This document shows positions 1-64,000 of a stretch of DNA of 64,000 bases, piece by piece. Origin of the DNA: an uncultured Bacteriovoracaceae bacterium (GTDB taxonomy: Bacteria > Bdellovibrionota > Bacteriovoracia > Bacteriovoracales > Bacteriovoracaceae); contig CATLOT010000013.1 of NCBI GenBank assembly GCA_950054155.1, forward strand, positions 1 to 64,000, in the 5' to 3' direction. Under the pieces are notes generated by a model. The model was not told where the DNA came from and did no database searches. It saw only the letters and a program-made list of their open reading frames with translations. The position numbers and the translations under genes were made by a program. Every line of letters starts with the position of its first letter. Position 1 is the first letter of the stretch.

Positions 1-206
1 GAGCGCGGCATGAAATATTTGCAAGCGGAGGTGTAAAGAAAGAGGCTATTAAATCTGACACTCCTTTTCTTGGAGAATTGCCAATAGATAAAAATCTGAG
101 GATTAATTCTGATACTGGGCAACCCGCATGTATTGCTGATCCCGAAGGAGAAATTGCAAAAATATATTTATCAATAGCAAATAAAATTCATCAAAATTCT
201 AATTAA
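1..206 (+). CDS. mrp: Mrp/ApbC-type Fe-S carrier ATPase, C-terminal end (partial)
   Basis: Only the last ~67 codons are present, entering in frame at base 3 and ending with TAA at 204-206. The visible peptide has the motif [10 protein letters not shown], then FLGELPID and a stretch like SDTGQP. This is the typical tail of Mrp/NBP35 P-loop proteins, which bind an iron-sulfur cluster and pass it to apo-proteins in the cytoplasm. The Walker A and CxxC motifs would lie upstream, outside the window. Its stop overlaps the thyA stop tail to tail by four bases (TTAA, 203-206). The family call rests on a short segment. Confidence 0.75.
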
Positions 207-991
207 ACATTCATCTCAGCTTTCAATACTGGGTAATGATCATAATTTAAAAGTTTAAAATCATTCACAGAATAAGAAAAAAAATCTTTTATCTGAAATT
301 CTAATTGAGGAAGTTTTTTTGGTTCTCTAGCAAGTTGAGTTTTGACTTGGGAAAAATGCTCATGATAAATATGATAATCTCCTAATGTGAGAATAAATTC
401 TCCCACTTCAAACCCACATTCCTTTGCTAATATATGAGTAAGTAAACTGTAACTAGCAATATTAAAAGGAACGCCTAGAAAGATATCGGCACTTCTTTGA
501 TAGAGCTGACACGAAAGCTTCCCATCCTTTGAAACATAGAATTGCATTAGGGTGTGACAAGGAGGTAAGGCCATATCTTTAATGTCAGCAGGATTCCACG
601 CCGAGACAATGTGACGACGAGACTGAGGATTGTTGCGAAGGCCTTCAACAAGATCGGCGATCTGATCAATGATCTGCTCCTTGGCCTCCCAGCGGCGCCA
701 CTGCTTACCATAGACAGGACCAAGGTCACCATTTTCATCGGCCCACTCATCCCAGATGCGAACTTTATTTTCTTTGAGATACTGAATATTAGTATCCCCT
801 TTTAAGAACCAAAGAAGCTCATGAATAATGGAGCGAAGATGAAGCTTCTTTGTCGTAACAAGGGGAAATCCCTCAGAGAGATCATAGCGAGCCTGATAAC
901 CAAAGACCGAGAGAGTCCCAGTTCCGGTGCGGTCCATTCTTTCCTCACCGTTTTTGAGGACGTGTTTCATTAGGTCAAGGTATTGCTTCAT
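203..991 (-). CDS. thyA: Thymidylate synthase
   Basis: ThyA makes dTMP from dUMP using methylene-tetrahydrofolate. At 262 residues it is close to the E. coli enzyme (264). The start at 991 ([12 protein letters not shown]) matches the usual N-terminus and has AGGAGA about six bases upstream; a longer reading to 1027 has no such support. Visible motifs are the dUMP-binding [11 protein letters not shown] near residues 21-31, the catalytic Cys in [10 protein letters not shown] (C145) and the [17 protein letters not shown] block. No dihydrofolate reductase gene adjoins it. A candidate sigma-70 promoter lies at 1056-1083. Confidence 0.97.
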
Positions 992-1055
992 ACTTGTCTC
1001 CTGAGTCTGATGCGAGTGTGCTGTCAATTTTCGCGTGTTGTGTGTGTCTTAGAAA

Positions 1056-1083
1056 ATTGTACTGAAAACTATCAAAAGTCCAA
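1056..1083 (-). promoter_or_regulatory. Candidate sigma-70 promoter for thyA
   Basis: Reading the minus strand, TTGGAC (1078-1083) is followed after 16 bases by TACAAT (1056-1061). The predicted transcript has a leader of about 60 bases before the thyA start at 991. Spacing is slightly short but acceptable. This is a pattern match only. Confidence 0.45.
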
Positions 1084-1105
1084 AATCTTTTTGGAAAATA
1101 TTTTC

Positions 1106-1873
1106 TTACGGCCTAGCGCTTGCAAGCGGCGTGTATGTTTCGGCATCCCACTTCATTAGGCTTAAAAGCTCATCTAACATGGTTTGAAGACCAGGACGCA
1201 GAGGGTTATTGTGCTCATTCGCTCTCTTCTCTACGGCCTCAAGAAAATCGACGGGCCATGAAGTCTGATAGAAATTAATGAGCCAGCTAGGAATGCTGCC
1301 TCGCGGATCAATAAAGGCCGTTAACTCCACATAAGTTTTATTGCGACTCACTGGCCGAAAACCCATATTGGAATAGCCGACAAAGGCTTCAATTGTGCGC
1401 TCAGGTTGGGGTGCTTTTTTATGGGGCACAGTTTTACTGAGGACAAAGAGAAGTTTTCTCTCTTTATCAAGGTGAAGCTTGTTGTGAAGAATAAGAGTTC
1501 TGTCATAGACAGGCCACGACATATCAGTGAGGCTATAAGTGATCGCCTCTCGTGGTCCTAGGTCTTTAAGAGTTGTTTTCTTAAGAAGATCAGGAGTCCA
1601 GTCTTCGCTCCCCTCCACCGTGCGCAGGTTTTCCATGATGGAAGCGATTGGCGCATTGATGATTCCCTCTACTTTAATAGGAAGAATATCACTCTTTGCT
1701 GCTTCTCGGTCACGCACATAAATCGTAAAGCCCCTGCGAATTCTCGATTTTTCCCATTTGCCGTCATCACCAATATTAGTGCTTTGGTGCACGCTATCGG
1801 CGAGAGCAAAAGGACTAAGGCCAACGACCAGTAAAGTGTACAGAGAGAGAAGAAGCTTAAAATTATTTTTCAT
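1106..1873 (-). CDS. Secreted START/SRPBCC-domain lipid-binding-like protein
   Basis: This is a 255-residue protein starting at 1873, where a signal peptide begins (MKNNFKLLLSLYTLLVVGLS, cut near AFALA/D). The mature part looks like a START-type helix-grip fold. It has a segment on membrane or ligand collapse (IKVEGIINAPIASIMENL), then W-P-x-x-D-R near the middle and a C-terminal helix (SWLINFYQTSWPVDFLEAVEKR). Such proteins bind lipids or other hydrophobic ligands; the ligand here is unknown. An upstream in-frame extension to 1975 is rejected because it overlaps the namZ 5' end. No Shine-Dalgarno is visible, but TATAAT lies seven bases before the start, so the mRNA may be leaderless. Confidence 0.75.
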   Translation of the reverse strand: MKNNFKLLLSLYTLLVVGLSPFALADSVHQSTNIGDDGKWEKSRIRRGFTIYVRDREAAKSDILPIKVEGIINAPIASIMENLRTVEGSEDWTPDLLKKTTLKDLGPREAITYSLTDMSWPVYDRTLILHNKLHLDKERKLLFVLSKTVPHKKAPQPERTIEAFVGYSNMGFRPVSRNKTYVELTAFIDPRGSIPSWLINFYQTSWPVDFLEAVEKRANEHNNPLRPGLQTMLDELLSLMKWDAETYTPLASARP

Positions 1874-1880
1874 GAAGAAA

Positions 1881-1886
1881 ATTATA
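1881..1886 (-). promoter_or_regulatory. -10 element seven bases before the START-domain gene
   Basis: TATAAT on the minus strand, with TTTCTTC between it and the ATG at 1871-1873. Transcription would begin at or next to the start codon. No good -35 is visible at 16-18 bases, so the call rests on the perfect -10 and the lack of a Shine-Dalgarno. Confidence 0.45.
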
Positions 1887-1946
1887 ATAGAAAACTCGCC
1901 AAAGTGCCTTGTTAAGATACAATTAAGATCATTCAAAGGAGAGGAA

Positions 1947-3122
1947 ATGGTGGAAATTGGCTTAGATAGGCTCATTAATAACGAAAGTCTGCAAAACTTG
2001 TGTCCGGGAAAAATTGCCTACTTAGGCCATAGCGCGGCCCTCACCTCTAAGCTTGAGCTTGGACTAAGTGCGGTGAAAAAAATCTTCTCCGAGCGTCTTA
2101 TTAAAGTTTTCGGTCCTCAACATGGCTTTGTCACCGATGTTCAAGATAATATGGTGGAAACGGAAAGTTATCATCATCCCTATTTTGATCTGCCACTTTA
2201 TAGTCTCTACGGCGAGCATAGGCGCCCCACTAATGAAATGCTTGAAGGTGTCGACACTCTTATTATCGATCTTCAAGACGTGGGCACTCGCGTTTACACC
2301 TATATTACAACCCTCTCCTACTGCATGGAAAAGTGTGAGGAGCTTGGAATCAAAGTGGTGGTCCTTGATCGCCCCAATCCCGTAGGAGGGGAATTAATAG
2401 AGGGACCAGTTCTTCAAAAAGAATGGCGCTCTTTTGTGGGGCACCATCCTATCCCTCAGCGCCACTCCCTCACTATCGGGGAAGTCGCTAAGCTCCAACA
2501 GAAAATTCACTCTCCCCGTTGCGAGCTTGAAGTGATCACCATGAATGAATGGAAGCGCTCCCATCACTGGCGCGATACGGGCCTAACTTGGGTCAACCCA
2601 AGCCCCAACCTTGCCACCCCCGAATCAGCCCTCACCTTCTGTGGCACCGTCTTATATGAAGGCACCAATATCAGTGAAGGTCGGGGAACGACGCGAAGCT
2701 TGGAGGTTTTAGGGGCCCATGGACTTGAGCCCTTTAGTTTTACCGACCTGGTCAAAGAGGAGCTTAAGGATCTTCCCCTAGGGGACTACACCCTGCGCCC
2801 CCTCCAATTCTTTCCCATGTTTCAAAAATTTAAAGGCGAGGCCTGTGGGGGCTTTCATATCCACCCCACAAATCCCGCAAACTTTCAATCCTGGATGCTA
2901 GGCGCTTACCTTCTTAAACTCTTTCATAAGCACACCGACTTTGAATGGAATCAAAAGACCTATGAATACGAAGAAGGCTTCGCCATCAACTACATCAATG
3001 GCGGCGATGAGCTAAAGAATTGGGTCGAAAAGCAGGGCAGCTTTGAGGAACTCACTCACCTCTCACAATTTGGACATGACGAATTTCGAAATTTAAGAGA
3101 AGATATCCTCATCTACTCATAA
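1947..3122 (+). CDS. namZ: DUF1343 / NamZ-type exo-beta-N-acetylmuramidase (GH171)
   Basis: This is a 391-residue protein of the DUF1343 family. The Bacillus subtilis member, NamZ, removes terminal N-acetylmuramic acid from peptidoglycan fragments. Family motifs are clear: GPQHGF near residue 53, DLQDVGTRVYTY, VLDRPNPVGG and EGTNISEGRGTTR. The start at 1947 is chosen because AAAGGAGAGG lies just upstream; a longer frame to 1758 would run across the opposite gene. I see no convincing signal peptide, so it probably acts in the cytoplasm on imported fragments. It is followed after 16 bases by a small gene and a beta-barrel-like gene, a likely operon. Confidence 0.88.
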   Translation: MVEIGLDRLINNESLQNLCPGKIAYLGHSAALTSKLELGLSAVKKIFSERLIKVFGPQHGFVTDVQDNMVETESYHHPYFDLPLYSLYGEHRRPTNEMLEGVDTLIIDLQDVGTRVYTYITTLSYCMEKCEELGIKVVVLDRPNPVGGELIEGPVLQKEWRSFVGHHPIPQRHSLTIGEVAKLQQKIHSPRCELEVITMNEWKRSHHWRDTGLTWVNPSPNLATPESALTFCGTVLYEGTNISEGRGTTRSLEVLGAHGLEPFSFTDLVKEELKDLPLGDYTLRPLQFFPMFQKFKGEACGGFHIHPTNPANFQSWMLGAYLLKLFHKHTDFEWNQKTYEYEEGFAINYINGGDELKNWVEKQGSFEELTHLSQFGHDEFRNLREDILIYS

Positions 3123-3138
3123 AATTAAAGGAATAAGA

Positions 3139-3339
3139 ATGGATCTCAATGAAGCTATCGAGCTTGTAAAGAATGCTGTTAAGGAATCCCATATCGATGG
3201 TCAAAAGCATGTGGACCTCAGTCTAGTTGATGCCAGCGAAAGACCTGATTACGAAAAAGCTCTTCTTATTTGCCGTGCTCATGTGGCCCAAGGCCACCTC
3301 TCAGAAGAGGACCTCAGAACGCGTTTAGGCCTCATTTAG
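3139..3339 (+). CDS. Small conserved-type acidic protein, 66 residues
   Basis: A 66-residue soluble protein with AAAGGAAT about four bases before its ATG. It is rich in Asp, Glu and Leu and predicted helical, with no signal peptide or known motif that I can name. Its TAG stop shares one base with the GTG start of the next gene (TAGTG), so the two are probably translationally coupled. Function is unknown. Position between namZ and a secreted protein supports a real gene. Confidence 0.65.
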   Translation: MDLNEAIELVKNAVKESHIDGQKHVDLSLVDASERPDYEKALLICRAHVAQGHLSEEDLRTRLGLI

Positions 3340-4121
3340 TGAAGAGGCTCGCGTTTTCTTTAATACTAACCCTTCTAGGAATCTGCGAAGCATACTCCCA
3401 GTATGATTTGCGCTTTGAAGGATTCGCGCGCTCCTTGCCATTAGGGGCCTATGCTCGCGTAGAGGCCGGCTATTCTTTTCCTTTGTGGAAGTCTAAAGGT
3501 CCCCTCTATGGATTCATAAGACCCTACACTCAATTTCAAACCAGTGGTCTCATTAATTCCCTTCATGCGGGGGTGGAAATTTTTCCCGTCTCTTTCTGGG
3601 GAATTTACGCTGGCCGCACGCAAATGATCCGCTCTCTTAAAAAGCTCGACCAAGTGGATTGTGACCGCACTGATATTACCTGTGAATCCAATAATATTGG
3701 AAGAAACCGCTTTGGTACCAAGCTCGCTCTCAAGTTTGGAAGTGTCTTCACTCTCACTCGCCTGCAGTGGCACAAAACATTTATTCGCGACAATGAAAAC
3801 CAATTCTTCTTTGATGAACAAGGCACTCTTCTCGGTCTTGGAAATGAGGACACCCTCTTTCAGGCCATCCAAATCATCGGCATGGACTTTGATAATACCC
3901 ATGGTGTTGCCGCCCTTCATAAGAGGAATCTGATGCAAAAGAGTGGGCAGGACTCAAGCATGAGTGTTCTTCTTTATAAGAGAAATTTTAAGTCTGAATT
4001 TAAGAATCCCTACACCCTTCTCATAGGTCCTGGAGTCTTTCACACGCGAACCAATAGTGATCACTTAATGCTCTTTGCACTCCTCCAGTTTAGCTATGAA
4101 AAAGGTCTCACTCTCTTTTAA
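3339..4121 (+). CDS. Secreted protein, probable outer-membrane beta-barrel
   Basis: The start is taken as GTG at 3339, giving 260 residues with a signal peptide (KRLAFSLILTLLGICEAYSQ). The mature protein has many short amphipathic beta-type segments with aromatic ends and finishes in LLQFSYEKGLTLF, an aromatic terminal residue usual for outer-membrane barrels. I do not recognise a named family. It overlaps the preceding small gene by one base and converges on flagellin, with eight bases between stops and no clear terminator. Confidence 0.65.
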   Translation: MKRLAFSLILTLLGICEAYSQYDLRFEGFARSLPLGAYARVEAGYSFPLWKSKGPLYGFIRPYTQFQTSGLINSLHAGVEIFPVSFWGIYAGRTQMIRSLKKLDQVDCDRTDITCESNNIGRNRFGTKLALKFGSVFTLTRLQWHKTFIRDNENQFFFDEQGTLLGLGNEDTLFQAIQIIGMDFDNTHGVAALHKRNLMQKSGQDSSMSVLLYKRNFKSEFKNPYTLLIGPGVFHTRTNSDHLMLFALLQFSYEKGLTLF

Positions 4122-4129
4122 GAACTTTA

Positions 4130-4957
4130 CTAAGAGATAAGGCGATAGACTTCTTTGCTATTATTAATGCCCTCAGCAAGGGCCTTAGCACTACCACTAG
4201 TTAAAAGCTTTTGACTCGCAAGCTTAGCGGCTTCATGGGCCATATCCGCATCCTCTAACTTAGAGCGAGTGGCCTCATGGTTAATGACATTTGTTTCAAG
4301 ATTATTTTGTGCATGACTCAGGCGACTTTGCGTAGCGCCCAAGGAGCTGCGTTTTTCGGCGATCTTATTAAGAGCGCTATCAATGGCCTCAATATTTTCA
4401 AGGGCCTCTTCTTTATCTGCGACACCTGCACCTGCTATTCCTAATTCAGAGGTGTCAGCGTAATTTTCATCGGTATCAAACTTAATAATATTCTCACTAC
4501 CGGCATTGGCCCCAACGTGAAACTCAAGAATTCCTTTTCCATCGCCATTAATAACATTGGTGCCATTAAAAGAAGTGACTTCAGCAATTCGGTCCACTTC
4601 TTCTTTGAGGCTTTGAAATTCAGTATCAAGAAACCCTCTCTCCGTTTCCCCAACCGTATCAGAGCCCGACTGAACAGACAGCTCGCGCAGGCGGGTCAGG
4701 ACATTACTCATTTCAGAGAGACCACCTTCGGCGGTTTGAACAAAACTTATTCCGTCGTTGGCATTACGAATGGCCTGGCGCTGCGAGAGAATATGAGCGT
4801 CAAGCCTCTTAGAAAGAGAAAGGGAGGCCGCATCGTCAGCCGCTTTTTCCACTCTTTTACCACTAGAGAGCTTAGAGAGGGTCTGGCCCTGCTCTTTAGA
4901 GTGTGATCTCAAATTAGAGATGAGTGAATTTAAAGTGGAGCGTGCCGCTACCCTCAT
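4130..4957 (-). CDS. fliC: Flagellin
   Basis: At 275 residues this is a short flagellin that keeps the two conserved coiled-coil ends and has little variable surface domain. The N-terminus has LSSGKRVEKAADDAASLSLS, the classic SSGxRINxAxDDAAG-like block. The C-terminus has LEDADMAHEAAKLASQ and ends in an export-type helix. It polymerises into the flagellar filament. Length is like that of the multiple Bdellovibrio flagellins (about 275). A sigma-28 promoter sits 19 bases upstream of the ATG, with GTGAGG as ribosome site. Only one flagellin is present in the window and no other structural flagellar gene adjoins it. Confidence 0.96.
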   Translation of the reverse strand: MRVAARSTLNSLISNLRSHSKEQGQTLSKLSSGKRVEKAADDAASLSLSKRLDAHILSQRQAIRNANDGISFVQTAEGGLSEMSNVLTRLRELSVQSGSDTVGETERGFLDTEFQSLKEEVDRIAEVTSFNGTNVINGDGKGILEFHVGANAGSENIIKFDTDENYADTSELGIAGAGVADKEEALENIEAIDSALNKIAEKRSSLGATQSRLSHAQNNLETNVINHEATRSKLEDADMAHEAAKLASQKLLTSGSAKALAEGINNSKEVYRLIS

Positions 4958-4976
4958 AAAACCTCACTTTTTGAGC

Positions 4977-5003
4977 GTATCGGCACAAACCAAAACTACT
5001 TGA
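4977..5003 (-). promoter_or_regulatory. Sigma-28 (FliA) promoter of flagellin
   Basis: On the minus strand TCAAGTAG (4996-5003), 11 bases, then GCCGATAC (4977-4984). The E. coli FliA consensus is TAAAGTTT-N11-GCCGATAA, so the -10 matches in seven of eight positions and spacing is exact. Predicted transcription starts near 4970, giving a leader of about 13 bases. The flanking sequence is partly shared with the promoter at 59676. Confidence 0.8.
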
Positions 5004-5019
5004 GCTTTTTGATATACTA

Positions 5020-5421
5020 TTAGGCAGCGACAATATCTTTCGTTAGCTGGCAGTCAATCTTAAAGCGCTTATAGGCCTTCCAAGATGCCTGTGCGAGCCG
5101 TGCTGAAATATCGGCTTTATCAAGAAAGCAGCAGCTAAATTGATCGAGATCACCCACCATGCGCTCATCATCACTTCCCCGAAGCATGACAATAGGCATA
5201 GAGTCACCAAGCAGCTTGGTTATGGAGATTCCATCATTTTCAGGCATGGTGAGATCAGTGACTAGGACGTTAAAGGTTTGGTGTTCGAGGGCCTTAAGGG
5301 CCTCGTCTTTGGTATGCACCATGTGAACCGTAAAACCTTGATCAATCAAGCAATCGGCCATGGTCTTTAAGAGATTGGGATCCTCATTTAACAGCAAGAC
5401 GTTCAATCTAAGGATATCCAT
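5020..5421 (-). CDS. Single-domain response-regulator-like receiver protein (degenerate)
   Basis: A 133-residue receiver domain with nothing attached. The phosphoacceptor Asp is present in VLVTDLTMPENDG (about D56), but the N-terminal acidic pair reads NED and the switch Thr/Ser before the fifth helix is replaced (IVMLRGSDD). The Lys usually followed by Pro appears as LDKAD. It could be a signalling protein with altered switching. A perfect ribosome site (AAGGAGGT) and a promoter-like pair (5451-5478) precede it. It lies directly upstream of flagellin in the same direction, but flagellin has its own sigma-28 promoter, so it may act in motility only by association. Confidence 0.8.
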   Translation of the reverse strand: MDILRLNVLLLNEDPNLLKTMADCLIDQGFTVHMVHTKDEALKALEHQTFNVLVTDLTMPENDGISITKLLGDSMPIVMLRGSDDERMVGDLDQFSCCFLDKADISARLAQASWKAYKRFKIDCQLTKDIVAA

Positions 5422-5450
5422 AAACTACCTCCTTTTGGGAGTTTGACCCT

Positions 5451-5478
5451 ATTATCCAACAGAAATGATAGGGGCAAA
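5451..5478 (-). promoter_or_regulatory. Candidate promoter of the receiver gene
   Basis: On the minus strand TTTGCC (5473-5478), 16 bases, then GATAAT (5451-5456). The -10 matches five of six consensus bases and the -35 is weak. The leader would be about 25 bases and contains AAGGAGGT. Confidence 0.4.
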
Positions 5479-5535
5479 AAGGATTCTCCAAAAATCTTAA
5501 AAAAGTGAATTATTATGGGAGTTTACAGATTTTTC

Positions 5536-5718
5536 TTAAAGCCTTCTAAAGTCAGCTTCGACCACATCTTCTTGCTTTTTTGCCTGTCCAGCGGGACGCT
5601 TTACCCTCTGAGCACTCTCAGAAGCACCAGAGCTATCCTTGACCCCTTTAAAGAAGCTGCGAACAAAGAGGAAGAGAAAATAGAAAAAGAGACCTTTTAA
5701 AATAAACTGAACAATCAT
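5536..5718 (-). CDS. Small single-pass membrane protein, 60 residues
   Basis: Residues 3-24 form a hydrophobic helix rich in Phe (ILKGLFFYFLFLFVRSFF), followed by a basic, Ala/Gln-rich tail that ends EDVVEADFRRL. Small membrane proteins with a C-terminal VVEADF/Y motif recur in Bdellovibrio-like and other genomes, to my recollection, but I cannot name a function. AAGGATG lies about five bases before the ATG. It is divergent from lysS. Confidence 0.6.
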   Translation of the reverse strand: MIVQFILKGLFFYFLFLFVRSFFKGVKDSSGASESAQRVKRPAGQAKKQEDVVEADFRRL

Positions 5719-5754
5719 GGTGCCATCCTTAAAGGTTATCTTATCTCATTCGCA

Positions 5755-5780
5755 GGCCCTAGGCGAGGGCCTCAAGCCCT
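5755..5780 (+). other. Overlapping alternative hairpins upstream of lysS
   Basis: GGCCCT (5755-5760) can pair with AGGGCC (5766-5771), while the AGGGC at 5766-5770 can instead pair with GCCCT (5776-5780). The two stems exclude each other. A TAATAT at 5783-5788 follows, so the element may lie at the promoter rather than in the mRNA leader. I do not know whether it regulates anything. Confidence 0.3.
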
Positions 5781-5855
5781 GCTAATATGGGGTTTTTATT
5801 AAACATCCGTAAGGAAATCCGGCATTACTAGCGCCAATTAAAGGAAATCATCCCA

Positions 5856-7439
5856 ATGAGCGAAACACCAAAACTAATCCACTGGGCCGATATGACTGCT
5901 GACCGCATTATTAGACAACTTGGAGACAAGGAGTCTTATACCGTAGCCAGTGGCATCACCCCTTCTGGAACAGTACACTTTGGAAACTTTAGAGAAGTGA
6001 TCACCGTTGATCTTGTGGCCCGTGCCCTGAGAAAACGAGGAAAGAAGGTGCGCTTTATTTTTAGTTGGGATGACTATGATACCTTCAGAAAGATTCCGGC
6101 CAATATGCCTAAGCAAAACGTTCTTGAAACCTTCATGTTTCAACCTATCGTCGACACTCCCGATCCTTACGATAAAGAGAAGTCCTATGCTGCTCACCAC
6201 GAAAGTGCCTTTGAGTCTCAACTTGAAAAGGTCGGCATCGAAGTGGAGCCTCTCTACCAAGCGACCAAGTATCGCGCTGGTGAATATAAAGACGGAATTA
6301 AGAAAGCTCTTGATGGAGTGGAAACCATCAAAGAAATTCTTAACCAATACAGAAAGGAGCCCCTTGCAAGTGATTGGCTGCCCATTTCTGTCTACTGTGA
6401 AAAATGTAATACCGACAACAAGATCAAGGATAAGGCCTGGGATGGCGAAAAGCTGAGCTACGCTTGTGATAATTGCGGCCATCAGGGAAGCGAAGAGCTT
6501 GCCACCACAAGCCGCCTCAAACTTCCCTGGCGTGTTGACTGGCCTATGAGATGGGCCTTTGAAAAAGTTGACTTTGAACCAGGTGGGAAAGATCACTCTT
6601 CTCAAGGGGGCTCTTACTCAACGGCCAAGGACATTGTTAAACTCTTTGACTGGCAAGCTCCCATTTATCTGCAGTATGACTTTGTCTCTATTAAAGGTCG
6701 CGGCGGTAAAATGAGTTCCTCTTCCGGTGATGTCGTCACTGTAAATGATGTCCTCAATGTCTATGAGCCAGAGATGGTGCGTTGGATTTTTGCAAGCTAC
6801 AAATCCAATGTCGACTTTGCGGTAAGCTTTGATCTTGATGCCATTAAAACCTATGAAGACTTTGATCGTCAGGAGCGCCTCGCCTTTGGAGTCGAAACAG
6901 GAAACGAAAAGAAAGTGGCCATGGCCAAGAGAGTTTACGAACTCAGTCAAGTCGGCGACATGCCCAAGGAAATGCCTTTTCAGCCAAGTTTTCGCCACCT
7001 CACTAACGTCCTTCAAATTCATGACGGCGATACTAAGGCCGCGAGAAGCTACTACGATGGTGACATTAAAAATGAAAGAGATGAGCGCCGCTTTAAAGAG
7101 CGTGCCCACTGTGCTCTTTACTGGCTTGAAAACTACGCTCCAGAAGACTTTAAGTTCGCGATCAATAAAGAGACCCCAAAAGCTCTTGATATGAATGAAG
7201 CGCAAAAGAACTACCTCACTGACATTGTGAGCCTCCTTCAAGAGAAGAGCTTTGAAAGTGACAATGAACTTCATGAAGGCATGTATGAAGTTATGCACAA
7301 GCATGAGCTTAAGCCCATGGATATTTTCCCCCTCTTTTACACCATTCTCATTAGCAAACCCAAAGGGCCAAAGCTTGCTGGCTTCATGAGAACCATTGGT
7401 CTAGAAAGAGTAAAAGGATTATTAGAAGGAGCCCTCTAA
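5856..7439 (+). CDS. lysK: Lysine--tRNA ligase, class I
   Basis: A 527-residue class I lysyl-tRNA synthetase, which charges tRNA-Lys with a Rossmann-fold catalytic core unrelated to the common class II LysS. The HIGH-like motif appears as PSGTVHFGN (residues ~37-45) and the KMSKS-like loop as KMSSSSG (~286-292). A zinc-type pair, CEKC and CDNC, lies near residues 186-208. The start has AAAGGAAAT upstream. Class I enzymes are usual in archaea, spirochaetes and alphaproteobacteria and scattered elsewhere. No class II lysS is visible in the window. One base separates it from the peptidase gene, so the two are co-transcribed. Confidence 0.96.
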   Translation: MSETPKLIHWADMTADRIIRQLGDKESYTVASGITPSGTVHFGNFREVITVDLVARALRKRGKKVRFIFSWDDYDTFRKIPANMPKQNVLETFMFQPIVDTPDPYDKEKSYAAHHESAFESQLEKVGIEVEPLYQATKYRAGEYKDGIKKALDGVETIKEILNQYRKEPLASDWLPISVYCEKCNTDNKIKDKAWDGEKLSYACDNCGHQGSEELATTSRLKLPWRVDWPMRWAFEKVDFEPGGKDHSSQGGSYSTAKDIVKLFDWQAPIYLQYDFVSIKGRGGKMSSSSGDVVTVNDVLNVYEPEMVRWIFASYKSNVDFAVSFDLDAIKTYEDFDRQERLAFGVETGNEKKVAMAKRVYELSQVGDMPKEMPFQPSFRHLTNVLQIHDGDTKAARSYYDGDIKNERDERRFKERAHCALYWLENYAPEDFKFAINKETPKALDMNEAQKNYLTDIVSLLQEKSFESDNELHEGMYEVMHKHELKPMDIFPLFYTILISKPKGPKLAGFMRTIGLERVKGLLEGAL

Positions 7440-7440
7440 A

Positions 7441-8808
7441 ATGGTAACCGACTTTAAAAGCAGACAAGAGAAACTTCTCGGGCGCATCGATCATGGCGCC
7501 TTCATTATTCCTAGTGCTAAGCTTAAAACAAAGAGTAATGATACTGAGTTTCCCTTTCGTCAAAATAGCTTCTTTAAGTACTTTGTGGGCTTCGAAGAAG
7601 ATAATGCTCTCTTAGTTCTTAAGAAAGAGCGCGATGGTTCGATAAGACGTTTTCTCTTTGTTGAACCCAAGGACCCTACCCTTGAGATGTGGGCGGGAAT
7701 ACGTCTAGGAAAAGAGCGCGCTTTAGAACTCCTTGAAGTCGATGAAACCTACAATAATACTGACATTGAAGAAAAACTTCCCCACATCCTAAGCGGTGTG
7801 AGTGAACTCTATTTCAATCATTACGATCCTGAAAGTCGTGAGATGGTCCTTAAGGCCTCTCAAACCCTCAGTCGTCAGCGAAAGAATAAAAGCCCAAAGC
7901 CTCATAGCTGGAAACACTCTCTTCCCTTAATGGGCGAGCTAAGACTCGTAAAAGATCAAAGTGAAATTCAGGCCATGAAGAAAGCAGCTAAACTAACAGA
8001 CGTTGGCATGCGCGCGGCCATGGCCTTAAGCCGACCAGGGGTCAATGAAAAAGAAATCAACACTCTCCTCACCTACCTCTTTAACCAAGAACAAGGCGAG
8101 GGTCCGGCCTATGATTCCATTGTCGCTGGTGGAGAAAATGCCCTCATTCTTCACTACATTAACAACAATATGACCCTCAAAGAGGGAGACCTTCTTTTGA
8201 TTGATGCCGGCGCTCAGGTCAATACCTATGCAAGTGATGTGACCAGAACATTTCCCGTAAATGGAAAATTTACTGAGGCACAGGCAGAGCTCTACTCCCT
8301 TGTCCTTGACTCTCAAAAAGCGGCCATGGCCCACATGAAGATTGGAAATACCCTTGGCAGCATTCATCTTGAGACGTCAAAAGCGCTTGCTACCTCTCTA
8401 AAAGACGCTGGTATCCTGAGTGGCAGTCTCGATGAGATCATGGAAACAGGAAGCTATCGAACCTACTACCCTCACGGCACCGGCCACTGGCTAGGTCTTG
8501 ATGTCCATGACGAATCCCCTTATCTCATTGATGAAGGCAATGACACCCTTAGTGATGTCTGTCTTGAAGAGGGAATGGCCTTTACTTGTGAACCAGGACT
8601 TTATTTTCCTGCTGATGATAAAAATGTCCCCAGTAAATGGCGTGGCATTGGTATCCGTATTGAAGACGACCTCATTATGAATGAAAGTGGCTTCACCAAT
8701 ATCACAAGTAGTATTCCAAAAGAAATCAAAGAGGTGGAAGAGGCCTGTCAGGGAGATCTTAAGAGTATCCTAAACAAACTTGAAACTCTCCCCTTGATGG
8801 CCAAATAG
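7441..8808 (+). CDS. pepP: Xaa-Pro aminopeptidase (aminopeptidase P, M24B)
   Basis: This 455-residue metallopeptidase has the N-terminal creatinase-like domain (residues ~10-140) and the C-terminal pita-bread domain. It removes N-terminal residues that precede proline. The five expected metal ligands are visible: Asp in LIDAGAQ, Asp in ASDVTRTF, His in HGTGHWLGLDVHD, Glu in CEPGLYF and Glu in GIRIEDD. Length is near the E. coli enzyme (441). It starts right after lysK, with GAAGGAG in the end of that gene as ribosome site, and is followed seven bases later by a small secreted protein. Confidence 0.95.
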   Translation: MVTDFKSRQEKLLGRIDHGAFIIPSAKLKTKSNDTEFPFRQNSFFKYFVGFEEDNALLVLKKERDGSIRRFLFVEPKDPTLEMWAGIRLGKERALELLEVDETYNNTDIEEKLPHILSGVSELYFNHYDPESREMVLKASQTLSRQRKNKSPKPHSWKHSLPLMGELRLVKDQSEIQAMKKAAKLTDVGMRAAMALSRPGVNEKEINTLLTYLFNQEQGEGPAYDSIVAGGENALILHYINNNMTLKEGDLLLIDAGAQVNTYASDVTRTFPVNGKFTEAQAELYSLVLDSQKAAMAHMKIGNTLGSIHLETSKALATSLKDAGILSGSLDEIMETGSYRTYYPHGTGHWLGLDVHDESPYLIDEGNDTLSDVCLEEGMAFTCEPGLYFPADDKNVPSKWRGIGIRIEDDLIMNESGFTNITSSIPKEIKEVEEACQGDLKSILNKLETLPLMAK

Positions 8809-8815
8809 GAAAAGT

Positions 8816-9265
8816 ATGAAGACTCTCCTCACTACTCTCATTTGCGTTTTCTTAACTCCTCTTCACGCTCAAAGTTTCACCTTTGAGCATAGAGACTGCC
8901 AAATTAGGGTTAAGGAAGAAGGAAGTGATAAGGAGATGACCCACCTTCTCTCTCTTGCCAAAAATCTTCTTGAGCAGAGAAATTATAACGTTCTTCCTTT
9001 CATGGATAATAAAAGAGTTCTTCCAGGAGAGCTCTACTTCACCCTCAAGGTCACACGTTCAAAAGAGAGCATCTACAAACCTTGCTTTGTCTCCTTTGAT
9101 GTCAAACTTAGCACAGGTAATCTTCCTAAAGAGGCAGATAAAAAGCTCTTCAGTAAAGAGATCAAGCGCTCCCTTCCTCGCATAACATTTAGTGGTTCTG
9201 AGCGCTGTAGAATGGCCTTAGAGGACAGTTTTATTCATGTACCCACGTGCGTAGCCCAGAACTAG
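8816..9265 (+). CDS. Small secreted protein of unknown function
   Basis: A 149-residue protein with a clean signal peptide (MKTLLTTLICVFLTPLHAQS). The mature part carries four cysteines (DCQIRV, KPCFVSF, ERCRMAL and PTCVAQN), which could form two disulfides in the periplasm. I recognise no family. It is the last gene of the lysK-pepP run and its TAG overlaps the stop of the polyprenyl synthase gene tail to tail (CTAG, 9262-9265). Confidence 0.7.
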   Translation: MKTLLTTLICVFLTPLHAQSFTFEHRDCQIRVKEEGSDKEMTHLLSLAKNLLEQRNYNVLPFMDNKRVLPGELYFTLKVTRSKESIYKPCFVSFDVKLSTGNLPKEADKKLFSKEIKRSLPRITFSGSERCRMALEDSFIHVPTCVAQN

Positions 9266-10233
9266 TAGCTTCTTGTTTCCAGAAATTTAAGAATAAACTC
9301 AAAAGTAGCACGAGACTTCTTAAGGTGCTCCTTACTCAGTCGTGCTTCAAGGATGGCATCCATTTGATCAAGAAGAGAGCGGCAGTGATCTAATTTTTCA
9401 CAAGCTTCTTTTCTTATCTTTTCAATGGCCTTTTCAATATGGGTGAAGTCGGTTTGTTCATCGAGCTCACCTTTTTCAAACTTAGCTTTCATATCAGGCT
9501 GATCCATAAGCCATTCATAGAGAACCGCATTGACCTGGCCGTTTTTAAGATCGAGAAAGGCATCTTTTTCACTCTCACCATTAAAGTCGAAAGTATCATC
9601 AAGATATTGAAAGGCGATTCCAAGGGAGCGTCCAAAATCATGACAAAGCTCATAGAGCTCTTTCGCCTCAGGACTTTTAAGCGCAGGGGCAACAGCACAC
9701 CAACTCATCACACTTGAAGTTTTCTTAAGGGCAATCTCTTCAATGGCCTCACGCGTATAAGCGCGGCTAACAACAAGATCGGCCTGAAGCCATTCACCCT
9801 GACTTAATAATTCAATGACCTTGGCCATTTCTTTGACGAGCTCCAGATCTCCCTCGCGCGAGAGTTCTCCGATCACGCTGGCCAAGAGATAATCCCCGGC
9901 CAAAACGGCTTTCTTATTAGTCGCCTGAATATTAATGCTCTCTCTTCCTCTTCTGGTACTTGCCCCATCAATGACATCATCGTGGGCCAGTGAAGCGGCA
10001 TGAACCATTTCAATGGCGCGGGCACAAACATCCACTTCTTTGAGGTCAACACCAAAATATTGGGCAAAGAGATAAGTGAGCATTGGTCTAAGACGCTTTC
10101 CGCCCTTGAGCACACTCTTTTGCAAAAGTTCGTCCATCGCCTTTTGGCCATAGGTACTAGGAACACTGACATCAAAGGTGCTTATTCGGGAAGTTATCCC
10201 AGGTGGAATATGTCTTAGAAATTTTACGTTCAT
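9262..10233 (-). CDS. ispB: Polyprenyl diphosphate synthase (quinone side chain)
   Basis: A 323-residue trans-isoprenyl diphosphate synthase. It carries both aspartate-rich motifs: HDDVID with RRGR (residues ~84-96) and YLDDTFDF (~218), where the second replaces the more usual DDxxD tail. The first domain also has GGKRLRPML. This type makes the long all-trans chain (C35-C45) that MenA joins to dihydroxynaphthoate. The gene is divergent from ubiE-menFDAC, which fits a quinone role; exact chain length cannot be read from the sequence. Confidence 0.93.
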   Translation of the reverse strand: MNVKFLRHIPPGITSRISTFDVSVPSTYGQKAMDELLQKSVLKGGKRLRPMLTYLFAQYFGVDLKEVDVCARAIEMVHAASLAHDDVIDGASTRRGRESINIQATNKKAVLAGDYLLASVIGELSREGDLELVKEMAKVIELLSQGEWLQADLVVSRAYTREAIEEIALKKTSSVMSWCAVAPALKSPEAKELYELCHDFGRSLGIAFQYLDDTFDFNGESEKDAFLDLKNGQVNAVLYEWLMDQPDMKAKFEKGELDEQTDFTHIEKAIEKIRKEACEKLDHCRSLLDQMDAILEARLSKEHLKKSRATFEFILKFLETRSY

Positions 10234-10335
10234 TTGTGTAAGTCCTAGTTATCACTTTGGTGAATATACTGTAAACTTGAAACTAAAGAAGACACAGCGA
10301 ATAAAGCTACCTAAACACTAGGCAAAGGACCTCCC

Positions 10336-11097
10336 ATGACTCAGTCGGATCAAAATTCATCAAATGAGCAACACCTTGCGCTCAAAGAGCGTAAGAATGA
10401 AAGCTATAAAATCTTTGATGATATCGCGACAACCTATGATCCTCTTAATCGCTTCCTAAGCCTTGGGATCGATGTAAGGTGGCGTCATCGCATGAGAAAG
10501 GAGTTACCGCAAAAGCCCAATCTTGAAATCTTGGACCTGGCCACGGGTACCGCTGATGTTCCCCTTATCCTCATTAAGAACTCTAATATCTCAAAAATTA
10601 GAGGGCTTGATATGTCTAAGAATATGATCGCTATTGGAGATCAAAAAATCCTTAAGGCCAACCTTGAAGAGAAGATCACTCTTGGGATTGGCGATGGTTG
10701 TGCTTTACCTGAGAAGGATAACACTTGGGATGTGACAACGGTGAGCTTTGGTATTCGAAACTTTCCCGACTACTTTAAAGGTCTCCAGGAAATGTTTCGT
10801 GTTCTCAAACCCGGAGGCCAAATCATGGTGATGGAATTTAGCCTTCCCACCAACTTTTTGATTCGTGCCATCTACCTCTTCTATTTTAGAAAGGTCCTTC
10901 CCTTTATTGGCAATATTTTTAGTGGCCACGGTGATGCCTATAGTTACCTCAACAAAACGGTTGAGGACTTCCCCTATGGCGAGGACTTCATCAATAAAAT
11001 GAAAGAAGCGAAATTTATTGAAACACGGGCAATCCCTCTCACCTTTGGGATAGCCACTCTCTATATTGGAACAAAACCTCAAGTCGTCAAACCATGA
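10336..11097 (+). CDS. ubiE: Demethylmenaquinone C-methyltransferase
   Basis: This 253-residue SAM-dependent methyltransferase does the last step of menaquinone synthesis. Motifs include FDDIATTYDPLNRFLSLG, the SAM-binding LDLATGTADVP, and VSFGIRNFPDYFKGLQEMFRVLKPGG, all diagnostic of UbiE/MenG. AAAGGA lies eight bases before the ATG. Its TGA overlaps the ATG of the next gene, and it leads the men gene run. Since no ubiquinone-specific gene is seen, the name menG would be equally apt. Confidence 0.96.
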   Translation: MTQSDQNSSNEQHLALKERKNESYKIFDDIATTYDPLNRFLSLGIDVRWRHRMRKELPQKPNLEILDLATGTADVPLILIKNSNISKIRGLDMSKNMIAIGDQKILKANLEEKITLGIGDGCALPEKDNTWDVTTVSFGIRNFPDYFKGLQEMFRVLKPGGQIMVMEFSLPTNFLIRAIYLFYFRKVLPFIGNIFSGHGDAYSYLNKTVEDFPYGEDFINKMKEAKFIETRAIPLTFGIATLYIGTKPQVVKP

Positions 11098-12257
11098 TAA
11101 AAGTTGAAAGAGAGAACCTTTCCCTTTATCGCCAAAGCTACGAGGGCCCCCTTAATTTACACGCCTTCACAGGCCTTGAAGGTCTCCTTTATTGGAAGAA
11201 TAAGGAGGGCACCCAATATATTGGCCTTGGTCGCTGCGAGAAAATACTAAATGAAGAAATGCCCTTCTTCCACTACGCAAGTTTTGAAGGAGAACACACT
11301 CTCCTCTTTTGCCCTTTAGTTTTTAAAATCACAAACACTGAAATCGTCGTCTTTGAGCAAAGCGGTCATGACCCTCTCTCCATTCTTGGTGTTAATGTCT
11401 CTGACTTTATAAAAAAGCTCTCTCTTTCCAAAGAAGAGGTGGCCACAGCAAGTTTTAAACTTGCAGAACTCTCTCCCTCCTTTGAAAGATGGCAGGAGAG
11501 AGTTAATGTAAGTCTAGAAACTGAGGGACTTAAAAAAAGCGTGCTCTGTCGTAAGTTTACCTATGAAGGTCATGGCCCTAAAAATAGCTTTGACTTCTTC
11601 CTTGACCTTAAGACCAAGAATGCAGCAGATCTCTTTCATTGCTACTTTGATGACTTTATGAGCTTTACTCCAGAGTCCCTTATAAAATTAGAGGGAAGTC
11701 AATGCAGCCTTGAGGCCATAGCCGGAACCCATAAGAATGATGGCCAAGAAGAAGAGCTTCTTCATGATCCTAAAGAGAGGCGTGAACACCTTGAGGTCAT
11801 CTCCTCTCTTGAAGAGCTCGCAAGTAAAGTGGGAAAAGTAAGAAAGGGAGAAACGGCACTTTTAAAACTTAAAACCCTTAGTCATCTTCGAACCCCACTA
11901 AGCCTTGAATTAGAAGAGGGCTTTGATCGTCAAAAGCTCTACTCTCTCATTCTTAGCCTCCATCCCACACCGGCGGTTGGGGGGACTCCTAAAGAGATGG
12001 CCCTTGAATTTATCAAGAAAGAAGAAGGCGAGAGAGGTCCCTACGCGGGCTTCTTTGGAGTTGAAGAACAGGACTATCTTGAGCTCAGTGTCCTCATTCG
12101 CTCCCTTCACTACCACTGCCAAAAAGTCGTGGCCTATGGGGGAGCAGGAATCGTTGAAGGCAGTAGTGCAAAAGGAGAATGGCAGGAAACCTTTAATAAA
12201 GTGCAATCCTTTCTCCCCTGTCTCTACTTTGATCATGAGCTTCCCAAAGGAAATTAG
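11094..12257 (+). CDS. menF: Isochorismate synthase
   Basis: A 387-residue chorismate-utilising enzyme, first step of the menaquinone pathway (chorismate to isochorismate). The conserved C-terminal domain is visible from about residue 210, with SLHPTPAVGGTPK, ERGPYAGFFG and YGGAGIVEGS. The N-terminal part is weakly conserved, as is usual. It is somewhat shorter than E. coli MenF (431). It overlaps ubiE by four bases (ATGA) and abuts menD, so the steps are co-translated. Confidence 0.92.
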   Translation: MIKVERENLSLYRQSYEGPLNLHAFTGLEGLLYWKNKEGTQYIGLGRCEKILNEEMPFFHYASFEGEHTLLFCPLVFKITNTEIVVFEQSGHDPLSILGVNVSDFIKKLSLSKEEVATASFKLAELSPSFERWQERVNVSLETEGLKKSVLCRKFTYEGHGPKNSFDFFLDLKTKNAADLFHCYFDDFMSFTPESLIKLEGSQCSLEAIAGTHKNDGQEEELLHDPKERREHLEVISSLEELASKVGKVRKGETALLKLKTLSHLRTPLSLELEEGFDRQKLYSLILSLHPTPAVGGTPKEMALEFIKKEEGERGPYAGFFGVEEQDYLELSVLIRSLHYHCQKVVAYGGAGIVEGSSAKGEWQETFNKVQSFLPCLYFDHELPKGN

Positions 12258-14000
12258 ATGAATAATCCAAGCGAAGTGTGGTCGACTCTAGTTATTGACC
12301 AATTTGTAAAATCAGAGGTCACCCACTTTTTCTGCTGCCCCGGCATGCGAAATGCCCCTCTCCTTAAAGCGATCTCTAAGAATAAATTGGCCCACGCTCA
12401 CCCAGGCATTGATGAGCGCGCCCAAAGTTTTCGCGCCCTCGCCTTTATGAAAGCCCACAAGGTCCCCGTCGCCCTCGTCTGTACCAGTGGCACAGCATTG
12501 GCCAATTTCTTGCCGGCGATTATTGAAGCCCAGAAGACTCACCTTCCCCTTATGGTCATTAGTGCCGATCGCCCAGGTGAGCTCAATGCCACTGATGCCA
12601 ACCAAACGATTAATCAAATAGAGGTTCTTCGCGATTACACCAAAGAGTTTTGGTGTGCGAGTGAGCCTCAATCCTCCTTTGCACCAGAGGCACTCGCAGC
12701 AAAGATCTGTTTTCTTATTTCACAATCCCTCACCAAACCAAGAGGTCCCTTTCATCTCAATCTCCCGCTGCGCGAGCCCCTTGATCATCAGACGGCTCCT
12801 CTCGAAGAGGCATGGCTTTCAAGCGCCAAGGCCATCCTTGAGCAAGAGCTCCCCCAGCTTCGAATCCCTAAGACCTCCTCTGTTATTGAGGACTCCGTCA
12901 TAACAGAGCTCTTCGCTAAACTTGAAAGAGCGAGCAGACCTCTTATCGTCTTTGGTCCTCTCGGGGCGTATGACTCCTATAAAGACCATCAGAAAGTAGT
13001 TAAAGAATTTATCGAAAACTATCGGGGTAGCTTTAGCTTTGATGTGACGACCGGACTTAAGTTTGAGTTTGGCAGCACAGAGGGACTCGTTCCAAGCCTC
13101 GACCATCCAGAGGTCCTTGCCCAACTTGAAGACAAGGAGCCTGACCTCATTATTCACTTTGGCCACCGCCTCACCAGCAAACACTACTATGGACTGCTGG
13201 CGCGTCTTAAGGCCAAGAAAAGACCCATCGTTCATATTGCCATGGGGGCCTTTCACGAGGACCCGGGCTTTAGCTTTAATGAACGCTGGCCTTTAAATCC
13301 TATTGATGCGCTCAAGGCCTTTAATAAGAAATTTAATAAGAGCACAAACTTCTCTCCTCTTGTTAACTGGCAAACCCTCATTCAGAGAAAGAGGGATCTT
13401 ATTGAAGAAGGCCCTCTCTCTTATCCCTATCTCACAAAGAAAGCGGTTGACCTCTTAAAAGGCCCCTATCAGGTCTTCATAGGCAACTCCACTTTTATCC
13501 GAAGCTTTGATAGCTACGCCTGTCATGAAAGTCCAAAAGCCCAGTGGCACGTCCTCACCAACCGTGGGGCCAGTGGTATTGAGGGGCATGTGGCCATGGC
13601 CCACGGTATGGGGCTCCAAAAGAAAGCCCCCTATCTTGCTTTCATTGGAGACGTGAGCTTTCTTCATGATCAGGCTTCCTTACAGTACTTCAAGGGAGAT
13701 GAGCAGGCCTTAGTGGTCATAGCAAATAATCAAACTGGGGGCATCTTCAATCTTCTGCCCATCGGTTCAGACCCAGAGGCGAAGGACTATCTTCCTCTTA
13801 TGACTACCGATCACAATCATGACCTCACAAAGATTATTTCAGCTTATAATATTCCTGTAAAAGAGATCTCCACTAAAGAGCAGTACTGTGAGGAGCTTAA
13901 AAAGTGGATTGCAGCGCCATCCCTTCTCTTTTTAAATACTCGCTTTAGTGATGCTGATAATATTAAAATTTATAAAGAACTCAAGACTCTTAAATTATGA
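12258..14000 (+). CDS. menD: SEPHCHC synthase (MenD)
   Basis: This 580-residue thiamine-diphosphate enzyme joins isochorismate to 2-oxoglutarate-derived succinic semialdehyde. Typical blocks are PGMRNAPL at the N-terminus, HPGIDERAQSFRALAFMKA, CTSGTALANFLPAI, SADRPGELNATDANQTINQ, the ThDP-binding FIGDVSFLHD and NNQTGGIFNLLP. It begins immediately after the menF stop with AAGGAAAT upstream, and overlaps menA by four bases (ATGA). Confidence 0.97.
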   Translation: MNNPSEVWSTLVIDQFVKSEVTHFFCCPGMRNAPLLKAISKNKLAHAHPGIDERAQSFRALAFMKAHKVPVALVCTSGTALANFLPAIIEAQKTHLPLMVISADRPGELNATDANQTINQIEVLRDYTKEFWCASEPQSSFAPEALAAKICFLISQSLTKPRGPFHLNLPLREPLDHQTAPLEEAWLSSAKAILEQELPQLRIPKTSSVIEDSVITELFAKLERASRPLIVFGPLGAYDSYKDHQKVVKEFIENYRGSFSFDVTTGLKFEFGSTEGLVPSLDHPEVLAQLEDKEPDLIIHFGHRLTSKHYYGLLARLKAKKRPIVHIAMGAFHEDPGFSFNERWPLNPIDALKAFNKKFNKSTNFSPLVNWQTLIQRKRDLIEEGPLSYPYLTKKAVDLLKGPYQVFIGNSTFIRSFDSYACHESPKAQWHVLTNRGASGIEGHVAMAHGMGLQKKAPYLAFIGDVSFLHDQASLQYFKGDEQALVVIANNQTGGIFNLLPIGSDPEAKDYLPLMTTDHNHDLTKIISAYNIPVKEISTKEQYCEELKKWIAAPSLLFLNTRFSDADNIKIYKELKTLKL

Positions 14001-14878
14001 ATCCATGGATCATGGCCGCCAGGCCTAAAACACTTCCCGCAGGCATGGCCCCCGTTCTCTTGGGACTGGCCCTTCACCTCTCATTAGGGGGAAGCCTTAA
14101 TGTCCCGATTGCCCTTATCACTCTTCTTTGTACCCTCCTTCTTCAAATCTCAAGTAACCTGATAAACGATTACTACGATGGTGTTAAGGGGACGGATACT
14201 GAAGAGCGCTTGGGACCACCAAGGGCAACCGCCTTAGGTCTCTTAAGTCCAAAGCAAGTTAAAAAGGGCTTCCTAAGCACCATGCTTGCCGCCTTCTTCT
14301 TAGGTCTCATTCTCATGGCCCATGGAGGCCTCCCCATAATTGTCATCGGCCTAAGCTCACTCTTCTTTGCTTGGGCCTACACAGGAGGTCCCTTCCCCTT
14401 GAGTTACTTTGGTCTTGGTGAAATCTTCGCCTTTATTTTCTTTGGCCCCGTTGCCGTGACCGGAACATGGTATCTTCAGGCGCCAGGGGTTACGAGCGTC
14501 CCCACAGAAGTTCTCCTTGTCGGCAGTGCCGTTGGTCTGATTAGTGCGGCCTTAATGGGCGTTAATAATCTGCGCGATATTGACAGTGACAAAAAAGCGG
14601 GAAAAACAACGCTAGCAACTCTTGTCGGTGACTGGTCTATGAGAAAGATCATTGTCCTCTTTCTTATTGTCAGCCAACTCATCATGCTTTCTCTCTTTAA
14701 AGACAGACCCCTTAGTATCTTGATCGGTCTTATTCCCTTAGGCCTTTTCTATAAGTACTGGTGGCAACTCTTAGGAACCGTAAGAGGAAAGGATCTTAAT
14801 AATACTCTGGCCACTGTAGGAAAGTACCTCTTCCTCTTTGGTCTCTTCTATTCAAGTCAACTGATATGGAAGATCTAG
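13997..14878 (+). CDS. menA: 1,4-dihydroxy-2-naphthoate polyprenyltransferase
   Basis: A 293-residue integral membrane prenyltransferase with about eight hydrophobic segments. The first Asp-rich motif is NLINDYYDGVKGTD (residues ~54-67) and the second is NNLRDIDSDKKAGKTTLA (~189-206), both characteristic of MenA. It attaches the polyprenyl chain to dihydroxynaphthoate in the inner membrane. Its start overlaps menD by four bases and its end overlaps menC by 13. Confidence 0.96.
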   Translation: MNPWIMAARPKTLPAGMAPVLLGLALHLSLGGSLNVPIALITLLCTLLLQISSNLINDYYDGVKGTDTEERLGPPRATALGLLSPKQVKKGFLSTMLAAFFLGLILMAHGGLPIIVIGLSSLFFAWAYTGGPFPLSYFGLGEIFAFIFFGPVAVTGTWYLQAPGVTSVPTEVLLVGSAVGLISAALMGVNNLRDIDSDKKAGKTTLATLVGDWSMRKIIVLFLIVSQLIMLSLFKDRPLSILIGLIPLGLFYKYWWQLLGTVRGKDLNNTLATVGKYLFLFGLFYSSQLIWKI

Positions 14879-15672
14879 TTGTTTTTCCCTACAAAGCGAA
14901 ACTTCCCTTTGCTCAAATCGTAGCAGGAAAGAAAGTGACAACCAAAGAGGGTGCCCTTATCAAGGTTGGGGATCAGGCCCTCCTTGACCTTTCTCCCTTT
15001 CCTGGATTTTCCCCCTATTCCCTGAAGGAGACAGTAAAAGAATTTAAGAGTGCTTTTCAAAAGGGACTCAAGGACCACAGAAATCCTCATGTGGACTTTG
15101 CCCTTTATCAACTACAGCTGCAAAGAGACGGACTAACTTCAAAGGTGAATATCCCTCCTCATAATATTCTCCTCGATCCCCTCGCTTTAAGAGAGAGTAA
15201 GAATCTTAAAGGGGTTATCAAAACCAAGCTTCGAAAGGATACCTTTGGCATAATTTTAAAGGCCATTAAAGACCATCCCAAAGTGCTCTGGCGCCTCGAT
15301 GGGAATGCGAAATTTAAAAGAGATGACTATTTAAGAATGGAAGAAAAGCTCATGCGCTTTCAGGAGAGAATCGATTATATCGAAGAGCCACTTCGTGACT
15401 TTAAAGACTATGAAGCCTGTACTCTGAGCTATGCTCATGAAGAGCATTGGAAGCTCTATCTTAAGGAGAGGACAAAGGCCTGCGCAGTTGTCGTTAAACC
15501 TTCTCAGGTGGGAATGAGTTCCCTCAAGAAGATAAAAGCTCGTCTCATTCTAAGCAGCTGCTTTGAAACTCCGCCAGCTCTCCACGCTCTCTATTACTTG
15601 GCAAAAAAAAATGCCCCAGAAACACATGGTCTTGGGGCATTCACGACATTTGATAATTTAAACTGGATTTAG
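14866..15672 (+). CDS. menC: o-Succinylbenzoate synthase
   Basis: A short (268-residue) enolase-superfamily enzyme that dehydrates SHCHC to o-succinylbenzoate. The KxK catalytic pair is in GVIKTKLRKD, the first metal Asp in WRLDGNAKF, the second ligand in YIEEPLRDF and the distal Lys in VVKPSQVG. The third acidic ligand is less obvious; HEEHWKLY is the likely place. It starts inside the end of menA without a ribosome site, so translation is coupled. The last ~25 codons contain the terminator of the opposing gene and the stop overlaps that gene's stop (TTAG). Confidence 0.85.
   Translation: MEDLVVFPYKAKLPFAQIVAGKKVTTKEGALIKVGDQALLDLSPFPGFSPYSLKETVKEFKSAFQKGLKDHRNPHVDFALYQLQLQRDGLTSKVNIPPHNILLDPLALRESKNLKGVIKTKLRKDTFGIILKAIKDHPKVLWRLDGNAKFKRDDYLRMEEKLMRFQERIDYIEEPLRDFKDYEACTLSYAHEEHWKLYLKERTKACAVVVKPSQVGMSSLKKIKARLILSSCFETPPALHALYYLAKKNAPETHGLGAFTTFDNLNWI
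15603..15641 (-). terminator. Rho-independent terminator nested inside menC
   Basis: On the minus strand ATGCCCCA pairs with TGGGGCAT across a loop of about 14 bases, followed by nine T residues (the A run at 15603-15611). It lies 28 bases past the stop of the minus-strand secreted-protein gene. The same DNA encodes the C-terminus of MenC on the plus strand, where no T run follows, so termination should be one-directional. Confidence 0.85.
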
Positions 15673-16454
15673 AGCTTAATGATCTCTCCATTTCCAGCGA
15701 CGTGAAATGATTCGCTAGAAGAGATTTCTCTAAAGACACTTGAGGCTTTGTAGTCAATCTTAACTGTTGCGCCTGCGATAGGATTGGCGACACTTCCACG
15801 GTTACTGATTGTTTCAAGTCCACTTGAAGCATTGAATTCAAAGCCCCAGCTCACAGCTACACTTGCAGCTCTTACTGTGACGCCAGTGAGGTACTGGCCT
15901 TTTCCTTCATAGTTGCCACCATATTGAAAGTATACAATGTAATCAAAAGAGATCACATTCATACCAAAGCCATTCTTGTAAGCAACACGATACTTACGTG
16001 CTCTTGGTGCTGCCCATCCCCCCATTTGAGTGAAAGCAAAGCGTGCATCTTCTGTTTCAGGAAGAACAGATATAGGTTTACCCATATTAATATTGGTAAC
16101 AGGCTTACCTTTTTTAATGATCTCCCAAACCTTTGTACCAAAAGCGATAAGCTTTTCAGCATTCATGATCCAGGTTCCAAGGTCCTTAGCAAAGGCCTCG
16201 GGAGAAATTGTTTTAAAGTTTTTGTGAGGAGAGAAGGTTTCCTCTTCCGCGATAAAAGGAGAAACTTCCTCGTTTAAGTCAGTAACGGTGATTTCTTCGA
16301 TTTCAAAGTAGGGGTCATTCCCAAGAACTTCATCAAATTTTACGCTCTTTTGTGCTTTTTCTGTCTCAGTGAATTCAAGAAAACGAGTAGAATTACTTGC
16401 CCAAGAAGACACTGTAAATGCTGCGAGTAAAAATAAAAGTGATAAATTTTTCAT
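15669..16454 (-). CDS. Secreted protein of unknown function, 261 residues
   Basis: It has a signal peptide (MKNLSLLFLLAAFTVSSWAS) and AAGGGGGAG before the ATG. The first ~90 mature residues are acidic, then a segment rich in Gly and aromatic residues (GGWAAPRARKYRVAYKNGFGM) leads into a beta-rich C-terminal half. There, FDYIVYFQYGGNYEGKGQYL suggests a beta-sandwich or barrel. I recognise no family. It has its own strong terminator embedded in menC and is probably a single-gene unit. Confidence 0.7.
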   Translation of the reverse strand: MKNLSLLFLLAAFTVSSWASNSTRFLEFTETEKAQKSVKFDEVLGNDPYFEIEEITVTDLNEEVSPFIAEEETFSPHKNFKTISPEAFAKDLGTWIMNAEKLIAFGTKVWEIIKKGKPVTNINMGKPISVLPETEDARFAFTQMGGWAAPRARKYRVAYKNGFGMNVISFDYIVYFQYGGNYEGKGQYLTGVTVRAASVAVSWGFEFNASSGLETISNRGSVANPIAGATVKIDYKASSVFREISSSESFHVAGNGEIIKL

Positions 16455-16660
16455 TGGCTCCCCCTTGCCTAAGCTTTGCCTGAGCCCTTTTTAGGAAACC
16501 CAATACTTACCGTCAACTAAAAACAACTGTCTTTTTAAGCCCTAACTGATTCCTGTTATTAGTTCAAGCTTAAGAAGATTTAGTTAATTGATTGATTTCA
16601 CATAACTATAAAGACTATAGGCGCCCTTTTAACGCATCACAGCTTGTGCTAAAAAAAGTC

Positions 16661-18511
16661 ATGCGAATTCTGATACTTACCCTTTTTCTAACATTAAAGA
16701 GCGTCTATGGTGCTGGCGTTGGTCAGGCCATTGCAAATGGTCTTGGGAGTCTGTCTTCAGGAATTAGCGAAATTAACCTTGAAAGTGATGCTCTTGGAAT
16801 TGATAAAGGCATCGTTGCGGGAACAATTATTGGTCTTTCAAGAACAGTTGAAAAGAATCCATTTCCTACCTCTAAAGAGGATCAGTTCCTCGTCAAAGAT
16901 TATATGAAGATTGGCTATCAATTGGGCGCGGGCTTTGTTGTCAGTGGTATCGTCAGCTACGTGCAGGAGTGGACCTTAGTCTATCCCGTGGCAACCAATA
17001 TGAAAGGGACCCTCAGTCGCAAGTTTATCGTGGATCTTTTCCTTCCCGTGCGCGTCGCTGGTTATGAAGACAGTGCCATTATTAATAAACTGCCCCAGGA
17101 CTATAGTTTAATACGAGAAGTAAGTCTTCAAGGACATGGACGCATTAAACTTGGTGGTGGCGTCCCCTTTCTTATCGGCATTGAAGGCAGGGCCGGAAAG
17201 GTTCTCTTTAACCGTCATCTTCTTAAAAGAAGACCTCAAGAAGGTCTTAGTGTTATGAGAGAGACCGGAGACTATTGGCATCTTGCGAGTGAATTATGGA
17301 TGAACCTCGCTCTCTTTAATCTCCCCATCGCCGACAATGAAATGAAAATAGGTGATTCCACAAGAGTCTATTTAAAGATACCTGAGCGTGACTATAGAAA
17401 TGAAAGGACGGCCCAACTCGCGCGCTCTTTACTAAGTGGCAAGGCCAATGAACAACTTGAAGACCTTATAAGAGACGAAGGTGTGAGTCGAGTCATTAAG
17501 ACTCAGTTTAAAGAGTCCTATGCAGGCCTTAATTTCATCGCTCTCTTTAATAGAGAAACCTTTACTCGAGAGGACTATGTAACAGACACTCTTTATAACG
17601 AAGGAAACCCACCGACAGAGAGTGAGTGGTGGGTTTATCAAGATCGTCATATTCAAGAGTGGACCACGGGACTTCAAAGCGAGACGATGAAAAGTCAGGT
17701 CTTTCTTGAAGGCCAGTGGCAAGAGGATGGTCTTAGAAATCCACTTCTCTCCCTTCATATTAGCGCCCATGACTTTGAGACCACTCAGGAGGAGTATGAT
17801 TCTGTTTACTATCCTCTCTTAAGAAAATTTGAAAGTGGTGCTCAGGGAATTATTCCCTCCCATGAAACAAGACTCCCTTTAGAGGACCTACCCTATTCTC
17901 AAACTCAGCTAATATTTCGCTACGATGAGAGCGACCTTTTAAAACTCCTCGCTCTCTCCGAACGCGACTGGTTCGACGCCCTAGAGACGGTAACAGGCAA
18001 GAAGAGTTCCTTTTGGAAGCAAACGGCAAAGACAGGCTTTCATGGCCGTGAACGCTCACGCTTGCGCCAAAATCGGATGACCTTACGGGATCTTCAAATG
18101 GCCAAAAAAGTCATGAGCATTCTTCGCCTATGGAAGAAAGCACAGAAGCTTAAAAAGAACTCTTCAAGAAAGGATCAAACGGCCGCTCTTAGGATCATTG
18201 GTTATGCCATGAGAAGAAGCCTGATGATAGGGGATCGCGCTTGGAATACCAAACTCTTAGAGGCCCTAGAGATCATGGTGCCAGCAAGCCAAAAGGTCCT
18301 TGGCTTTACCTTATATCCTCAAGACATCAATCGTTTGTCGGGGACGCCTCTTGCTGTAAAAGAGGTCCATCGCCTCGTTAGGGATAAGAACGTCGATCAC
18401 TTAAGTCAGGAAACAGTAAAAAATCTTTTGACCTTTTTAAGACCGCGCTACAATATGCTCTTAGATGATCCTAGCGAGATTTATCATCACTTTCGCACCT
18501 TTGCCCCTTGA
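16661..18511 (+). CDS. Large secreted protein of unknown function, 616 residues
   Basis: The ATG at 16661 opens directly on a signal peptide (MRILILTLFLTLKSVYGAG). The alternative TTG at 16592 adds a polar leader and is less likely. The N-terminal half includes Gly-rich and beta-type segments (QGHGRIKLGGGVPFLIGIEG), and residues ~460-560 are strongly basic and helical (RERSRLRQNRMTLRDLQMAKK). It matches no family I know. The downstream lexA promoter overlaps its TGA stop. A role in the envelope is inference from the signal peptide only. Confidence 0.65.
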   Translation: MRILILTLFLTLKSVYGAGVGQAIANGLGSLSSGISEINLESDALGIDKGIVAGTIIGLSRTVEKNPFPTSKEDQFLVKDYMKIGYQLGAGFVVSGIVSYVQEWTLVYPVATNMKGTLSRKFIVDLFLPVRVAGYEDSAIINKLPQDYSLIREVSLQGHGRIKLGGGVPFLIGIEGRAGKVLFNRHLLKRRPQEGLSVMRETGDYWHLASELWMNLALFNLPIADNEMKIGDSTRVYLKIPERDYRNERTAQLARSLLSGKANEQLEDLIRDEGVSRVIKTQFKESYAGLNFIALFNRETFTREDYVTDTLYNEGNPPTESEWWVYQDRHIQEWTTGLQSETMKSQVFLEGQWQEDGLRNPLLSLHISAHDFETTQEEYDSVYYPLLRKFESGAQGIIPSHETRLPLEDLPYSQTQLIFRYDESDLLKLLALSERDWFDALETVTGKKSSFWKQTAKTGFHGRERSRLRQNRMTLRDLQMAKKVMSILRLWKKAQKLKKNSSRKDQTAALRIIGYAMRRSLMIGDRAWNTKLLEALEIMVPASQKVLGFTLYPQDINRLSGTPLAVKEVHRLVRDKNVDHLSQETVKNLLTFLRPRYNMLLDDPSEIYHHFRTFAP

Positions 18512-18535
18512 CTTACGCATTTCTTACGCCATAAT
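18508..18535 (+). promoter_or_regulatory. lexA-dinB promoter with a candidate LexA operator
   Basis: TTGACT (18508-18513) and CATAAT (18530-18535) are 16 bases apart. Between and overlapping them is the direct repeat TTAC-N7-TTAC (18513-18516 and 18524-18527). The layout copies the alphaproteobacterial LexA box GTTC-N7-GTTC with a different half-site. Only six bases separate the -10 from the lexA ATG at 18542, so the transcript would be leaderless. The promoter overlaps the stop codon of the previous gene. Confidence 0.6.
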
Positions 18536-18541
18536 AGTTTT

Positions 18542-19162
18542 ATGGGATTAACAAAGAAACAACACGAAGTTTATCAGTATATTAAAACCTATAGCGAAGA
18601 AAAGGGCTATGCTCCTACTCAGCGCGAGATTAAAGAGCATTTTGGTCTTAAGAGCTACGGCTCCGTTCAGCGCTACCTCAAGTATCTTAAAGATGCTGAT
18701 CTTCTCTCCACCGATTGGAATGCCAAACGTGGCCTTACTCTGACAGAGAGTGAAAAAACAGATCAGGGGGCTTCCTTTGAAAGTGAGATCCCCCTTCTCG
18801 GTGATGTTGCCGCTGGTAATCCCATTGAGGCCCTTGAAAACCCTACGGAGAACATCATGGTTCCCACTCATCTTCTTAATCCAGGCTCACAGCATTTTGC
18901 TCTGCGAGTGCGAGGTGACTCCATGATTGAAGATGGTATTCTCGATGGGGACCTTGCCATTCTTAAGCATGTTCAAAATGCCCATGCAGGAGAGACTATT
19001 GTTGCCGTTATCGACGGAGAGGCGACCCTTAAGAAATTCTATAAGAAGAAGAATCATATCGAGCTTCATCCTGCCAATGCAACGATGGTTCCCATTATCG
19101 TCGACTCTCAACAAGACTGTAAGATTGTCGGTCGTCTGATTGGGCTTTTTCGCTCCTATTAA
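18542..19162 (+). CDS. lexA: LexA repressor
   Basis: A full-length 206-residue SOS repressor. The N-terminal winged helix-turn-helix has the usual GYAPTQREI block. The self-cleavage site is Ala91-Gly92 in DVAAGNP, and the catalytic dyad is Ser127 (RGDSMIEDGI) with Lys164 (ATLKKF). On DNA damage, RecA-stimulated cleavage would lift repression. dinB follows after five bases, so repressor and translesion polymerase are co-regulated. There is no Shine-Dalgarno; the mRNA appears leaderless. Confidence 0.97.
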   Translation: MGLTKKQHEVYQYIKTYSEEKGYAPTQREIKEHFGLKSYGSVQRYLKYLKDADLLSTDWNAKRGLTLTESEKTDQGASFESEIPLLGDVAAGNPIEALENPTENIMVPTHLLNPGSQHFALRVRGDSMIEDGILDGDLAILKHVQNAHAGETIVAVIDGEATLKKFYKKKNHIELHPANATMVPIIVDSQQDCKIVGRLIGLFRSY

Positions 19163-19167
19163 AAACT

Positions 19168-20334
19168 ATGGGCGCTCCACATCTCAATCTAGATAGTGAA
19201 AAGAGAAAGATAATTCACGTCGATATGGACTGCTTCTTTGCCGCCGTTGAAGAACTTGATAATCCTTCTTTAAAAGGCAAGGCCGTCGCCGTTGGGGGCA
19301 GCCCTTCAGGTCGTGGGGTTCTTTGTACGGCGAATTATGAAGCGAGAAAATTTGGAGTAAGAAGTGCGATGAGCTCTGCCCATGCTCTAAAAAAGTGCCC
19401 GCATCTTATTTTCATTCGTCCACGCTCTTCTCGCTATAAGGAATTTGCCCTCAAGATAAGAGAGATCTTTTCTCGTTACACCGACCTTATCGAACCCCTT
19501 AGTCTTGATGAAGCCTATCTTGATGTCACTCATTGTGAGCGCCATCAGGGAAGTGCCACACTTATTGCCCAAGAAATTAAGGACACCATCTTTAAAGAAA
19601 CGGGATTAACGGCCAGTGCTGGGGTAGCCCCCAATAAATTTCTCGCAAAAGTGGCGAGTGATTGGAAGAAACCCAATGGCCTCTTCACCGTAAGCCCCGA
19701 TCAGGCCAAAGACTTTGCCATGAATTTATCCCTCAAGAAAGTTCCCGGTGTAGGGGACGTCACTTTTAGGAAGTGTGTCGCTCTAGGGCTGCATACGTTA
19801 AAAGATATTCAGGAGAAACCCATCGGATGGCTTGAGATAAAGCTTGGAAAGCTTGGTCCAAGCCTTTTAAGGAAAAGCTTTGGAATAGACAACCGCCCCG
19901 TTTCAACGGGTCGACCAGCAAAGAGCATCAGCACCGAAGAGACTTACAATAAGGATTTAGAAACATTTTCAGAAATTGAAGAGCGTATCCCCTTCCTTGC
20001 TGAAGAAGCCCTTGAGCGCCTTTCTCGCCACCTCAAAAAGAAGAGTGATTGCCCAAGCCCCCACAAAATTTTTATAAAAATTAAAACCTGTCAATTCAAC
20101 TCTCACACCCACGAGGGCATTCTGCGCCACCTTGACGTTCACCTCAACGAAGAGACTCTTCGAAACACTCCTCATCTTTATCAGGACCTAATCGCTAAGG
20201 TTGTCACCCCAATGTATAAGGAGTTGTATGATCAGTGCGCTCAGACACCCTTGCGCCTTTTAGGTTTGGGATTTAGACTCAATGTGAGCTCAAGTTATGA
20301 ACTTGAACGCTTGGGACAGCTGCGCTTACTCTAA
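19168..20334 (+). CDS. dinB: DNA polymerase IV (Y-family translesion polymerase)
   Basis: This 388-residue Y-family polymerase has the catalytic carboxylates in HVDMDCFFAAVEE (residues ~17-29) and PLSLDEAYLDVT (~110-121), plus the helix-hairpin-helix KVPGVGDVT. It copies across damaged bases with low fidelity. A beta-clamp-binding peptide should lie at the C-terminus; the end reads RLGQLRLL, a fair match to QLxLF-type motifs. It forms an SOS operon with lexA. Confidence 0.96.
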   Translation: MGAPHLNLDSEKRKIIHVDMDCFFAAVEELDNPSLKGKAVAVGGSPSGRGVLCTANYEARKFGVRSAMSSAHALKKCPHLIFIRPRSSRYKEFALKIREIFSRYTDLIEPLSLDEAYLDVTHCERHQGSATLIAQEIKDTIFKETGLTASAGVAPNKFLAKVASDWKKPNGLFTVSPDQAKDFAMNLSLKKVPGVGDVTFRKCVALGLHTLKDIQEKPIGWLEIKLGKLGPSLLRKSFGIDNRPVSTGRPAKSISTEETYNKDLETFSEIEERIPFLAEEALERLSRHLKKKSDCPSPHKIFIKIKTCQFNSHTHEGILRHLDVHLNEETLRNTPHLYQDLIAKVVTPMYKELYDQCAQTPLRLLGLGFRLNVSSSYELERLGQLRLL

Positions 20335-20352
20335 ACGAGTGAAAGGATAATT

Positions 20353-22182
20353 TTGACTTCTTGGCAATTCATCACTCTCCCCTCTCGACCCGACTCAGAT
20401 GAGCACAGGTCTCTGGCACGAGATTCTTTTGAACGCGGATATAGTATTTTTGCCAATCATGAGCTTCACGGTGAGCTCTTTGAACTTTTTAACCTTGATC
20501 TCTTAAATCAATCTCAAGATTTTAATGACTGTGTAGGATTTCTCTCCAGTGGCTCTACAGGACTTCCCAAGATTGTCCTCCACAAGAAGAGCTCACTAGT
20601 AAGTTCAGCTGAAGTATCCCTCAAGCATCTTCTTAAATACTTTCCCGCTTATAAGAAAGAAGAGGTCTCTCTTTATAGCTCTCTCCCCTTATTTCATGTG
20701 GGCGGTTTTCTCAATCTCTTAAGGGATTGTCCCTTTCACCACCTCTCCTTTCGCGCTCTCTGTGAAGAAGTATCAAAAAAGAACTCCCCTGCAATCATTA
20801 TTGGAGTTCCCACGATGCTCTCTGACCTTGTTTCAAGAGAGGAGCAACATACTGATCTTCTCTTTTACTGCGGGGGCGGCCACTGTAGTGATGACCTTGT
20901 TAAAAAGGCCAATGCTCAGGGTATTGAGGTTATTCGCACCTATGGACAAACAGAAAGTTGTGGCGCCATTATTCATGCCCACAATCTTTTTGAGCCTGAA
21001 GTTTATGAAGATTGTATCGTTACCATCAAAGAAGGCCTTCTTCACTACGAGACGAAGAGGCAGGCTCGCGCTTACCTTACAACAGAAGGCCTCATTCCTC
21101 TTGAAGGCCCCATACAAACACAGGATCTCGCCACCAGAGAAGGTGGCCTTAAAATTCTAGGGCGTGCTGATCAGTTGATTATTTGTGGGGGAGAAAATAT
21201 TGACCTTTTCGAACTCCAAAAAAAACTCGCTCTCCATATCCCCTATCCTTTTACCTTAAAAGGACTTAAAGATTCACGCCTCGGTGAAGTCCCCATCGCC
21301 TTTGTTGAAGCAAGTCCTCTAGAAATCGCGCAAATGCTCCAAAAGGAAGAACTCCACAAAGGGCTTGATCGCGCTCGCGCTTTCTTAACACCACCAGATT
21401 TTAAAGGGATTAAACCCAATCTCGCTGATTACCAAAGAAAGTATGATCACTCCAAACGAATCCCTAAGAAGATACTCTTTATTCCTGGCTTTATGGGGCT
21501 GAGAGAAGAGGGAGACTTTTTAAAGACTCTTTATAATGACTATCGCAATTTTCACTATCAAGATCTCACCAGTGATCCAACCTCACCAAAGTTTTTAGAA
21601 ACTTCCCTCAAAGAACTTAAAGACTATATTGAGTATGAGAGGCCTGATCATATCTATGCCTACTCTATGGGAGCGCGGCTTTTAAATGCCATCTATAATG
21701 ATCTCACCCATAGGCCACTAACTCTTTTTATTGAAAGTTCAAAGCTTCTCCCTTCCTCTGAAGGGAAAGCGCGCCTCAAACTCGACCAAGAGCGGGCCGA
21801 AATGATTAAAGATGACTTCGAAAGCTTTCTGCACTCCTGGTATCAAGCACCTCTCTGGGCGCTTTCCCCCTCTGAACAAGAGCATATGCGGGAGCTGAAA
21901 TTTAATGGCTGGAAGGATCACACCGAGCTTCTCTGTGCGCTCCTCACTCACTTTGGCCCGGCCCATTTGCTTGCTCCAGAGCCCTCTCAAAGCGACCTTC
22001 TCAAGGAAGGCCCTAAGGTGCACTACTTTTATGGGGCCAAGGACCTCAAATATGCTCAAGAGGCAAAGCATCTTCAAAGCTTTGGTCTCAATATCTTTGA
22101 AGTGACTGGAGCAGGCCATAATATCCACTTTCAAAAGCCTCAAAGGCAACTTATGACCATAAAGGCCCTTAATTCTCTCTAA
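20353..22182 (+). CDS. MenE-MenH fusion: o-succinylbenzoyl-CoA ligase joined to SHCHC synthase
   Basis: This 609-residue protein combines two menaquinone enzymes. Residues 1-~370 are an AMP-forming ligase: P-loop SSGSTGLPKIV at ~60-72, TYGQTES, and GRADQLIICGGENI. This is MenE, which makes o-succinylbenzoyl-CoA, but with about 80 residues missing before the P-loop compared with E. coli. Residues ~372-609 are an alpha/beta hydrolase of MenH type: ILFIPGFMG, Ser438 in AYSMGARLL, Asp564 in FYGAKD and His589 in GAGHNIH, with the MenH-like lid (ERAEMIK, SWYQAPLWAL). MenH precedes MenC and MenE follows it, so the fusion carries two non-adjacent steps. It starts with TTG at 20353, supported by AAAGGAT, 18 bases after dinB. 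Confidence 0.85.
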   Translation: MTSWQFITLPSRPDSDEHRSLARDSFERGYSIFANHELHGELFELFNLDLLNQSQDFNDCVGFLSSGSTGLPKIVLHKKSSLVSSAEVSLKHLLKYFPAYKKEEVSLYSSLPLFHVGGFLNLLRDCPFHHLSFRALCEEVSKKNSPAIIIGVPTMLSDLVSREEQHTDLLFYCGGGHCSDDLVKKANAQGIEVIRTYGQTESCGAIIHAHNLFEPEVYEDCIVTIKEGLLHYETKRQARAYLTTEGLIPLEGPIQTQDLATREGGLKILGRADQLIICGGENIDLFELQKKLALHIPYPFTLKGLKDSRLGEVPIAFVEASPLEIAQMLQKEELHKGLDRARAFLTPPDFKGIKPNLADYQRKYDHSKRIPKKILFIPGFMGLREEGDFLKTLYNDYRNFHYQDLTSDPTSPKFLETSLKELKDYIEYERPDHIYAYSMGARLLNAIYNDLTHRPLTLFIESSKLLPSSEGKARLKLDQERAEMIKDDFESFLHSWYQAPLWALSPSEQEHMRELKFNGWKDHTELLCALLTHFGPAHLLAPEPSQSDLLKEGPKVHYFYGAKDLKYAQEAKHLQSFGLNIFEVTGAGHNIHFQKPQRQLMTIKALNSL

Positions 22183-22311
22183 AGCAGTGCCAACCCCAAT
22201 GGTCACTGGTTTTCAGACTCTTTTCTTTCCTAAAAAGACGTAACTCCCTGATATCCTTGGGAATGGTCCCTAAGTCTCCTTGCCAAACAACTTTTTTTCA
22301 CAAAGGAAGCT

Positions 22312-22317
22312 TATAAT
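22312..22317 (+). promoter_or_regulatory. -10 element upstream of the 677-residue protein gene
   Basis: A perfect TATAAT about 64 bases before the ATG at 22382. No convincing -35 lies at 16-18 bases (AACTTT is the best). The rest of the 199-base gap shows only an imperfect hairpin near 22258-22277 without a T run. Confidence 0.35.
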
Positions 22318-22381
22318 TTAAGGGAAGGTCATTGAAATTACGATAAGTCACTATGATCTCAATTAAAACCGGAGACTCGTT

Positions 22382-24415
22382 ATGAGACGGACAACTAAAA
22401 ACTCTTCTCTTATGTGGACCCTCAAACTCTTAAGGAGTGGATTCCTCTGCTACTTTCTCGCCATTGGTTTTTCACCAGTAGTAAACGCCAATGATAATCT
22501 TCAAAGGAATGCTCCGACAACAGCGGTATCTGGTGGACATGGAGCTGCGACAAGTACCCCTGTTGAAAATATTGATGCCAATGGTGATGGTAAGGCAAAC
22601 GAAATTAAAGTTGAAGGGAATGATCTTAAGGCCGGCTCTAAGTTTCTTTTTTCCAATATTGCTCTCTTTGCTAGTGGCTTCTTTGCACCAACTCTTATTA
22701 AAGCTTGTCCCAAAACACCCTCTGTTTGGATTTTTGCGGGCTCAGCTCTCCTCTATGTTGCTAACGAGATCGGTCTTTTCACTGGGTTTAATAAAGCGAT
22801 TAACAGAGAAATGGTTGCTTATCTTGGCCGAGGTGATGAAGATCGACAAATTGATTCTCTAGAAGCTGCTTCAAAACAAACACGTGAAGCTCAAAAAGCC
22901 GCTAAGAAAAGAGCGATGATCTCTAAGATTACGGCGGCTGGTTTTGCTGCGGCCTCGGCCATGGCCTTTGCCGAAAGAGCAGACCTCTTTGGCCTTACGG
23001 GATGCAAGCCCGCGACTGGCTCCTATTTTAATCCACAACCAAAGAATCTTCTTCTTATTAATCCCCAAAGGTTTGCAATGGCTGAGTATTATTTCTCACA
23101 GCAACCAATGGAAAGATTTGTATCCGAACTCTCCAATGACATTAGCCTTTATCAAAGTCAGCCTACCCCTCATTTTAAGGAGAATGGTCTAGGCCAAAAA
23201 ATGATGAATTACCTTATAGGAAATACTTACGCTCAAGTCGGAACTGACAAGGATGCCAAAATTGTTGAAGATAAGGATGGAGAGAAAACCATCGTTGTAA
23301 ACTCCGTTGGCGCCAAACTGGCCGCAACTGGTCTTGGTGTAGCCGGTGGTCTTGCCGTCATGAAATACGCCAAAACAGCAGGGCCTGCTGTTAAAAAATT
23401 TGTTAAAGAACCTATCACTCGTGGCATAGGTTTTGGTGTTTTTTCTGCAACTGCCTTTATGGCAGCGAAAGAATCTGAAGAAGCGGCCCAAAAACTTGAT
23501 ACTCGTGCGAAGGAATATGACCGTCTTGCCGATAGCCTCAGAAGTCAAACAAGTCAGGATATTGGTCTTGAAACAGGAGCGACACATAGTCTAATCGATG
23601 GATCTATTCAAGGCATTGATAATGGCTCCAATAAAGGTATATCAAATAATGACGCTTGCTTCACAGGCGGAGCAGGACAAATTGTTGTTGATAGTAACTG
23701 TTCTTGTTCACAGAATAACTCTTGTAAGAAGCCAGAGATACCTAACCTAACGAAGCTTCCTGACTTTGGAGGACAAAGCCTTCTCTCTGATTCCATGAAA
23801 TCTCTGAGTGCAGCGGGTAGCAACCTCTACTCTGGGCGCCTCAAAGCCGGTAGCACAGAAGGTAATAAGCTTGTTAATAGCGCCGCTCGTATCACCAAGC
23901 TTCGTGATGCGCTTAAAGACAAAATTAATAAAGATCGTCTCGCCAAAGGAAATGATGCCATTGACTTTGCCAAAGCGGAAAAAGGTATGGAGGGCTTTCT
24001 CAAAAGAGAACTTGATGGTGCCTTTAATAGGCTCACACCTGCTGAACAAAGAACACTTGCAAATCTCAGTGGCGGAATTGGTAGAGGTAGCGATGATGAC
24101 GCCAATGAGGAGAAAGAAGATAAAGAAGGAGAAGGTACAGGAAGTGGCACAACAGCTGTTGCCGCTACCGATATCAATCCTAATCCTGGCAAGGCCAATG
24201 CGAATGCAGATGGAGGCACATGGGACTTTGACTTTGGTGAAGAGGCCCAAGGAAGTGCTGAGCAAGATGCTATGGCCCAGGCCCTAGAAGCTGAAGAAGA
24301 TCAGGACTATGTTGTTAAGGGTGATATTAATGATGATCGTCATAAGAACCTCTTTAATATCATTACAAGACGCTACTTAAAGTCAGCTTATCCCGTTATT
24401 TTTGAAGAAAAATAA
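22382..24415 (+). CDS. Large membrane/secreted protein of unknown function, 677 residues
   Basis: CGGAG lies eight bases before the ATG. The N-terminus has a long signal or anchor (residues ~14-36), then a DANGDG calcium-type loop (D65-G70). Hydrophobic segments follow at ~83-102 and ~108-130, with further Ala/Gly-rich helices later (~185-200, ~310-330, ~355-370). Residues ~430-450 hold a cysteine cluster (DACF, NCSCSQNNSC). The C-terminal third is acidic and low in complexity (EEKEDKEGEGTGSG) and ends with a conserved-looking basic tail. I recognise no family. It ends at a strong shared hairpin. Confidence 0.65.
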   Translation: MRRTTKNSSLMWTLKLLRSGFLCYFLAIGFSPVVNANDNLQRNAPTTAVSGGHGAATSTPVENIDANGDGKANEIKVEGNDLKAGSKFLFSNIALFASGFFAPTLIKACPKTPSVWIFAGSALLYVANEIGLFTGFNKAINREMVAYLGRGDEDRQIDSLEAASKQTREAQKAAKKRAMISKITAAGFAAASAMAFAERADLFGLTGCKPATGSYFNPQPKNLLLINPQRFAMAEYYFSQQPMERFVSELSNDISLYQSQPTPHFKENGLGQKMMNYLIGNTYAQVGTDKDAKIVEDKDGEKTIVVNSVGAKLAATGLGVAGGLAVMKYAKTAGPAVKKFVKEPITRGIGFGVFSATAFMAAKESEEAAQKLDTRAKEYDRLADSLRSQTSQDIGLETGATHSLIDGSIQGIDNGSNKGISNNDACFTGGAGQIVVDSNCSCSQNNSCKKPEIPNLTKLPDFGGQSLLSDSMKSLSAAGSNLYSGRLKAGSTEGNKLVNSAARITKLRDALKDKINKDRLAKGNDAIDFAKAEKGMEGFLKRELDGAFNRLTPAEQRTLANLSGGIGRGSDDDANEEKEDKEGEGTGSGTTAVAATDINPNPGKANANADGGTWDFDFGEEAQGSAEQDAMAQALEAEEDQDYVVKGDINDDRHKNLFNIITRRYLKSAYPVIFEEK

Positions 24416-24425
24416 GAACCCTATT

Positions 24426-24448
24426 CACTAGGGGCTAAGCCCCTAGTG
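24426..24448. terminator. Bidirectional hairpin between convergent genes
   Basis: CACTAGGGGC-TAA-GCCCCTAGTG is a perfect 10-base-pair stem with a three-base loop. It lies 11 bases past the stop of the 677-residue protein gene and contains the TAG stop of the opposing permease gene (24435-24437). T runs are short on both sides, so it may work as a bidirectional but imperfect intrinsic terminator. Confidence 0.7.
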
Positions 24449-25598
24449 TTCTAATATACGTCAGATAATTCACATCTTTTTTAAACGACTTAAGAGAAAG
24501 CCAGGCAAAGAGAAGGCTTATAATAAAGGGTATGAAAAAGCTTGTGAGCACTCCAAAGAGCGTCATTTGAACAGGTATTTTTCGATCCACAAAGACGTCA
24601 GGCATGACATTGATTCCATAGTGATCAAGTCCTACCAGAAGGACCGTGGCAAGAATAAGCCCCATGGCCACACTTAAGAAAGTAAGAAGAGAGAGGAAGA
24701 CCTTTGTGGAAGTGAAAACATTTTCCTCTGACACTCCTAGAACCCAAAAGCTTGCGAGATCCGTTTTAATTTTACTAAAGAAAATAAGAAGCCCACTAGT
24801 GATGGCCAGGCTCACTAAGAGGGTCATGGCACTAAAGAGGAAGACCATCACAATGGTTTCAAGGTTAAGCGCCCAAACAAGAGTCGAATTAACCTCTTCC
24901 CAGCTCTTATAGACACTCCCCTTTGGCCCATACTGAGTAAGAAGCTCTTCGACAGCGCTCCTATCATAATCTCCGTAAAGGCGAATTTTATTGACGACCT
25001 TCTTTCCAATAATTGCTTGCACCCTAATCATCTTCGCCCAACCGTGAAAGTCATCTATTTCAGGCACATCTGTATTAATGAGGTAATCAATATTGAGAGA
25101 GGCCATCCGCGGGATGCCACCAATAAAGCTATCAAGATGGGCTGGGCTCATGAGGCGCACGAGATCACCGCTACCACTATTGAGCTTATAGGCTAGAGGC
25201 CTAGGCAAGACGAGTTCTTTTAGACCATTCGTCTTTAAAGGTGCCGGAAGTTGGTCCTCTTTAAGACCGTGGATAATAATGGGGGCGTAGAATTGACCGT
25301 ATTTCACCAAGAGTTCAAGTTCTAGTTCCGTAAGAGGAGTGGCTTCAATTTTCTGCAGGTTTTCAAAAAGAGGAGCTATCTCTTCTTCTTTCACAAGGGG
25401 AAAACTAATAACACCACTGCCACTTACAACTTTTGAGCGGTTAATAAGCTTTTCTTGAAGGCCTCCCATTGTACTTTGAAGGACAAAGAGAGCAAAACTA
25501 GAGATGACAAGGCCAAAAATTGCGATAAAGAGCAATTTTTGGCGTGTCTTAGCATGCAGTAAATAGCTAAAGAAATAGCGTATGAACGGCCAGTTCAA
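24435..25598 (-). CDS. LolC/LolE-type ABC transporter permease
   Basis: A 387-residue FtsX-superfamily permease: one N-terminal membrane helix (~24-46), a large periplasmic domain (~50-250) and three C-terminal helices (~262-290, ~305-335, ~350-375). In LolCDE this protein extracts lipoproteins from the inner membrane for outer-membrane delivery. No LolD ATPase is beside it, which is odd. It starts at TTG (25598) with a strong AAGGAGG just before, nine bases after fadJ, and looks like the last gene of the fad operon. Specific substrate is uncertain. Confidence 0.8.
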   Translation of the reverse strand: MNWPFIRYFFSYLLHAKTRQKLLFIAIFGLVISSFALFVLQSTMGGLQEKLINRSKVVSGSGVISFPLVKEEEIAPLFENLQKIEATPLTELELELLVKYGQFYAPIIIHGLKEDQLPAPLKTNGLKELVLPRPLAYKLNSGSGDLVRLMSPAHLDSFIGGIPRMASLNIDYLINTDVPEIDDFHGWAKMIRVQAIIGKKVVNKIRLYGDYDRSAVEELLTQYGPKGSVYKSWEEVNSTLVWALNLETIVMVFLFSAMTLLVSLAITSGLLIFFSKIKTDLASFWVLGVSEENVFTSTKVFLSLLTFLSVAMGLILATVLLVGLDHYGINVMPDVFVDRKIPVQMTLFGVLTSFFIPFIISLLFAWLSLKSFKKDVNYLTYIRTLGA

Positions 25599-25607
25599 AG
25601 GACCTCC

Positions 25608-27734
25608 TTAGAGGTCATAGAACTTCTTCTTATCGGCGACGAGGCCCTTAAGAAATTCGGCTGGTTCATAACGGTCCTTATCAACACTACTTGAGAATTT
25701 TTCAATGGCTGAGAGAATTCTCTCTAATCCTTCACTATCAGCGTAACGAAGGAGCCCGCCTCTAAAGGGAGGAAAGCCAATACCAAAGATAAGTCCAAGA
25801 TCAACATCCGCAGGTGTTTCAACGATCTTTTCATCGAGAATAATTGCGGCCTCATTAATCATGGGAAGAATCACTCTCATTTGAATTTCACTCTCACTCA
25901 TTGTCTTCTGAGAAGAAGGCAGGAGTGCCTGAGCTTCCTCGTTGGCGCCTGTTGGCTTTCCTGATTCATCGTAATTATAAAAGCCTTTATTGGTTTTGCG
26001 GCCAAGAAGACCTTTTTCCACCATTTTTGCCGATAGCCCAGAGGACTTCGCACGATCTCCAAGGCCATCATGAAGAATCTTGGCAACCTTCACTCCAACA
26101 TCAATCCCTACTTCATCAAGCAGGCGACAAGGACCCATGGGCATACCAAAGTTGATACAGGCCTCATCAAGATCTTTCATGCTCACCCCTTCTTCAAGCA
26201 GATAGCCCGCTTCATTGAGAAAAGGCATAAGGATTCTGTTCACGAGAAAACCAGGGCCATCTTTAACAACGACTGGAGTTTTCTTGGTTTTAAGAACCCA
26301 ATTATAAAGTGCTTCCACTGTTTCAGGAGCAACCTTAGAGTGAGTGATAATTTCCACAAGGGGCATTCGATGAACAGGGTTAAAAAAGTGTAGACCGGCA
26401 AAGCGCTCAGACTTCTCAAGTGCCTTGGCCATCTCTTCCACACTTAACGAGGAAGTGTTTGAAGTGATGAGGGCATCATCTCTCATATACTTTTCCGTTT
26501 CGGAGAAGACACTCTTTTTAATATCCATATTTTCAACAATGGCCTCAATAAGAAGATCAACTTTCTTAAAGCCTGTGAAATCTGTTTGACAGTGAATAGA
26601 GCGCATCTTTCTTTCAAAGTCATCACGACTTAACTTCTTTCTCTTAAGAGCGCCTTGAAAATTACTTGAAGCTTGTTTAAGACCAAGCTCTAGGGCTTCT
26701 GTATTAAGGTCTTTCATCAAAGGGGCCATCCCATTGCTCGCCATCAGCCAAGCAATACCACCACCCATGGTTCCAGCTCCTAAACAAGCTCCTCTTTTAA
26801 GGCTAGGAATCTCTCCCTCACCCTTTGGTCCAGGAAACTTCTTAACCTTCTCTGTCATCCAGTAGATATGCTGAAGATTCTTAGATTGCTCAGAAACACA
26901 GAGTTCTCCAAAGGCCTGCGCTTCGCTCGCAAGATAGCTTGAGCGGCTCTTCATCATCCCCGCTTCCATGGTATCAAGAATTTTAAGGGGGGCCTGATAG
27001 AAGCCCTTGGTCTTTTTAAGGACACTTTCACGGGCCTTTTGGAAGATCACTTTGCGGCTTAAAAAATTATCTTGAGCGAAGTCAGTGAGAGACTCTTTGA
27101 GGTTGGCCTTCTTTTGAGAGCGGCCAATATGTTTCTTTGCCATCTCAACAATGCGCTCTTTAGGATACACTTCTGTGGCGAGCCCCATTTTCTTACCCTT
27201 TCTCGCGTTCACGGTCTTTCCGCTGAGAATCAGGTCAAGAGCATTGGGGAGCCCAATTTTCTTTGGCATACGATAGGTGCCACCAAAGCCTGGGATAAGA
27301 CCTAACTTAACTTCAGGCAGACCCATGATGGTTGATTTATCATCACTCATGAGAATGGTCTTACAGCTTAAACTAAATTCAGTCCCACCCCCAAGACAGA
27401 CACCGTGAACACAGGCAATCGTTTGAAAAGGAAGGTCTTCAATTTTATTGAAAATCCCCTGACCCGCTTCAGCGCCTTGAGCACCATCAGCTTCTGTTTT
27501 CATGGCAGAGATTAAGGAGATATCCGCCCCCGCTAAAAAGCAGCGCTCTTTATGGGTGAAAAAGATCGCGGCCTCTAAATTCTTGCGCTCACTCTTTAAC
27601 TGATCAGCAATAGCATCAAGTTCTTTAAGGGTGTCTTCATCAAGAACGGTCATCGATTTGTCGTTATTATAACCAAAGCCGATATAAGCGATCTTCTCTT
27701 TTACTTCATAACTAATTTTCTTATATACACTCAC
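25608..27734 (-). CDS. fadJ: Fatty-acid oxidation multifunctional enzyme (enoyl-CoA hydratase / 3-hydroxyacyl-CoA dehydrogenase)
   Basis: At about 708 residues it has a crotonase domain (~10-200; CFLAGADIS and GVCLGGGTEFSLSC form the oxyanion hole) and a dehydrogenase domain. The NAD site is GAGTMGGGIAW (~320) and the catalytic His is in GLHFFNPVHRMPLVEI. The C-terminal helical domain occurs twice in part (GPCRLLDEVGIDVG and FPPFRGGLLRYAD). It hydrates and oxidises acyl-CoA intermediates of beta-oxidation. GTG at 27734 is preferred to the GTG at 27740 because AGGAG then lies seven bases upstream. The thiolase gene is immediately upstream. Confidence 0.93.
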   Translation of the reverse strand: MSVYKKISYEVKEKIAYIGFGYNNDKSMTVLDEDTLKELDAIADQLKSERKNLEAAIFFTHKERCFLAGADISLISAMKTEADGAQGAEAGQGIFNKIEDLPFQTIACVHGVCLGGGTEFSLSCKTILMSDDKSTIMGLPEVKLGLIPGFGGTYRMPKKIGLPNALDLILSGKTVNARKGKKMGLATEVYPKERIVEMAKKHIGRSQKKANLKESLTDFAQDNFLSRKVIFQKARESVLKKTKGFYQAPLKILDTMEAGMMKSRSSYLASEAQAFGELCVSEQSKNLQHIYWMTEKVKKFPGPKGEGEIPSLKRGACLGAGTMGGGIAWLMASNGMAPLMKDLNTEALELGLKQASSNFQGALKRKKLSRDDFERKMRSIHCQTDFTGFKKVDLLIEAIVENMDIKKSVFSETEKYMRDDALITSNTSSLSVEEMAKALEKSERFAGLHFFNPVHRMPLVEIITHSKVAPETVEALYNWVLKTKKTPVVVKDGPGFLVNRILMPFLNEAGYLLEEGVSMKDLDEACINFGMPMGPCRLLDEVGIDVGVKVAKILHDGLGDRAKSSGLSAKMVEKGLLGRKTNKGFYNYDESGKPTGANEEAQALLPSSQKTMSESEIQMRVILPMINEAAIILDEKIVETPADVDLGLIFGIGFPPFRGGLLRYADSEGLERILSAIEKFSSSVDKDRYEPAEFLKGLVADKKKFYDL

Positions 27735-27744
27735 GACCACTCTC

Positions 27745-29034
27745 CTACTTCACTAGATTTTCAATGATGATAGCGCCACCTTGACCGCCACCAATACAAA
27801 GGGAGGCCACACCATACTTGGCCTTTCTTCTTTTGAGTTCATGGGCCATGGTCACAACAAGGCGACTTCCCGTAGAACCAACGGGGTGACCAAGGGCAAT
27901 GGCTCCACCGTTAACATTGAATTTTTCATCAGGAATTTCTCCCCATGCTTTTTCAACACCAAAGCGAGAAGCAGCTTCTTTATCCACAAGAGTTTTTTGA
28001 ACAGCGATAACCTGAGCGGCAAAGGCTTCATTGATTTCAACTAAGTCCATATCCTCTAACGTCATCCCCGTTCTTTTAAAAACACCATCCATTGCTAAAA
28101 GGGGTCCCATCCCCATTCTCTCAGGCTCTAGCCCATGAAAATGGTAATCAACAATCTTTGCCATAGGCTCAAGATCATATTTCTTAAGGGCCTCTTCACT
28201 TACAAGAAGAAGAGCGGAGCCTCCATCTGTAATAGGACAGGCATTACCAACAGTTACTGTTCCACTCTTGCGATCAAAGTAAGGCTTAAGCTTAGCGAGC
28301 TTTTCAACACTACTACCCGCTCTTGGACCTACGTCAGTAGAGAGAAGCTTATTAAGTTTTGATCCAACAGCAAGAGGAAGAATCTCCTCGGCTAGGCGAC
28401 CTTCTTCTTGCGCCTTAAGAGCAAGGTTATGAGAGCGCACAGCAAAGGCATCTTGCTCTTCTCTACTGATATTAAATTCACGTGCTAGAATTTCAGCCGT
28501 CTGACCCATATTAAGACCACAGAAGGGATCAGTAAGACCTTGTTCAAGTGCAATAATGGGACTGAGGTAGGGTGGACGAAATTGAGTAATCGCCTTAAGT
28601 TTGTCCCCGACACTCTTAGCCTTCATGACATCAATAAAGAGCTCAGTCATTTCCTCTGAATAAATAAGAGGAATTTGACTCATATTTTCAACACCACCCA
28701 CAGCGATAATCTCACTGCGACCACTTGCGACTTTTAAAAAGCCCTGGCTCACGGCCTCAAGCCCTGAAGCACAGTTGCGGTGAACAGTATAGCCACTTGT
28801 TTGCTTATCAAGGCCTGCTTCTAGAGCAATGACTCGACCGATATTGGGATACTTTGCAGGATTACCAACGTTACCAATAATCACCTCATCCACATCAGTA
28901 TTGGAAATACCAGCAGCATCAAGAAGATGGCGAATAAGGTAAGAACCAAGATAAGGGGCGGCGACATCTTTAAGATCGGTGCCGGCCTTGGCATGAGGAC
29001 TTCGCTTTGCCCCCACAATATAGACAGGTTTCAT
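27745..29034 (-). CDS. fadI: Acetyl-CoA acyltransferase (thiolase)
   Basis: A 429-residue thiolase that cleaves 3-ketoacyl-CoA. The nucleophile Cys is in VHRNCASGLEAV (~C94), the His in NVNGGAIALGHPVGSTG and the second Cys in SLCIGGGQGGA. The start at 29034 (MKPVYIVGAKRSP) has AAGGAG seven bases before; six further codons upstream are unsupported. It begins the operon fadI-fadJ-LolC-type permease behind a promoter at 29069-29096. FadI rather than FadA is suggested by its length and by the FadJ-like partner. Confidence 0.92.
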   Translation of the reverse strand: MKPVYIVGAKRSPHAKAGTDLKDVAAPYLGSYLIRHLLDAAGISNTDVDEVIIGNVGNPAKYPNIGRVIALEAGLDKQTSGYTVHRNCASGLEAVSQGFLKVASGRSEIIAVGGVENMSQIPLIYSEEMTELFIDVMKAKSVGDKLKAITQFRPPYLSPIIALEQGLTDPFCGLNMGQTAEILAREFNISREEQDAFAVRSHNLALKAQEEGRLAEEILPLAVGSKLNKLLSTDVGPRAGSSVEKLAKLKPYFDRKSGTVTVGNACPITDGGSALLLVSEEALKKYDLEPMAKIVDYHFHGLEPERMGMGPLLAMDGVFKRTGMTLEDMDLVEINEAFAAQVIAVQKTLVDKEAASRFGVEKAWGEIPDEKFNVNGGAIALGHPVGSTGSRLVVTMAHELKRRKAKYGVASLCIGGGQGGAIIIENLVK

Positions 29035-29068
29035 TGTTGCACTCCTTTGCAATAAATAATACCCGTCT

Positions 29069-29096
29069 ATGATAGTCTAAGCCGTTAGCTTTTCAA
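29069..29096 (-). promoter_or_regulatory. Candidate promoter of the fad operon
   Basis: On the minus strand TTGAAA (29091-29096), 16 bases, TATCAT (29069-29074), giving a leader of about 30 bases. No obvious FadR-like palindrome overlaps it. Confidence 0.5.
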
Positions 29097-29111
29097 AGAA
29101 CAACCGTTCTT

Positions 29112-29143
29112 AAAAATGCAAAAGGGCCTCAACAAGGAGGCCC
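29112..29143 (-). terminator. Rho-independent terminator after the beta-barrel gene
   Basis: On the minus strand GGGCCTC-CTTGTT-GAGGCCC is followed by TTTTGCATTTTT. It sits 28 bases past the stop of the beta-barrel gene and just upstream of the fad promoter, so it insulates the two units. Confidence 0.85.
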
Positions 29144-29171
29144 AATTTGTGCAAGGAATTATTATCTCTTC

Positions 29172-30140
29172 TTAGAACTTAATGAGGAAGCCAATATTAA
29201 GGGCGGCCACATTACTTTCTTCAAGAGCATTACCATAGTTTTCAAGACGGTCTTCAAGATTATCTCTTGTGATGAAAGTCCCAGTTCCTACAGTGTCGTT
29301 CTCATCAAACCCTGAAGTGAGGGCACGTGAGTAAGTGAAGTCAATATTAAGACCAAGGTTCTTAGCGAAGGCAAACTCAACCCCAACGGAACCAGAACCA
29401 TTAACGTTACTACCAGAGGCCTCTAGCTTCTCACCAGAAAGCTCTGTGTCATACTCAAGGTTCATACGGTTATAACCTAGACCAAGTCCAAGATAGGGAC
29501 GAATCGAAGACTCTGTCGCTAAGAAGAACTTACCTGTGAGGTTAAGGTTGATATTTCTGGTGCTAATTTCTTCGTCAAAGAAAGTATCTGTAAAATCGAG
29601 AGTGGTATAAGTCGCTCCAATACCGATTCTAAAACGATTTGAAATTTCATTTTCAAAGGTAATACCGGCATTCATCTCTGACTCAAAGCCGTCGATATCA
29701 TCGCCTTCATATTGTTTAATACCAAGAAAAGGAATAATCGCATTCTTATAATCAGCTTCTTCGATAATAGGAGCAGGTGCGATGATGGTCTGAGGAGCTG
29801 CTTGAACAGTCTCAACAGTGTCCACTTCCTGGTCAGTTCCAATGGCCTGGCCATTAAAGGCACCCTTAAGATCAGTGGCAAGCTTTTGCTCATTCTTAAT
29901 ACGGATGTCTTCAATTTTCTTTTGCACCATTTCTTCGTTTTGCTTTTCAAGGCGCTTTCTCATTTTTTCGACCTTGTCAGCAGCACTTTCGCGTCTGAAC
30001 TGACCATCAATATCAATTTGCTCTGAATTGAGGATCTCTTCAGTTTCCGAGACAAGATAGTCTTGAGCGAAGGCACTTGAGCTTACAACGGCCAATGTCG
30101 CGACTAGAATTTTCATTTCATGAGTCATCAATGCTTTCAT
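29172..30140 (-). CDS. Outer-membrane beta-barrel protein with N-terminal coiled coil
   Basis: A 322-residue protein with signal peptide ending SSSAFAQ. AAGGAG lies seven bases before the ATG at 30140. Residues ~45-90 are charged and helical (DKVEKMRKRLEKQNEEMVQKK), a coiled coil. Residues ~130-322 form a barrel like the OmpA/OMP_b-brl family with repeated beta strands (RFRIGIGATYTTLDF, IRPYLGLGLGYNRMN) and end in a terminal Phe (NIGFLIKF). The barrel is probably eight-stranded. Coiled coils before a barrel may reach into the periplasm. Its own terminator follows. Confidence 0.8.
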   Translation of the reverse strand: MKALMTHEMKILVATLAVVSSSAFAQDYLVSETEEILNSEQIDIDGQFRRESAADKVEKMRKRLEKQNEEMVQKKIEDIRIKNEQKLATDLKGAFNGQAIGTDQEVDTVETVQAAPQTIIAPAPIIEEADYKNAIIPFLGIKQYEGDDIDGFESEMNAGITFENEISNRFRIGIGATYTTLDFTDTFFDEEISTRNINLNLTGKFFLATESSIRPYLGLGLGYNRMNLEYDTELSGEKLEASGSNVNGSGSVGVEFAFAKNLGLNIDFTYSRALTSGFDENDTVGTGTFITRDNLEDRLENYGNALEESNVAALNIGFLIKF

Positions 30141-30306
30141 TTTAATCTCCTTGCGGGCCTGTTAAATCTCAAAGGATTCCTTTTCAGCACAGGCACGAAT
30201 AGCAATAATTCACATTTCTTATAACAAATGATTCAATGCGGCGGGCAAAAAATAGCGCAACGTGTAAGGATTACAAGGGAAAGGTTCTAAGTCTTTGAAT
30301 TTATTT

Positions 30307-30576
30307 TTATTTTCGCAGGGTAAAGTAGCGAAAATTGGGGTCGGTTGTCCCAAAACCATCAATCACACGGCTCAAAGAACAGCCAAGAGAAGTGTCTTCA
30401 GGCGGACAGGGGTTCTGATCAGCTAGGATTCTATCCCTCACATTTCCAAGCACCGTAAAGATCACAAAGGCCATAACACCCACGAGGAGAATATACTCAA
30501 CACTCGTTTGAGCAGATTCACTCTTTCGAATCCTTTTAATAAAGACAATGAGTTCTTGGAAAAGATCCTTTTTCAT
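30307..30576 (-). CDS. Flp/type IVb pilin-like protein
   Basis: An 89-residue protein with the prepilin-like pattern SAQTSVEYILLVGVMAFVI near residues 21-39. Gln, Thr, Ser, Val, Glu, Tyr follow a possible cleavage point, with Glu at +5 as in Flp/TadE pilins. The mature C-terminal part has two cysteines (NPCPPEDTSLGC). No Tad secretion genes are nearby, so it may work with a distant locus. The ribosome site AGGGG is unusually close to the ATG. Confidence 0.6.
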   Translation of the reverse strand: MKKDLFQELIVFIKRIRKSESAQTSVEYILLVGVMAFVIFTVLGNVRDRILADQNPCPPEDTSLGCSLSRVIDGFGTTDPNFRYFTLRK

Positions 30577-30599
30577 ACCCCTAATTTTAACACGAGACT

Positions 30600-31958
30600 T
30601 TAAGCCTGTTTAGAGTGGTCCCTTAGTTCCAGGAGTTGACCAAAGAGTCCCAGAGGACATCCCTTAAGGGGCCCAAAATAACTCACATTCTTAAGGCGAG
30701 AGCGCAAAAAGGGACTAGAGTAGTCATAGAGCTTCACTTCTTTCAAGCGTGGCAAGGCCTGGGTCTTAAAGATTGAGCTTTGATCAAGGTAGACCTCTTT
30801 TCCACTGCTAAAGTGAATATTGCCACACTTTTGGGTGATATCGGGCATCCACTCTTCAAGGCCTGCACTGATTTTCTTATTTAAGTACTGGTGAAAGAAC
30901 TTGAGTTTGCTGCCTGACTTTTCTCTGTAGAGGATTTGACCAGTGATCTTCTCCTCTCCCACTTCAAAGCGCCACATAGGGATATCAGTGGCCATATTTT
31001 TAAGCTCACTCCAAAAGAACCACTCATCCTTTAATTTACTGAGGCGATGGTCTTGGCACTGCACTTCAAAATGAAAGGAGCGAAAACGGCGCCAGGAATG
31101 ATTAATTTTGAGAGGTAGGCCTTGGGGGCTTGAGCCGAGAAAGGAAATTTTATGGGGGTGAATAATGCCTTCGTAACTGGCAAGTTCCATTGACCAGGGC
31201 AGACTCTTATAGAACTTCCACTCCCTAACTTGGGTCTTTTTAAAATGCCCGCCTTTTTCCATAAAGACCTGACTAAGCTCTTCACTTAATTTTGACTCAT
31301 CGAGAATATAATGAGGGCTCAGAAGACAGAGAAAGAAATGAAAGAGCTCTACATTAGAGAAGCTTGAGCTTAACCTCTTATGAAAGAGGCTGCGGCTAAA
31401 ATAGAGAAATGGCCAACTCTCCTTCTTATTCTTTTTAATCGCATTATTAAAGAGATGATAAGCATCCTTAAAAAGTTCGGGACTTTGACCAAGGAGAAAA
31501 TCAATGGTCGAGTTCTCAAGACCTTTAAAACGAAATCCATTAACGCCTAAGCGTCTGGTCATCTCTTGATAGTCACTCATGAATTGATCTTTAAGACCTT
31601 CATCGGTGAAGAAATTTTCAAAGGGAAAAAACTCTGGAAACTTACGATAGAGTTCACGAAGATTTGACCAACAATCACTTCCTAAGCGCAGATAGCGCCC
31701 GCCAATCACCAGAGTATAGGGCTTAGGGGCCACATAATCTCGAATAGATGTGAGGCATTGGATGGAGCGGTCTTCGCCCCAGGTTTCAAAGAAGGCAATA
31801 TCAAGATCCGTGAGAGCATAACTAAAGAGGTCACCGTATTCGAGGCGTTCATCATCTAAGACCAAAACGCTGTTCTTTTCTCTTAAGAGCTCAATGCCAT
31901 AGAGAAAGCTCAAATAACTGCGGCCTATCACCGCTCGACTATAGTTCTTTTGTAACAT
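30600..31958 (-). CDS. Unknown protein with a Rossmann-like N-terminus, 452 residues
   Basis: The first 35 residues (RAVIGRSYLSFLYGIELL then VLVLDDE) look like the beta-alpha-beta start of an FAD or NAD-binding oxidoreductase of the amine-oxidase or phytoene-desaturase kind, with the GxGxxG motif degraded. The rest is rich in Phe, Leu and Lys and I recognise no motif. It lies eight bases after the Kdo-transferase-like gene in the same direction, so a link with lipid A or envelope metabolism is possible but not shown. Confidence 0.55.
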   Translation of the reverse strand: MLQKNYSRAVIGRSYLSFLYGIELLREKNSVLVLDDERLEYGDLFSYALTDLDIAFFETWGEDRSIQCLTSIRDYVAPKPYTLVIGGRYLRLGSDCWSNLRELYRKFPEFFPFENFFTDEGLKDQFMSDYQEMTRRLGVNGFRFKGLENSTIDFLLGQSPELFKDAYHLFNNAIKKNKKESWPFLYFSRSLFHKRLSSSFSNVELFHFFLCLLSPHYILDESKLSEELSQVFMEKGGHFKKTQVREWKFYKSLPWSMELASYEGIIHPHKISFLGSSPQGLPLKINHSWRRFRSFHFEVQCQDHRLSKLKDEWFFWSELKNMATDIPMWRFEVGEEKITGQILYREKSGSKLKFFHQYLNKKISAGLEEWMPDITQKCGNIHFSSGKEVYLDQSSIFKTQALPRLKEVKLYDYSSPFLRSRLKNVSYFGPLKGCPLGLFGQLLELRDHSKQA

Positions 31959-31966
31959 CAGTTAAC

Positions 31967-33235
31967 CTAGCTTGTATGACTTAAGACTTCCAGATGGCGT
32001 GAGTGTTCTGTAAGGATCTGCGTTCTTAGAGACACACAATCCCTTGCCTTGGCGTCACAATTCTTCTGATAAATAGAATAGAAGGAGCTAAGCTCTCTGA
32101 CAATGTGCAAATATTCAGGGCACTGATCCTGAACAAAGTCTGCTTCTGTTGAGCGATGAGTCTTAGGGCCACAGTAAATATGGTCACAACCCCAAAAGGG
32201 CTCAAGCAGACTATGCACACTACGCCCATGGCCACCGCCAACAAAGGCGTGACCAAAGTAGGGGTAGAGTTCACAGAGTAACCCTGGCACCTTACAGAGA
32301 ATTATATTTCCCTCACCTCTGATCCCCATCTGGTCCCAATACGTGATCTCAAGTCCCTTCTCTTGCCACTCTTTGGCTTTAGTAAAGAGGGCATCCCATT
32401 GCTCACCTTTAAGGTGATGAGGCGCAAGAAAGACAAAGACTTCTTTTCTCTTCATGGCCTCAATAAAATCCTCATTAAATAGCTCTAGCTCAAGCTCCCA
32501 AAGGCTTCCAAAAATAAGACGCTTCTCGCGAGCATAGGGCTTGAGGATTTTTTCTAAACTCTGACAACAATGGGTTCTATGGAGATTTTCTTTAAGGTCT
32601 TGCCTTTTTAAGATCTGGCCATGGCGAAAGTCAAATTGCTCAAGTTTTTGATAGGACTTAAGGCCAAAGTCTTCAAAGCGCTCAAGGTCTATAGGGCTCG
32701 CAGCATAAATCTTATTAAAGGTGCCATAGATAAGATTAAAAATAAGTTTCTTAAATCCATGCCCTTTAAAGTTCTTGCCTTTTAAAGTGGCGCTCAGAAG
32801 TACTGAATTTTCGCAGCGAAAAGCGGCAATCATGAGCTCAATAAAGAAATCATAGCGAACCATATAGAAGCTCTTTGGAACTTTTAAAGAGAAAAGACTC
32901 TTGCTGCCAAAGGGAAAAAACAGATTGAGGGGAAGGACCGCTACTTCACGATAATCACTTTCGCTTAAGTCTTTAAGCTTCTTCTCTAAACTCGGGCTGG
33001 TCACAAGAAGAAGGGTGAGCACTTTTCTCGCTTCAAGAGCATCAATAAGAGGCACTAATTGCTCAAGCTCCCCTTCACTACTCGCGTGAAGCCAGACCTC
33101 ATAGTCCCTTTGAACGAGGGGCCAACGCCTCTCATAGGCACGCCTTTTCCTGATTCTTTTGCTCAGAAAAAAGAGGAAGAACAATAATAATGAGCCAAGC
33201 GTATAGCGGGCCAGTGCAAGGAGATACCAAAACAT
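31967..33235 (-). CDS. waaA: 3-deoxy-D-manno-octulosonic acid (Kdo) transferase family protein
   Basis: A 422-residue GT-B glycosyltransferase. An N-terminal membrane anchor (residues 1-25) is followed by VWLHASSEGELEQ, the WaaA signature. The C-terminal domain has LLCELYPYFGHAFVGGGHG and SLLEPFWGCDHIYCGPKTH, the sugar-nucleotide side. WaaA adds Kdo to lipid A at the inner membrane. Divergence from E. coli WaaA is considerable (Cys-rich, SLLEP in place of HNxLEP), so the acceptor may differ. It lacks a Shine-Dalgarno; TAGAAT lies six bases before the ATG. Confidence 0.75.
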   Translation of the reverse strand: MFWYLLALARYTLGSLLLFFLFFLSKRIRKRRAYERRWPLVQRDYEVWLHASSEGELEQLVPLIDALEARKVLTLLLVTSPSLEKKLKDLSESDYREVAVLPLNLFFPFGSKSLFSLKVPKSFYMVRYDFFIELMIAAFRCENSVLLSATLKGKNFKGHGFKKLIFNLIYGTFNKIYAASPIDLERFEDFGLKSYQKLEQFDFRHGQILKRQDLKENLHRTHCCQSLEKILKPYAREKRLIFGSLWELELELFNEDFIEAMKRKEVFVFLAPHHLKGEQWDALFTKAKEWQEKGLEITYWDQMGIRGEGNIILCKVPGLLCELYPYFGHAFVGGGHGRSVHSLLEPFWGCDHIYCGPKTHRSTEADFVQDQCPEYLHIVRELSSFYSIYQKNCDAKARDCVSLRTQILTEHSRHLEVLSHTS

Positions 33236-33241
33236 GGAGGA

Positions 33242-33247
33242 ATTCTA
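33242..33247 (-). promoter_or_regulatory. -10 element six bases before the waaA-like gene
   Basis: TAGAAT on the minus strand, then TCCTCC and the ATG at 33233-33235. The -35 at 17 bases is weak (CTGCAA). It fits the leaderless layout seen at several other genes in this window. Confidence 0.4.
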
Positions 33248-33366
33248 TCACCTATGGGCAAGAATTGCAGCAGCAACGCTCCAATAGCCCCCCTACTCAA
33301 AGGGATGGCAAACAACTCCGATATTTAAAGGGAAGAAGGCCTTAAGAATGCCCATGGAGTTAAGAA

Positions 33367-34701
33367 ATGGAAGAATTAACACAATGGAATGACGACCATA
33401 TTATTGAGTTAGAGCTCATCAAAGCCCCTCAGAACTGGGGTGAAATGACAGGGCCCTTCTTTCACCTTCACCTTCCCGATCACGAACCCCTCGGACCCTT
33501 TCACGCCCATGAGCTCAAAGAGTTTACAGAAGGTATAGAACTGCCTGAAGGCAGCCTCGTGCGTGATGCTAAGGGTTTTGGTGAATGGGTTAACTTCTAT
33601 GAGCATCCCTTCTTTCAACGAAGAAAGCCCCAAATTCTTGATGAACAAAATCCTATGGCCCAGAATAGTTTTCACATCATCACTGATGGCATAAAGCTAG
33701 GCCCTCTTGGTCCAGATGAGCTGATGAAGCTCGTGAATCAAAAAGAGGTCCTTCTGACAGATCAGGCCAGTAGTGATGGTGGCCACACTTGGCACAAACT
33801 CTATGAATTTTCTCAATTTGATAGAAGAAATTTTTCGCAAGGTCCTCTCCCTGAATCTCCAGGATGGGAGGTCTTTAAGGGCAGCAACGAAGAGATGAAA
33901 GAATCTCTCCACGCCGATGACGAAACAGGGGCGTTAGCGAGTCTTGCCTTTTTAGAGAATATTAAAAGTGGCAAGGCCCATCTTCCTCAAGAAGAAAATA
34001 ATCAAGGCCAAGGCGAGATTCCTACAGAGGAGACAAGTGCCAAGGTTCTTGAGTTTCAGGCACCCGAGAAAGCCACTGAAACTGAATCTTCAACCCTTCG
34101 CTATGGCACCTATGCTCTTATTAGCTTTTTTATGTTGGGCTCACTCTTTTTCTTTTTTAATGAAAATAAGAATCCCGCTCGTGTGACTCAGAAGAACTCT
34201 CGCTCTAGTGCCAGTGAAACCACAGACGCTCCGACATTAAAGCCCGTGAAGGAGCGCGGAAATTATCAACCCACTCGCTTTAAGGCAAAGAACTCTCCGC
34301 GCTCGCGTAAACCCGCGAGCATCACAACCACCAACTCTTTTGAACCAAGCAATAGAAGAGAACTGCGTGACAGCGCCTATGATGACTCCTACCCTGAGGA
34401 TAATTACGACAATGCTTATCAAGACGACTATGCCTACGATAATGGTGACACTCCCGTGGAACAAGATCCCGTGAGAAGCCGCCTCGATAAGAAGATCATC
34501 GATTCAGAAAATAATTATTATGATGAAGAAGAGCGTTATGATTATGACGCGAATTATGAAGAGGAAGTCCCGGTCGACGCACCCACAATTGAAGCCAGTG
34601 AGGTATGGGGCGCCGGTAAAACACAAGGACGCCTCCCAGCAGCTGAGGAAGACTATCAGGACGAATTTCTCGATGGTGAGGCCTTAGAAGAAAACTACTA
34701 A
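33367..34701 (+). CDS. GYF-type double-domain membrane protein with acidic Tyr-rich tail
   Basis: A 444-residue protein. Residues ~25-85 and ~95-150 look like two GYF_2-type domains, each with a GPF or GPL motif and a buried Trp (LGPFHAHELKEF ... GEWVNF; LGPLGPDELMKL ... HTWHKLYEF). Such domains bind proline-rich peptides. One membrane helix follows at ~246-267. The C-terminal ~170 residues are disordered, with Asp/Tyr repeats (EDNYDNAYQDDYAYD). GGAG lies seven bases before the ATG. The layout suggests a cytoplasmic sensor joined to an extracytoplasmic tail. Function is unknown. Confidence 0.7.
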   Translation: MEELTQWNDDHIIELELIKAPQNWGEMTGPFFHLHLPDHEPLGPFHAHELKEFTEGIELPEGSLVRDAKGFGEWVNFYEHPFFQRRKPQILDEQNPMAQNSFHIITDGIKLGPLGPDELMKLVNQKEVLLTDQASSDGGHTWHKLYEFSQFDRRNFSQGPLPESPGWEVFKGSNEEMKESLHADDETGALASLAFLENIKSGKAHLPQEENNQGQGEIPTEETSAKVLEFQAPEKATETESSTLRYGTYALISFFMLGSLFFFFNENKNPARVTQKNSRSSASETTDAPTLKPVKERGNYQPTRFKAKNSPRSRKPASITTTNSFEPSNRRELRDSAYDDSYPEDNYDNAYQDDYAYDNGDTPVEQDPVRSRLDKKIIDSENNYYDEEERYDYDANYEEEVPVDAPTIEASEVWGAGKTQGRLPAAEEDYQDEFLDGEALEENY

Positions 34702-34730
34702 AAATTCCTAGTCAAAGGCGCCTAAGGTTG

Positions 34731-34736
34731 TCTAAT
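34731..34736 (+). promoter_or_regulatory. -10 element eight bases before tmk
   Basis: TCTAAT, then eight bases to the tmk ATG at 34745. No Shine-Dalgarno is visible, so transcription probably starts at or within a base or two of the start codon. Confidence 0.4.
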
Positions 34737-34744
34737 CTAGTGAT

Positions 34745-35437
34745 ATGACAACTATAGAACTAGCAAAGAACTTCAGATCCCCGGCCTTTCCAGGCTCTTA
34801 TTTTCTCTCCTTTGAGGGAATTGAGGGAGCGGGAAAATCAACTCAAATAGTGAAAGTGAGAGACTTTCTTGAAGACAAAGGTTTTCGAGTTATCGTCCTA
34901 CGTGAACCAGGTGGCACAACTTTTGGCGAGAAGCTCCGTCAGGCCATCCTCAACTCCACTCACCCGATTCACCCGGTGGCGGAACTTCACCTCTTTGCAA
35001 GCTCCAGGGCCCAGCTCCTGACCGAGGTCACTCTTAAAGAACTTGAAACGCCCAATACTGTGGTTATTTATGACCGCTACCTTGATAGCACCCTTGCTTA
35101 CCAAGGAAAGGCGAGAAATCTAGGTTTTGATACCATTTTAAAGACCCACCAAAGCTTCCCGCTTAATCTCACCCCCCATTTAACCTTTTACTTGCGTATT
35201 CCAGCGGACCTGAGCCATTCGCGCCAAAAGATGAGAAATGCGCCCAAGGATTACTTTGAAAAGCAAGGACAAGGCTTCTATGACAATCTCGTCGCAGGCT
35301 ATGACGAAGCGGCTGAGCTCTTTAGTGATCGAATCCTTACCCTCAATGGCAACCAATCCGTTGATAAGGTCTTTGAAGAAATTAAAGCTCCTCTTGAAAA
35401 CCTTATTCTGGATCAAAATCAGAGACCTGAAAATTGA
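34745..35437 (+). CDS. tmk: Thymidylate kinase
   Basis: A 230-residue kinase converting dTMP to dTDP. The P-loop is EGIEGAGKSTQ (~residues 24-34), the DRx motif is YDRYLDSTLAYQG and the LREPGGT block is present. The first ~15 residues (MTTIELAKNFRSPAF) extend beyond the usual start. It opens the tmk-holB-PSP1 group, an order also known from Bacillus subtilis. Its TGA overlaps the TTG start of holB. Confidence 0.95.
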   Translation: MTTIELAKNFRSPAFPGSYFLSFEGIEGAGKSTQIVKVRDFLEDKGFRVIVLREPGGTTFGEKLRQAILNSTHPIHPVAELHLFASSRAQLLTEVTLKELETPNTVVIYDRYLDSTLAYQGKARNLGFDTILKTHQSFPLNLTPHLTFYLRIPADLSHSRQKMRNAPKDYFEKQGQGFYDNLVAGYDEAAELFSDRILTLNGNQSVDKVFEEIKAPLENLILDQNQRPEN

Positions 35438-36279
35438 GCCAGACTCCTAGTGCCAAGGATATCCTCTTTGAACGCTTCTCTAAGCAGAAGCTTGCCCCAC
35501 TCTATATCATCAGAGGACCCATTAGCGCTGAAAACCCAAAAGAACTCTTTGAGGAGTGGGTTGAGGAGTTTTGTGAAGAAATCATAAAAGCTGAAAAAGG
35601 TTGCTCCTTAGAGCAAGCCCAGGAAATGCGCACTTTAGGCCACAGTGATATCGTGGTCATCAGAAAAGAAGAAGATGCCCGTGAATACAGAGTCAAAGAT
35701 GAGAGCATCACTGAATTTAATAAGGCCCATAGCTATCCCCCATTAGAATTTAAAGCAAAACTAGTCTTTGTCATGGAGGCCCAGCTCATAAGCCAGATTA
35801 TTGCTAACAAATGGCTTAAGACACTAGAAGAGCCCCTTGAAAATGTTGTCACTTTTCTCGTCGTTGATGAGCAAACTCCTCTTCTGCAAACGATTGAGAG
35901 TCGGGCCATAACACTGAGGCTCAAAGCAAAGAGTCCTCTTGAAAGCTGGAGCCCTTTAGAGGGTCATGCCTTTAGCCAATATCTTTCAAAGACCTTAGAG
36001 AGTGGTCATGACTTTAAAAAGAGTGAACTCAAAGAGCTTAATAACTATATCAATAACCCGCGCTCCTTTCACCTTATAGAGTTTATCAAAGGAGGTCTAC
36101 GCCAACGTGAATTCCTCTACGATGCCCTTACAAGTTTTATGGAGCGGGCCTCAACCCCACTGCACCTCAAGGAACAATGGCTTAAACAATTGCAATGGTT
36201 TGAAAAAGCACAGGCCTTTAATAACGCCCCAGCACAGAGATTTATGGGCTTAATTCAAGTCATTGAGCAATGCTCCTAG
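35434..36279 (+). CDS. holB: DNA polymerase III delta-prime-like subunit
   Basis: A 281-residue clamp-loader-type protein. Sequence between residues ~50 and 165 follows the delta-prime pattern (KLVFVMEAQLISQIIANKWLKTLEEP and TPLLQTIESRA), while a functional Walker A is absent, as is usual for delta-prime. The SRC motif reads ESRA. It starts with TTG overlapping the tmk stop (TTGA). It would help load the sliding clamp. Position between tmk and the PSP1 gene strongly supports the call. Confidence 0.8.
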   Translation: MSQTPSAKDILFERFSKQKLAPLYIIRGPISAENPKELFEEWVEEFCEEIIKAEKGCSLEQAQEMRTLGHSDIVVIRKEEDAREYRVKDESITEFNKAHSYPPLEFKAKLVFVMEAQLISQIIANKWLKTLEEPLENVVTFLVVDEQTPLLQTIESRAITLRLKAKSPLESWSPLEGHAFSQYLSKTLESGHDFKKSELKELNNYINNPRSFHLIEFIKGGLRQREFLYDALTSFMERASTPLHLKEQWLKQLQWFEKAQAFNNAPAQRFMGLIQVIEQCS

Positions 36280-36288
36280 ACAGGAGCC

Positions 36289-36313
36289 AATGTGTTCGCC
36301 ATAATTACACATT
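36289..36313 (+). promoter_or_regulatory. Inverted repeat upstream of the PSP1 gene
   Basis: AATGTGT-N11-ACACATT, seven-base arms 36289-36295 and 36307-36313. It lies across a promoter-like region: CATAAT is within the spacer and TATAAG at 36317-36322 just after. This is a plausible operator in the 60-base gap before the gene at 36340. Confidence 0.35.
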
Positions 36314-36339
36314 GCATATAAGACAGAGCACAAAATACT

Positions 36340-37776
36340 ATGACAGAACAAATAAATGAGACAAGTTCAGCTGAACTTGAAGAAAATACAACAGCATATG
36401 ACCAAGAAAGCGCCGAAGAGGGATCAAGTCCCGACTCTACTGATGATCGTGGCGATACCCGCTGGCAAGAAGGCGATGAAGTCACGCTCGTGCGTGTGCG
36501 CTTTCCTGGAAACTCGCGCAGTTTTCCCTTTCTCGTAGGAAAACGCCACTTTCGCTACGGCCAGAAAGTTGTCGCCATGAGTGACCGCGGAATGGATGTC
36601 GGCTATATCAACTCCTTTCCTTATACGGTTAAGTTTAAAAAATCGATGCTCCCCATTCGCTCCATCAACAAAGTTGCCGAGCAAAGTGATATCGAAGAAA
36701 TGCAAGGCAACCTTGCTAAGCAAAAAGAAGCGCAAGGCACGGCCTCAAAGCTTGTGAGTGACCTTGGCCTTGATATGCAAATCACCCATGTTGAGATCAT
36801 TCAATTTGGTAAGAAGATGGTCTTCTATTTTACCGCTCCTGCGCGCGTTGATTTTCGCGATCTCGTTAAGCGCTTGGTAAGTGAATTAAAAATGCGCATT
36901 GAACTGCGCCAAATTACGGTACGTGATCGTGCCGCTGCTCTTGGTTCTATTGGGGCTTGTGGCCAGGCGACCTGCTGCTCAACCTTTCTTAAGAACTATG
37001 GAAATGTCTCCATTAAAATGGCAAAGAATCAAAACCTCGCCCTTATCCCTTCAAAGATTAATGGCGTCTGTGGACAGATCAAATGCTGTATAAAATATGA
37101 AGACGACGTCTATGCTGATAAGAGAAAGCTTCTTCCTCGTGAGGGCAATTATCTTAAAACCCTCAATGGTGATATTGGCAAAGTGACCAAGCTTCATATC
37201 CTCGTTGAGCAGTTTGATATGATCACTGAAAAGGGACAAATCAGACGCTACACCAAATCACAATTTCATGAAGGTAAGAAATTACCTAAGGATCACCCAT
37301 TTCCCGACCGCTTTCAACATGTGGTCAATGAAACGAGTAATATCATAGGCCTTGATGATGCTGCCTCTGAGATGGCCAAGAACTTCAATCACGGTCTCTC
37401 TGAAGACGAGATTGCACAGAAAAACTTAGCAAGTCTCTCTGAAAACTCAGATGACACTTTCTTTGAACATGCCCGCGATAAGATGGGTGATATCTCTCAG
37501 CCAGAACAACCTGCTAAGGATAGCTCTAATGAAGAAGACAAGACAGAGTCTTCAGAGCCGAGAAAGAAGAGTAAGGGCCGGCGTAATAATAACAGAAGAA
37601 GACGTCCAAAGAGCGATGACAAGGAAGCCTCCTCACAAAACCCAAAAGATTCTCAAAAGGGATCTGGAGAAAAATCGGGAGAACCTTCCAAGAAGCCTCA
37701 AAATAAGAGAAGACGCAATCGTCGCCCTAAGAAAAAGCCTGACGGCCAACAGAAGAAGCCCCAAGACAATAGCTAA
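36340..37776 (+). CDS. PSP1/RicT-like protein with basic disordered C-terminus
   Basis: At 478 residues it contains a PSP1 domain (~45-240). It has RVRFPGNSRSFPF, the basic QITVRDRAAALGSIGACG block, then two CxxxxCC-type motifs (CGQATCC and CGQIKCC). RicT/YaaT of Bacillus carries the same cysteines, which bind an iron-sulfur cluster in the RicAFT complex that affects RNA processing. The C-terminal ~130 residues are Lys/Arg/Ser-rich (RRNNNRRRRPKS) and may bind nucleic acid. It lies after holB as in Bacillus, and its last codon overlaps the sbcD ATG. Confidence 0.85.
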   Translation: MTEQINETSSAELEENTTAYDQESAEEGSSPDSTDDRGDTRWQEGDEVTLVRVRFPGNSRSFPFLVGKRHFRYGQKVVAMSDRGMDVGYINSFPYTVKFKKSMLPIRSINKVAEQSDIEEMQGNLAKQKEAQGTASKLVSDLGLDMQITHVEIIQFGKKMVFYFTAPARVDFRDLVKRLVSELKMRIELRQITVRDRAAALGSIGACGQATCCSTFLKNYGNVSIKMAKNQNLALIPSKINGVCGQIKCCIKYEDDVYADKRKLLPREGNYLKTLNGDIGKVTKLHILVEQFDMITEKGQIRRYTKSQFHEGKKLPKDHPFPDRFQHVVNETSNIIGLDDAASEMAKNFNHGLSEDEIAQKNLASLSENSDDTFFEHARDKMGDISQPEQPAKDSSNEEDKTESSEPRKKSKGRRNNNRRRRPKSDDKEASSQNPKDSQKGSGEKSGEPSKKPQNKRRRNRRPKKKPDGQQKKPQDNS

Positions 37777-38981
37777 TGCTTAAGATCCTGCACACCTCAG
37801 ACTGGCACCTTGGAAAGAAGCTCTTTAAGCGCGAGCGCCATGAGGAGCAGGAAATCTTTCTTGAAAGTATTCGCCAGAAGATAAGAGATGAGAATATTAC
37901 CATCCTCATTATTGCTGGTGATATTTTTGACTCTCCCATTCCCCCCACTAAATCTTTACGGCTCTTCTTTGAGTTCCTTGGATTCTTAGAAAGCGATGAC
38001 AATAGTCTTGAGCATATCTTTGCCATTGGTGGTAACCACGATAACGGTGCTCTACTTGAATCACCACGTCCCTTTCTTAATCCCGATTTCTTCAAAATCG
38101 TGGGGACGATGGACCATGAAGAGTACCTAAACTATGGACTTGTCACAAAAGAAGGAGTCCTACTGTGTGGACTTCCCTTTTTTAGACCACGAGACTTATT
38201 TCGTCTTGAAATTCCACAGGCCCCTTCCTTTGACTCCCTCCAGGAAGACCTTCTCTATCGGCTTCAGTGGTGGTTAGAAAACTTAAAGAAGAGTTTTAAC
38301 TCTCCCGATGCTCCCAGCATTCTTATAGGTCATCATCTCTTTGGCAGTTTTCAGGTGAGCGGTAGCGAACTTGGCGTAGGTCTCTCTGGGCTTGAAACAC
38401 TCCCCCTTAGTTACTTTAGTGATTGGGATATTTTAGCCCTTGGCCATATCCATAAACCTCAATGTGTAAAAAAAGAAGGCCCAAGTGCCTACTATAGTGG
38501 AAGCCCCTATCCTTTGCGCTTTAGTGAGAGCAATGAAAAGAAGATGCTTCTTTACACCTGGCAAGAGAATGAAGGCTGGACCATAGAGTGGCAGGACATT
38601 CCTATCATCAGACCCCTCCTGCGCCTTAAAGGCACAGAGAGCGAACTCATTCAAATGGCCAAAGACTTAACACCACAGGGAGTGCTTTCCCCCTTTGTTG
38701 AGATCACCCTAAACGAAGCTGATCTCTCCCCCGCAAAAATTGAAGAGTTAAGAACTCACTTTCTTAAGTTTAATTTTGAGGTAATCAATATTTTTTCAAA
38801 AAGTGAACTTCGCTTTGAAGAAGAAAGTGAGCATGGGGAGCATATTCAAAATCTCTCCACCGAAGAGCTCTTTCAACTCTTCTTAAAAGAATATGATCTT
38901 GCAAAGGAAGAAGAGAAAAACCTTCTCGATAGTTTCACTGAACTTCAAGAAGTCCTAAGGGATAGTGATGCGCTTTCTTAA
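37776..38981 (+). CDS. sbcD: SbcCD nuclease, SbcD subunit
   Basis: This 401-residue calcineurin-like phosphoesterase is the nuclease half of SbcCD (the Mre11 homologue). Metal-binding motifs are HTSDWHLGKK (~6-15), AGDIFDSP (~46-53), GGNHDNGALLES (~86-97), GHHLFGSF and ALGHIHKPQ. It cleaves hairpins and double-strand ends. ATG at 37776 overlaps the TAA of the PSP1 gene and its own end overlaps sbcC by 14 bases. Confidence 0.95.
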   Translation: MLKILHTSDWHLGKKLFKRERHEEQEIFLESIRQKIRDENITILIIAGDIFDSPIPPTKSLRLFFEFLGFLESDDNSLEHIFAIGGNHDNGALLESPRPFLNPDFFKIVGTMDHEEYLNYGLVTKEGVLLCGLPFFRPRDLFRLEIPQAPSFDSLQEDLLYRLQWWLENLKKSFNSPDAPSILIGHHLFGSFQVSGSELGVGLSGLETLPLSYFSDWDILALGHIHKPQCVKKEGPSAYYSGSPYPLRFSESNEKKMLLYTWQENEGWTIEWQDIPIIRPLLRLKGTESELIQMAKDLTPQGVLSPFVEITLNEADLSPAKIEELRTHFLKFNFEVINIFSKSELRFEEESEHGEHIQNLSTEELFQLFLKEYDLAKEEEKNLLDSFTELQEVLRDSDALS

Positions 38982-41900
38982 TATTAAAATCACCAATATT
39001 AATAGCCTCAAAGGAACCCATGAAATTTCCTTTAGAGAGCTTGCGAAGGAAAGTGATCTCTTTGCCATCACCGGCCCAACGGGTAGCGGTAAGTCGACAA
39101 TACTTCACTCTCTTTGCATGGCCCTCTATGGCAGTCACCCTAAGGGATTAAGCGCCAAAGATATTGTCACGATGGGGACAGCGAAAGGCAGAATAGAGCT
39201 TGAATTTGAAAACGCCTCTAAGACTTATCAAATCATCTGGGAGTGTCAGGTCCTTAAAAAGGACGGCACCCCAAGGAAGACACCTGCTATTAATCGCGTT
39301 ATTAGTGACAGCACAGGCCCCCTTGAAAAGAGCACCGAAGAAATCCTTGGCCTCTCTTACGATCAGTTCACCAAGGTCTGCATCCTTAATCAAGGGCAGT
39401 TCTCGCAATTTCTTACGGCAAGTTTTAAAGACAGAAAAGACCTCCTTGAAAAGCTCTTAGAAGATAAAAACCTAAAAGAGTTGGCAATCGCCCTAAGAAG
39501 AAGCCTTAAAGAAATTGGCTCAGAAATAGAACACCTTAAAAGTCTTTCTCAGAGTACTCAACTTCTAAGTGAAGACGAAGTCAAATCCCATCAACTCCAG
39601 TTTAAAACTCTTAATAAAGAGATCACCGAGCTCTCCAATCAAACGGACAACCTCACAGAGATCACGGAGCTTCTCACTAAACTCCTTGAAACTCTTCAGT
39701 CGCTTCTCACAAACCAAGAGCGTGAGAAAAAAGAAAGAGAAAGTCTTGAGAGGATAAGAAAAGAAAAAGAGATTATTTTAAAAGAATACGGCCCTCTCAC
39801 TAAGAGTAACAACACTTTGAAGGAAGACTACAAGGCCAGGCTCATCATTCTTGAAGAGGCCATTGAAGCCCTTCAAAAGTTAACTCACTTAGAAAAAGAT
39901 ATTTCTGAAGGCCAAAATCGCTTAGCTCGTCTCAAAGAAGACATTAAAGAGCAAAAGAATCTTAGAGAAAAGACTGCTACTCTTATCAATGAGGTCACGC
40001 CACAAAAGAGTGCCTTAGAAGAGACCCTTAAAGACTACAAGGATGAAGACCTCAAGAGACAAAGTGAAATCCAACAAAAAATTGATAAGGAAGAATCACA
40101 GGGACAGCTAGCAAAGCTAGAGCTTGGCCATGCCACTGGAGAACTCAAACGCATTGAGGATGGGGCTAACAAAATCAAAGAAGAAATGGCGCCACTTCAA
40201 AAGATCACGGCATCGCACTCCCTTGAAGAGATCAAAGAAGATATTGATAACCTCAAAAAGAAAAGAGACCACTTTCAAAGAGACGCACTAAGGGAAGAGA
40301 GTCTCATCAAAGAGGTCGAGGACCTTCATAAGAAGATTAAAGTCATTAAAGACACCATCGCAGGTGACGAAGAAGAATTTAAACTCCTCTTAAAAAAGCA
40401 CCAAGAAACTCAAGAAAATCTCGAGAACCTGAGAAATCAAGGGAGCCTCTATCTTTTTCAAACCCAGGGCATAGAATTAATTAACGATGAATATTGTCCT
40501 CTTTGTGAGCAAAGTCACCCCTCTCTTAAAGAGACCCTCTTAGAGAAAACTCAAACAAATCGCTATGTTTTAGAGGAATTTAAGGACGCTGAAAAAGAAG
40601 AGGAAATCCTAAAAAACCAATCCATTCTCTTTAAGGAGCGCCTTCAAAGCCAGGAAAATAATCTTAAAGAGCAAATTAAGAAGAAAGAGGGCACTGAGGA
40701 AGAACTGACGCAAGTTCAATCGAGAATAAAAGGCCTAACCCAAGATAAAATTGATAAGGAAATTAAAGAAAAGGAAGATCTGATCTCCTCCTTAAAAGAA
40801 AAGCTGTCCTTACTCACAGAGAAACAAAAAACACTCTCCCTGCAAAGAGAGGCGTGGAAAGAAGCCTCCTTAAGTGTCAAAAGGTCGACTTCTAAGCTTC
40901 AAGAGCACGACTGTACCCTTGCCCATCTCAAAGAAGCTCTTCCCTACCCCAACCTTGCGCCAAAGGAATGCGCCAATCTTAGTGAGAAGGTTTCACAGCT
41001 TTTACAATTAAAGAAAGAAGAAGACTCTCTTAAGAATTCTTTACTTGAGTCTGAGAATGCGCTCAATAAGAGTGAGAAGTATTTCAATGAAGAAGAGCAA
41101 AAGTTAAAGGAACTCAATACTCAGCTTAGTGCCCTTACTAACCTTCAAGCTCATAATAATCACCCTGAGGAGCCCAAGAAAGAGCGCGACCAATGGATGG
41201 AAAGAATAGAGAGATCTGATCAGGACCTCTCTAACCTATCCCGCTCCCTCCAGGAAAAAGAAGTTGAATATTCAAAGAAGGAATCCTCACTGAATCATTT
41301 AAGGGAGCAAAGAGAGGACGACCTTCGCCTCACTAACCTCTATGCCCCTAAGCTTATTTCTCAATATGAAGCTGCCCTTACGGCACCCTTTAATCAATCT
41401 CTCAAAACCTCTTTTTCTAAGGCCATCACTTACCTCAGAGAGGAATTAAAAGAAGGGAGCTATCCCATTGAACTTCTTAAAGGACTCAATAATGATGTCT
41501 TTCTCAAAGAACTGGGTCTCCTCAAGAAGAGTTTAGAGGAAAAGAAGGTTGAAGTTATCGTCATCAAAACTAAACTTGATGAAAATGACAAACTCTCACA
41601 AAAACGTCTCGAACTTGATAAATTAAGAAATGACCTTGAAAAGCGCTATCAAAAACTCTCGGCCCTCACACCCTATATTGATAAAGATAAGTTTCGTGAC
41701 TTCGCTTTAGAAATGATGGAGGTCCAACTCCTAAAACTCGCTAATGCGGAACTTCTCTCTTTAGCGGAAGGCCGCTATCAGCTTCTTCACGCCAAAGAGG
41801 GAAAAAATAGTGAACTTCTCGTTCTTGACCTTTGGAATAGTGGATCGCAACGAAAGGTCTCTACGCTTAGCGGAGGCGAGACCTTTTTATTAAGCCTTGG

Positions 41901-42147
41901 TCTTGCTCTAGGCTTGAGCGAGCTCACAAGAGGTCAAACCCAGATAGATAGCTTCTTTATTGATGAGGGTTTTGGGACCTTAGATGATGAAAGTCTAGGC
42001 CAAGTTCTTGACTGTCTTTTAAAGATGGAAAGTAAGGGAAAACAAATTGGCATTATCAGCCACGTAACAGGCCTCACTCAGCAGATTCCCTTAAGACTTA
42101 ATCTTAAAAAGAACCACTTTGGTGAGGCCCAAATATCTCTTAATTAA
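38968..42147 (+). CDS. sbcC: SbcCD nuclease, SbcC ATPase subunit
   Basis: A 1059-residue SMC-like ATPase (the Rad50 homologue). Walker A is GPTGSGKST (~33-41). Long coiled coils flank a zinc hook CPLC near residue 510. The signature LSGGETFLLSLGLALGL and Walker B SFFIDEGFGTLDDESL lie at ~970-1010. It tethers DNA ends and drives SbcD. ATG at 38968 is preferred to the GTG just before, with AAGGG upstream. It ends tail to tail with the ParB-like gene with eight bases of overlap. Confidence 0.96.
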   Translation: MRFLNIKITNINSLKGTHEISFRELAKESDLFAITGPTGSGKSTILHSLCMALYGSHPKGLSAKDIVTMGTAKGRIELEFENASKTYQIIWECQVLKKDGTPRKTPAINRVISDSTGPLEKSTEEILGLSYDQFTKVCILNQGQFSQFLTASFKDRKDLLEKLLEDKNLKELAIALRRSLKEIGSEIEHLKSLSQSTQLLSEDEVKSHQLQFKTLNKEITELSNQTDNLTEITELLTKLLETLQSLLTNQEREKKERESLERIRKEKEIILKEYGPLTKSNNTLKEDYKARLIILEEAIEALQKLTHLEKDISEGQNRLARLKEDIKEQKNLREKTATLINEVTPQKSALEETLKDYKDEDLKRQSEIQQKIDKEESQGQLAKLELGHATGELKRIEDGANKIKEEMAPLQKITASHSLEEIKEDIDNLKKKRDHFQRDALREESLIKEVEDLHKKIKVIKDTIAGDEEEFKLLLKKHQETQENLENLRNQGSLYLFQTQGIELINDEYCPLCEQSHPSLKETLLEKTQTNRYVLEEFKDAEKEEEILKNQSILFKERLQSQENNLKEQIKKKEGTEEELTQVQSRIKGLTQDKIDKEIKEKEDLISSLKEKLSLLTEKQKTLSLQREAWKEASLSVKRSTSKLQEHDCTLAHLKEALPYPNLAPKECANLSEKVSQLLQLKKEEDSLKNSLLESENALNKSEKYFNEEEQKLKELNTQLSALTNLQAHNNHPEEPKKERDQWMERIERSDQDLSNLSRSLQEKEVEYSKKESSLNHLREQREDDLRLTNLYAPKLISQYEAALTAPFNQSLKTSFSKAITYLREELKEGSYPIELLKGLNNDVFLKELGLLKKSLEEKKVEVIVIKTKLDENDKLSQKRLELDKLRNDLEKRYQKLSALTPYIDKDKFRDFALEMMEVQLLKLANAELLSLAEGRYQLLHAKEGKNSELLVLDLWNSGSQRKVSTLSGGETFLLSLGLALGLSELTRGQTQIDSFFIDEGFGTLDDESLGQVLDCLLKMESKGKQIGIISHVTGLTQQIPLRLNLKKNHFGEAQISLN

Positions 42148-43111
42148 GTGAGGCCGCTTCTTCAGTGTACTCAGGAGTAAAACTTTGATGATGGCCAGAG
42201 AAGTCTTCTGCCAAAAGAGAGTTCATTTTCTCTTTAAGACCGTCCCAGTAGCGCTGAATATCTTTTCTTAAAGGCCCTTCAATTTCAATGCCTTCAATTT
42301 CTAAAGCTTCAGCAATCTTATAGCCCTTTTTAAAGCTCTTAAGAAGCTCATTATACTCGCGAGCATGGGGATTTACTTCACTCTTTCTGATGGCCTCTTC
42401 TACACCGACAGTTTTGGCCTCTTTCACAAGCTTTCTGAGTTCGCCAACTGTGCGTCCTGCAATATGAGGGATGAGTTCCTCTTGATCTTTCTCATCAAGT
42501 TTAATAATTTCGTTGGCCTGGCTAACATTCACCTCACCACGCTTACGAGCTTCTTTAAGGCTTTCACCAGACTTCTCTTCGCGCTCCATGGCCTTAATGA
42601 CCTGACTCTTTGAGAGACCAGATTTTAAAGAAACATCATTAGCAAACTCTTCTGTTGCCACTTCTTTAATGTCAGTGATTTCCTCAACAGGAGCTTCTTC
42701 AGGATTTTCTTCAAGGCGGGCCTTTCTTTTTTCAAAGAGTGTCGCTTTAAAGCTTTCATCCTTCTCTGCCATTTCACAGTAAATCTCGCGTGCACGCAGA
42801 AGATGCCCCTCAACCTCTGGGTTCGTAAGGGACTTTCTTACAAGATTCTCATCAATTGAAATCAACTCTTGCTCTAAGTTTGACTTACTTACGCGAATGA
42901 CCGGAACCTCAGTTTCACCGAGATTCTTAAGGGCCTGCCAACGGCGGGCACCGGCCAAGAGCACATTTTCATCATTCACAATCAAAGGCGCAATAAGGCC
43001 GATGGTTTGAATACTTTTTTCGAGAGTTGAAACATCAGTTCCAAGCCTCAAGTAGGGGTTCTCCATCTTGATAGCATCAAGATTGAGGACTTCATGTCTT
43101 CCTGTTGTCAT
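42140..43111 (-). CDS. ParB/Srx-domain protein (ParB-like), no ParA partner
   Basis: A 323-residue protein. Residues ~8-95 form a ParB N-terminal domain with VNDENVLLAGARRWQALKNLGE and VPVIRV. The ENxxR pattern appears as IDENLVRKSLTNPEVE. A helix-turn-helix-type segment (SLKSGLSKSQVIKAMEREE) follows and the C-terminal third is helical and acidic. ParB proteins bind parS and CTP; whether this one does is unknown. AAGGAG precedes the ATG. No parA lies in the window. Confidence 0.75.
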   Translation of the reverse strand: MTTGRHEVLNLDAIKMENPYLRLGTDVSTLEKSIQTIGLIAPLIVNDENVLLAGARRWQALKNLGETEVPVIRVSKSNLEQELISIDENLVRKSLTNPEVEGHLLRAREIYCEMAEKDESFKATLFEKRKARLEENPEEAPVEEITDIKEVATEEFANDVSLKSGLSKSQVIKAMEREEKSGESLKEARKRGEVNVSQANEIIKLDEKDQEELIPHIAGRTVGELRKLVKEAKTVGVEEAIRKSEVNPHAREYNELLKSFKKGYKIAEALEIEGIEIEGPLRKDIQRYWDGLKEKMNSLLAEDFSGHHQSFTPEYTEEAASLN

Positions 43112-43122
43112 GTGTTGTCTCC

Positions 43123-44529
43123 TTAGAAGTCACAATTCTTGGGTGTGCGTGGAAAGGGAATCACATCCCTAATATTCTTCATTCCTGTTATGTAGCGAAT
43201 AGCTCTTTCAAAACCTAAACCAAATCCACTGTGGGGGGCTGAACCAAACTTTCTAAGTTCGAGGTACCACCAAAGAGGCTCCTTCTCCATTCCCATCTCA
43301 TCCATTCTGGCGACGAGTTTATCGTAATCCTCTTCTCTTTGAGAGCCACCAATAATTTCACCAACTCCTGGCACAAGAACATCCATAGCGCGAACAGTTT
43401 TACCATCCTCGTTTTGTTTCATGTAAAAGGCCTTACAGTCCTTAGGATAATCAGTAACGGTAACGGGACCATTAAAGTGCTCTTCGGCGAGATAACGCTC
43501 ATGTTCCGTTTGCAATTCAATGCCCCATTCTGGTTTAAATTCAAAATTCTTTCCTGATTGTGAAAGAATGTCGATGGCCTCAGTGTACGTGATTTTCTTA
43601 AACTCTGAATCCATCACCTTTCTTAAAACCTCAAGATGATTGACATATTTTTCATTCGTCCCTTTTGCAGCAAATTGATGGTACTTTTGAAGGGCATTGA
43701 GCTCATCCTCAGCATGCTCAAAAGCATACTTAATGAGATACTTGACGTAATCGGCAGCGAGTTCAGCATTTCCTTCAAGATCCATAAAGGCCACTTCGGG
43801 TTCAATCATCCAAAACTCACTTAAGTGGCGTGGCGTATTGGAGTTTTCTGCTCTAAAAGTTGGCCCAAAGGTGTAAACACTCCCCATGCCCATCGCAAAG
43901 CACTCGCCTTCAAGCTGCCCAGTAACACAGAGACTTGTCGGTTTGCCAAAGTAATCACGAGAGTAATCAACCGAGTCAAACTTCCCCTTCGCCATTTTTT
44001 CTAGATCAAAGGTCGTAACATTAAACATCTCACCCGCACCTTCAGCATCGACGGCGGTAAGAATAGGACTATTAAGATAATAGAAACCACGATCACTAAA
44101 GAATTGATGAGTCGCCATGGCCAATTGGTGGCGCACTCTAAAGACCGCACCAAAGAGATTCGTTCGTGGTCTCAGGTGCGCTTGTTCCCTTAAGAACTCA
44201 AGACTTGTGGCCTTCTTTTGAAGAGGATAATTTTCATCTGTCTTTCCATAAATATGAACAGACTCCGCTTGCATTTCTACCGACTGACCTTTCCCTTGAG
44301 AGGCAACAAGTTTACCGGTGAACTCAACACAAGAGCCAACAAGGAGGGTTGAAGCTTCTTCATAGCCAGGCATATCAGCATTCATCACCACCTGAAGAGT
44401 TCCCTGGCATGAGCCATCATTGAGAACAACAAAACTAAAGGCCTTTGAATTTCGCACACTGCGAATCCAGCCCGCGGCTTTTACTATTTGCTCTTTTGGT
44501 TCTTCTTTTAAGATCTCAACAATACGCAT
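43123..44529 (-). CDS. asnS: Asparagine--tRNA ligase
   Basis: A 468-residue class IIb synthetase with the OB-fold anticodon domain (~1-110) and catalytic domain. Motif 2 (FRAENSNTPRHLSEFWMIEPE) and motif 3 (GFGLGFERAIRYITG) are clear. The start is moved to the third codon (44529) because AAAGGG then lies six bases before ATG, instead of abutting the upstream ATG at 44535. It follows the PfkB kinase gene by 11 bases in the same direction. Confidence 0.96.
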   Translation of the reverse strand: MRIVEILKEEPKEQIVKAAGWIRSVRNSKAFSFVVLNDGSCQGTLQVVMNADMPGYEEASTLLVGSCVEFTGKLVASQGKGQSVEMQAESVHIYGKTDENYPLQKKATSLEFLREQAHLRPRTNLFGAVFRVRHQLAMATHQFFSDRGFYYLNSPILTAVDAEGAGEMFNVTTFDLEKMAKGKFDSVDYSRDYFGKPTSLCVTGQLEGECFAMGMGSVYTFGPTFRAENSNTPRHLSEFWMIEPEVAFMDLEGNAELAADYVKYLIKYAFEHAEDELNALQKYHQFAAKGTNEKYVNHLEVLRKVMDSEFKKITYTEAIDILSQSGKNFEFKPEWGIELQTEHERYLAEEHFNGPVTVTDYPKDCKAFYMKQNEDGKTVRAMDVLVPGVGEIIGGSQREEDYDKLVARMDEMGMEKEPLWWYLELRKFGSAPHSGFGLGFERAIRYITGMKNIRDVIPFPRTPKNCDF

Positions 44530-44540
44530 TTTCATCCCTT

Positions 44541-45530
44541 TTAGTAGAGTTTCTTATAAATTTCAGTGGTGACACCTGCTTCAAGTCGAGGACCAAAGTG
44601 AGTCACAAGTTCAGAACTACAGGCGCAGGCAAGTTTGCCACTCTCAGCAAAGGTGTGACCGTGAGTAAGACCATAGAGAAAAGCTCCAGCAAAGAGATCC
44701 CCAGCACCATTAGTATCGACGGCCTCAACCTCACGAGTGAGAATATCAATTTCTTTTTCTCCGTCCCATAAGAGAGCGCCCTTTGGGCCTTGAGTGATCG
44801 CAATTTGACGGCTTACTTTCTTAAGTTCTTCTAAAGCTTCACTAAGATTGTCTTTACCACTGTAACTTAGCGCTTCAGCTTCATTACAAAAGAGAAGATC
44901 AATGCCATCACCAATCATCTCACCAAAACCGTCTTTAAAAAAGCCAACAACACCGGGGTCACTAAAAGTGAGCGCTGTTTTAACACCATTTTCTTTGGCA
45001 AATTCACGGGCCTTAATAGCGGCAGCTTTCCCTGTTGGGCTTGTAACAAGGTAGCCTTCCATATAGAGGTATTCGCTATCTTTAAGTTCTTCAAAATCTA
45101 GTTCTTCTTCACTAAAGGTTTCTGTAATCCCGAGAAAGGTATTCATGGTGCGGTCAGCATCAGGCGTGATAAAGACCATGCACTTTCCAGTAACACCCTC
45201 TTTTCTTTCACCATGAAGATTGGTTTGCACTCCATGCTCTACAAGGTTAGAAAAATAGAACTCACCCGTCTCATCATTGGCAACTTTACAGGAATAGAAT
45301 GTTCTTGCCCCAAGCTGGCGGGCACCAATAATCGTATTAGCTGCACTTCCCCCGCAGGAGCGCTTATGAATATTACCCTTTACCTGAGTAAGAAGCTCAT
45401 TTTGTCTCTCCTGATCCACAAGAGTCATCAGACCTTTTTCCACAGAATTTTCCTTAAGAAACTCTGTGCTCACTTCAATTTCCATATCCACTAAGGCATT
45501 ACCGATTCCGTAAACATGATGCTTTTTCAT
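44541..45530 (-). CDS. PfkB-family sugar/nucleoside kinase (adenosine-kinase-like)
   Basis: A 329-residue ribokinase-fold kinase. It has the family signatures CGGSAANTIIGARQLG (~61-76) and DTNGAGDLFAGAFLYG (~272-287), the second holding the catalytic Asp. Closest type appears to be adenosine kinase (NALVDMEIEV at the N-terminus and a small lid), but sugar kinases share these motifs, so substrate is unproven. GGGAG is upstream of the ATG. It is divergent from the histone-like gene. Confidence 0.85.
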   Translation of the reverse strand: MKKHHVYGIGNALVDMEIEVSTEFLKENSVEKGLMTLVDQERQNELLTQVKGNIHKRSCGGSAANTIIGARQLGARTFYSCKVANDETGEFYFSNLVEHGVQTNLHGERKEGVTGKCMVFITPDADRTMNTFLGITETFSEEELDFEELKDSEYLYMEGYLVTSPTGKAAAIKAREFAKENGVKTALTFSDPGVVGFFKDGFGEMIGDGIDLLFCNEAEALSYSGKDNLSEALEELKKVSRQIAITQGPKGALLWDGEKEIDILTREVEAVDTNGAGDLFAGAFLYGLTHGHTFAESGKLACACSSELVTHFGPRLEAGVTTEIYKKLY

Positions 45531-45608
45531 TGTTCTCCCATTGTATAAAATTGCGCAATAAGCCGACGCCCATCATAGCGAAAAGACATTAAAAAGTCAG
45601 GGAAACAG

Positions 45609-45638
45609 TTGTTAAAACTTTAGGAACTTAGCTATCAT
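45609..45638 (+). promoter_or_regulatory. Candidate promoter of the histone-H1-like gene
   Basis: TTGTTA (45609-45614), 18 bases, TATCAT (45633-45638), followed by a leader of about 25 bases with GAGGAG before the ATG at 45670. Confidence 0.5.
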
Positions 45639-45669
45639 TTAGGGAATAATTGTTGATGAGGAGAACATC

Positions 45670-46332
45670 ATGGCACTTCCAGAATTTTTAAAAAATAAGA
45701 AGAACAAAGACGGCGCTAAAAAAGGCAAAAAGCGCAAACTCGACTTCAAGGACAAGTGCCTCGAGCTGCTTGAAAAAATCAAGGACCTCAACGAAGAGCG
45801 TTACCAACAACTTCAACGCACCTTCAAAAGTAAATATGACAAGGTGAATATTTCAAAGAAGCTGATCTCGGGTTTCTACGCTCAGCTCGTCCAGGAGTAC
45901 AACTCACTGCGTGAAAACGCTGAAGACACCATCATCAAAACCACTAAGCGTGTGGCCAATCATCATCGCGTCAAAGATATCCAAGAAAAACTTAAAGATC
46001 GCATCCCACCTGAAGCGAAGAAGGCCGCTGAAAAAATAACAAAGAAAATCAGTGAGAAAGTAGAAAAGAAAGTCGCCAAAAAGACTGCAAAGAAAACAGC
46101 TAAAAAGACGGCAAAGAAAGCAGCAAAGAAAACAGAGAAGAAAGTCGCCAAAAAGACGGCAAAGAAAACGGCAAAGAAGACAGAAAAAAAGGTTGCTAAA
46201 AAAGCCGCTAAGAAAACGGCCAAGAAGACAGATAAAAAGGTCGCCAAAAAAGCTGCAAAGAAAGTGACAAAGAAAGCGGCTAAAAAGACTGCAAAGAAAA
46301 CAGTCAAGAAAACAACAAAGAAGAAAGCCTAA
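45670..46332 (+). CDS. Histone H1-like Lys/Ala-repeat DNA-binding protein
   Basis: A 220-residue protein. The first ~120 residues are helical and charged (DFKDKCLELLEKIKDLNEERY and KVNISKKLISGFYAQ). From ~121 it becomes an almost pure KKxA repeat resembling eukaryotic histone H1 tails and the bacterial H1-like proteins of Chlamydia (Hc1/Hc2) and Bordetella (BpH1). Four-residue units are arranged in blocks of 16 or 24 that each end with an acidic residue (KKTE, KKTE, KKTD) and restart with KKVA. It likely compacts DNA or binds RNA. A strong terminator follows. Confidence 0.85.
   Translation: MALPEFLKNKKNKDGAKKGKKRKLDFKDKCLELLEKIKDLNEERYQQLQRTFKSKYDKVNISKKLISGFYAQLVQEYNSLRENAEDTIIKTTKRVANHHRVKDIQEKLKDRIPPEAKKAAEKITKKISEKVEKKVAKKTAKKTAKKTAKKAAKKTEKKVAKKTAKKTAKKTEKKVAKKAAKKTAKKTDKKVAKKAAKKVTKKAAKKTAKKTVKKTTKKKA
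46056..46329 (+). repeat. Short tandem repeats encoding KKxA units
   Basis: The 3' part of the histone-like gene is built of 12-base units (AAR AAR and two variable codons) grouped in 48- and 72-base blocks. Codon variation within units shows the repeats are not recent perfect copies. Confidence 0.75.
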
Positions 46333-46371
46333 CCCCCTCAAAAAGCACGAACGTGCACTACTAAAGCAGCT

Positions 46372-46407
46372 TCATTTGCCCCCCATTGGGCAAATGAGGT
46401 TTTTTTG
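46372..46407 (+). terminator. Rho-independent terminator after the histone-like gene
   Basis: TCATTTGCCC-CCCATT-GGGCAAATGA is a perfect ten-base-pair stem followed by GG and seven T residues. It ends 15 bases before the next gene and overlaps that gene's promoter region. A smaller GCACG-AA-CGTGC hairpin lies at 46345-46356. Confidence 0.92.
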
Positions 46408-46409
46408 AT

Positions 46410-46415
46410 TAAAAT
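46410..46415 (+). promoter_or_regulatory. -10 element six bases before the lipoprotein gene
   Basis: TAAAAT, then TTATCT, then ATG at 46422. TTGGGC at 46386-46391 is a possible -35 with an 18-base gap and lies in the terminator stem of the upstream gene. There is no Shine-Dalgarno. Confidence 0.45.
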
Positions 46416-46421
46416 TTATCT

Positions 46422-47204
46422 ATGCTTAAATCAACACTCCTCTGCTTTGTGCTCGTCCTTGGCCTGACCTCTTGTGATAAAGGCTCGCCCCAAGTCGATG
46501 ATCCCTTTAAGCCCGTTGCTCCCCCTACGACAGGAGGAGATATTGATGACAATGATGATTTAAACCCAGCACCTACTCCTACGCCTGATCCCCTTCCCAC
46601 GGCAGTTGTCCTTATTGAGCCAAGTGACGTGAACCCTGATGACATTATTCTTACTTATAAGAAGCGAAAAGCGCGCCCTTTACCTCTAGGGGAAAGCAAG
46701 GATGAAAAAGAATGCCATCCCCAGTTTAAGCACTACTGTATGGTCGATGGCCAAGTCCTCTTTCAATTTCCCCTTGAAGATCTCAACACACGGTATCCAA
46801 AAGAAATTTGGGCCGTCACCAATGTCACTCTTACGAGTGACTTTTATAGCCTGCGCTATGATGATCTCGCTGACATCATCTGTATTTCTAATTCAAGACT
46901 CTGTAGCGGTGTGAGCCTAAAGAATCATCGCGAGCGAAAGTTTTGGCGCAATGATGTCACTGACTATCTTAAGAGTAATCACTTTTCAGAAGGAATTACG
47001 AGAGGCCTCACCTTTGACGACCTCAAAATTGTTAAAGACTTTAAAATTATTCTGACTCGCTTCTTCTCACTGACAAGCCCGGAGCTTCAAACCCTCATCA
47101 GAAAGAATAATGACCTTATCTTTAATGTGGCCAAGGATATCTATGTGGATTCTCCTCAGCTTAAGATAGAACTCAAGCGAAGAGTTCCCCGTTCAACAAA
47201 CTAG
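46422..47204 (+). CDS. Lipoprotein of unknown function, 260 residues
   Basis: The signal peptide ends in a lipobox (LGLTSC, Cys18). A Pro/Asp-rich linker (NPAPTPTPDPLPT) then leads to a folded domain of ~190 residues with four cysteines (KECHPQFKHYC and DIICISNSRLC), likely two disulfides. It probably sits on the periplasmic face of a membrane or on the cell surface. No family is recognised. It lies next to a second 260-residue lipoprotein with a similar linker. Confidence 0.7.
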   Translation: MLKSTLLCFVLVLGLTSCDKGSPQVDDPFKPVAPPTTGGDIDDNDDLNPAPTPTPDPLPTAVVLIEPSDVNPDDIILTYKKRKARPLPLGESKDEKECHPQFKHYCMVDGQVLFQFPLEDLNTRYPKEIWAVTNVTLTSDFYSLRYDDLADIICISNSRLCSGVSLKNHRERKFWRNDVTDYLKSNHFSEGITRGLTFDDLKIVKDFKIILTRFFSLTSPELQTLIRKNNDLIFNVAKDIYVDSPQLKIELKRRVPRSTN

Positions 47205-47345
47205 GCAGCTTTTTACTCAGTCTGTTTAATCTTTAGACACTTTCCCCTTTTTTCAAACGTAATTAGGTCTACTTAGAGAACAACCTTTTTGGCCTCTTCT
47301 TTGCAGCCTAATAACTTGAATAAATCAACGATTAAGGAAAGTACT

Positions 47346-48128
47346 ATGAGTTCAAGAAACTTTATTCTCATGATTCTCACATTGGCGCTCAGCACGTCAT
47401 GCTTTAATAGTGCGACGACAAGTAAGTCTGAAGAAAGCGCTGGAACAGAGAGTTCAAGTGTGGAATCACCGACCCTTGAGGTGCCAGCGAACCTTGGACC
47501 GACAGGCAATCCTGACCCCGTCAATGAAGACAATATCGTTGATGATAGCAATGATGTCGTTTACTACGATGATCCCGATCCAACACCATCGCCCACGTTA
47601 CCGGGGACTCCTGCAGAGAAGTGTGGAGTTGTTTATAAGCAGTTCAACAATCCCCAAGTTTTCCTCAATGAAAATGGAACACTTTATACTCTTCAAGAGT
47701 TTAGCTATGATAGCTTGCCCTTTCTTTCAAGCGTCAGTTTTCCTAATGACAGTTACACGGCTTGTGTCGATGGCTACGTTAATGGCAGTAATTTCTACGT
47801 TAATACGGCAACAAACAAAGTAGCCACTGAACACCCGTTAAAGAGCTATAAATCAAGTTATTCCTTTGAGTACTGTGGCCAACTCGCCTACGTCACAAAC
47901 TACGCGGGAAATACCACTCTTAACCTGCAAATTAACCAATACTACTATATTGTGAATAATAAAGGCTCTTTGAACCTTTCAGGCATCCCCACGATTTCAG
48001 AGTCCATCACACCGCAAAACAGTATTGAAGCCTGCATTTACTCCAATAAAGCCGCTTTTAAGGATTACAATGTAAGCTTTAAATCACAGATTGATGGTCG
48101 TGCTATCGACAAGGGTGCGCTTAATTAA
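47346..48128 (+). CDS. Lipoprotein of unknown function, 260 residues (second of a pair)
   Basis: Start at 47346, with AAGGAAAG just upstream; an in-frame extension to 47289 lacks a ribosome site and would hide the signal peptide. The lipobox is ALSTSC (Cys19). A long Ser/Glu/Asp/Pro linker (residues ~20-93; DPDPTPSPTLPG) is followed by a domain with several cysteines (EKCGVVY, YTACVDG, YCGQLAY, EACIYSN). It overlaps truA tail to tail by four bases (TTAA). It has the same size and layout as the preceding lipoprotein, though sequence similarity is weak. Confidence 0.7.
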   Translation: MSSRNFILMILTLALSTSCFNSATTSKSEESAGTESSSVESPTLEVPANLGPTGNPDPVNEDNIVDDSNDVVYYDDPDPTPSPTLPGTPAEKCGVVYKQFNNPQVFLNENGTLYTLQEFSYDSLPFLSSVSFPNDSYTACVDGYVNGSNFYVNTATNKVATEHPLKSYKSSYSFEYCGQLAYVTNYAGNTTLNLQINQYYYIVNNKGSLNLSGIPTISESITPQNSIEACIYSNKAAFKDYNVSFKSQIDGRAIDKGALN

Positions 48129-49027
48129 TCGAGATCAATAATATCAAAAGACTGTGGTTCATCATCGAGCCACAGTTCAAATTGAGGAAAGCACTTCTTA
48201 TAGAGTTCCTTATCCACAACCCTTCTCAGCTGATCACCACTAAAGACCTCAGGAAATTCAATATGCTTTAAAAAGAGGCCATGACCTGGAACAATATAGC
48301 CTGGTTTTCTATAGTCACAATCATCAGATTTCCCTAATAGAGCCGTTTTAATGTCATCTAGAGAACATTCACCTATTCCACACTTTATCAAAGTCCCCAT
48401 CATGAGGCGGACCATTTGCTTAAGAAATCCCTCACCTCTGACAAAGAAACAATAGATCGGATAGTCCTGAAAAGGACCTTCATTAAAGATCTCACTTGCT
48501 TTGACAATTTTACTTTCAAGAATATTTCTCACCATATCTCCGCCCACTTGAGAGCGATGTTGAAAGTAGGTGAAGTCATGTTTGCCACAATAAAGCTTTG
48601 CCGCTTCCTTAACCTTTTCTAAATCAAAACGAGGATCATCAATATGACCCACAAAATTAAAAGGCACCTTCTCTGGACTGAAGAAATAGACGTATTCCTT
48701 GTACAGACTCAAGTAGGTTACTTTAAAGCTCTTATTAATGCGCTCAAGCTGGCTAAAATGGAGATTAGAGGGCAGGGCCTCGTTAATCTTTAGGCGTACT
48801 TCTTCAGCGTCCACTCTCCTTGGGAGCAGAAACTTCACCACTTGGGCCAGAGCATGGACATTTCGGTCCGTTCGACTGGTCGCCTTGACGTCGATTCTCC
48901 CTAACGGATAGAGCTCACGAAAGGTGTTAAAGAGCGTTTCTTGAATGGTGGGGACATCGGCCTGCTTTTGCCAGCCGTAGTAATCAGTGCCCTTGTAGCA
49001 CAGGTGACCTATATAGAATTTTCCCAA
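48125..49027 (-). CDS. truA: tRNA pseudouridine synthase A
   Basis: A 300-residue enzyme that makes pseudouridine 38-40 in tRNA anticodon stems. The catalytic Asp is D54 in SRTDRNVHA (the usual form is GRTDAGVHA). Further motifs are DYYGWQKQ, FTYFQHRSQVGGDMVRNI and GEGFLKQMVRLMMGTLI. It probably starts with TTG at 49027, with GGAA six bases upstream. The atypical catalytic loop (R for A, N for G) suggests a divergent TruA-like subfamily. Confidence 0.88.
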   Translation of the reverse strand: MGKFYIGHLCYKGTDYYGWQKQADVPTIQETLFNTFRELYPLGRIDVKATSRTDRNVHALAQVVKFLLPRRVDAEEVRLKINEALPSNLHFSQLERINKSFKVTYLSLYKEYVYFFSPEKVPFNFVGHIDDPRFDLEKVKEAAKLYCGKHDFTYFQHRSQVGGDMVRNILESKIVKASEIFNEGPFQDYPIYCFFVRGEGFLKQMVRLMMGTLIKCGIGECSLDDIKTALLGKSDDCDYRKPGYIVPGHGLFLKHIEFPEVFSGDQLRRVVDKELYKKCFPQFELWLDDEPQSFDIIDLD

Positions 49028-49042
49028 GGGGCGTTCCGTTTC

Positions 49043-49336
49043 TTAGTGTAGTGAGTTTTGTAGCTCTGAACTTTCTAACTTCTTGCCGTTAATGTCAATC
49101 ATCGTCAGGTCTTCATCACCTTCTAAGAGGGTCATAATCTCTGCTGGAACACGAGTTGCCTTATACTTCTTGCCACTGACCATGCGAATCCAGTAGCCCT
49201 TGATAATATTGCCCTTATGCATGATATTGATGCGTTTAACGGAGGCAATTTGGTTACAGTTTAAAAGAATGGGATAATCAATACCTTCTAGATTTTGATC
49301 GTTCTCACTATTTAAAACACTAAAGCGCATAAGCAT
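49043..49336 (-). CDS. Small protein of unknown function, 97 residues
   Basis: A 97-residue soluble protein with GAGG before the ATG. It has a beta-rich core (PILLNCNQIASVKRINIMHKG) and a Lys-rich centre and ends with DINGKKLESSELQNSLH. I see no signal peptide and no known motif. It runs into truA with 15 bases between and may be co-transcribed. Confidence 0.6.
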   Translation of the reverse strand: MLMRFSVLNSENDQNLEGIDYPILLNCNQIASVKRINIMHKGNIIKGYWIRMVSGKKYKATRVPAEIMTLLEGDEDLTMIDINGKKLESSELQNSLH

Positions 49337-49417
49337 GATTTACCTCACAGGACTTCATTAATAGCGCTCATCATAGGCCCTAGGTACTCTTTCAAACAAG
49401 CAGGCCAGTACTAATTA

Positions 49418-49489
49418 CCAAGGCCCTTTTTGGCACCTGACCATAGTTTTTACACTTTGAACGGACCTTTACACCACCACAGGCCTTGG
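49418..49489. promoter_or_regulatory. Inverted repeat upstream of the sigma-54 promoter (possible enhancer sites)
   Basis: CCAAGGCC (49418-49425) and GGCCTTGG (49482-49489) are exact reverse complements 56 bases apart. They lie about 93-164 bases before the predicted start of the sigma-54 promoter at 49555, where enhancer-binding proteins usually bind. Confidence 0.35.
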
Positions 49490-49554
49490 CCCGTGCTTAT
49501 CAGCCCAAAAAGCAAAAGAATTCAACTACTTACCTCCTTAAATGAGAGGCTTCC

Positions 49555-49570
49555 TTGGCATGTTTTTTGC
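49555..49570 (+). promoter_or_regulatory. Sigma-54 (RpoN) promoter of the 957-residue lipoprotein gene
   Basis: TTGGCATG-N4-TTGC, matching the TTGGCACG-N4-TTGCW consensus at all invariant GG (-24) and GC (-12) positions with exact spacing. The predicted start is near 49582 and leaves a leader of about 27 bases that includes GGGAT before the ATG. Confidence 0.75.
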
Positions 49571-49608
49571 TTATATTAGGGTTAGTAAATATAAAAATGG
49601 GATAACTT

Positions 49609-52482
49609 ATGAATTTTATGGAATTCTTTTCATCTGCTAGAAGACTCTCCTTATTAGGCGCTGTCATGCTAAGCCTGTTGATGAGTTGTAAGAGTGATGT
49701 GGAAGATCAAACTCACCTGGTCTCACAGAACACGATCAACGTCGACAGTCTTGCCATTCAAAACCAGCAGGCCATTCGTGAGCAAAACGCCCAAACATCA
49801 GTTATTAAGAAAAAGTACTACGCCATCAAAGCTTGTTTAAGTGAGAACGCCCTCGGAACAAAACTCGACCGAAGACGTATCGAGGCCACTGGTGCTCCAC
49901 TTTTAAATAACCTCACCGATGCCGGAGGGTGTATTTTCTGGGAACACACTTTTGATCTCGATTACTCAGGCGCTGAGCGCTGTAAGGTCATCTCTAAAAC
50001 AATTAAAGTTCCCAGTACCGGAATCCAAAAAGAGCTGCGCTATGCTATCGACACCATTACTGATGATATTACGGACCTAAGTCGAGGACGCGGCTGTCTT
50101 ATTCAGGCAGAGGAAAATGTAAGCGCAAATGTAAAAAATGACGGTGGAAAACTAATTCTTGATAAAGTTTATCTCACTTGGACTGGTGAAACTCAGGAAA
50201 AGAGGTCTGATGTTGCGACCCTTGAGTACCAAACCAGAGTCGAGTCTTGTGTTAAGGCCCGAGTTACAGGTGACCCCCTTTCTTTTACGGCAGTTGAAAT
50301 CACCATTAAAGCAAAAGATGAAAAACTTCATGGCCCTTTAACTATTCCCGTAACAACAAACGATAAGGGCTGTTTTATTGCCACTTACCTCTCTCCTTAT
50401 CATCAATTTGAGCACAGCCACTGGCTTGAAAAAGACTTTTCTATTGAGATTAAATCTGGTCCCCTTAAAGATACAAGAACCGGAACGACTCTCTATGTAA
50501 ATCCTTATGAGCCAAGTCGCCTCTTCTTTGGTAATGACAAAGCTTGGGACCCCCCTCCACTAGAGAACCCCCTTCCTTATAATAATAGAATTCATATTGA
50601 TGGGGTTATGTACGTTCAAATTGGTAACGATCAAAATGAATTCAAGGTGAATGATTACCTTGGTCTCACTGTTTCAAAATCTTATCAGGTGGTCCTGACA
50701 CCACGCCTTGACCTCGGTCACCGCTTTCAAAAAGATAAGCCTCGCTATGTTAAGATGCATGATGGAAAGTTTCGCCTCAAGTTCATGCTCTTAGCCCCTA
50801 ATAAGGCAGACATTGATATTAATGAAGGCAATTTTTCTAATTACACCTATATTACGGGTGCTGAGAAGATTGTTGATCTTAAAGATGGGGTTATTAACTC
50901 ACGCATGAATATCCCTGTACGCTTAAGTGATCTTCCAAGACTTGCCGTAAGGGCCGTTACCGTCTTTAAACTTGAGCCCATCGATGAAAATATCGGTCTA
51001 AGAGAAACTCTCGTCACCGGTTACTTTAAAGCAAAGATTGCCTGGATTAAGACCAATGTTTTCCAATCCGAAGTACTTCAAGAGAAAGAAGAGAGCTTAG
51101 AAGACAAGTACCTTAGCCACCTCCCAGAAGCCAAGAGACAAGAGCTTCTTGATCAAAGAGCAAAAGGAGACCGAGATATTGTTGAGGGTCTAACACCTGA
51201 ACAAGGACAGGCCTTTATTCTTGATGGTGAGGGAGAGGAAGACCTTAAAAAGCTTGAATATAAACGCTTTATTGAAAATCTCTTCTCTCAAATTGGAAAC
51301 TATGAAAAAACAGAGATCTACGGCAACCCCAAGATCTTTGAAGAAGATAGCCCCAAGGGCATCTTTGTCCGTCACCTCAAACACACTTATCCAGAAATCC
51401 TCGTGGGCAAAACAAAGTACGAGGCCGATGAGTATGCGATGGAAATGATTAATGATGATGTTGAGCTTCCTAAAGGAATTATTAATAAGCTCTATGACTC
51501 CAATAAAGCAAAAAAACTTAAAAAGAAAGAGGACCGCTACTACAAGGCCCTTATGGCAAAACTTTGTCGAAGAAGTTTTCCTAAACCCGAAAAGAAAGAG
51601 GGTTGGCTAGGTAGTGTTTTTGGACCGACGGAACACCCTGAATACAATCGCTGTATCAAGAACCCTGAGAGCTTCTTTGAAACGAGCTTTATTATGCACG
51701 CCCATAAAGTTGATAAGGCCACCACAAAGAATTCAAATGGCCTCAGAATTCATGTGGGAAGTACATTCGCCACATCAAGCTCCGTTGGTGAAACCGAATA
51801 TCTTTCTAAGCGAGTTGGCGTTGACGGCGGACTGAAGTTTCCTTTTGGAGAATTCTTTGGTCTCGGTGTTCGCCTCTTTGATGTCAGTTATACTTGGAGT
51901 GAGAGTGAATCCTATAATGCTAACAATAGCGATAATGTAGGCTTCTCTAAAGAAATCATTGGTGAATCCTTTACTCTTGAAGTTAAAGGACTCTTTGAGA
52001 AATGTGCACTGGTCAGAGGAAAAGAATACTTACCCTTAGATGCTCTTAATAACTCCGCTATTCTAGCAGGAGGCATGGCCGGTGGAGGTATGATCATCCC
52101 CCGCCAGCTTCAACGTTATAATAAGAAACTCGAGGCTAATTACTACATCTGTGACGAACCCGTTAAAACGGCCTTTGATGAAAAGTGGTACTACATCCAA
52201 GATTATGTACCCAGCGCCACTCTTCTTCGTGATGCTTACGGACCAACTGAGATTAAACTCATCAAAGTCTTTAGAGGCGAATCAACCCTTAGAGAGCTCA
52301 AGAAAATCTTTGAGGATGAGACGAAGGTCTATATGGCGACCAGAACTAATAATGTCGACACACCTGATGTCAAACTCTATGAGAACTGGGGTCACCTCTT
52401 AAAGGATCCGCCACCACCGTCAGTGGCCAATAAACTTCTGATCAATAACTTTGAGGGAAGCTTTCCGGGGACTGTTCAGTAA
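49609..52482 (+). CDS. Very large lipoprotein of unknown function, 957 residues
   Basis: The signal peptide ends in a lipobox (LSLLMSC, Cys27). Beta-rich domains seem to occupy ~100-480 and ~690-900; a helical, highly charged section lies at ~490-650 (KRQELLDQRAKGDRDIVEG). A segment near residue 700-800 has alternating Ser/Thr/Asn residues (TYTWSESESYNANNSDNVG-like) beside a Gly-rich turn. That recalls the amphipathic hairpins of pore-forming proteins but is not proof. Cysteines recur in CIFWEH, CLIQAEE and CFIATYL. It has its own sigma-54 promoter. I recognise no family. Confidence 0.65.
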   Translation: MNFMEFFSSARRLSLLGAVMLSLLMSCKSDVEDQTHLVSQNTINVDSLAIQNQQAIREQNAQTSVIKKKYYAIKACLSENALGTKLDRRRIEATGAPLLNNLTDAGGCIFWEHTFDLDYSGAERCKVISKTIKVPSTGIQKELRYAIDTITDDITDLSRGRGCLIQAEENVSANVKNDGGKLILDKVYLTWTGETQEKRSDVATLEYQTRVESCVKARVTGDPLSFTAVEITIKAKDEKLHGPLTIPVTTNDKGCFIATYLSPYHQFEHSHWLEKDFSIEIKSGPLKDTRTGTTLYVNPYEPSRLFFGNDKAWDPPPLENPLPYNNRIHIDGVMYVQIGNDQNEFKVNDYLGLTVSKSYQVVLTPRLDLGHRFQKDKPRYVKMHDGKFRLKFMLLAPNKADIDINEGNFSNYTYITGAEKIVDLKDGVINSRMNIPVRLSDLPRLAVRAVTVFKLEPIDENIGLRETLVTGYFKAKIAWIKTNVFQSEVLQEKEESLEDKYLSHLPEAKRQELLDQRAKGDRDIVEGLTPEQGQAFILDGEGEEDLKKLEYKRFIENLFSQIGNYEKTEIYGNPKIFEEDSPKGIFVRHLKHTYPEILVGKTKYEADEYAMEMINDDVELPKGIINKLYDSNKAKKLKKKEDRYYKALMAKLCRRSFPKPEKKEGWLGSVFGPTEHPEYNRCIKNPESFFETSFIMHAHKVDKATTKNSNGLRIHVGSTFATSSSVGETEYLSKRVGVDGGLKFPFGEFFGLGVRLFDVSYTWSESESYNANNSDNVGFSKEIIGESFTLEVKGLFEKCALVRGKEYLPLDALNNSAILAGGMAGGGMIIPRQLQRYNKKLEANYYICDEPVKTAFDEKWYYIQDYVPSATLLRDAYGPTEIKLIKVFRGESTLRELKKIFEDETKVYMATRTNNVDTPDVKLYENWGHLLKDPPPPSVANKLLINNFEGSFPGTVQ

Positions 52483-52496
52483 AAAGGGAGCTCTAT

Positions 52497-53360
52497 TTAA
52501 AAGCGGTAACTAAGGCCTGCAAAGGCTTTAGTTACACTCATGCTTGAGAGCTTAAGACTAACATCATCATCAACATTTTCAATATTCTCAAGCCCATCAA
52601 TACGGTAATAGCTCTGCCCTACACCAATAAAAGCACCGAACTTACTGGCCGGAAAAAGACGAACCTTAGTTCCGAGATCAAGCCCATACATATTACCTTT
52701 ATAGACGCCAATCCCTTGAGACTCGACCTGAAAAGCTCCCGAGAGCAAGACACTGCCATAGAGCTCAACATTAATATACTTCAAATGGAGAGGGACATAG
52801 GCCATTCCCCCTTTAAAGCTTAAACTTTGAAATTGATAAAGCCCATCAAGTTCGGCACTTAACAACTCAACACCAATACCCCAATTATAGGGAAGATGTG
52901 GGTTGCGGTGCTCAAACATCAGCGTTGTCTCTGTCCCCGCCTCAAGGTCAGCATTAACCTCGCCCTGAGTGCTTGAAATTAAGGAGAGATTCATTTGAGA
53001 AGGGCCCGTTTTTAAACTGATAAAGTTATTTTGATTCAATGGATCTTTCACCTTTTCTTCAATAATAACTTCATGCTCCGTTATCTTCTTATTTTGATCA
53101 AAGGACTTATCTTCAGCGGGAAGATAGAGATTCTTCGTTTCAATCCATGCTATTTTTCCATTCACATTAATGGGAAGTAATTCACCTTGACGGCGTTTTA
53201 CTTCTCCAACCGGAACTTGCTTACCTTTTTTAACGAAACCGATAGGTACTTTACGTTCAAGATCTGCATAAATAATAGCGCGCTTATTTACGACTATACC
53301 CACTTGAGCGGCAAAGCTAAGCGGCATAAGAAATGTCAAAAGAAGAATTCTAAGTATCAC
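52497..53360 (-). CDS. Secreted protein with SH3-like N-terminus and barrel-like C-terminus
   Basis: It is 287 residues long and starts at GTG with signal peptide ILRILLLTFLMPLSFAA. Residues ~22-80 look like a bacterial SH3 domain (KVPIGFVKKGKQVPVGEVKRRQG ... GKIAWIETKNLYLP). Residues ~110-287 form a barrel with repeated strands (FGAFIGVGQSYYRID) and a terminal Phe. The SH3 part may bind the cell wall. There is no Shine-Dalgarno, but TATAAT lies six bases before the GTG. Confidence 0.65.
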   Translation of the reverse strand: MILRILLLTFLMPLSFAAQVGIVVNKRAIIYADLERKVPIGFVKKGKQVPVGEVKRRQGELLPINVNGKIAWIETKNLYLPAEDKSFDQNKKITEHEVIIEEKVKDPLNQNNFISLKTGPSQMNLSLISSTQGEVNADLEAGTETTLMFEHRNPHLPYNWGIGVELLSAELDGLYQFQSLSFKGGMAYVPLHLKYINVELYGSVLLSGAFQVESQGIGVYKGNMYGLDLGTKVRLFPASKFGAFIGVGQSYYRIDGLENIENVDDDVSLKLSSMSVTKAFAGLSYRF

Positions 53361-53366
53361 TCTTAA

Positions 53367-53372
53367 ATTATA
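53367..53372 (-). promoter_or_regulatory. -10 element six bases before the SH3-like/barrel gene
   Basis: TATAAT on the minus strand, TTAAGA, then GTG at 53358-53360. The -35 is weak; TTGACT at 53381-53386 is only eight bases away and cannot serve. Confidence 0.45.
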
Positions 53373-53406
53373 ACCAAATTAGTCAAAATGGGGAGCGTAA
53401 AGAAAA

Positions 53407-54885
53407 TTAATCCAGTAAAGAGAGGATCAGGTCCCGTTGCAACCTATCTTTATCGGCCCGAATACTAATACTAGGCGGAGATACCCGCTCGTTACAGTCA
53501 GATATCGTGCACCTTTCACAAGTTCTTCCGACAACTTTCTTCTCTATTCCTTCATAATAATCTACACCAACAACACTATTTAAACTCTCATTAATGGCAA
53601 GACCTAAGGTATAGCAGGTTCGCTTTCCTTGATAGAGTGTATTGTGATGAGCAAAGCTTAGGAGAAAATACGGACTTCCCTTCTCGCCCATCTGGCTCAC
53701 CTGGGTTCCTATAAGCCGGGATGAATCTTCTAATCCGGCAAGAAGCTCAATGGTTACCCAGCGTCTACAGTAATGCTCCCTAAGGCTGACTCCATGAGGG
53801 TGGTGAAGTTGACCGAGGTGAAGCTCCTGATCAATATAATAACGTCCAGGACTCTCTAAAACCTCTTCGTTACAACGTAAAAAGAAGAGTTGATTCAGGC
53901 CAAAGTGATGGGGCAGGACTTGAGTTAAACGTTCAATAATAAATTCTGGTGGCGCGAGATACTTATCAAAGACTTTACTAAAGAGCTCCTGATCAAAGGC
54001 GTTTAATGAAAAGAACCTCTTAAGATCAGCAATAAGCTCATTCTCTGGCACCAAAAGAGCACCTGCAAAATACTCTGTTTGATACTCTAAAAGAAGGTCT
54101 GAGAAATGAGTTTTAAGAGGATCTCTATTCTTTAGAGAGTCATCACTTATAAGATGCTGGGCCCCGAGCTCTTTGACCAAGGCAAATATTTTTTGTCTGA
54201 TATCAAGGGAGGGATTGAGATAGAGAATCCCCCCTTTATCAGCACGTTTAAAAAGAGAGATTAGGCCATCACTTCCCTCTTTTTGCCCTATTTTTTCATC
54301 ATCGACTTTGATCCCAAAGTCACCCTCTAACTTCTTTTTAAAATACTGATAGGTCTGAAGAGGATTAAGTTCAGTAATATCATTTCTAAGTTGACGGCCC
54401 ATCGTGGAGCCGAGCTCTTCAAGATAGGGAAAGTGATTATTATTCACTTCAAGATAGGCCCTTAATGCGGCCTTATTCAAATCATCCACGTTAACGTCGA
54501 AGCTTTTTGCCAATTCGGAGACTGTCATTAAGAAGCTCGTAAACTTCTCTGGTGAGTGGCTCATGAGATCATAGACATCTTGCTCACCGATCCCAAAGGC
54601 ACTCAGAGGAAGACTTGTGGCGAGATCCGACTCAAGAAAGCTTAAAAGGGGGTGGAGTTGCCGCCCCATTTTAGCAGAGACCAACTCATCTACAGCGACA
54701 CCAAGAGCATCCGCTAATTTTTGAAGCTTCTCAAGTTTGGGATACTTCTTTCCCTTTTCAATTTCATTGAGGTAACTGTGACTAAGTCCACTCTCCTGAG
54801 AGAGGTCCTTTAAGCTAAAGCCCATTTTCTGGCGCAGCCTTCTAATCTTAAGACTTAAGACGAATTTTAGTACATTTTTATTCAA
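53407..54885 (-). CDS. ScfR/RamB-type transcription regulator with degenerate ImmA-like domain
   Basis: A 492-residue protein. It has an N-terminal XRE helix-turn-helix (residues ~10-65; LRQKMGFSLKDLSQESGLSH), then a long middle, an ImmA/IrrE-like region and a C-terminal zinc-type motif (RTCERCTISDCNERVSPP). This layout is that of short-chain-fatty-acid regulators (ScfR, RamB, PrpC-type), which control propionate, acetate or glyoxylate genes. The usual HExxH is absent (LLLEYQTEYFAGALLVPE stands there). A start at TTG (54885) is supported by AGAGG seven bases upstream. It lies between a hybrid kinase and a secreted protein. Confidence 0.75.
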   Translation of the reverse strand: MNKNVLKFVLSLKIRRLRQKMGFSLKDLSQESGLSHSYLNEIEKGKKYPKLEKLQKLADALGVAVDELVSAKMGRQLHPLLSFLESDLATSLPLSAFGIGEQDVYDLMSHSPEKFTSFLMTVSELAKSFDVNVDDLNKAALRAYLEVNNNHFPYLEELGSTMGRQLRNDITELNPLQTYQYFKKKLEGDFGIKVDDEKIGQKEGSDGLISLFKRADKGGILYLNPSLDIRQKIFALVKELGAQHLISDDSLKNRDPLKTHFSDLLLEYQTEYFAGALLVPENELIADLKRFFSLNAFDQELFSKVFDKYLAPPEFIIERLTQVLPHHFGLNQLFFLRCNEEVLESPGRYYIDQELHLGQLHHPHGVSLREHYCRRWVTIELLAGLEDSSRLIGTQVSQMGEKGSPYFLLSFAHHNTLYQGKRTCYTLGLAINESLNSVVGVDYYEGIEKKVVGRTCERCTISDCNERVSPPSISIRADKDRLQRDLILSLLD

Positions 54886-54945
54886 CGCAATGCCTCTATG
54901 TGGTAGCTTAGTGCCCAATTTACCGTATTAGTTGAAGACTTTGAA

Positions 54946-57096
54946 CTAAAAACTGAAGCGCTCTAGGATTGCGATCAGCTCTGTCTTATTGATGGGCTTA
55001 CCTAAGAAGGCATTCATTCCCACCTCAAAGCACATCTCTTGATCCTCCTTCTGGACATTGGCCGTCATGGCCACAATAGGAGTGCTGAGGTCGTTTTCAC
55101 GAATAAGTTTGGTGGCACCAAAACCATCTAAAATAGGCATTTGAATGTCCATAAAGATGATTTGATACTTATGCTCGCGGGCCATGGCCACGGCCTCTTC
55201 CCCATTTCGAGCGACATCAAATTGAACACTAAGGCGCTCAAGCCGCTTACTAATGACCTTTATATTGATTTCATTATCTTCGACCACAAGGATCTTAGTA
55301 TTCTCAAATGAGTGGTCTTTTTCCACTTTCTCTTCAAGCTTTTCAGGACTGGCCTCTTCACAGATTAAAGAAAAACTAAAGACGGACCCTTCATTAAGAA
55401 TACTCTTACAGATGATTTCACTCTCCATAAGATGGGCAAGTTTTTGACTAATCGTAAGGCCCAGACCGGTACCTCCAAACTTACGAGTCGTAGATGAGTC
55501 GGATTGGCTAAAGACTTCAAAGATTTTAGATATATTCTCTGGAGCAATACCAACGCCCGTATCTCTAACCTTAAAAGTAGTTTCTACCATAGGTCCCTTA
55601 CGATTGGCCTCGATAAGGACATCCACATCACCATTTTGAGTAAACTTAAGAGCATTACTAATAAGGTTTATGAGGATTTGTTTGATTCTCGTTTCATCAC
55701 CAAGGATAAAGGGTGTGTCACCCTTGAGCTCAACAGTGAGAGTGTTCTTATTCTTTTTGGCGACTTCTTTAAAGAGAAACTCCACTTCCTTTCTAAGGCC
55801 ATGAAGGTCAATGGGAAGCTTTTCAAACTCAACGGCCCCACTTTCAACTTTACTCAGATCAAGAATATCATTGAGAATGGTCAAGAGACCCTCCCCACAA
55901 TTATTAATAGTCTCAATCATTTCCTTTTGTTCAGAAGTAAGCTTACTTTCACCAAGGAGAGAGGTCATCCCTAAAATACCATTCATCGGAGTTCTAATTT
56001 CGTGACTCATATTTGCAAGGAAGTCCGCCTTAGTTTTAGCGAGCTTTTGCGCATTTTCTTTTTCTTCTTCAAGATTGGCGCTAAGAACTTTAAATCTCTC
56101 TGCGGCCAAGGCTAATTGACCAATTTCATCTTTTCTCTCTTTGCCAGGAACCGATTGAGAGAAATCATTCTTAAGAAAATCATTGAAAGTTTCAGTAATC
56201 TGCGAAATAGCTCGGCCGATATTACGATTGTAGATAAAGATAATAAAAATCAGAAAGGGCACGAGAAAGGCAAGAACAAGATTGGCCTGAAGAGAGCTCT
56301 TCTCAATAGTCTCTCTACTTTGCTCTTTGGTCTCTTGAAGCCTTCTCAGAAAGAGAGACTCCAACTTATCGGCAAGAGTGGAGAGCTCTGTGGCATCACC
56401 ACTCATCACCACATTAACAAGGGTGAGGTAATTTCTATTGGCAATCACTGCTTTATCAAAAATAAGGAGGTATTGATTAATGATTTTATGTTGGAGAAGC
56501 TTATCAAGCTCTCTAAAAGAGTTCATGGCCTCGCGCTTAGAGGAGAAATTTCGTTTAATAAGATAGTTGAGAGAATGGTAGTGTATTTGATTCCAAAGGG
56601 CGAGAAAACGGGAGAGCTTTGAGGAGGAGATCTTTTTGTTCTTAATAAAATCGAGTCCTCTATAGTAATTTTCTTTAAGTTTCACATCAATAAGTTGATC
56701 TTTCTTGCGGTGAAGTTCTTTAAGATTATTAATACTTTCTTCATAGCGTTTAAAGACCGCTTCGATATCACTAAAGATAATCTTGCTCTGCTCTTCTTGA
56801 TTATCCTCTCTAAGTTCAGAGAAAGTTATCCTTATCTCTTTAAATTGCTTTTCAAGCTTTCTTAAAATAGCTTCTCCACCAGTTTGGCTATAAGCAAGAA
56901 CGAGACGTTGAATATCAGATATACCCCGATTAATTTGCAAGGCCCGTGAGGAGGAACTTGAAGTATCAGTGAGAATGCCGACATTGCGGTCAATGGAAAG
57001 AAGCGCACTCTTCATCGAAAAGTACTGCAAGAGAAAGAGTGAAGCGACAAATCCAAGACCTAAAATGATCTTAAGTTTGATTGATAAATTAGGCAT
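54946..57096 (-). CDS. Hybrid histidine kinase with periplasmic sensor domain
   Basis: A 716-residue membrane kinase. TM1 (~7-28) and TM2 (~271-290) enclose a ~240-residue helical periplasmic domain. HAMP (~292-345) and HisKA (FLANMSHEIRTPMNG, His365) follow, then HATPase (NALKFTQNGD, DTGVGIAPENI, GGTGLGL) and a C-terminal receiver (VLVVEDNEINIK, FMDIQMPILDG) with phosphoacceptor Asp at ~648. It signals phosphorylation to the receiver. The ATG lies within the end of the binding-protein gene (8-base overlap) with no ribosome site of its own, so its translation depends on that upstream reading frame. Confidence 0.93.
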   Translation of the reverse strand: MPNLSIKLKIILGLGFVASLFLLQYFSMKSALLSIDRNVGILTDTSSSSSRALQINRGISDIQRLVLAYSQTGGEAILRKLEKQFKEIRITFSELREDNQEEQSKIIFSDIEAVFKRYEESINNLKELHRKKDQLIDVKLKENYYRGLDFIKNKKISSSKLSRFLALWNQIHYHSLNYLIKRNFSSKREAMNSFRELDKLLQHKIINQYLLIFDKAVIANRNYLTLVNVVMSGDATELSTLADKLESLFLRRLQETKEQSRETIEKSSLQANLVLAFLVPFLIFIIFIYNRNIGRAISQITETFNDFLKNDFSQSVPGKERKDEIGQLALAAERFKVLSANLEEEKENAQKLAKTKADFLANMSHEIRTPMNGILGMTSLLGESKLTSEQKEMIETINNCGEGLLTILNDILDLSKVESGAVEFEKLPIDLHGLRKEVEFLFKEVAKKNKNTLTVELKGDTPFILGDETRIKQILINLISNALKFTQNGDVDVLIEANRKGPMVETTFKVRDTGVGIAPENISKIFEVFSQSDSSTTRKFGGTGLGLTISQKLAHLMESEIICKSILNEGSVFSFSLICEEASPEKLEEKVEKDHSFENTKILVVEDNEINIKVISKRLERLSVQFDVARNGEEAVAMAREHKYQIIFMDIQMPILDGFGATKLIRENDLSTPIVAMTANVQKEDQEMCFEVGMNAFLGKPINKTELIAILERFSF

Positions 57097-58333
57097 TTAA
57101 CAACTCATACCACTTATCGAGGCTATAGTCATAATTATCCATCACCGTATTCCAAACAGCGATATTATTAAAACGCTGAACATAGCTCCCACCATCGCGA
57201 AAGGTTCCCTTAAGGGCGCACACTTTATCATCCGTTCCTCTGAGATTCTTTTGCGCCACTTTTCCTTCATACCAGTAATCCCACTCTTCCTTACTCATAA
57301 GAGCGCGACTACGCTCAGGATTTGAAATATAGTATCCCTGTCTCGCGATAAAAGCTCCTGGTTGTCCCGACAACCACCAGTTCATATATTTATAGGCAGC
57401 TTCTTTAGCTTCATTAGAGATTTTTGAAGACATACACATGACACCATACCAAGCACGATACCCTTCTTTTGGAGCGGCATAAGTAACAGGAACCCCACGG
57501 CCATTAATCGCCGAAACGCCCGGAGAGAACATACTTTGCAGCCACACTCAATCACTGGCCATATACTCTACACTCTGAGGCACGCTAGTCCAAAAGCCAC
57601 TAAAGTGACCTTCTTGCTTTTTCTTTTTGAGGATCGAAAAAAGCTTATCAATTTCAGCCACTGTCATATTGCCGATATCCTGAAACTCCATAAGCCCCGC
57701 GCCCTGCGCGGCTAAGGCAGCATCAAAAACACCGATAGTGGGTGCGTTGACAAGCCCGACCTTCCCTTTATATTTCTCATCAAGGAGCCACGCCCAACTT
57801 TCTGTTTCATAGGCAACACCCTTTGGGATCTTTTGCGTGTTATAACCAAAGCTGTCCGTATTGTGAACGTAAGGCATAAAGCTGATCTTACCAGTATCTT
57901 TAAGACCAAGTGAACCATCCTCTTGAACGAAGAGAATTTTATTAGGACTATCCCCTGCCCCTATTTTAGCTTTAGGAGAGATCTTTCCCGTTTTAGGCAA
58001 TTCATTAATCTCAGACCAGTATTTAAGTTCTTTTACATCAATGGGCTGAATGGCCTTGGCCTGCCACAGAACATTAATACTGTCACTCCACTGCTCATAA
58101 AGATCAAAGGACTTGGGATTAGCCGCAGCCTTTTGAAGAACGGCGGCACTTCCTTGGGCCTCAAACTGAAGTTCGATATTAAGGTCTTTCATCGCCATTT
58201 GGCGTAGTTTCTCTTGTAAAGTAACGTGAGTTCCAAGCACTCTGAGAACAGGTTTTTTCGCCCCTAAAATAAAAGGAGCAGACAGGCCCGCCAGTGAGCC
58301 TTTAATGAATTTTCTTCTATCAAATTCCGTCAT
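57089..58333 (-). pseudogene. Periplasmic substrate-binding protein interrupted by an in-frame TGA
   Basis: Two adjacent frames in the same phase form one ~413-codon protein of the ABC-type extracellular solute-binding family (polyamine-like). The N-terminus has a Tat-type signal (DRRKFIKGSLAGLS). The upstream part ends at ...VEYMASD, TGA (57548-57550), and continues at once with VWLQSMFSPG (GTG at 57545). The family usually reads about ASGEVW at this place, so one substitution (for example GGA to TGA) would explain it. The rest (YAAPKEGYRAWYG) is intact. No permease or ATPase is near. The ATG at 58333 is preferred to TTG at 58345. Options are a true pseudogene, a sequencing error, read-through, or re-start at the GTG. 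Confidence 0.75.
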
Positions 58334-58411
58334 GGTAAATCCCAAAAAAGTTATGGATTTATGATAACCGAAAATTAAAGGAAGTTTTAAATATGAAGAA
58401 AATTTAATTTT

Positions 58412-59665
58412 TTAGGCAGCTTTCTTGGCAGGTTTCTTGGTGAGAAACTCAATAACAGAGTCTTTACTCATGGGCTTACTGAAGAGATAACCCTGAGCAT
58501 ACTTACAGCCCATCTTCTTTAGGAGATTAAGTTGCTCGGTTGTTTCAATTCCTTCGGCAATAACTGTCTTATTAAGACCTCTGGCCATATCAACAATACT
58601 CTTAACGATCACATAAGTATTATGGTCGTGCTCCATCGCCTGGACAAAGCTCTTATCAACTTTAAGATTATTAGCGTCAATTTTATGAAGAGAACTCAAT
58701 GATGAGTATCCCGTCCCAAAATCATCAAGTGCTACAGAGTAGCCTTTATTGCGGCATTTTGAGATCCAATCAAAGACGAAGTTGCCATCGACAAAGACAC
58801 GCTCCGTAATTTCTAGTTTTATCTGCTTGGGGTGAATCTTATTAAGCCACGTCGATTTTTGAAGAATTTCAAAAAGTTTGGGATCTTGCATCTGACGCCC
58901 ACTCACATTAATAGAGCAAAAGAGTTTAGGAATTTTTCCCATCTCATCACTTAGAGCTTTTTGAATTTCGCCAAATTCGTGACAAGCAGTCTCTGTAATC
59001 CAGTGACCTAAAGGAACTATAAGAGATGTCTCTTCAGCAATTCCCATAAAGATATCCGGTCTTACAAGACCATGCTCAGGACTATTCCAACGCGTAAGCG
59101 CTTCAAAGCCCACAACATTTTGAGTCTCGATACTTACGATCGGCTGAAAATGAATCATGAATTCATTATTCTCAAGAGCTTCATGAAGCTCCTTTTCGTA
59201 GCGAATTTTTTGAATAACATCGAGACCAAGATTAATATCTGTAATTTCAGTATTCGTATTAGTCGACTCTTTGATTTTTAGTTTCTTCTTTTGAGTAATA
59301 CTCTTATTTACTTTAAGAGTTTCCCTGGTCCTCTTCGCCATCATTGTGATGAGGAGGCGAACGATGGGGTCTGCTTCATCAATACGCTCCGAAAGAGCTT
59401 CTTTAGAAACAACAGAGAGGACAACCTCTGTATTGGCCTTAGCTGAAGCTTCTCTTCGAGAACCGTCAAGCATCGCCATTTCTCCAAAAATTTCTCCAGG
59501 TCCCAAGAGAGAGAGAGGTGTGCACTCATCTTTTGAGGTCACAAAGAGTTCCACCTGGCCGCTCTCAATAAGATACGCGCAGTCACCAGTTTGACCTTCT
59601 TTATAAATCACTTCACCCTTGGGGATGACCTTTGAAAATTCGGAACCCATGTTCTTTTTATCCAT
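58412..59665 (-). CDS. Cyclic-nucleotide-binding plus EAL c-di-GMP phosphodiesterase
   Basis: A 417-residue protein. Residues ~8-125 are a cNMP-binding (CAP_ED) domain (PGEIFGEMAMLDGSRREA) and ~155-405 an EAL domain. Catalytic residues look complete: EAL in GFEALTRW (E188), SINVSGRQ, KLEITERVF, LDDFGTGYSS, LKVDKSF, AEGIET and AQGYLF. It should hydrolyse c-di-GMP, perhaps gated by a cyclic nucleotide. A sigma-28 promoter ends about ten bases before the ATG, leaving almost no leader. The downstream ATG at 59650 (MGSEF) is an alternative start with a better leader. It ends in a basic KKPAKKAA tail. Confidence 0.93.
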   Translation of the reverse strand: MDKKNMGSEFSKVIPKGEVIYKEGQTGDCAYLIESGQVELFVTSKDECTPLSLLGPGEIFGEMAMLDGSRREASAKANTEVVLSVVSKEALSERIDEADPIVRLLITMMAKRTRETLKVNKSITQKKKLKIKESTNTNTEITDINLGLDVIQKIRYEKELHEALENNEFMIHFQPIVSIETQNVVGFEALTRWNSPEHGLVRPDIFMGIAEETSLIVPLGHWITETACHEFGEIQKALSDEMGKIPKLFCSINVSGRQMQDPKLFEILQKSTWLNKIHPKQIKLEITERVFVDGNFVFDWISKCRNKGYSVALDDFGTGYSSLSSLHKIDANNLKVDKSFVQAMEHDHNTYVIVKSIVDMARGLNKTVIAEGIETTEQLNLLKKMGCKYAQGYLFSKPMSKDSVIEFLTKKPAKKAA

Positions 59666-59675
59666 ACCAATTTAT

Positions 59676-59707
59676 TTATCGGCACAACCATGGGTAAAGC
59701 TTGAGCT
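59676..59707 (-). promoter_or_regulatory. Sigma-28 (FliA)-type promoter of the cNMP-EAL gene
   Basis: On the minus strand GCCGATAA (59676-59683) is a perfect -10, preceded by TTGT as at flagellin. CTCAAG and the AAAAAGCTCAAG block upstream match the flagellin promoter, but spacing to the -35 is two bases longer (13 instead of 11). Activity may therefore be weaker. Confidence 0.6.
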
Positions 59708-59722
59708 TTTTGCGTATTTTTT

Positions 59723-59758
59723 TTGGCAAAAATAAGAAAGGGGCTCTAAAGCCCCTTT
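59723..59758 (-). terminator. Rho-independent terminator after the acid phosphatase gene
   Basis: On the minus strand AAAGGGGCT-TTAG-AGCCCCTTT is followed by CTTATTTTT and, after a few bases, another T run. It lies 23 bases past the phosphatase stop. Confidence 0.9.
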
Positions 59759-59780
59759 AAGTAATTGATTTTAATGGATA

Positions 59781-60497
59781 TTATAGCTCATCAAAGCTCT
59801 GTAATTTTTGACTCCCGGCCCCTTTGAGCCAATCACCATACATGGGATTGGGGAGAATAATAAACTTACGTCCCCATTCTTTTGAGAAACTCTCCACTCC
59901 CTGATGGCGAAGATCATAGCTTCCTTCAAAAACCGGATCAAAGTCAGCGAGGCTATCCCCTATTAACATGGCAACTTCACACCCTTTTGAGAGATCTTTT
60001 CTTCTTTCAACCTTACTTGAAGTCGTGGTTCTGCCAATAATATCTTGGGGATTAACTTTAAGTCCGAGATGACTGAGATTATTAAGAGTCGCTTCAACAA
60101 GATGTTGCTTTCGATTGGTCACGTAGAGCACACGTACCCCTTTCTTCATGGCAAGCTTTATAAACTCGAGTGAGCCTGGGAGTGCCTTTGCTTTTTCAAG
60201 CATCACCCACTTCTCCCAAGTCTTACTTCTATAATTTTCTTGATTCTTATAAAGCCATCCCTGGTAGGGAGAATTATCAAGAACCGTTTCATCAATATCA
60301 AGAACAATACATTGCTTTGATTTCTTTCTCACAACATTTTTAAGAAGATAGTCAGTGGCACTATTATAGGCTTGCCTAGAGAGAGCTTTAACTTCAGGTG
60401 CTTTTTGATAATAGAGATTCCCCATGAGAAACTTTTCTTGAGGATTGTGCGCACAACTCACGCCAAATAATACACTAAGAATTAAGAAGTATTTCAT
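59781..60497 (-). CDS. Lipoprotein e(P4)-type acid phosphatase (HAD, class C)
   Basis: A 238-residue protein with a lipobox (LFGVSC, Cys15). The HAD motifs are VLDIDETVLDN (nucleophile Asp and its pair), YVTNRK, a distal Lys in RRKDLSKG and LIGDSLADFD. Class C acid phosphatases such as e(P4) of Haemophilus remove phosphate from nucleotides such as NMN at the outer membrane. It is the last gene of the ExbB-VWA-DUF1415 operon (overlap of four bases) and has a strong terminator. Confidence 0.9.
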   Translation of the reverse strand: MKYFLILSVLFGVSCAHNPQEKFLMGNLYYQKAPEVKALSRQAYNSATDYLLKNVVRKKSKQCIVLDIDETVLDNSPYQGWLYKNQENYRSKTWEKWVMLEKAKALPGSLEFIKLAMKKGVRVLYVTNRKQHLVEATLNNLSHLGLKVNPQDIIGRTTTSSKVERRKDLSKGCEVAMLIGDSLADFDPVFEGSYDLRHQGVESFSKEWGRKFIILPNPMYGDWLKGAGSQKLQSFDEL

Positions 60498-61060
60498 ATG
60501 TCACTACCTTCACTTAAGGGCCAAAAGCCTTCACAATACTGGCCTATTTTCTCTTGAAACTCGCGAGCTGTAAAACCCTTTAGTTTCTTATTATTATTTT
60601 CACTAATCTCTTCACCGATCCTCTCCCCATACTTTTCCATGACCTTCGCAACTTCTTGAAAGTTTAAAAGATGAACCAAGGGAAAGGGCGAGCGGTTCAC
60701 ATAATTTCCAACAGCTGAAGACTTTTCTCCTTCAAATCGAAAAGAAGGATGAAAGGTAACAACTTGAATATCTTGAGCGAGCCCTCGGGCTGCAACTTCT
60801 TCTTCAATAAGAGCACTAAAATTAAAGAATTGAATGAAGTTATCGCGAAGCTCAGGAAAGACGATCAAATAACCCTTCTCACTATCGCCTGCGAACTCTT
60901 TAATAAGCTCTTCACTGCGCTTAAGCGCATAGGAGTGATCACTCCCCTCAACGATTATCGTTTTATAGGTTTCCCCCTTAGCAAAGGGACAAATATTTTG
61001 ACCAATAACTACCTTCTCTACCCATTGAGTGACAATATCTGTGATGCGATTAGAATCCAT
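60494..61060 (-). CDS. DUF1415 family protein
   Basis: A 188-residue protein. The family block WVEKVVIGQNICPFA lies near residues 13-27 and VTFHPSFRFEGE with NYVNRSPFPLVHLL around 100-130. Function of DUF1415 is not known. The start at 61060 (MDSNRITD) follows GGGGGA at about seven bases; the longer frame to 61150 crosses the end of the VWA gene. It overlaps the VWA gene by 11 bases and the phosphatase gene by four. Confidence 0.88.
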   Translation of the reverse strand: MDSNRITDIVTQWVEKVVIGQNICPFAKGETYKTIIVEGSDHSYALKRSEELIKEFAGDSEKGYLIVFPELRDNFIQFFNFSALIEEEVAARGLAQDIQVVTFHPSFRFEGEKSSAVGNYVNRSPFPLVHLLNFQEVAKVMEKYGERIGEEISENNNKKLKGFTAREFQEKIGQYCEGFWPLSEGSDI

Positions 61061-61967
61061 AGAAGAATCCCCCATGATCCTTGGCCAGCTCCTGGAGAAA
61101 AACATAGGCCTTTGAGCCGCGATTCTTAACAAAACTAGAACCAACGCCAATAGTATTGATCCTCACCTTTTGACTATTCTTTCTATTAATATCCATAAGA
61201 AGTTTAGAAATCGATGCCTCTTTACTTGAGTTTCCATTCGTAGGAGCGCCATCAGTGAGAAGGACAATATCAGTAAGATCTTTATACTTTGAAAGAGCGT
61301 ACATCAAAGCACTTCTGGTTGGCGTATAACCTCGTGCCTGAAGACTTAATAAGAAGCGATAGACCTCATCCTTTTGATAGGACTCAAGATTCTTAAGATA
61401 ACCCCATAGAGGTCTAAACAGTTCTCGATTGCGGCCAGGAAATTGCACCACATCTAAGGCATAGTCCTTGGGCATGGAAGTAATCAGCATTTTTAAACCG
61501 GCCTTAACCTGCCCTATACGATCCTCACGCACCATTGAGCCGGAGACATCAATTATAAAAACAATCTTCTTTCCCTTAAACTTAAAACCGACATCAACAG
61601 GGAGCCCTTTACCTCGGTATTGATTTTCTTCTGGTGGTTGCACCTCAAGGCTTCCGGCAGCTTTGCGCTTTTCAAGTTCTTTTCGTAAAGATTCAATCTC
61701 TTCGTTCTTTTCTGACACTGTTTCAGAGAGCAACTGATTCTTTTTTTCCGTCTCTTCTACTTGTTTGGCAATTTTTTTGGCAGCTGCTTTTAGGTTTTCA
61801 TAATTCTTTTCAAGCGCCTCTACAGACTGGGGAGAAGGTGCACTTACCTCTTGAACGGAAGGACTCCCCTTAGGTACCGCAACATACAAAATAATCACGG
61901 CCCCCAAGGCACCCGTTAAGATATCAAGAAGAGCAATATTTAAACCAGCGACCTCTCTTTTTTTCAT
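61050..61967 (-). CDS. Membrane-anchored VWA-domain protein with ExbD/MotB-like TM helix
   Basis: A 305-residue protein. One N-terminal membrane helix (residues ~11-31; LLDILTGALGAVIILYV) carries an Asp at position 15, like the ion-conducting Asp of ExbD/MotB/ZorB stator subunits. A coiled coil (~47-105) leads to a von Willebrand A domain (~130-305) with the full MIDAS: D140-x-S142-x-S144 (DVSGS), Thr in GYTPT (~215-217) and Asp239 (LLTDGAPT). It overlaps the ExbB-like gene by four bases. A peptidoglycan-binding domain, found in MotB or ZorB, is absent; the VWA takes its place. The helix and VWA suggest an ion-powered machine of unknown target. Confidence 0.85.
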   Translation of the reverse strand: MKKREVAGLNIALLDILTGALGAVIILYVAVPKGSPSVQEVSAPSPQSVEALEKNYENLKAAAKKIAKQVEETEKKNQLLSETVSEKNEEIESLRKELEKRKAAGSLEVQPPEENQYRGKGLPVDVGFKFKGKKIVFIIDVSGSMVREDRIGQVKAGLKMLITSMPKDYALDVVQFPGRNRELFRPLWGYLKNLESYQKDEVYRFLLSLQARGYTPTRSALMYALSKYKDLTDIVLLTDGAPTNGNSSKEASISKLLMDINRKNSQKVRINTIGVGSSFVKNRGSKAYVFLQELAKDHGGFFYGF

Positions 61968-62758
61968 CTGTTATCCGAGAGAAAGGTCTTAATCTCTAAC
62001 TTATTCACAAAGTGGGAGACGATATATTCTTTTAATGAGGCATGTAAGGTATCCATTTCCTCCTGGAGGCGATGATAAAGTCCCGTGATAAGAGCACTCA
62101 GGATAAGGGCGATCAACGTGGTATCAAAGGCTAGGCCCAAAGAAGTAGAGATCAATTTCATATCCCCCTCATGAGCAACCCCCAAAGATTGACTTAGTCC
62201 TACCACTGTCCCCATGAAACCAAGACTTGGTATAAGCCACAAGAGATAGCGAATATTACTTTGGCTCGCCTCATGAATTTCCTTTTGAAGATCACTTTGA
62301 ATATTGATCACATCAATCGTCTCTCCCATGGAGTGGGTCGCCTTAAATTTAGTAAGAGCTGAAAGGAGCACTCGAGCGACGAGAAGGCGTTTACGACTAT
62401 CCTTGAGGGCAGCAATCCGCTCCTCAACTTGAGGAAGATCCATTGGAAGAAGCACATGCTTATCCTTGGTTGATAATAGTCCGAGAGAAAGCCCACTCAA
62501 TTCAGCCCTCACGACCTTTCTTTGTTTCCTAATGTCAAAAAAGGCCCAAAGAGTGGAGAAGACAATCAGGCCTTGAAAGAAGCCACCGGTAAAGAAATTG
62601 CCCCCTAAAAGCATTAAGGTTCGCCCAAATAAGCTCTCTTTATCAGACAATGAATAAAAGATGATAGAGACAAAGAGCTGGTAGCCACTAGCGAGCACAA
62701 GTGCCTTAAAGTAGTGTTTTTTTAAAAGAGAACCCATCCTTAGGGACTGCTTTTTCAT
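61964..62758 (-). CDS. MotA/TolQ/ExbB-family proton channel protein
   Basis: A 264-residue protein with helices at ~19-38, ~50-75, ~165-190 and ~200-222. The MotA_ExbB block is LIPSLGFMGTVVGLSQSLGV followed by SLGLAFDTTLIALILSALITG, where the small and Thr residues line the channel. It forms the ion channel with the single-TM partner, here the VWA protein. AAGGAAT precedes the ATG. It is the first gene of the operon. Confidence 0.9.
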   Translation of the reverse strand: MKKQSLRMGSLLKKHYFKALVLASGYQLFVSIIFYSLSDKESLFGRTLMLLGGNFFTGGFFQGLIVFSTLWAFFDIRKQRKVVRAELSGLSLGLLSTKDKHVLLPMDLPQVEERIAALKDSRKRLLVARVLLSALTKFKATHSMGETIDVINIQSDLQKEIHEASQSNIRYLLWLIPSLGFMGTVVGLSQSLGVAHEGDMKLISTSLGLAFDTTLIALILSALITGLYHRLQEEMDTLHASLKEYIVSHFVNKLEIKTFLSDNR

Positions 62759-62829
62759 AGAAATTCCTTAATCAAGAGAGCTTTCCTATTATAGCGTAAA
62801 TTTATTAAGCTTTATAGTTTCAAAAATTA

Positions 62830-62857
62830 TTGCAAATAATCATATTCGCTTTAAAAT
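62830..62857 (+). promoter_or_regulatory. Candidate promoter of the receiver gene (leaderless)
   Basis: TTGCAA (62830-62835), 16 bases, TAAAAT (62852-62857), then six bases to the ATG at 62864. No Shine-Dalgarno is present. Confidence 0.5.
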
Positions 62858-62863
62858 AACTCT

Positions 62864-63352
62864 ATGCTTGAAATCCATGACGAAAAATACTTAGCTTATG
62901 ACGAAGATGAACTCTTTATGCCAAGAGACCTCAATTTTCTCATCGTCGATGACGAAAATGATGTCTCTGAACTTTTGGCCACGGCCCTTAAAGAGTTTGG
63001 CTTCACCGGTAATTTTATCTTTGCTTCAAGCACGGAAGAGGCCATAAGCATTTGCAATAGAATCAACAAAGAGGAGAAGCCTCCCTTTGACTTTATTCTG
63101 TGTGACTGGAATCTCACAGGATTAAGTGGTCTTGATCTTCTTATGATGGTGAGAAGCTATACTGTCCTTCATGACACACCCTTTGTTATGGTTACGGCCA
63201 ATGACAATGTTAGCGGAATGCTCGTGGCCACTAAGAAGGGTTGCTCAGACTATCTGGTCAAACCCTTCACCATGGAAGAGCTTCAACTTAAACTTGCCAT
63301 CTCTTGGGAAAAGCATCGAAAGGCTTCTAGCGCTTCACTTAAAGAGGCATAA
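62864..63352 (+). CDS. Stand-alone response-regulator receiver protein
   Basis: A 162-residue protein with one complete receiver domain (residues ~22-148). It has the acidic pair in LIVDDEND, the phosphoacceptor Asp in LCDWNLTGLSG (~D85), Ser/Thr in VMVTAND and the Lys in LVKPFT. With no output domain it may act like CheY by binding a partner, or pass phosphate on. It overlaps the acyl-CoA hydrolase gene tail to tail by 70 bases. TAAAAT lies six bases before its start. Confidence 0.92.
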   Translation: MLEIHDEKYLAYDEDELFMPRDLNFLIVDDENDVSELLATALKEFGFTGNFIFASSTEEAISICNRINKEEKPPFDFILCDWNLTGLSGLDLLMMVRSYTVLHDTPFVMVTANDNVSGMLVATKKGCSDYLVKPFTMEELQLKLAISWEKHRKASSASLKEA

Positions 63353-64000
63353 TTCCACTGGGGCCTTTGATCTTTATCAATAAGCAGTGCTCTTACCCCT
63401 TCAGAGAAATCACCCCCGCGATGACAGCAATAGGCATAGAAGAGGTCTCTTTTAAAAGCCTCACTTATACTAAGGCCTGGCATCTTTTGAAGTTGGTCCC
63501 AAATAACAACCTTACTTAAAGGTGAACCTGAAAGATAAAAGCTTAAACTCTTTTGGATAAACTTATTCTCTCCCTGATAATGATGGGCCCACTCATCAAA
63601 CTGACTTAATTCTTCAAAGTCTAAAAGAATCTTAAGTTCATTGTCGGTGTGATCAAAATCTTCGCAGGCCCTCTGCTCACTTTCCTCAACCTCACCTATC
63701 GGACTTAGATTGCGCGCCTTTTCCCGCAGGTTAAAGAGATCCTCAGCTCTTATACATTTATCCACAAGACCAATTTCTCGCGCCCAAAGCGCAGGCACAC
63801 GCGCTCCGGTCAAGGCCATAAAGATCTGCCAGTGCCGGGGTGCCTTTTGTAAGAAGTAACTTGCACCCACATCCGGGAAGAACCCAATGATGATCTCTGG
63901 CATACTAAGAAGAGCATCATCACTAGCAATACGCTCATCACAGGCCTGAAAAATTCCCATTCCTCCGCCCATTATGATTCCATGAGCGAAGGCCTGTGTT
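63283..64000 (-). CDS. 3-hydroxyisobutyryl-CoA hydrolase / enoyl-CoA hydratase family (partial)
   Basis: Reading the minus strand from the window end, the frame is open through AFAHGIIMGGGMGI, the conserved oxyanion-hole region, so the gene begins beyond base 64000. It continues with SMPEIIIGFFPDVGASYFLQK, the signature of the hydroxyisobutyryl-CoA hydrolase branch (FPDVGGSYFL), and a C-terminal helical part. This branch removes CoA in valine breakdown. An ATG at 63970 would be internal to the domain and is not the true start. It overlaps the receiver gene by 70 bases, mostly in its last codons. Confidence 0.85.
   Translation of the reverse strand, partial: TQAFAHGIIMGGGMGIFQACDERIASDDALLSMPEIIIGFFPDVGASYFLQKAPRHWQIFMALTGARVPALWAREIGLVDKCIRAEDLFNLREKARNLSPIGEVEESEQRACEDFDHTDNELKILLDFEELSQFDEWAHHYQGENKFIQKSLSFYLSGSPLSKVVIWDQLQKMPGLSISEAFKRDLFYAYCCHRGGDFSEGVRALLIDKDQRPQWNYASLSEALEAFRCFSQEMASLS

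Follow-up and report, generated by a model that had tools for sequence, protein, structure and literature searches.

The established order of menaquinone (vitamin K2) biosynthesis is MenH, then MenC and then MenE, so that a protein uniting MenE with MenH would join two steps that are not adjacent in the pathway. A first-pass annotation proposed exactly such a union in a genome of the Bacteriovoracaceae, a family of mostly predatory bacteria, on the plus strand at positions 20353-22182 of a 64,000-nucleotide stretch of DNA (hereafter the window). The locus raises the question of whether a single gene encodes both enzymes, how widely this arrangement occurs in related genomes, by what route it came about and what the joining of steps on either side of MenC could bring to the cell. 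The reading frame was analysed using profile searches, structure prediction, comparison with related genomes and phylogenetic trees.

The region 20353-22182 forms one uninterrupted open reading frame of 609 amino acids, with the MenE part (residues 1-365, 20353-21447) placed ahead of the MenH part (residues 372-609, 21466-22179). Translation starts with a TTG codon at 20353, with the sequence AAAGGA at 20342-20347, 5 nt upstream of the start; this is the sole usable ATG, GTG or TTG start 5' of the P-loop, the next in-frame start being found at 20698 (residue 116). At the junction (residues 355-371, 21415-21465) the last MenE helix (residues 357-368) runs directly into MenH, and this stretch is devoid of a start codon. 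Between residues 300 and 400 the frame contains just two start codons, ATG328, which lies within MenE, and ATG381, which sits in the GFMG motif of MenH downstream of its first strand, and therefore a separate MenH cannot begin there. Pfam searches of the whole protein returned AMP-binding as the sole match. An AlphaFold2 model of the complete chain, built with 45 sequences from the window and its relatives, has a mean pLDDT of 88.7 and a pTM of 0.63, the latter value making the relative placement of the two halves uncertain. Since each half of this one frame matches its own family best by sequence and by predicted fold, as described below, the gene is a fusion as proposed, encoding MenE (o-succinylbenzoate-CoA ligase) and MenH (SHCHC synthase) in one chain, with both activities predicted.

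In the MenE half, the best NCBIfam model for residues 64-325 is menE (TIGR01923; 84 bits, E-value 8.5e-24), with the highest non-MenE ligase model at 60 bits. The score lies below the curated equivalog cut-off of 330, an annotation rule rather than a biological feature, owing to a short N-terminus and to divergence. The first nine PDB fold matches of the whole-protein model are all MenE structures, and sequence matches in the PDB include the E. coli and B. subtilis enzymes. All diagnostic features of MenE are present: the P-loop SSGSTGLPK (residues 65-73, 20545-20571) and the hinge motif GRADQLIICGGENI (residues 270-283, 21160-21201) are intact, and Lys354 of the GIK motif (21412-21414) occupies the position of the A10 catalytic lysine, which is conserved in 27 of 27 fusions and in all 8 split MenE proteins aligned. 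Arg124 (20722-20724), invariant among ten aligned fusions, aligns with E. coli MenE Arg195, an OSB-contacting residue that was altered in structure 5c5h (R195K/OSB-AMS). The first-pass annotation had also remarked that N-terminal residues of MenE are missing. The shortness is real, as the match to the menE profile starts only at profile position 120; a defect it is not, since the fusion aligns with little or zero offset to curated profiles of a short MenE form (PRK07824, 362 aa; PRK07445, 397 aa) that likewise lacks much of the N-terminal subdomain but is not joined to MenH. With such a form known and the structure model confident, a truncated or broken MenE was ruled out.

The C-terminal half was assigned with similar searches. 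For residues 417-604, menH_SHCHC (TIGR03695) is the best of all NCBIfam models, at 70.5 bits (E-value 1.4e-19) against a curated equivalog cut-off of 208.55, again a rule of annotation and not a property of the protein; the scores of both halves are highly significant yet fall under their cut-offs because the protein is divergent. Modelled alone, this half reaches a pLDDT of 93.7, and MenH structures from S. aureus, V. cholerae and E. coli take the first 14 places among its PDB fold matches, with esterases ranking after them, so that its assignment to MenH in preference to any other hydrolase family is upheld. It also matches in sequence the PDB entry 1r3d (VC1974), cited as an earlier-reported MenH structure (PMC3630204). 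The catalytic triad was found where it had been predicted, with Ser438 (nucleophile, 21664-21666), Asp564 (22042-22044) and His589 (22117-22119) corresponding to Ser86, Asp210 and His232 of E. coli MenH. Ten invariant non-glycine residues have been described for MenH, namely Tyr85, Ser86, Arg90, Arg124, Asp128, Trp147, Arg168, Asp210, Lys212 and His232 (PMC3630204), nine of which are identical in the fusion (Tyr437, Ser438, Arg442, Arg474, Asp478, Trp496, Asp564, Lys566 and His589); the Arg168 position falls in an uncertain region of the alignment and is apparently occupied by Lys. Phe23 of the oxyanion loop corresponds to Phe380, and the HG motif of MenH is replaced by PG (Pro378), as it is in four other aligned members of the genus.

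Most of the remaining pathway lies upstream on the same strand, in the order ubiE/menG methyltransferase (10336-11097; PF01209, 202 bits), menF for isochorismate synthase (11094-12257; TIGR00543, 171 bits, best match though under the cut-off), menD (12258-14000; TIGR00173, 297 bits, above the cut-off), menA (13997-14878, above the NCBIfam cut-off) and menC (14866-15672), whose best NCBIfam matches are o-succinylbenzoate synthases at 48.5 bits. MenC, which acts between MenH and MenE, is thus encoded by a gene of its own, separate from the fusion; it is short (268 aa) and strongly divergent. The menB gene is found elsewhere in the genome (407-587 bits, above the cut-off). A profile search of the genome found no separate MenE or MenH fitting better than the fusion, which is itself the best MenH match. 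One candidate menE on another contig (C2, 114221-115576) was rejected: it scores 282 bits with menE (cut-off 330) but 386 bits as a long-chain fatty acid CoA ligase, and it lies in an unrelated operon whose other genes encode hydrolases, an SDR and a KASIII-like protein. Three other menH candidates each score higher as another hydrolase, and the matches of such candidates lie mostly in the generic N-terminal hydrolase region (first 100 profile positions). An operon on contig C2 (positions 6192-11093 of locus L003), which encodes an AMP-ligase, an alpha/beta hydrolase, an SDR, a KASIII-like protein and a second hydrolase, is reminiscent of ole-type beta-lactone pathways or comparable acyl pathways.

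The same MenE-MenH order was sought in other genomes and proved to be a recurrent trait of the family: one frame extends over both halves in 41 of 129 Bacteriovoracaceae genomes, representing 15 of 48 genera; one of the 41 loci is interrupted by the end of its contig. When the best 30 loci were re-translated, every one gave a fused protein, and among the named records with the fusion are those of the isolates Bacteriovorax sp. BSW11_IV and Halobacteriovorax marinus. The fusion is thus neither an isolated curiosity nor an assembly slip. In a phylum survey of 241 genomes, no one-frame match beyond the Bacteriovoracaceae appeared among the matches listed, nor was one seen in about 170 genomes sampled elsewhere in the phylum. 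At the loci examined in Desulfatibacillum, other Desulfobacterota and Spirochaetes the two genes are separate; in these groups and in other Bacteriovoracaceae, menE and menH are adjacent and overlapping, mostly through an NTGA sequence, and in some relatives they are unlinked. Of the genus represented in the window, the six further members that were sampled show no fusion. In one species of the same genus (G003), menE still stands behind lexA and dinB while menH is located on a different contig.

The arrangement of the split genes suggests how the fusion could have been generated. In all 21 adjacent split pairs examined, the menH start coincides with the menE stop or adjoins it, in a different frame, mostly with the NTGA overlap. 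In the fusions, the distance from the A10 lysine of MenE to the glycine of the MenH HG or PG motif is 21-41 residues, a stretch made up of the last MenE helix and the first MenH strands, and hence no added linker is needed. Well-supported branches of the phylogenetic trees require at least four changes between the fused and split states, and parsimony on the concatenated tree requires seven. The fusion of the window nests among split genes within its own genus (95-99% SH-aLRT), which, together with the six genus members that lack it, makes it probably a separate event. The fusion apparently arose repeatedly by joining of neighbouring overlapping menE and menH genes. A fused ancestor with repeated fission instead may also account for the pattern, and since the trees have little support in their deep branches, the numbers of fusions and of fissions are uncertain.

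On this evidence from sequence and structure models, it is highly likely that the protein is a bifunctional menaquinone enzyme for steps 3 and 5, derived from overlapping menE and menH genes that became joined in frame. The C-terminal MenH half would convert SEPHCHC to SHCHC with removal of pyruvate (step 3), a separate MenC would form o-succinylbenzoate (step 4), and the N-terminal MenE half would convert this via an acyl-adenylate to the CoA thioester (step 5), after which MenB, encoded elsewhere, would close the second ring. The halves, joined tail to head almost without a linker, most likely act independently. An ancestral overlapping stop and start of the two genes would have been brought into one frame, an event that may have happened, or been reversed, several times within the Bacteriovoracaceae, and the benefit most likely lies in making the two enzymes in equal amounts and in a coupled way, not in channelling.

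Three other explanations were weighed against this bifunctional enzyme. The nearest relatives in the genus (G004, G005 and G006) have split overlapping genes, and a single indel would be enough to create a false join, so that the frame could stem from a sequencing or assembly error in a genome organised like those of its sister species. Against such an error, the MenH frame lacks a start codon near the junction and is open across it, and 40 other genomes of the family carry the two halves in one frame, several of them within one genus and with consistent linkers; we regard an artefact as most improbable. Loss of one activity, with the MenH half persisting as a remnant or serving as a DHNA-CoA thioesterase or a generic esterase, would fit the low profile scores and the replacement of HG by PG in the oxyanion loop, as well as the frequent absence of menH from bacteria with the classical pathway, where this step may be needed only under certain conditions (PMC6189191). 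All MenH-specific residues but one are nevertheless conserved, the Arg and Lys ligands included, and the predicted fold matches MenH ahead of any esterase, which makes this loss very unlikely.

The third explanation concerns the purpose of the fusion. Steps 3 and 5 flank MenC, and the plant protein PHYLLO unites early steps in a single polypeptide, so it is conceivable that the fusion takes up MenC or MenD between its two halves or next to them and channels intermediates within a small metabolon. The ready switching between fused and split states and the unlinked genes of some relatives indicate that a fixed assembly is not required, and a metabolon is accordingly considered very unlikely. That the fusion joins non-consecutive steps speaks for co-expression over channelling as the reason for such fusions.

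The genomic neighbourhood raises a further question, namely whether menaquinone synthesis belongs to the SOS regulon. The fusion is the third gene in a row (18542-22182) after lexA (18542-19162), the upstream gene of a probable operon, and dinB (19168-20334), which encodes a Y-family polymerase, all on the plus strand. A gap of 18 nt separates the dinB stop from the start of the fusion, which makes a shared transcript probable. The order lexA-(dinB)-menE(-menH) is found in most family loci examined and recurs in about a dozen genera, so that the locus is orthologous by position in most of them. In one genus the order is menF-menD-menA-menC-lexA-menE-menH, which suggests that lexA came to sit inside a pre-existing men operon. 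Three genes of the window, at 15669-16454 (minus strand), 16592-18511 (plus) and 22382-24415 (plus), encode proteins without a Pfam match over the curated cut-off and hold their place, in the menC-lexA interval or behind menE-menH, in several relatives.

A putative direct-repeat operator, CTTACGC-N4-CTTACGC (18512-18529, plus strand), lies in the spacer of the best sigma70-like promoter in the region (18508-18535). All 15 family loci checked that contain lexA carry the motif upstream of it, with at most two mismatches (10 being perfect), mostly 30-33 nt before the lexA start, and in the genome of the window it also precedes recA and a second Y-family polymerase gene. An exact search in 59 relatives gave matches in 20 genomes, of which 19 are Bacteriovoracaceae, whereas control matches numbered two; at the loci retrieved, the adjoining genes are lexA, recA, Y-family polymerases and umuDC-like pairs. 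The Bdellovibrio-type palindrome TTAC-N3-GTAA was sought before lexA and was absent. The repeat, equivalent to TTAC-N7-TTAC, is very probably the site to which LexA of the Bacteriovoracaceae would bind. It differs from the palindromic LexA site TTAC-N3-GTAA of Bdellovibrio bacteriovorus and resembles the alphaproteobacterial site GTTC-N7-GTTC in being a direct repeat (PMC8565304). The fusion is probably co-transcribed with lexA and dinB, and a menaquinone enzyme would in that case probably lie within an SOS operon and might be inducible by damage. The fuller proposal, in which LexA controls a lexA-dinB operon with the fusion as its third cistron, so that two non-adjacent menaquinone steps increase jointly upon DNA damage, is a tentative and rather doubtful one; if true, respiration and the SOS response would be wired together in the Bacteriovoracaceae.

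The coexistence of fused, overlapping and unlinked states among close relatives provides a natural test bed for the effects of gene fusion, and the protein itself is a two-enzyme tool ready for use in vitamin K2 production. No MenE-MenH fusion was found in the open-access literature, in agreement with the initial impression that it was not previously known, and a new pairing is thereby added to a short list of menaquinone-pathway fusions. The adjacent menE-menH pairs of Desulfobacterota, Spirochaetes and other Bacteriovoracaceae come closest, with the same enzymes in the same order and with stop and start overlapping or touching, but they yield two polypeptides, probably translationally coupled, in place of one. 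PHYLLO, the plant and algal MenF-MenD-MenC-MenH fusion, with FDHC-duf in diatoms (PMC6189191, PMC2412073), is likewise a menaquinone/phylloquinone enzyme fusion containing MenH; it covers the consecutive steps 1-4 without MenE, whereas the bacterial protein described here combines steps 3 and 5, with MenE ahead of MenH, and MenF, MenD and MenC are encoded by separate genes. The MenY-MenI (PF08282-thioesterase) fusions of gut bacteria (PMC4746308) are also bacterial two-domain proteins of the men pathway, but they consist of other enzymes, the role of MenH being ascribed there to a HAD-type domain. Among these known men-gene fusions, MenE-MenH is a new combination, and most likely an ordinary bifunctional enzyme.
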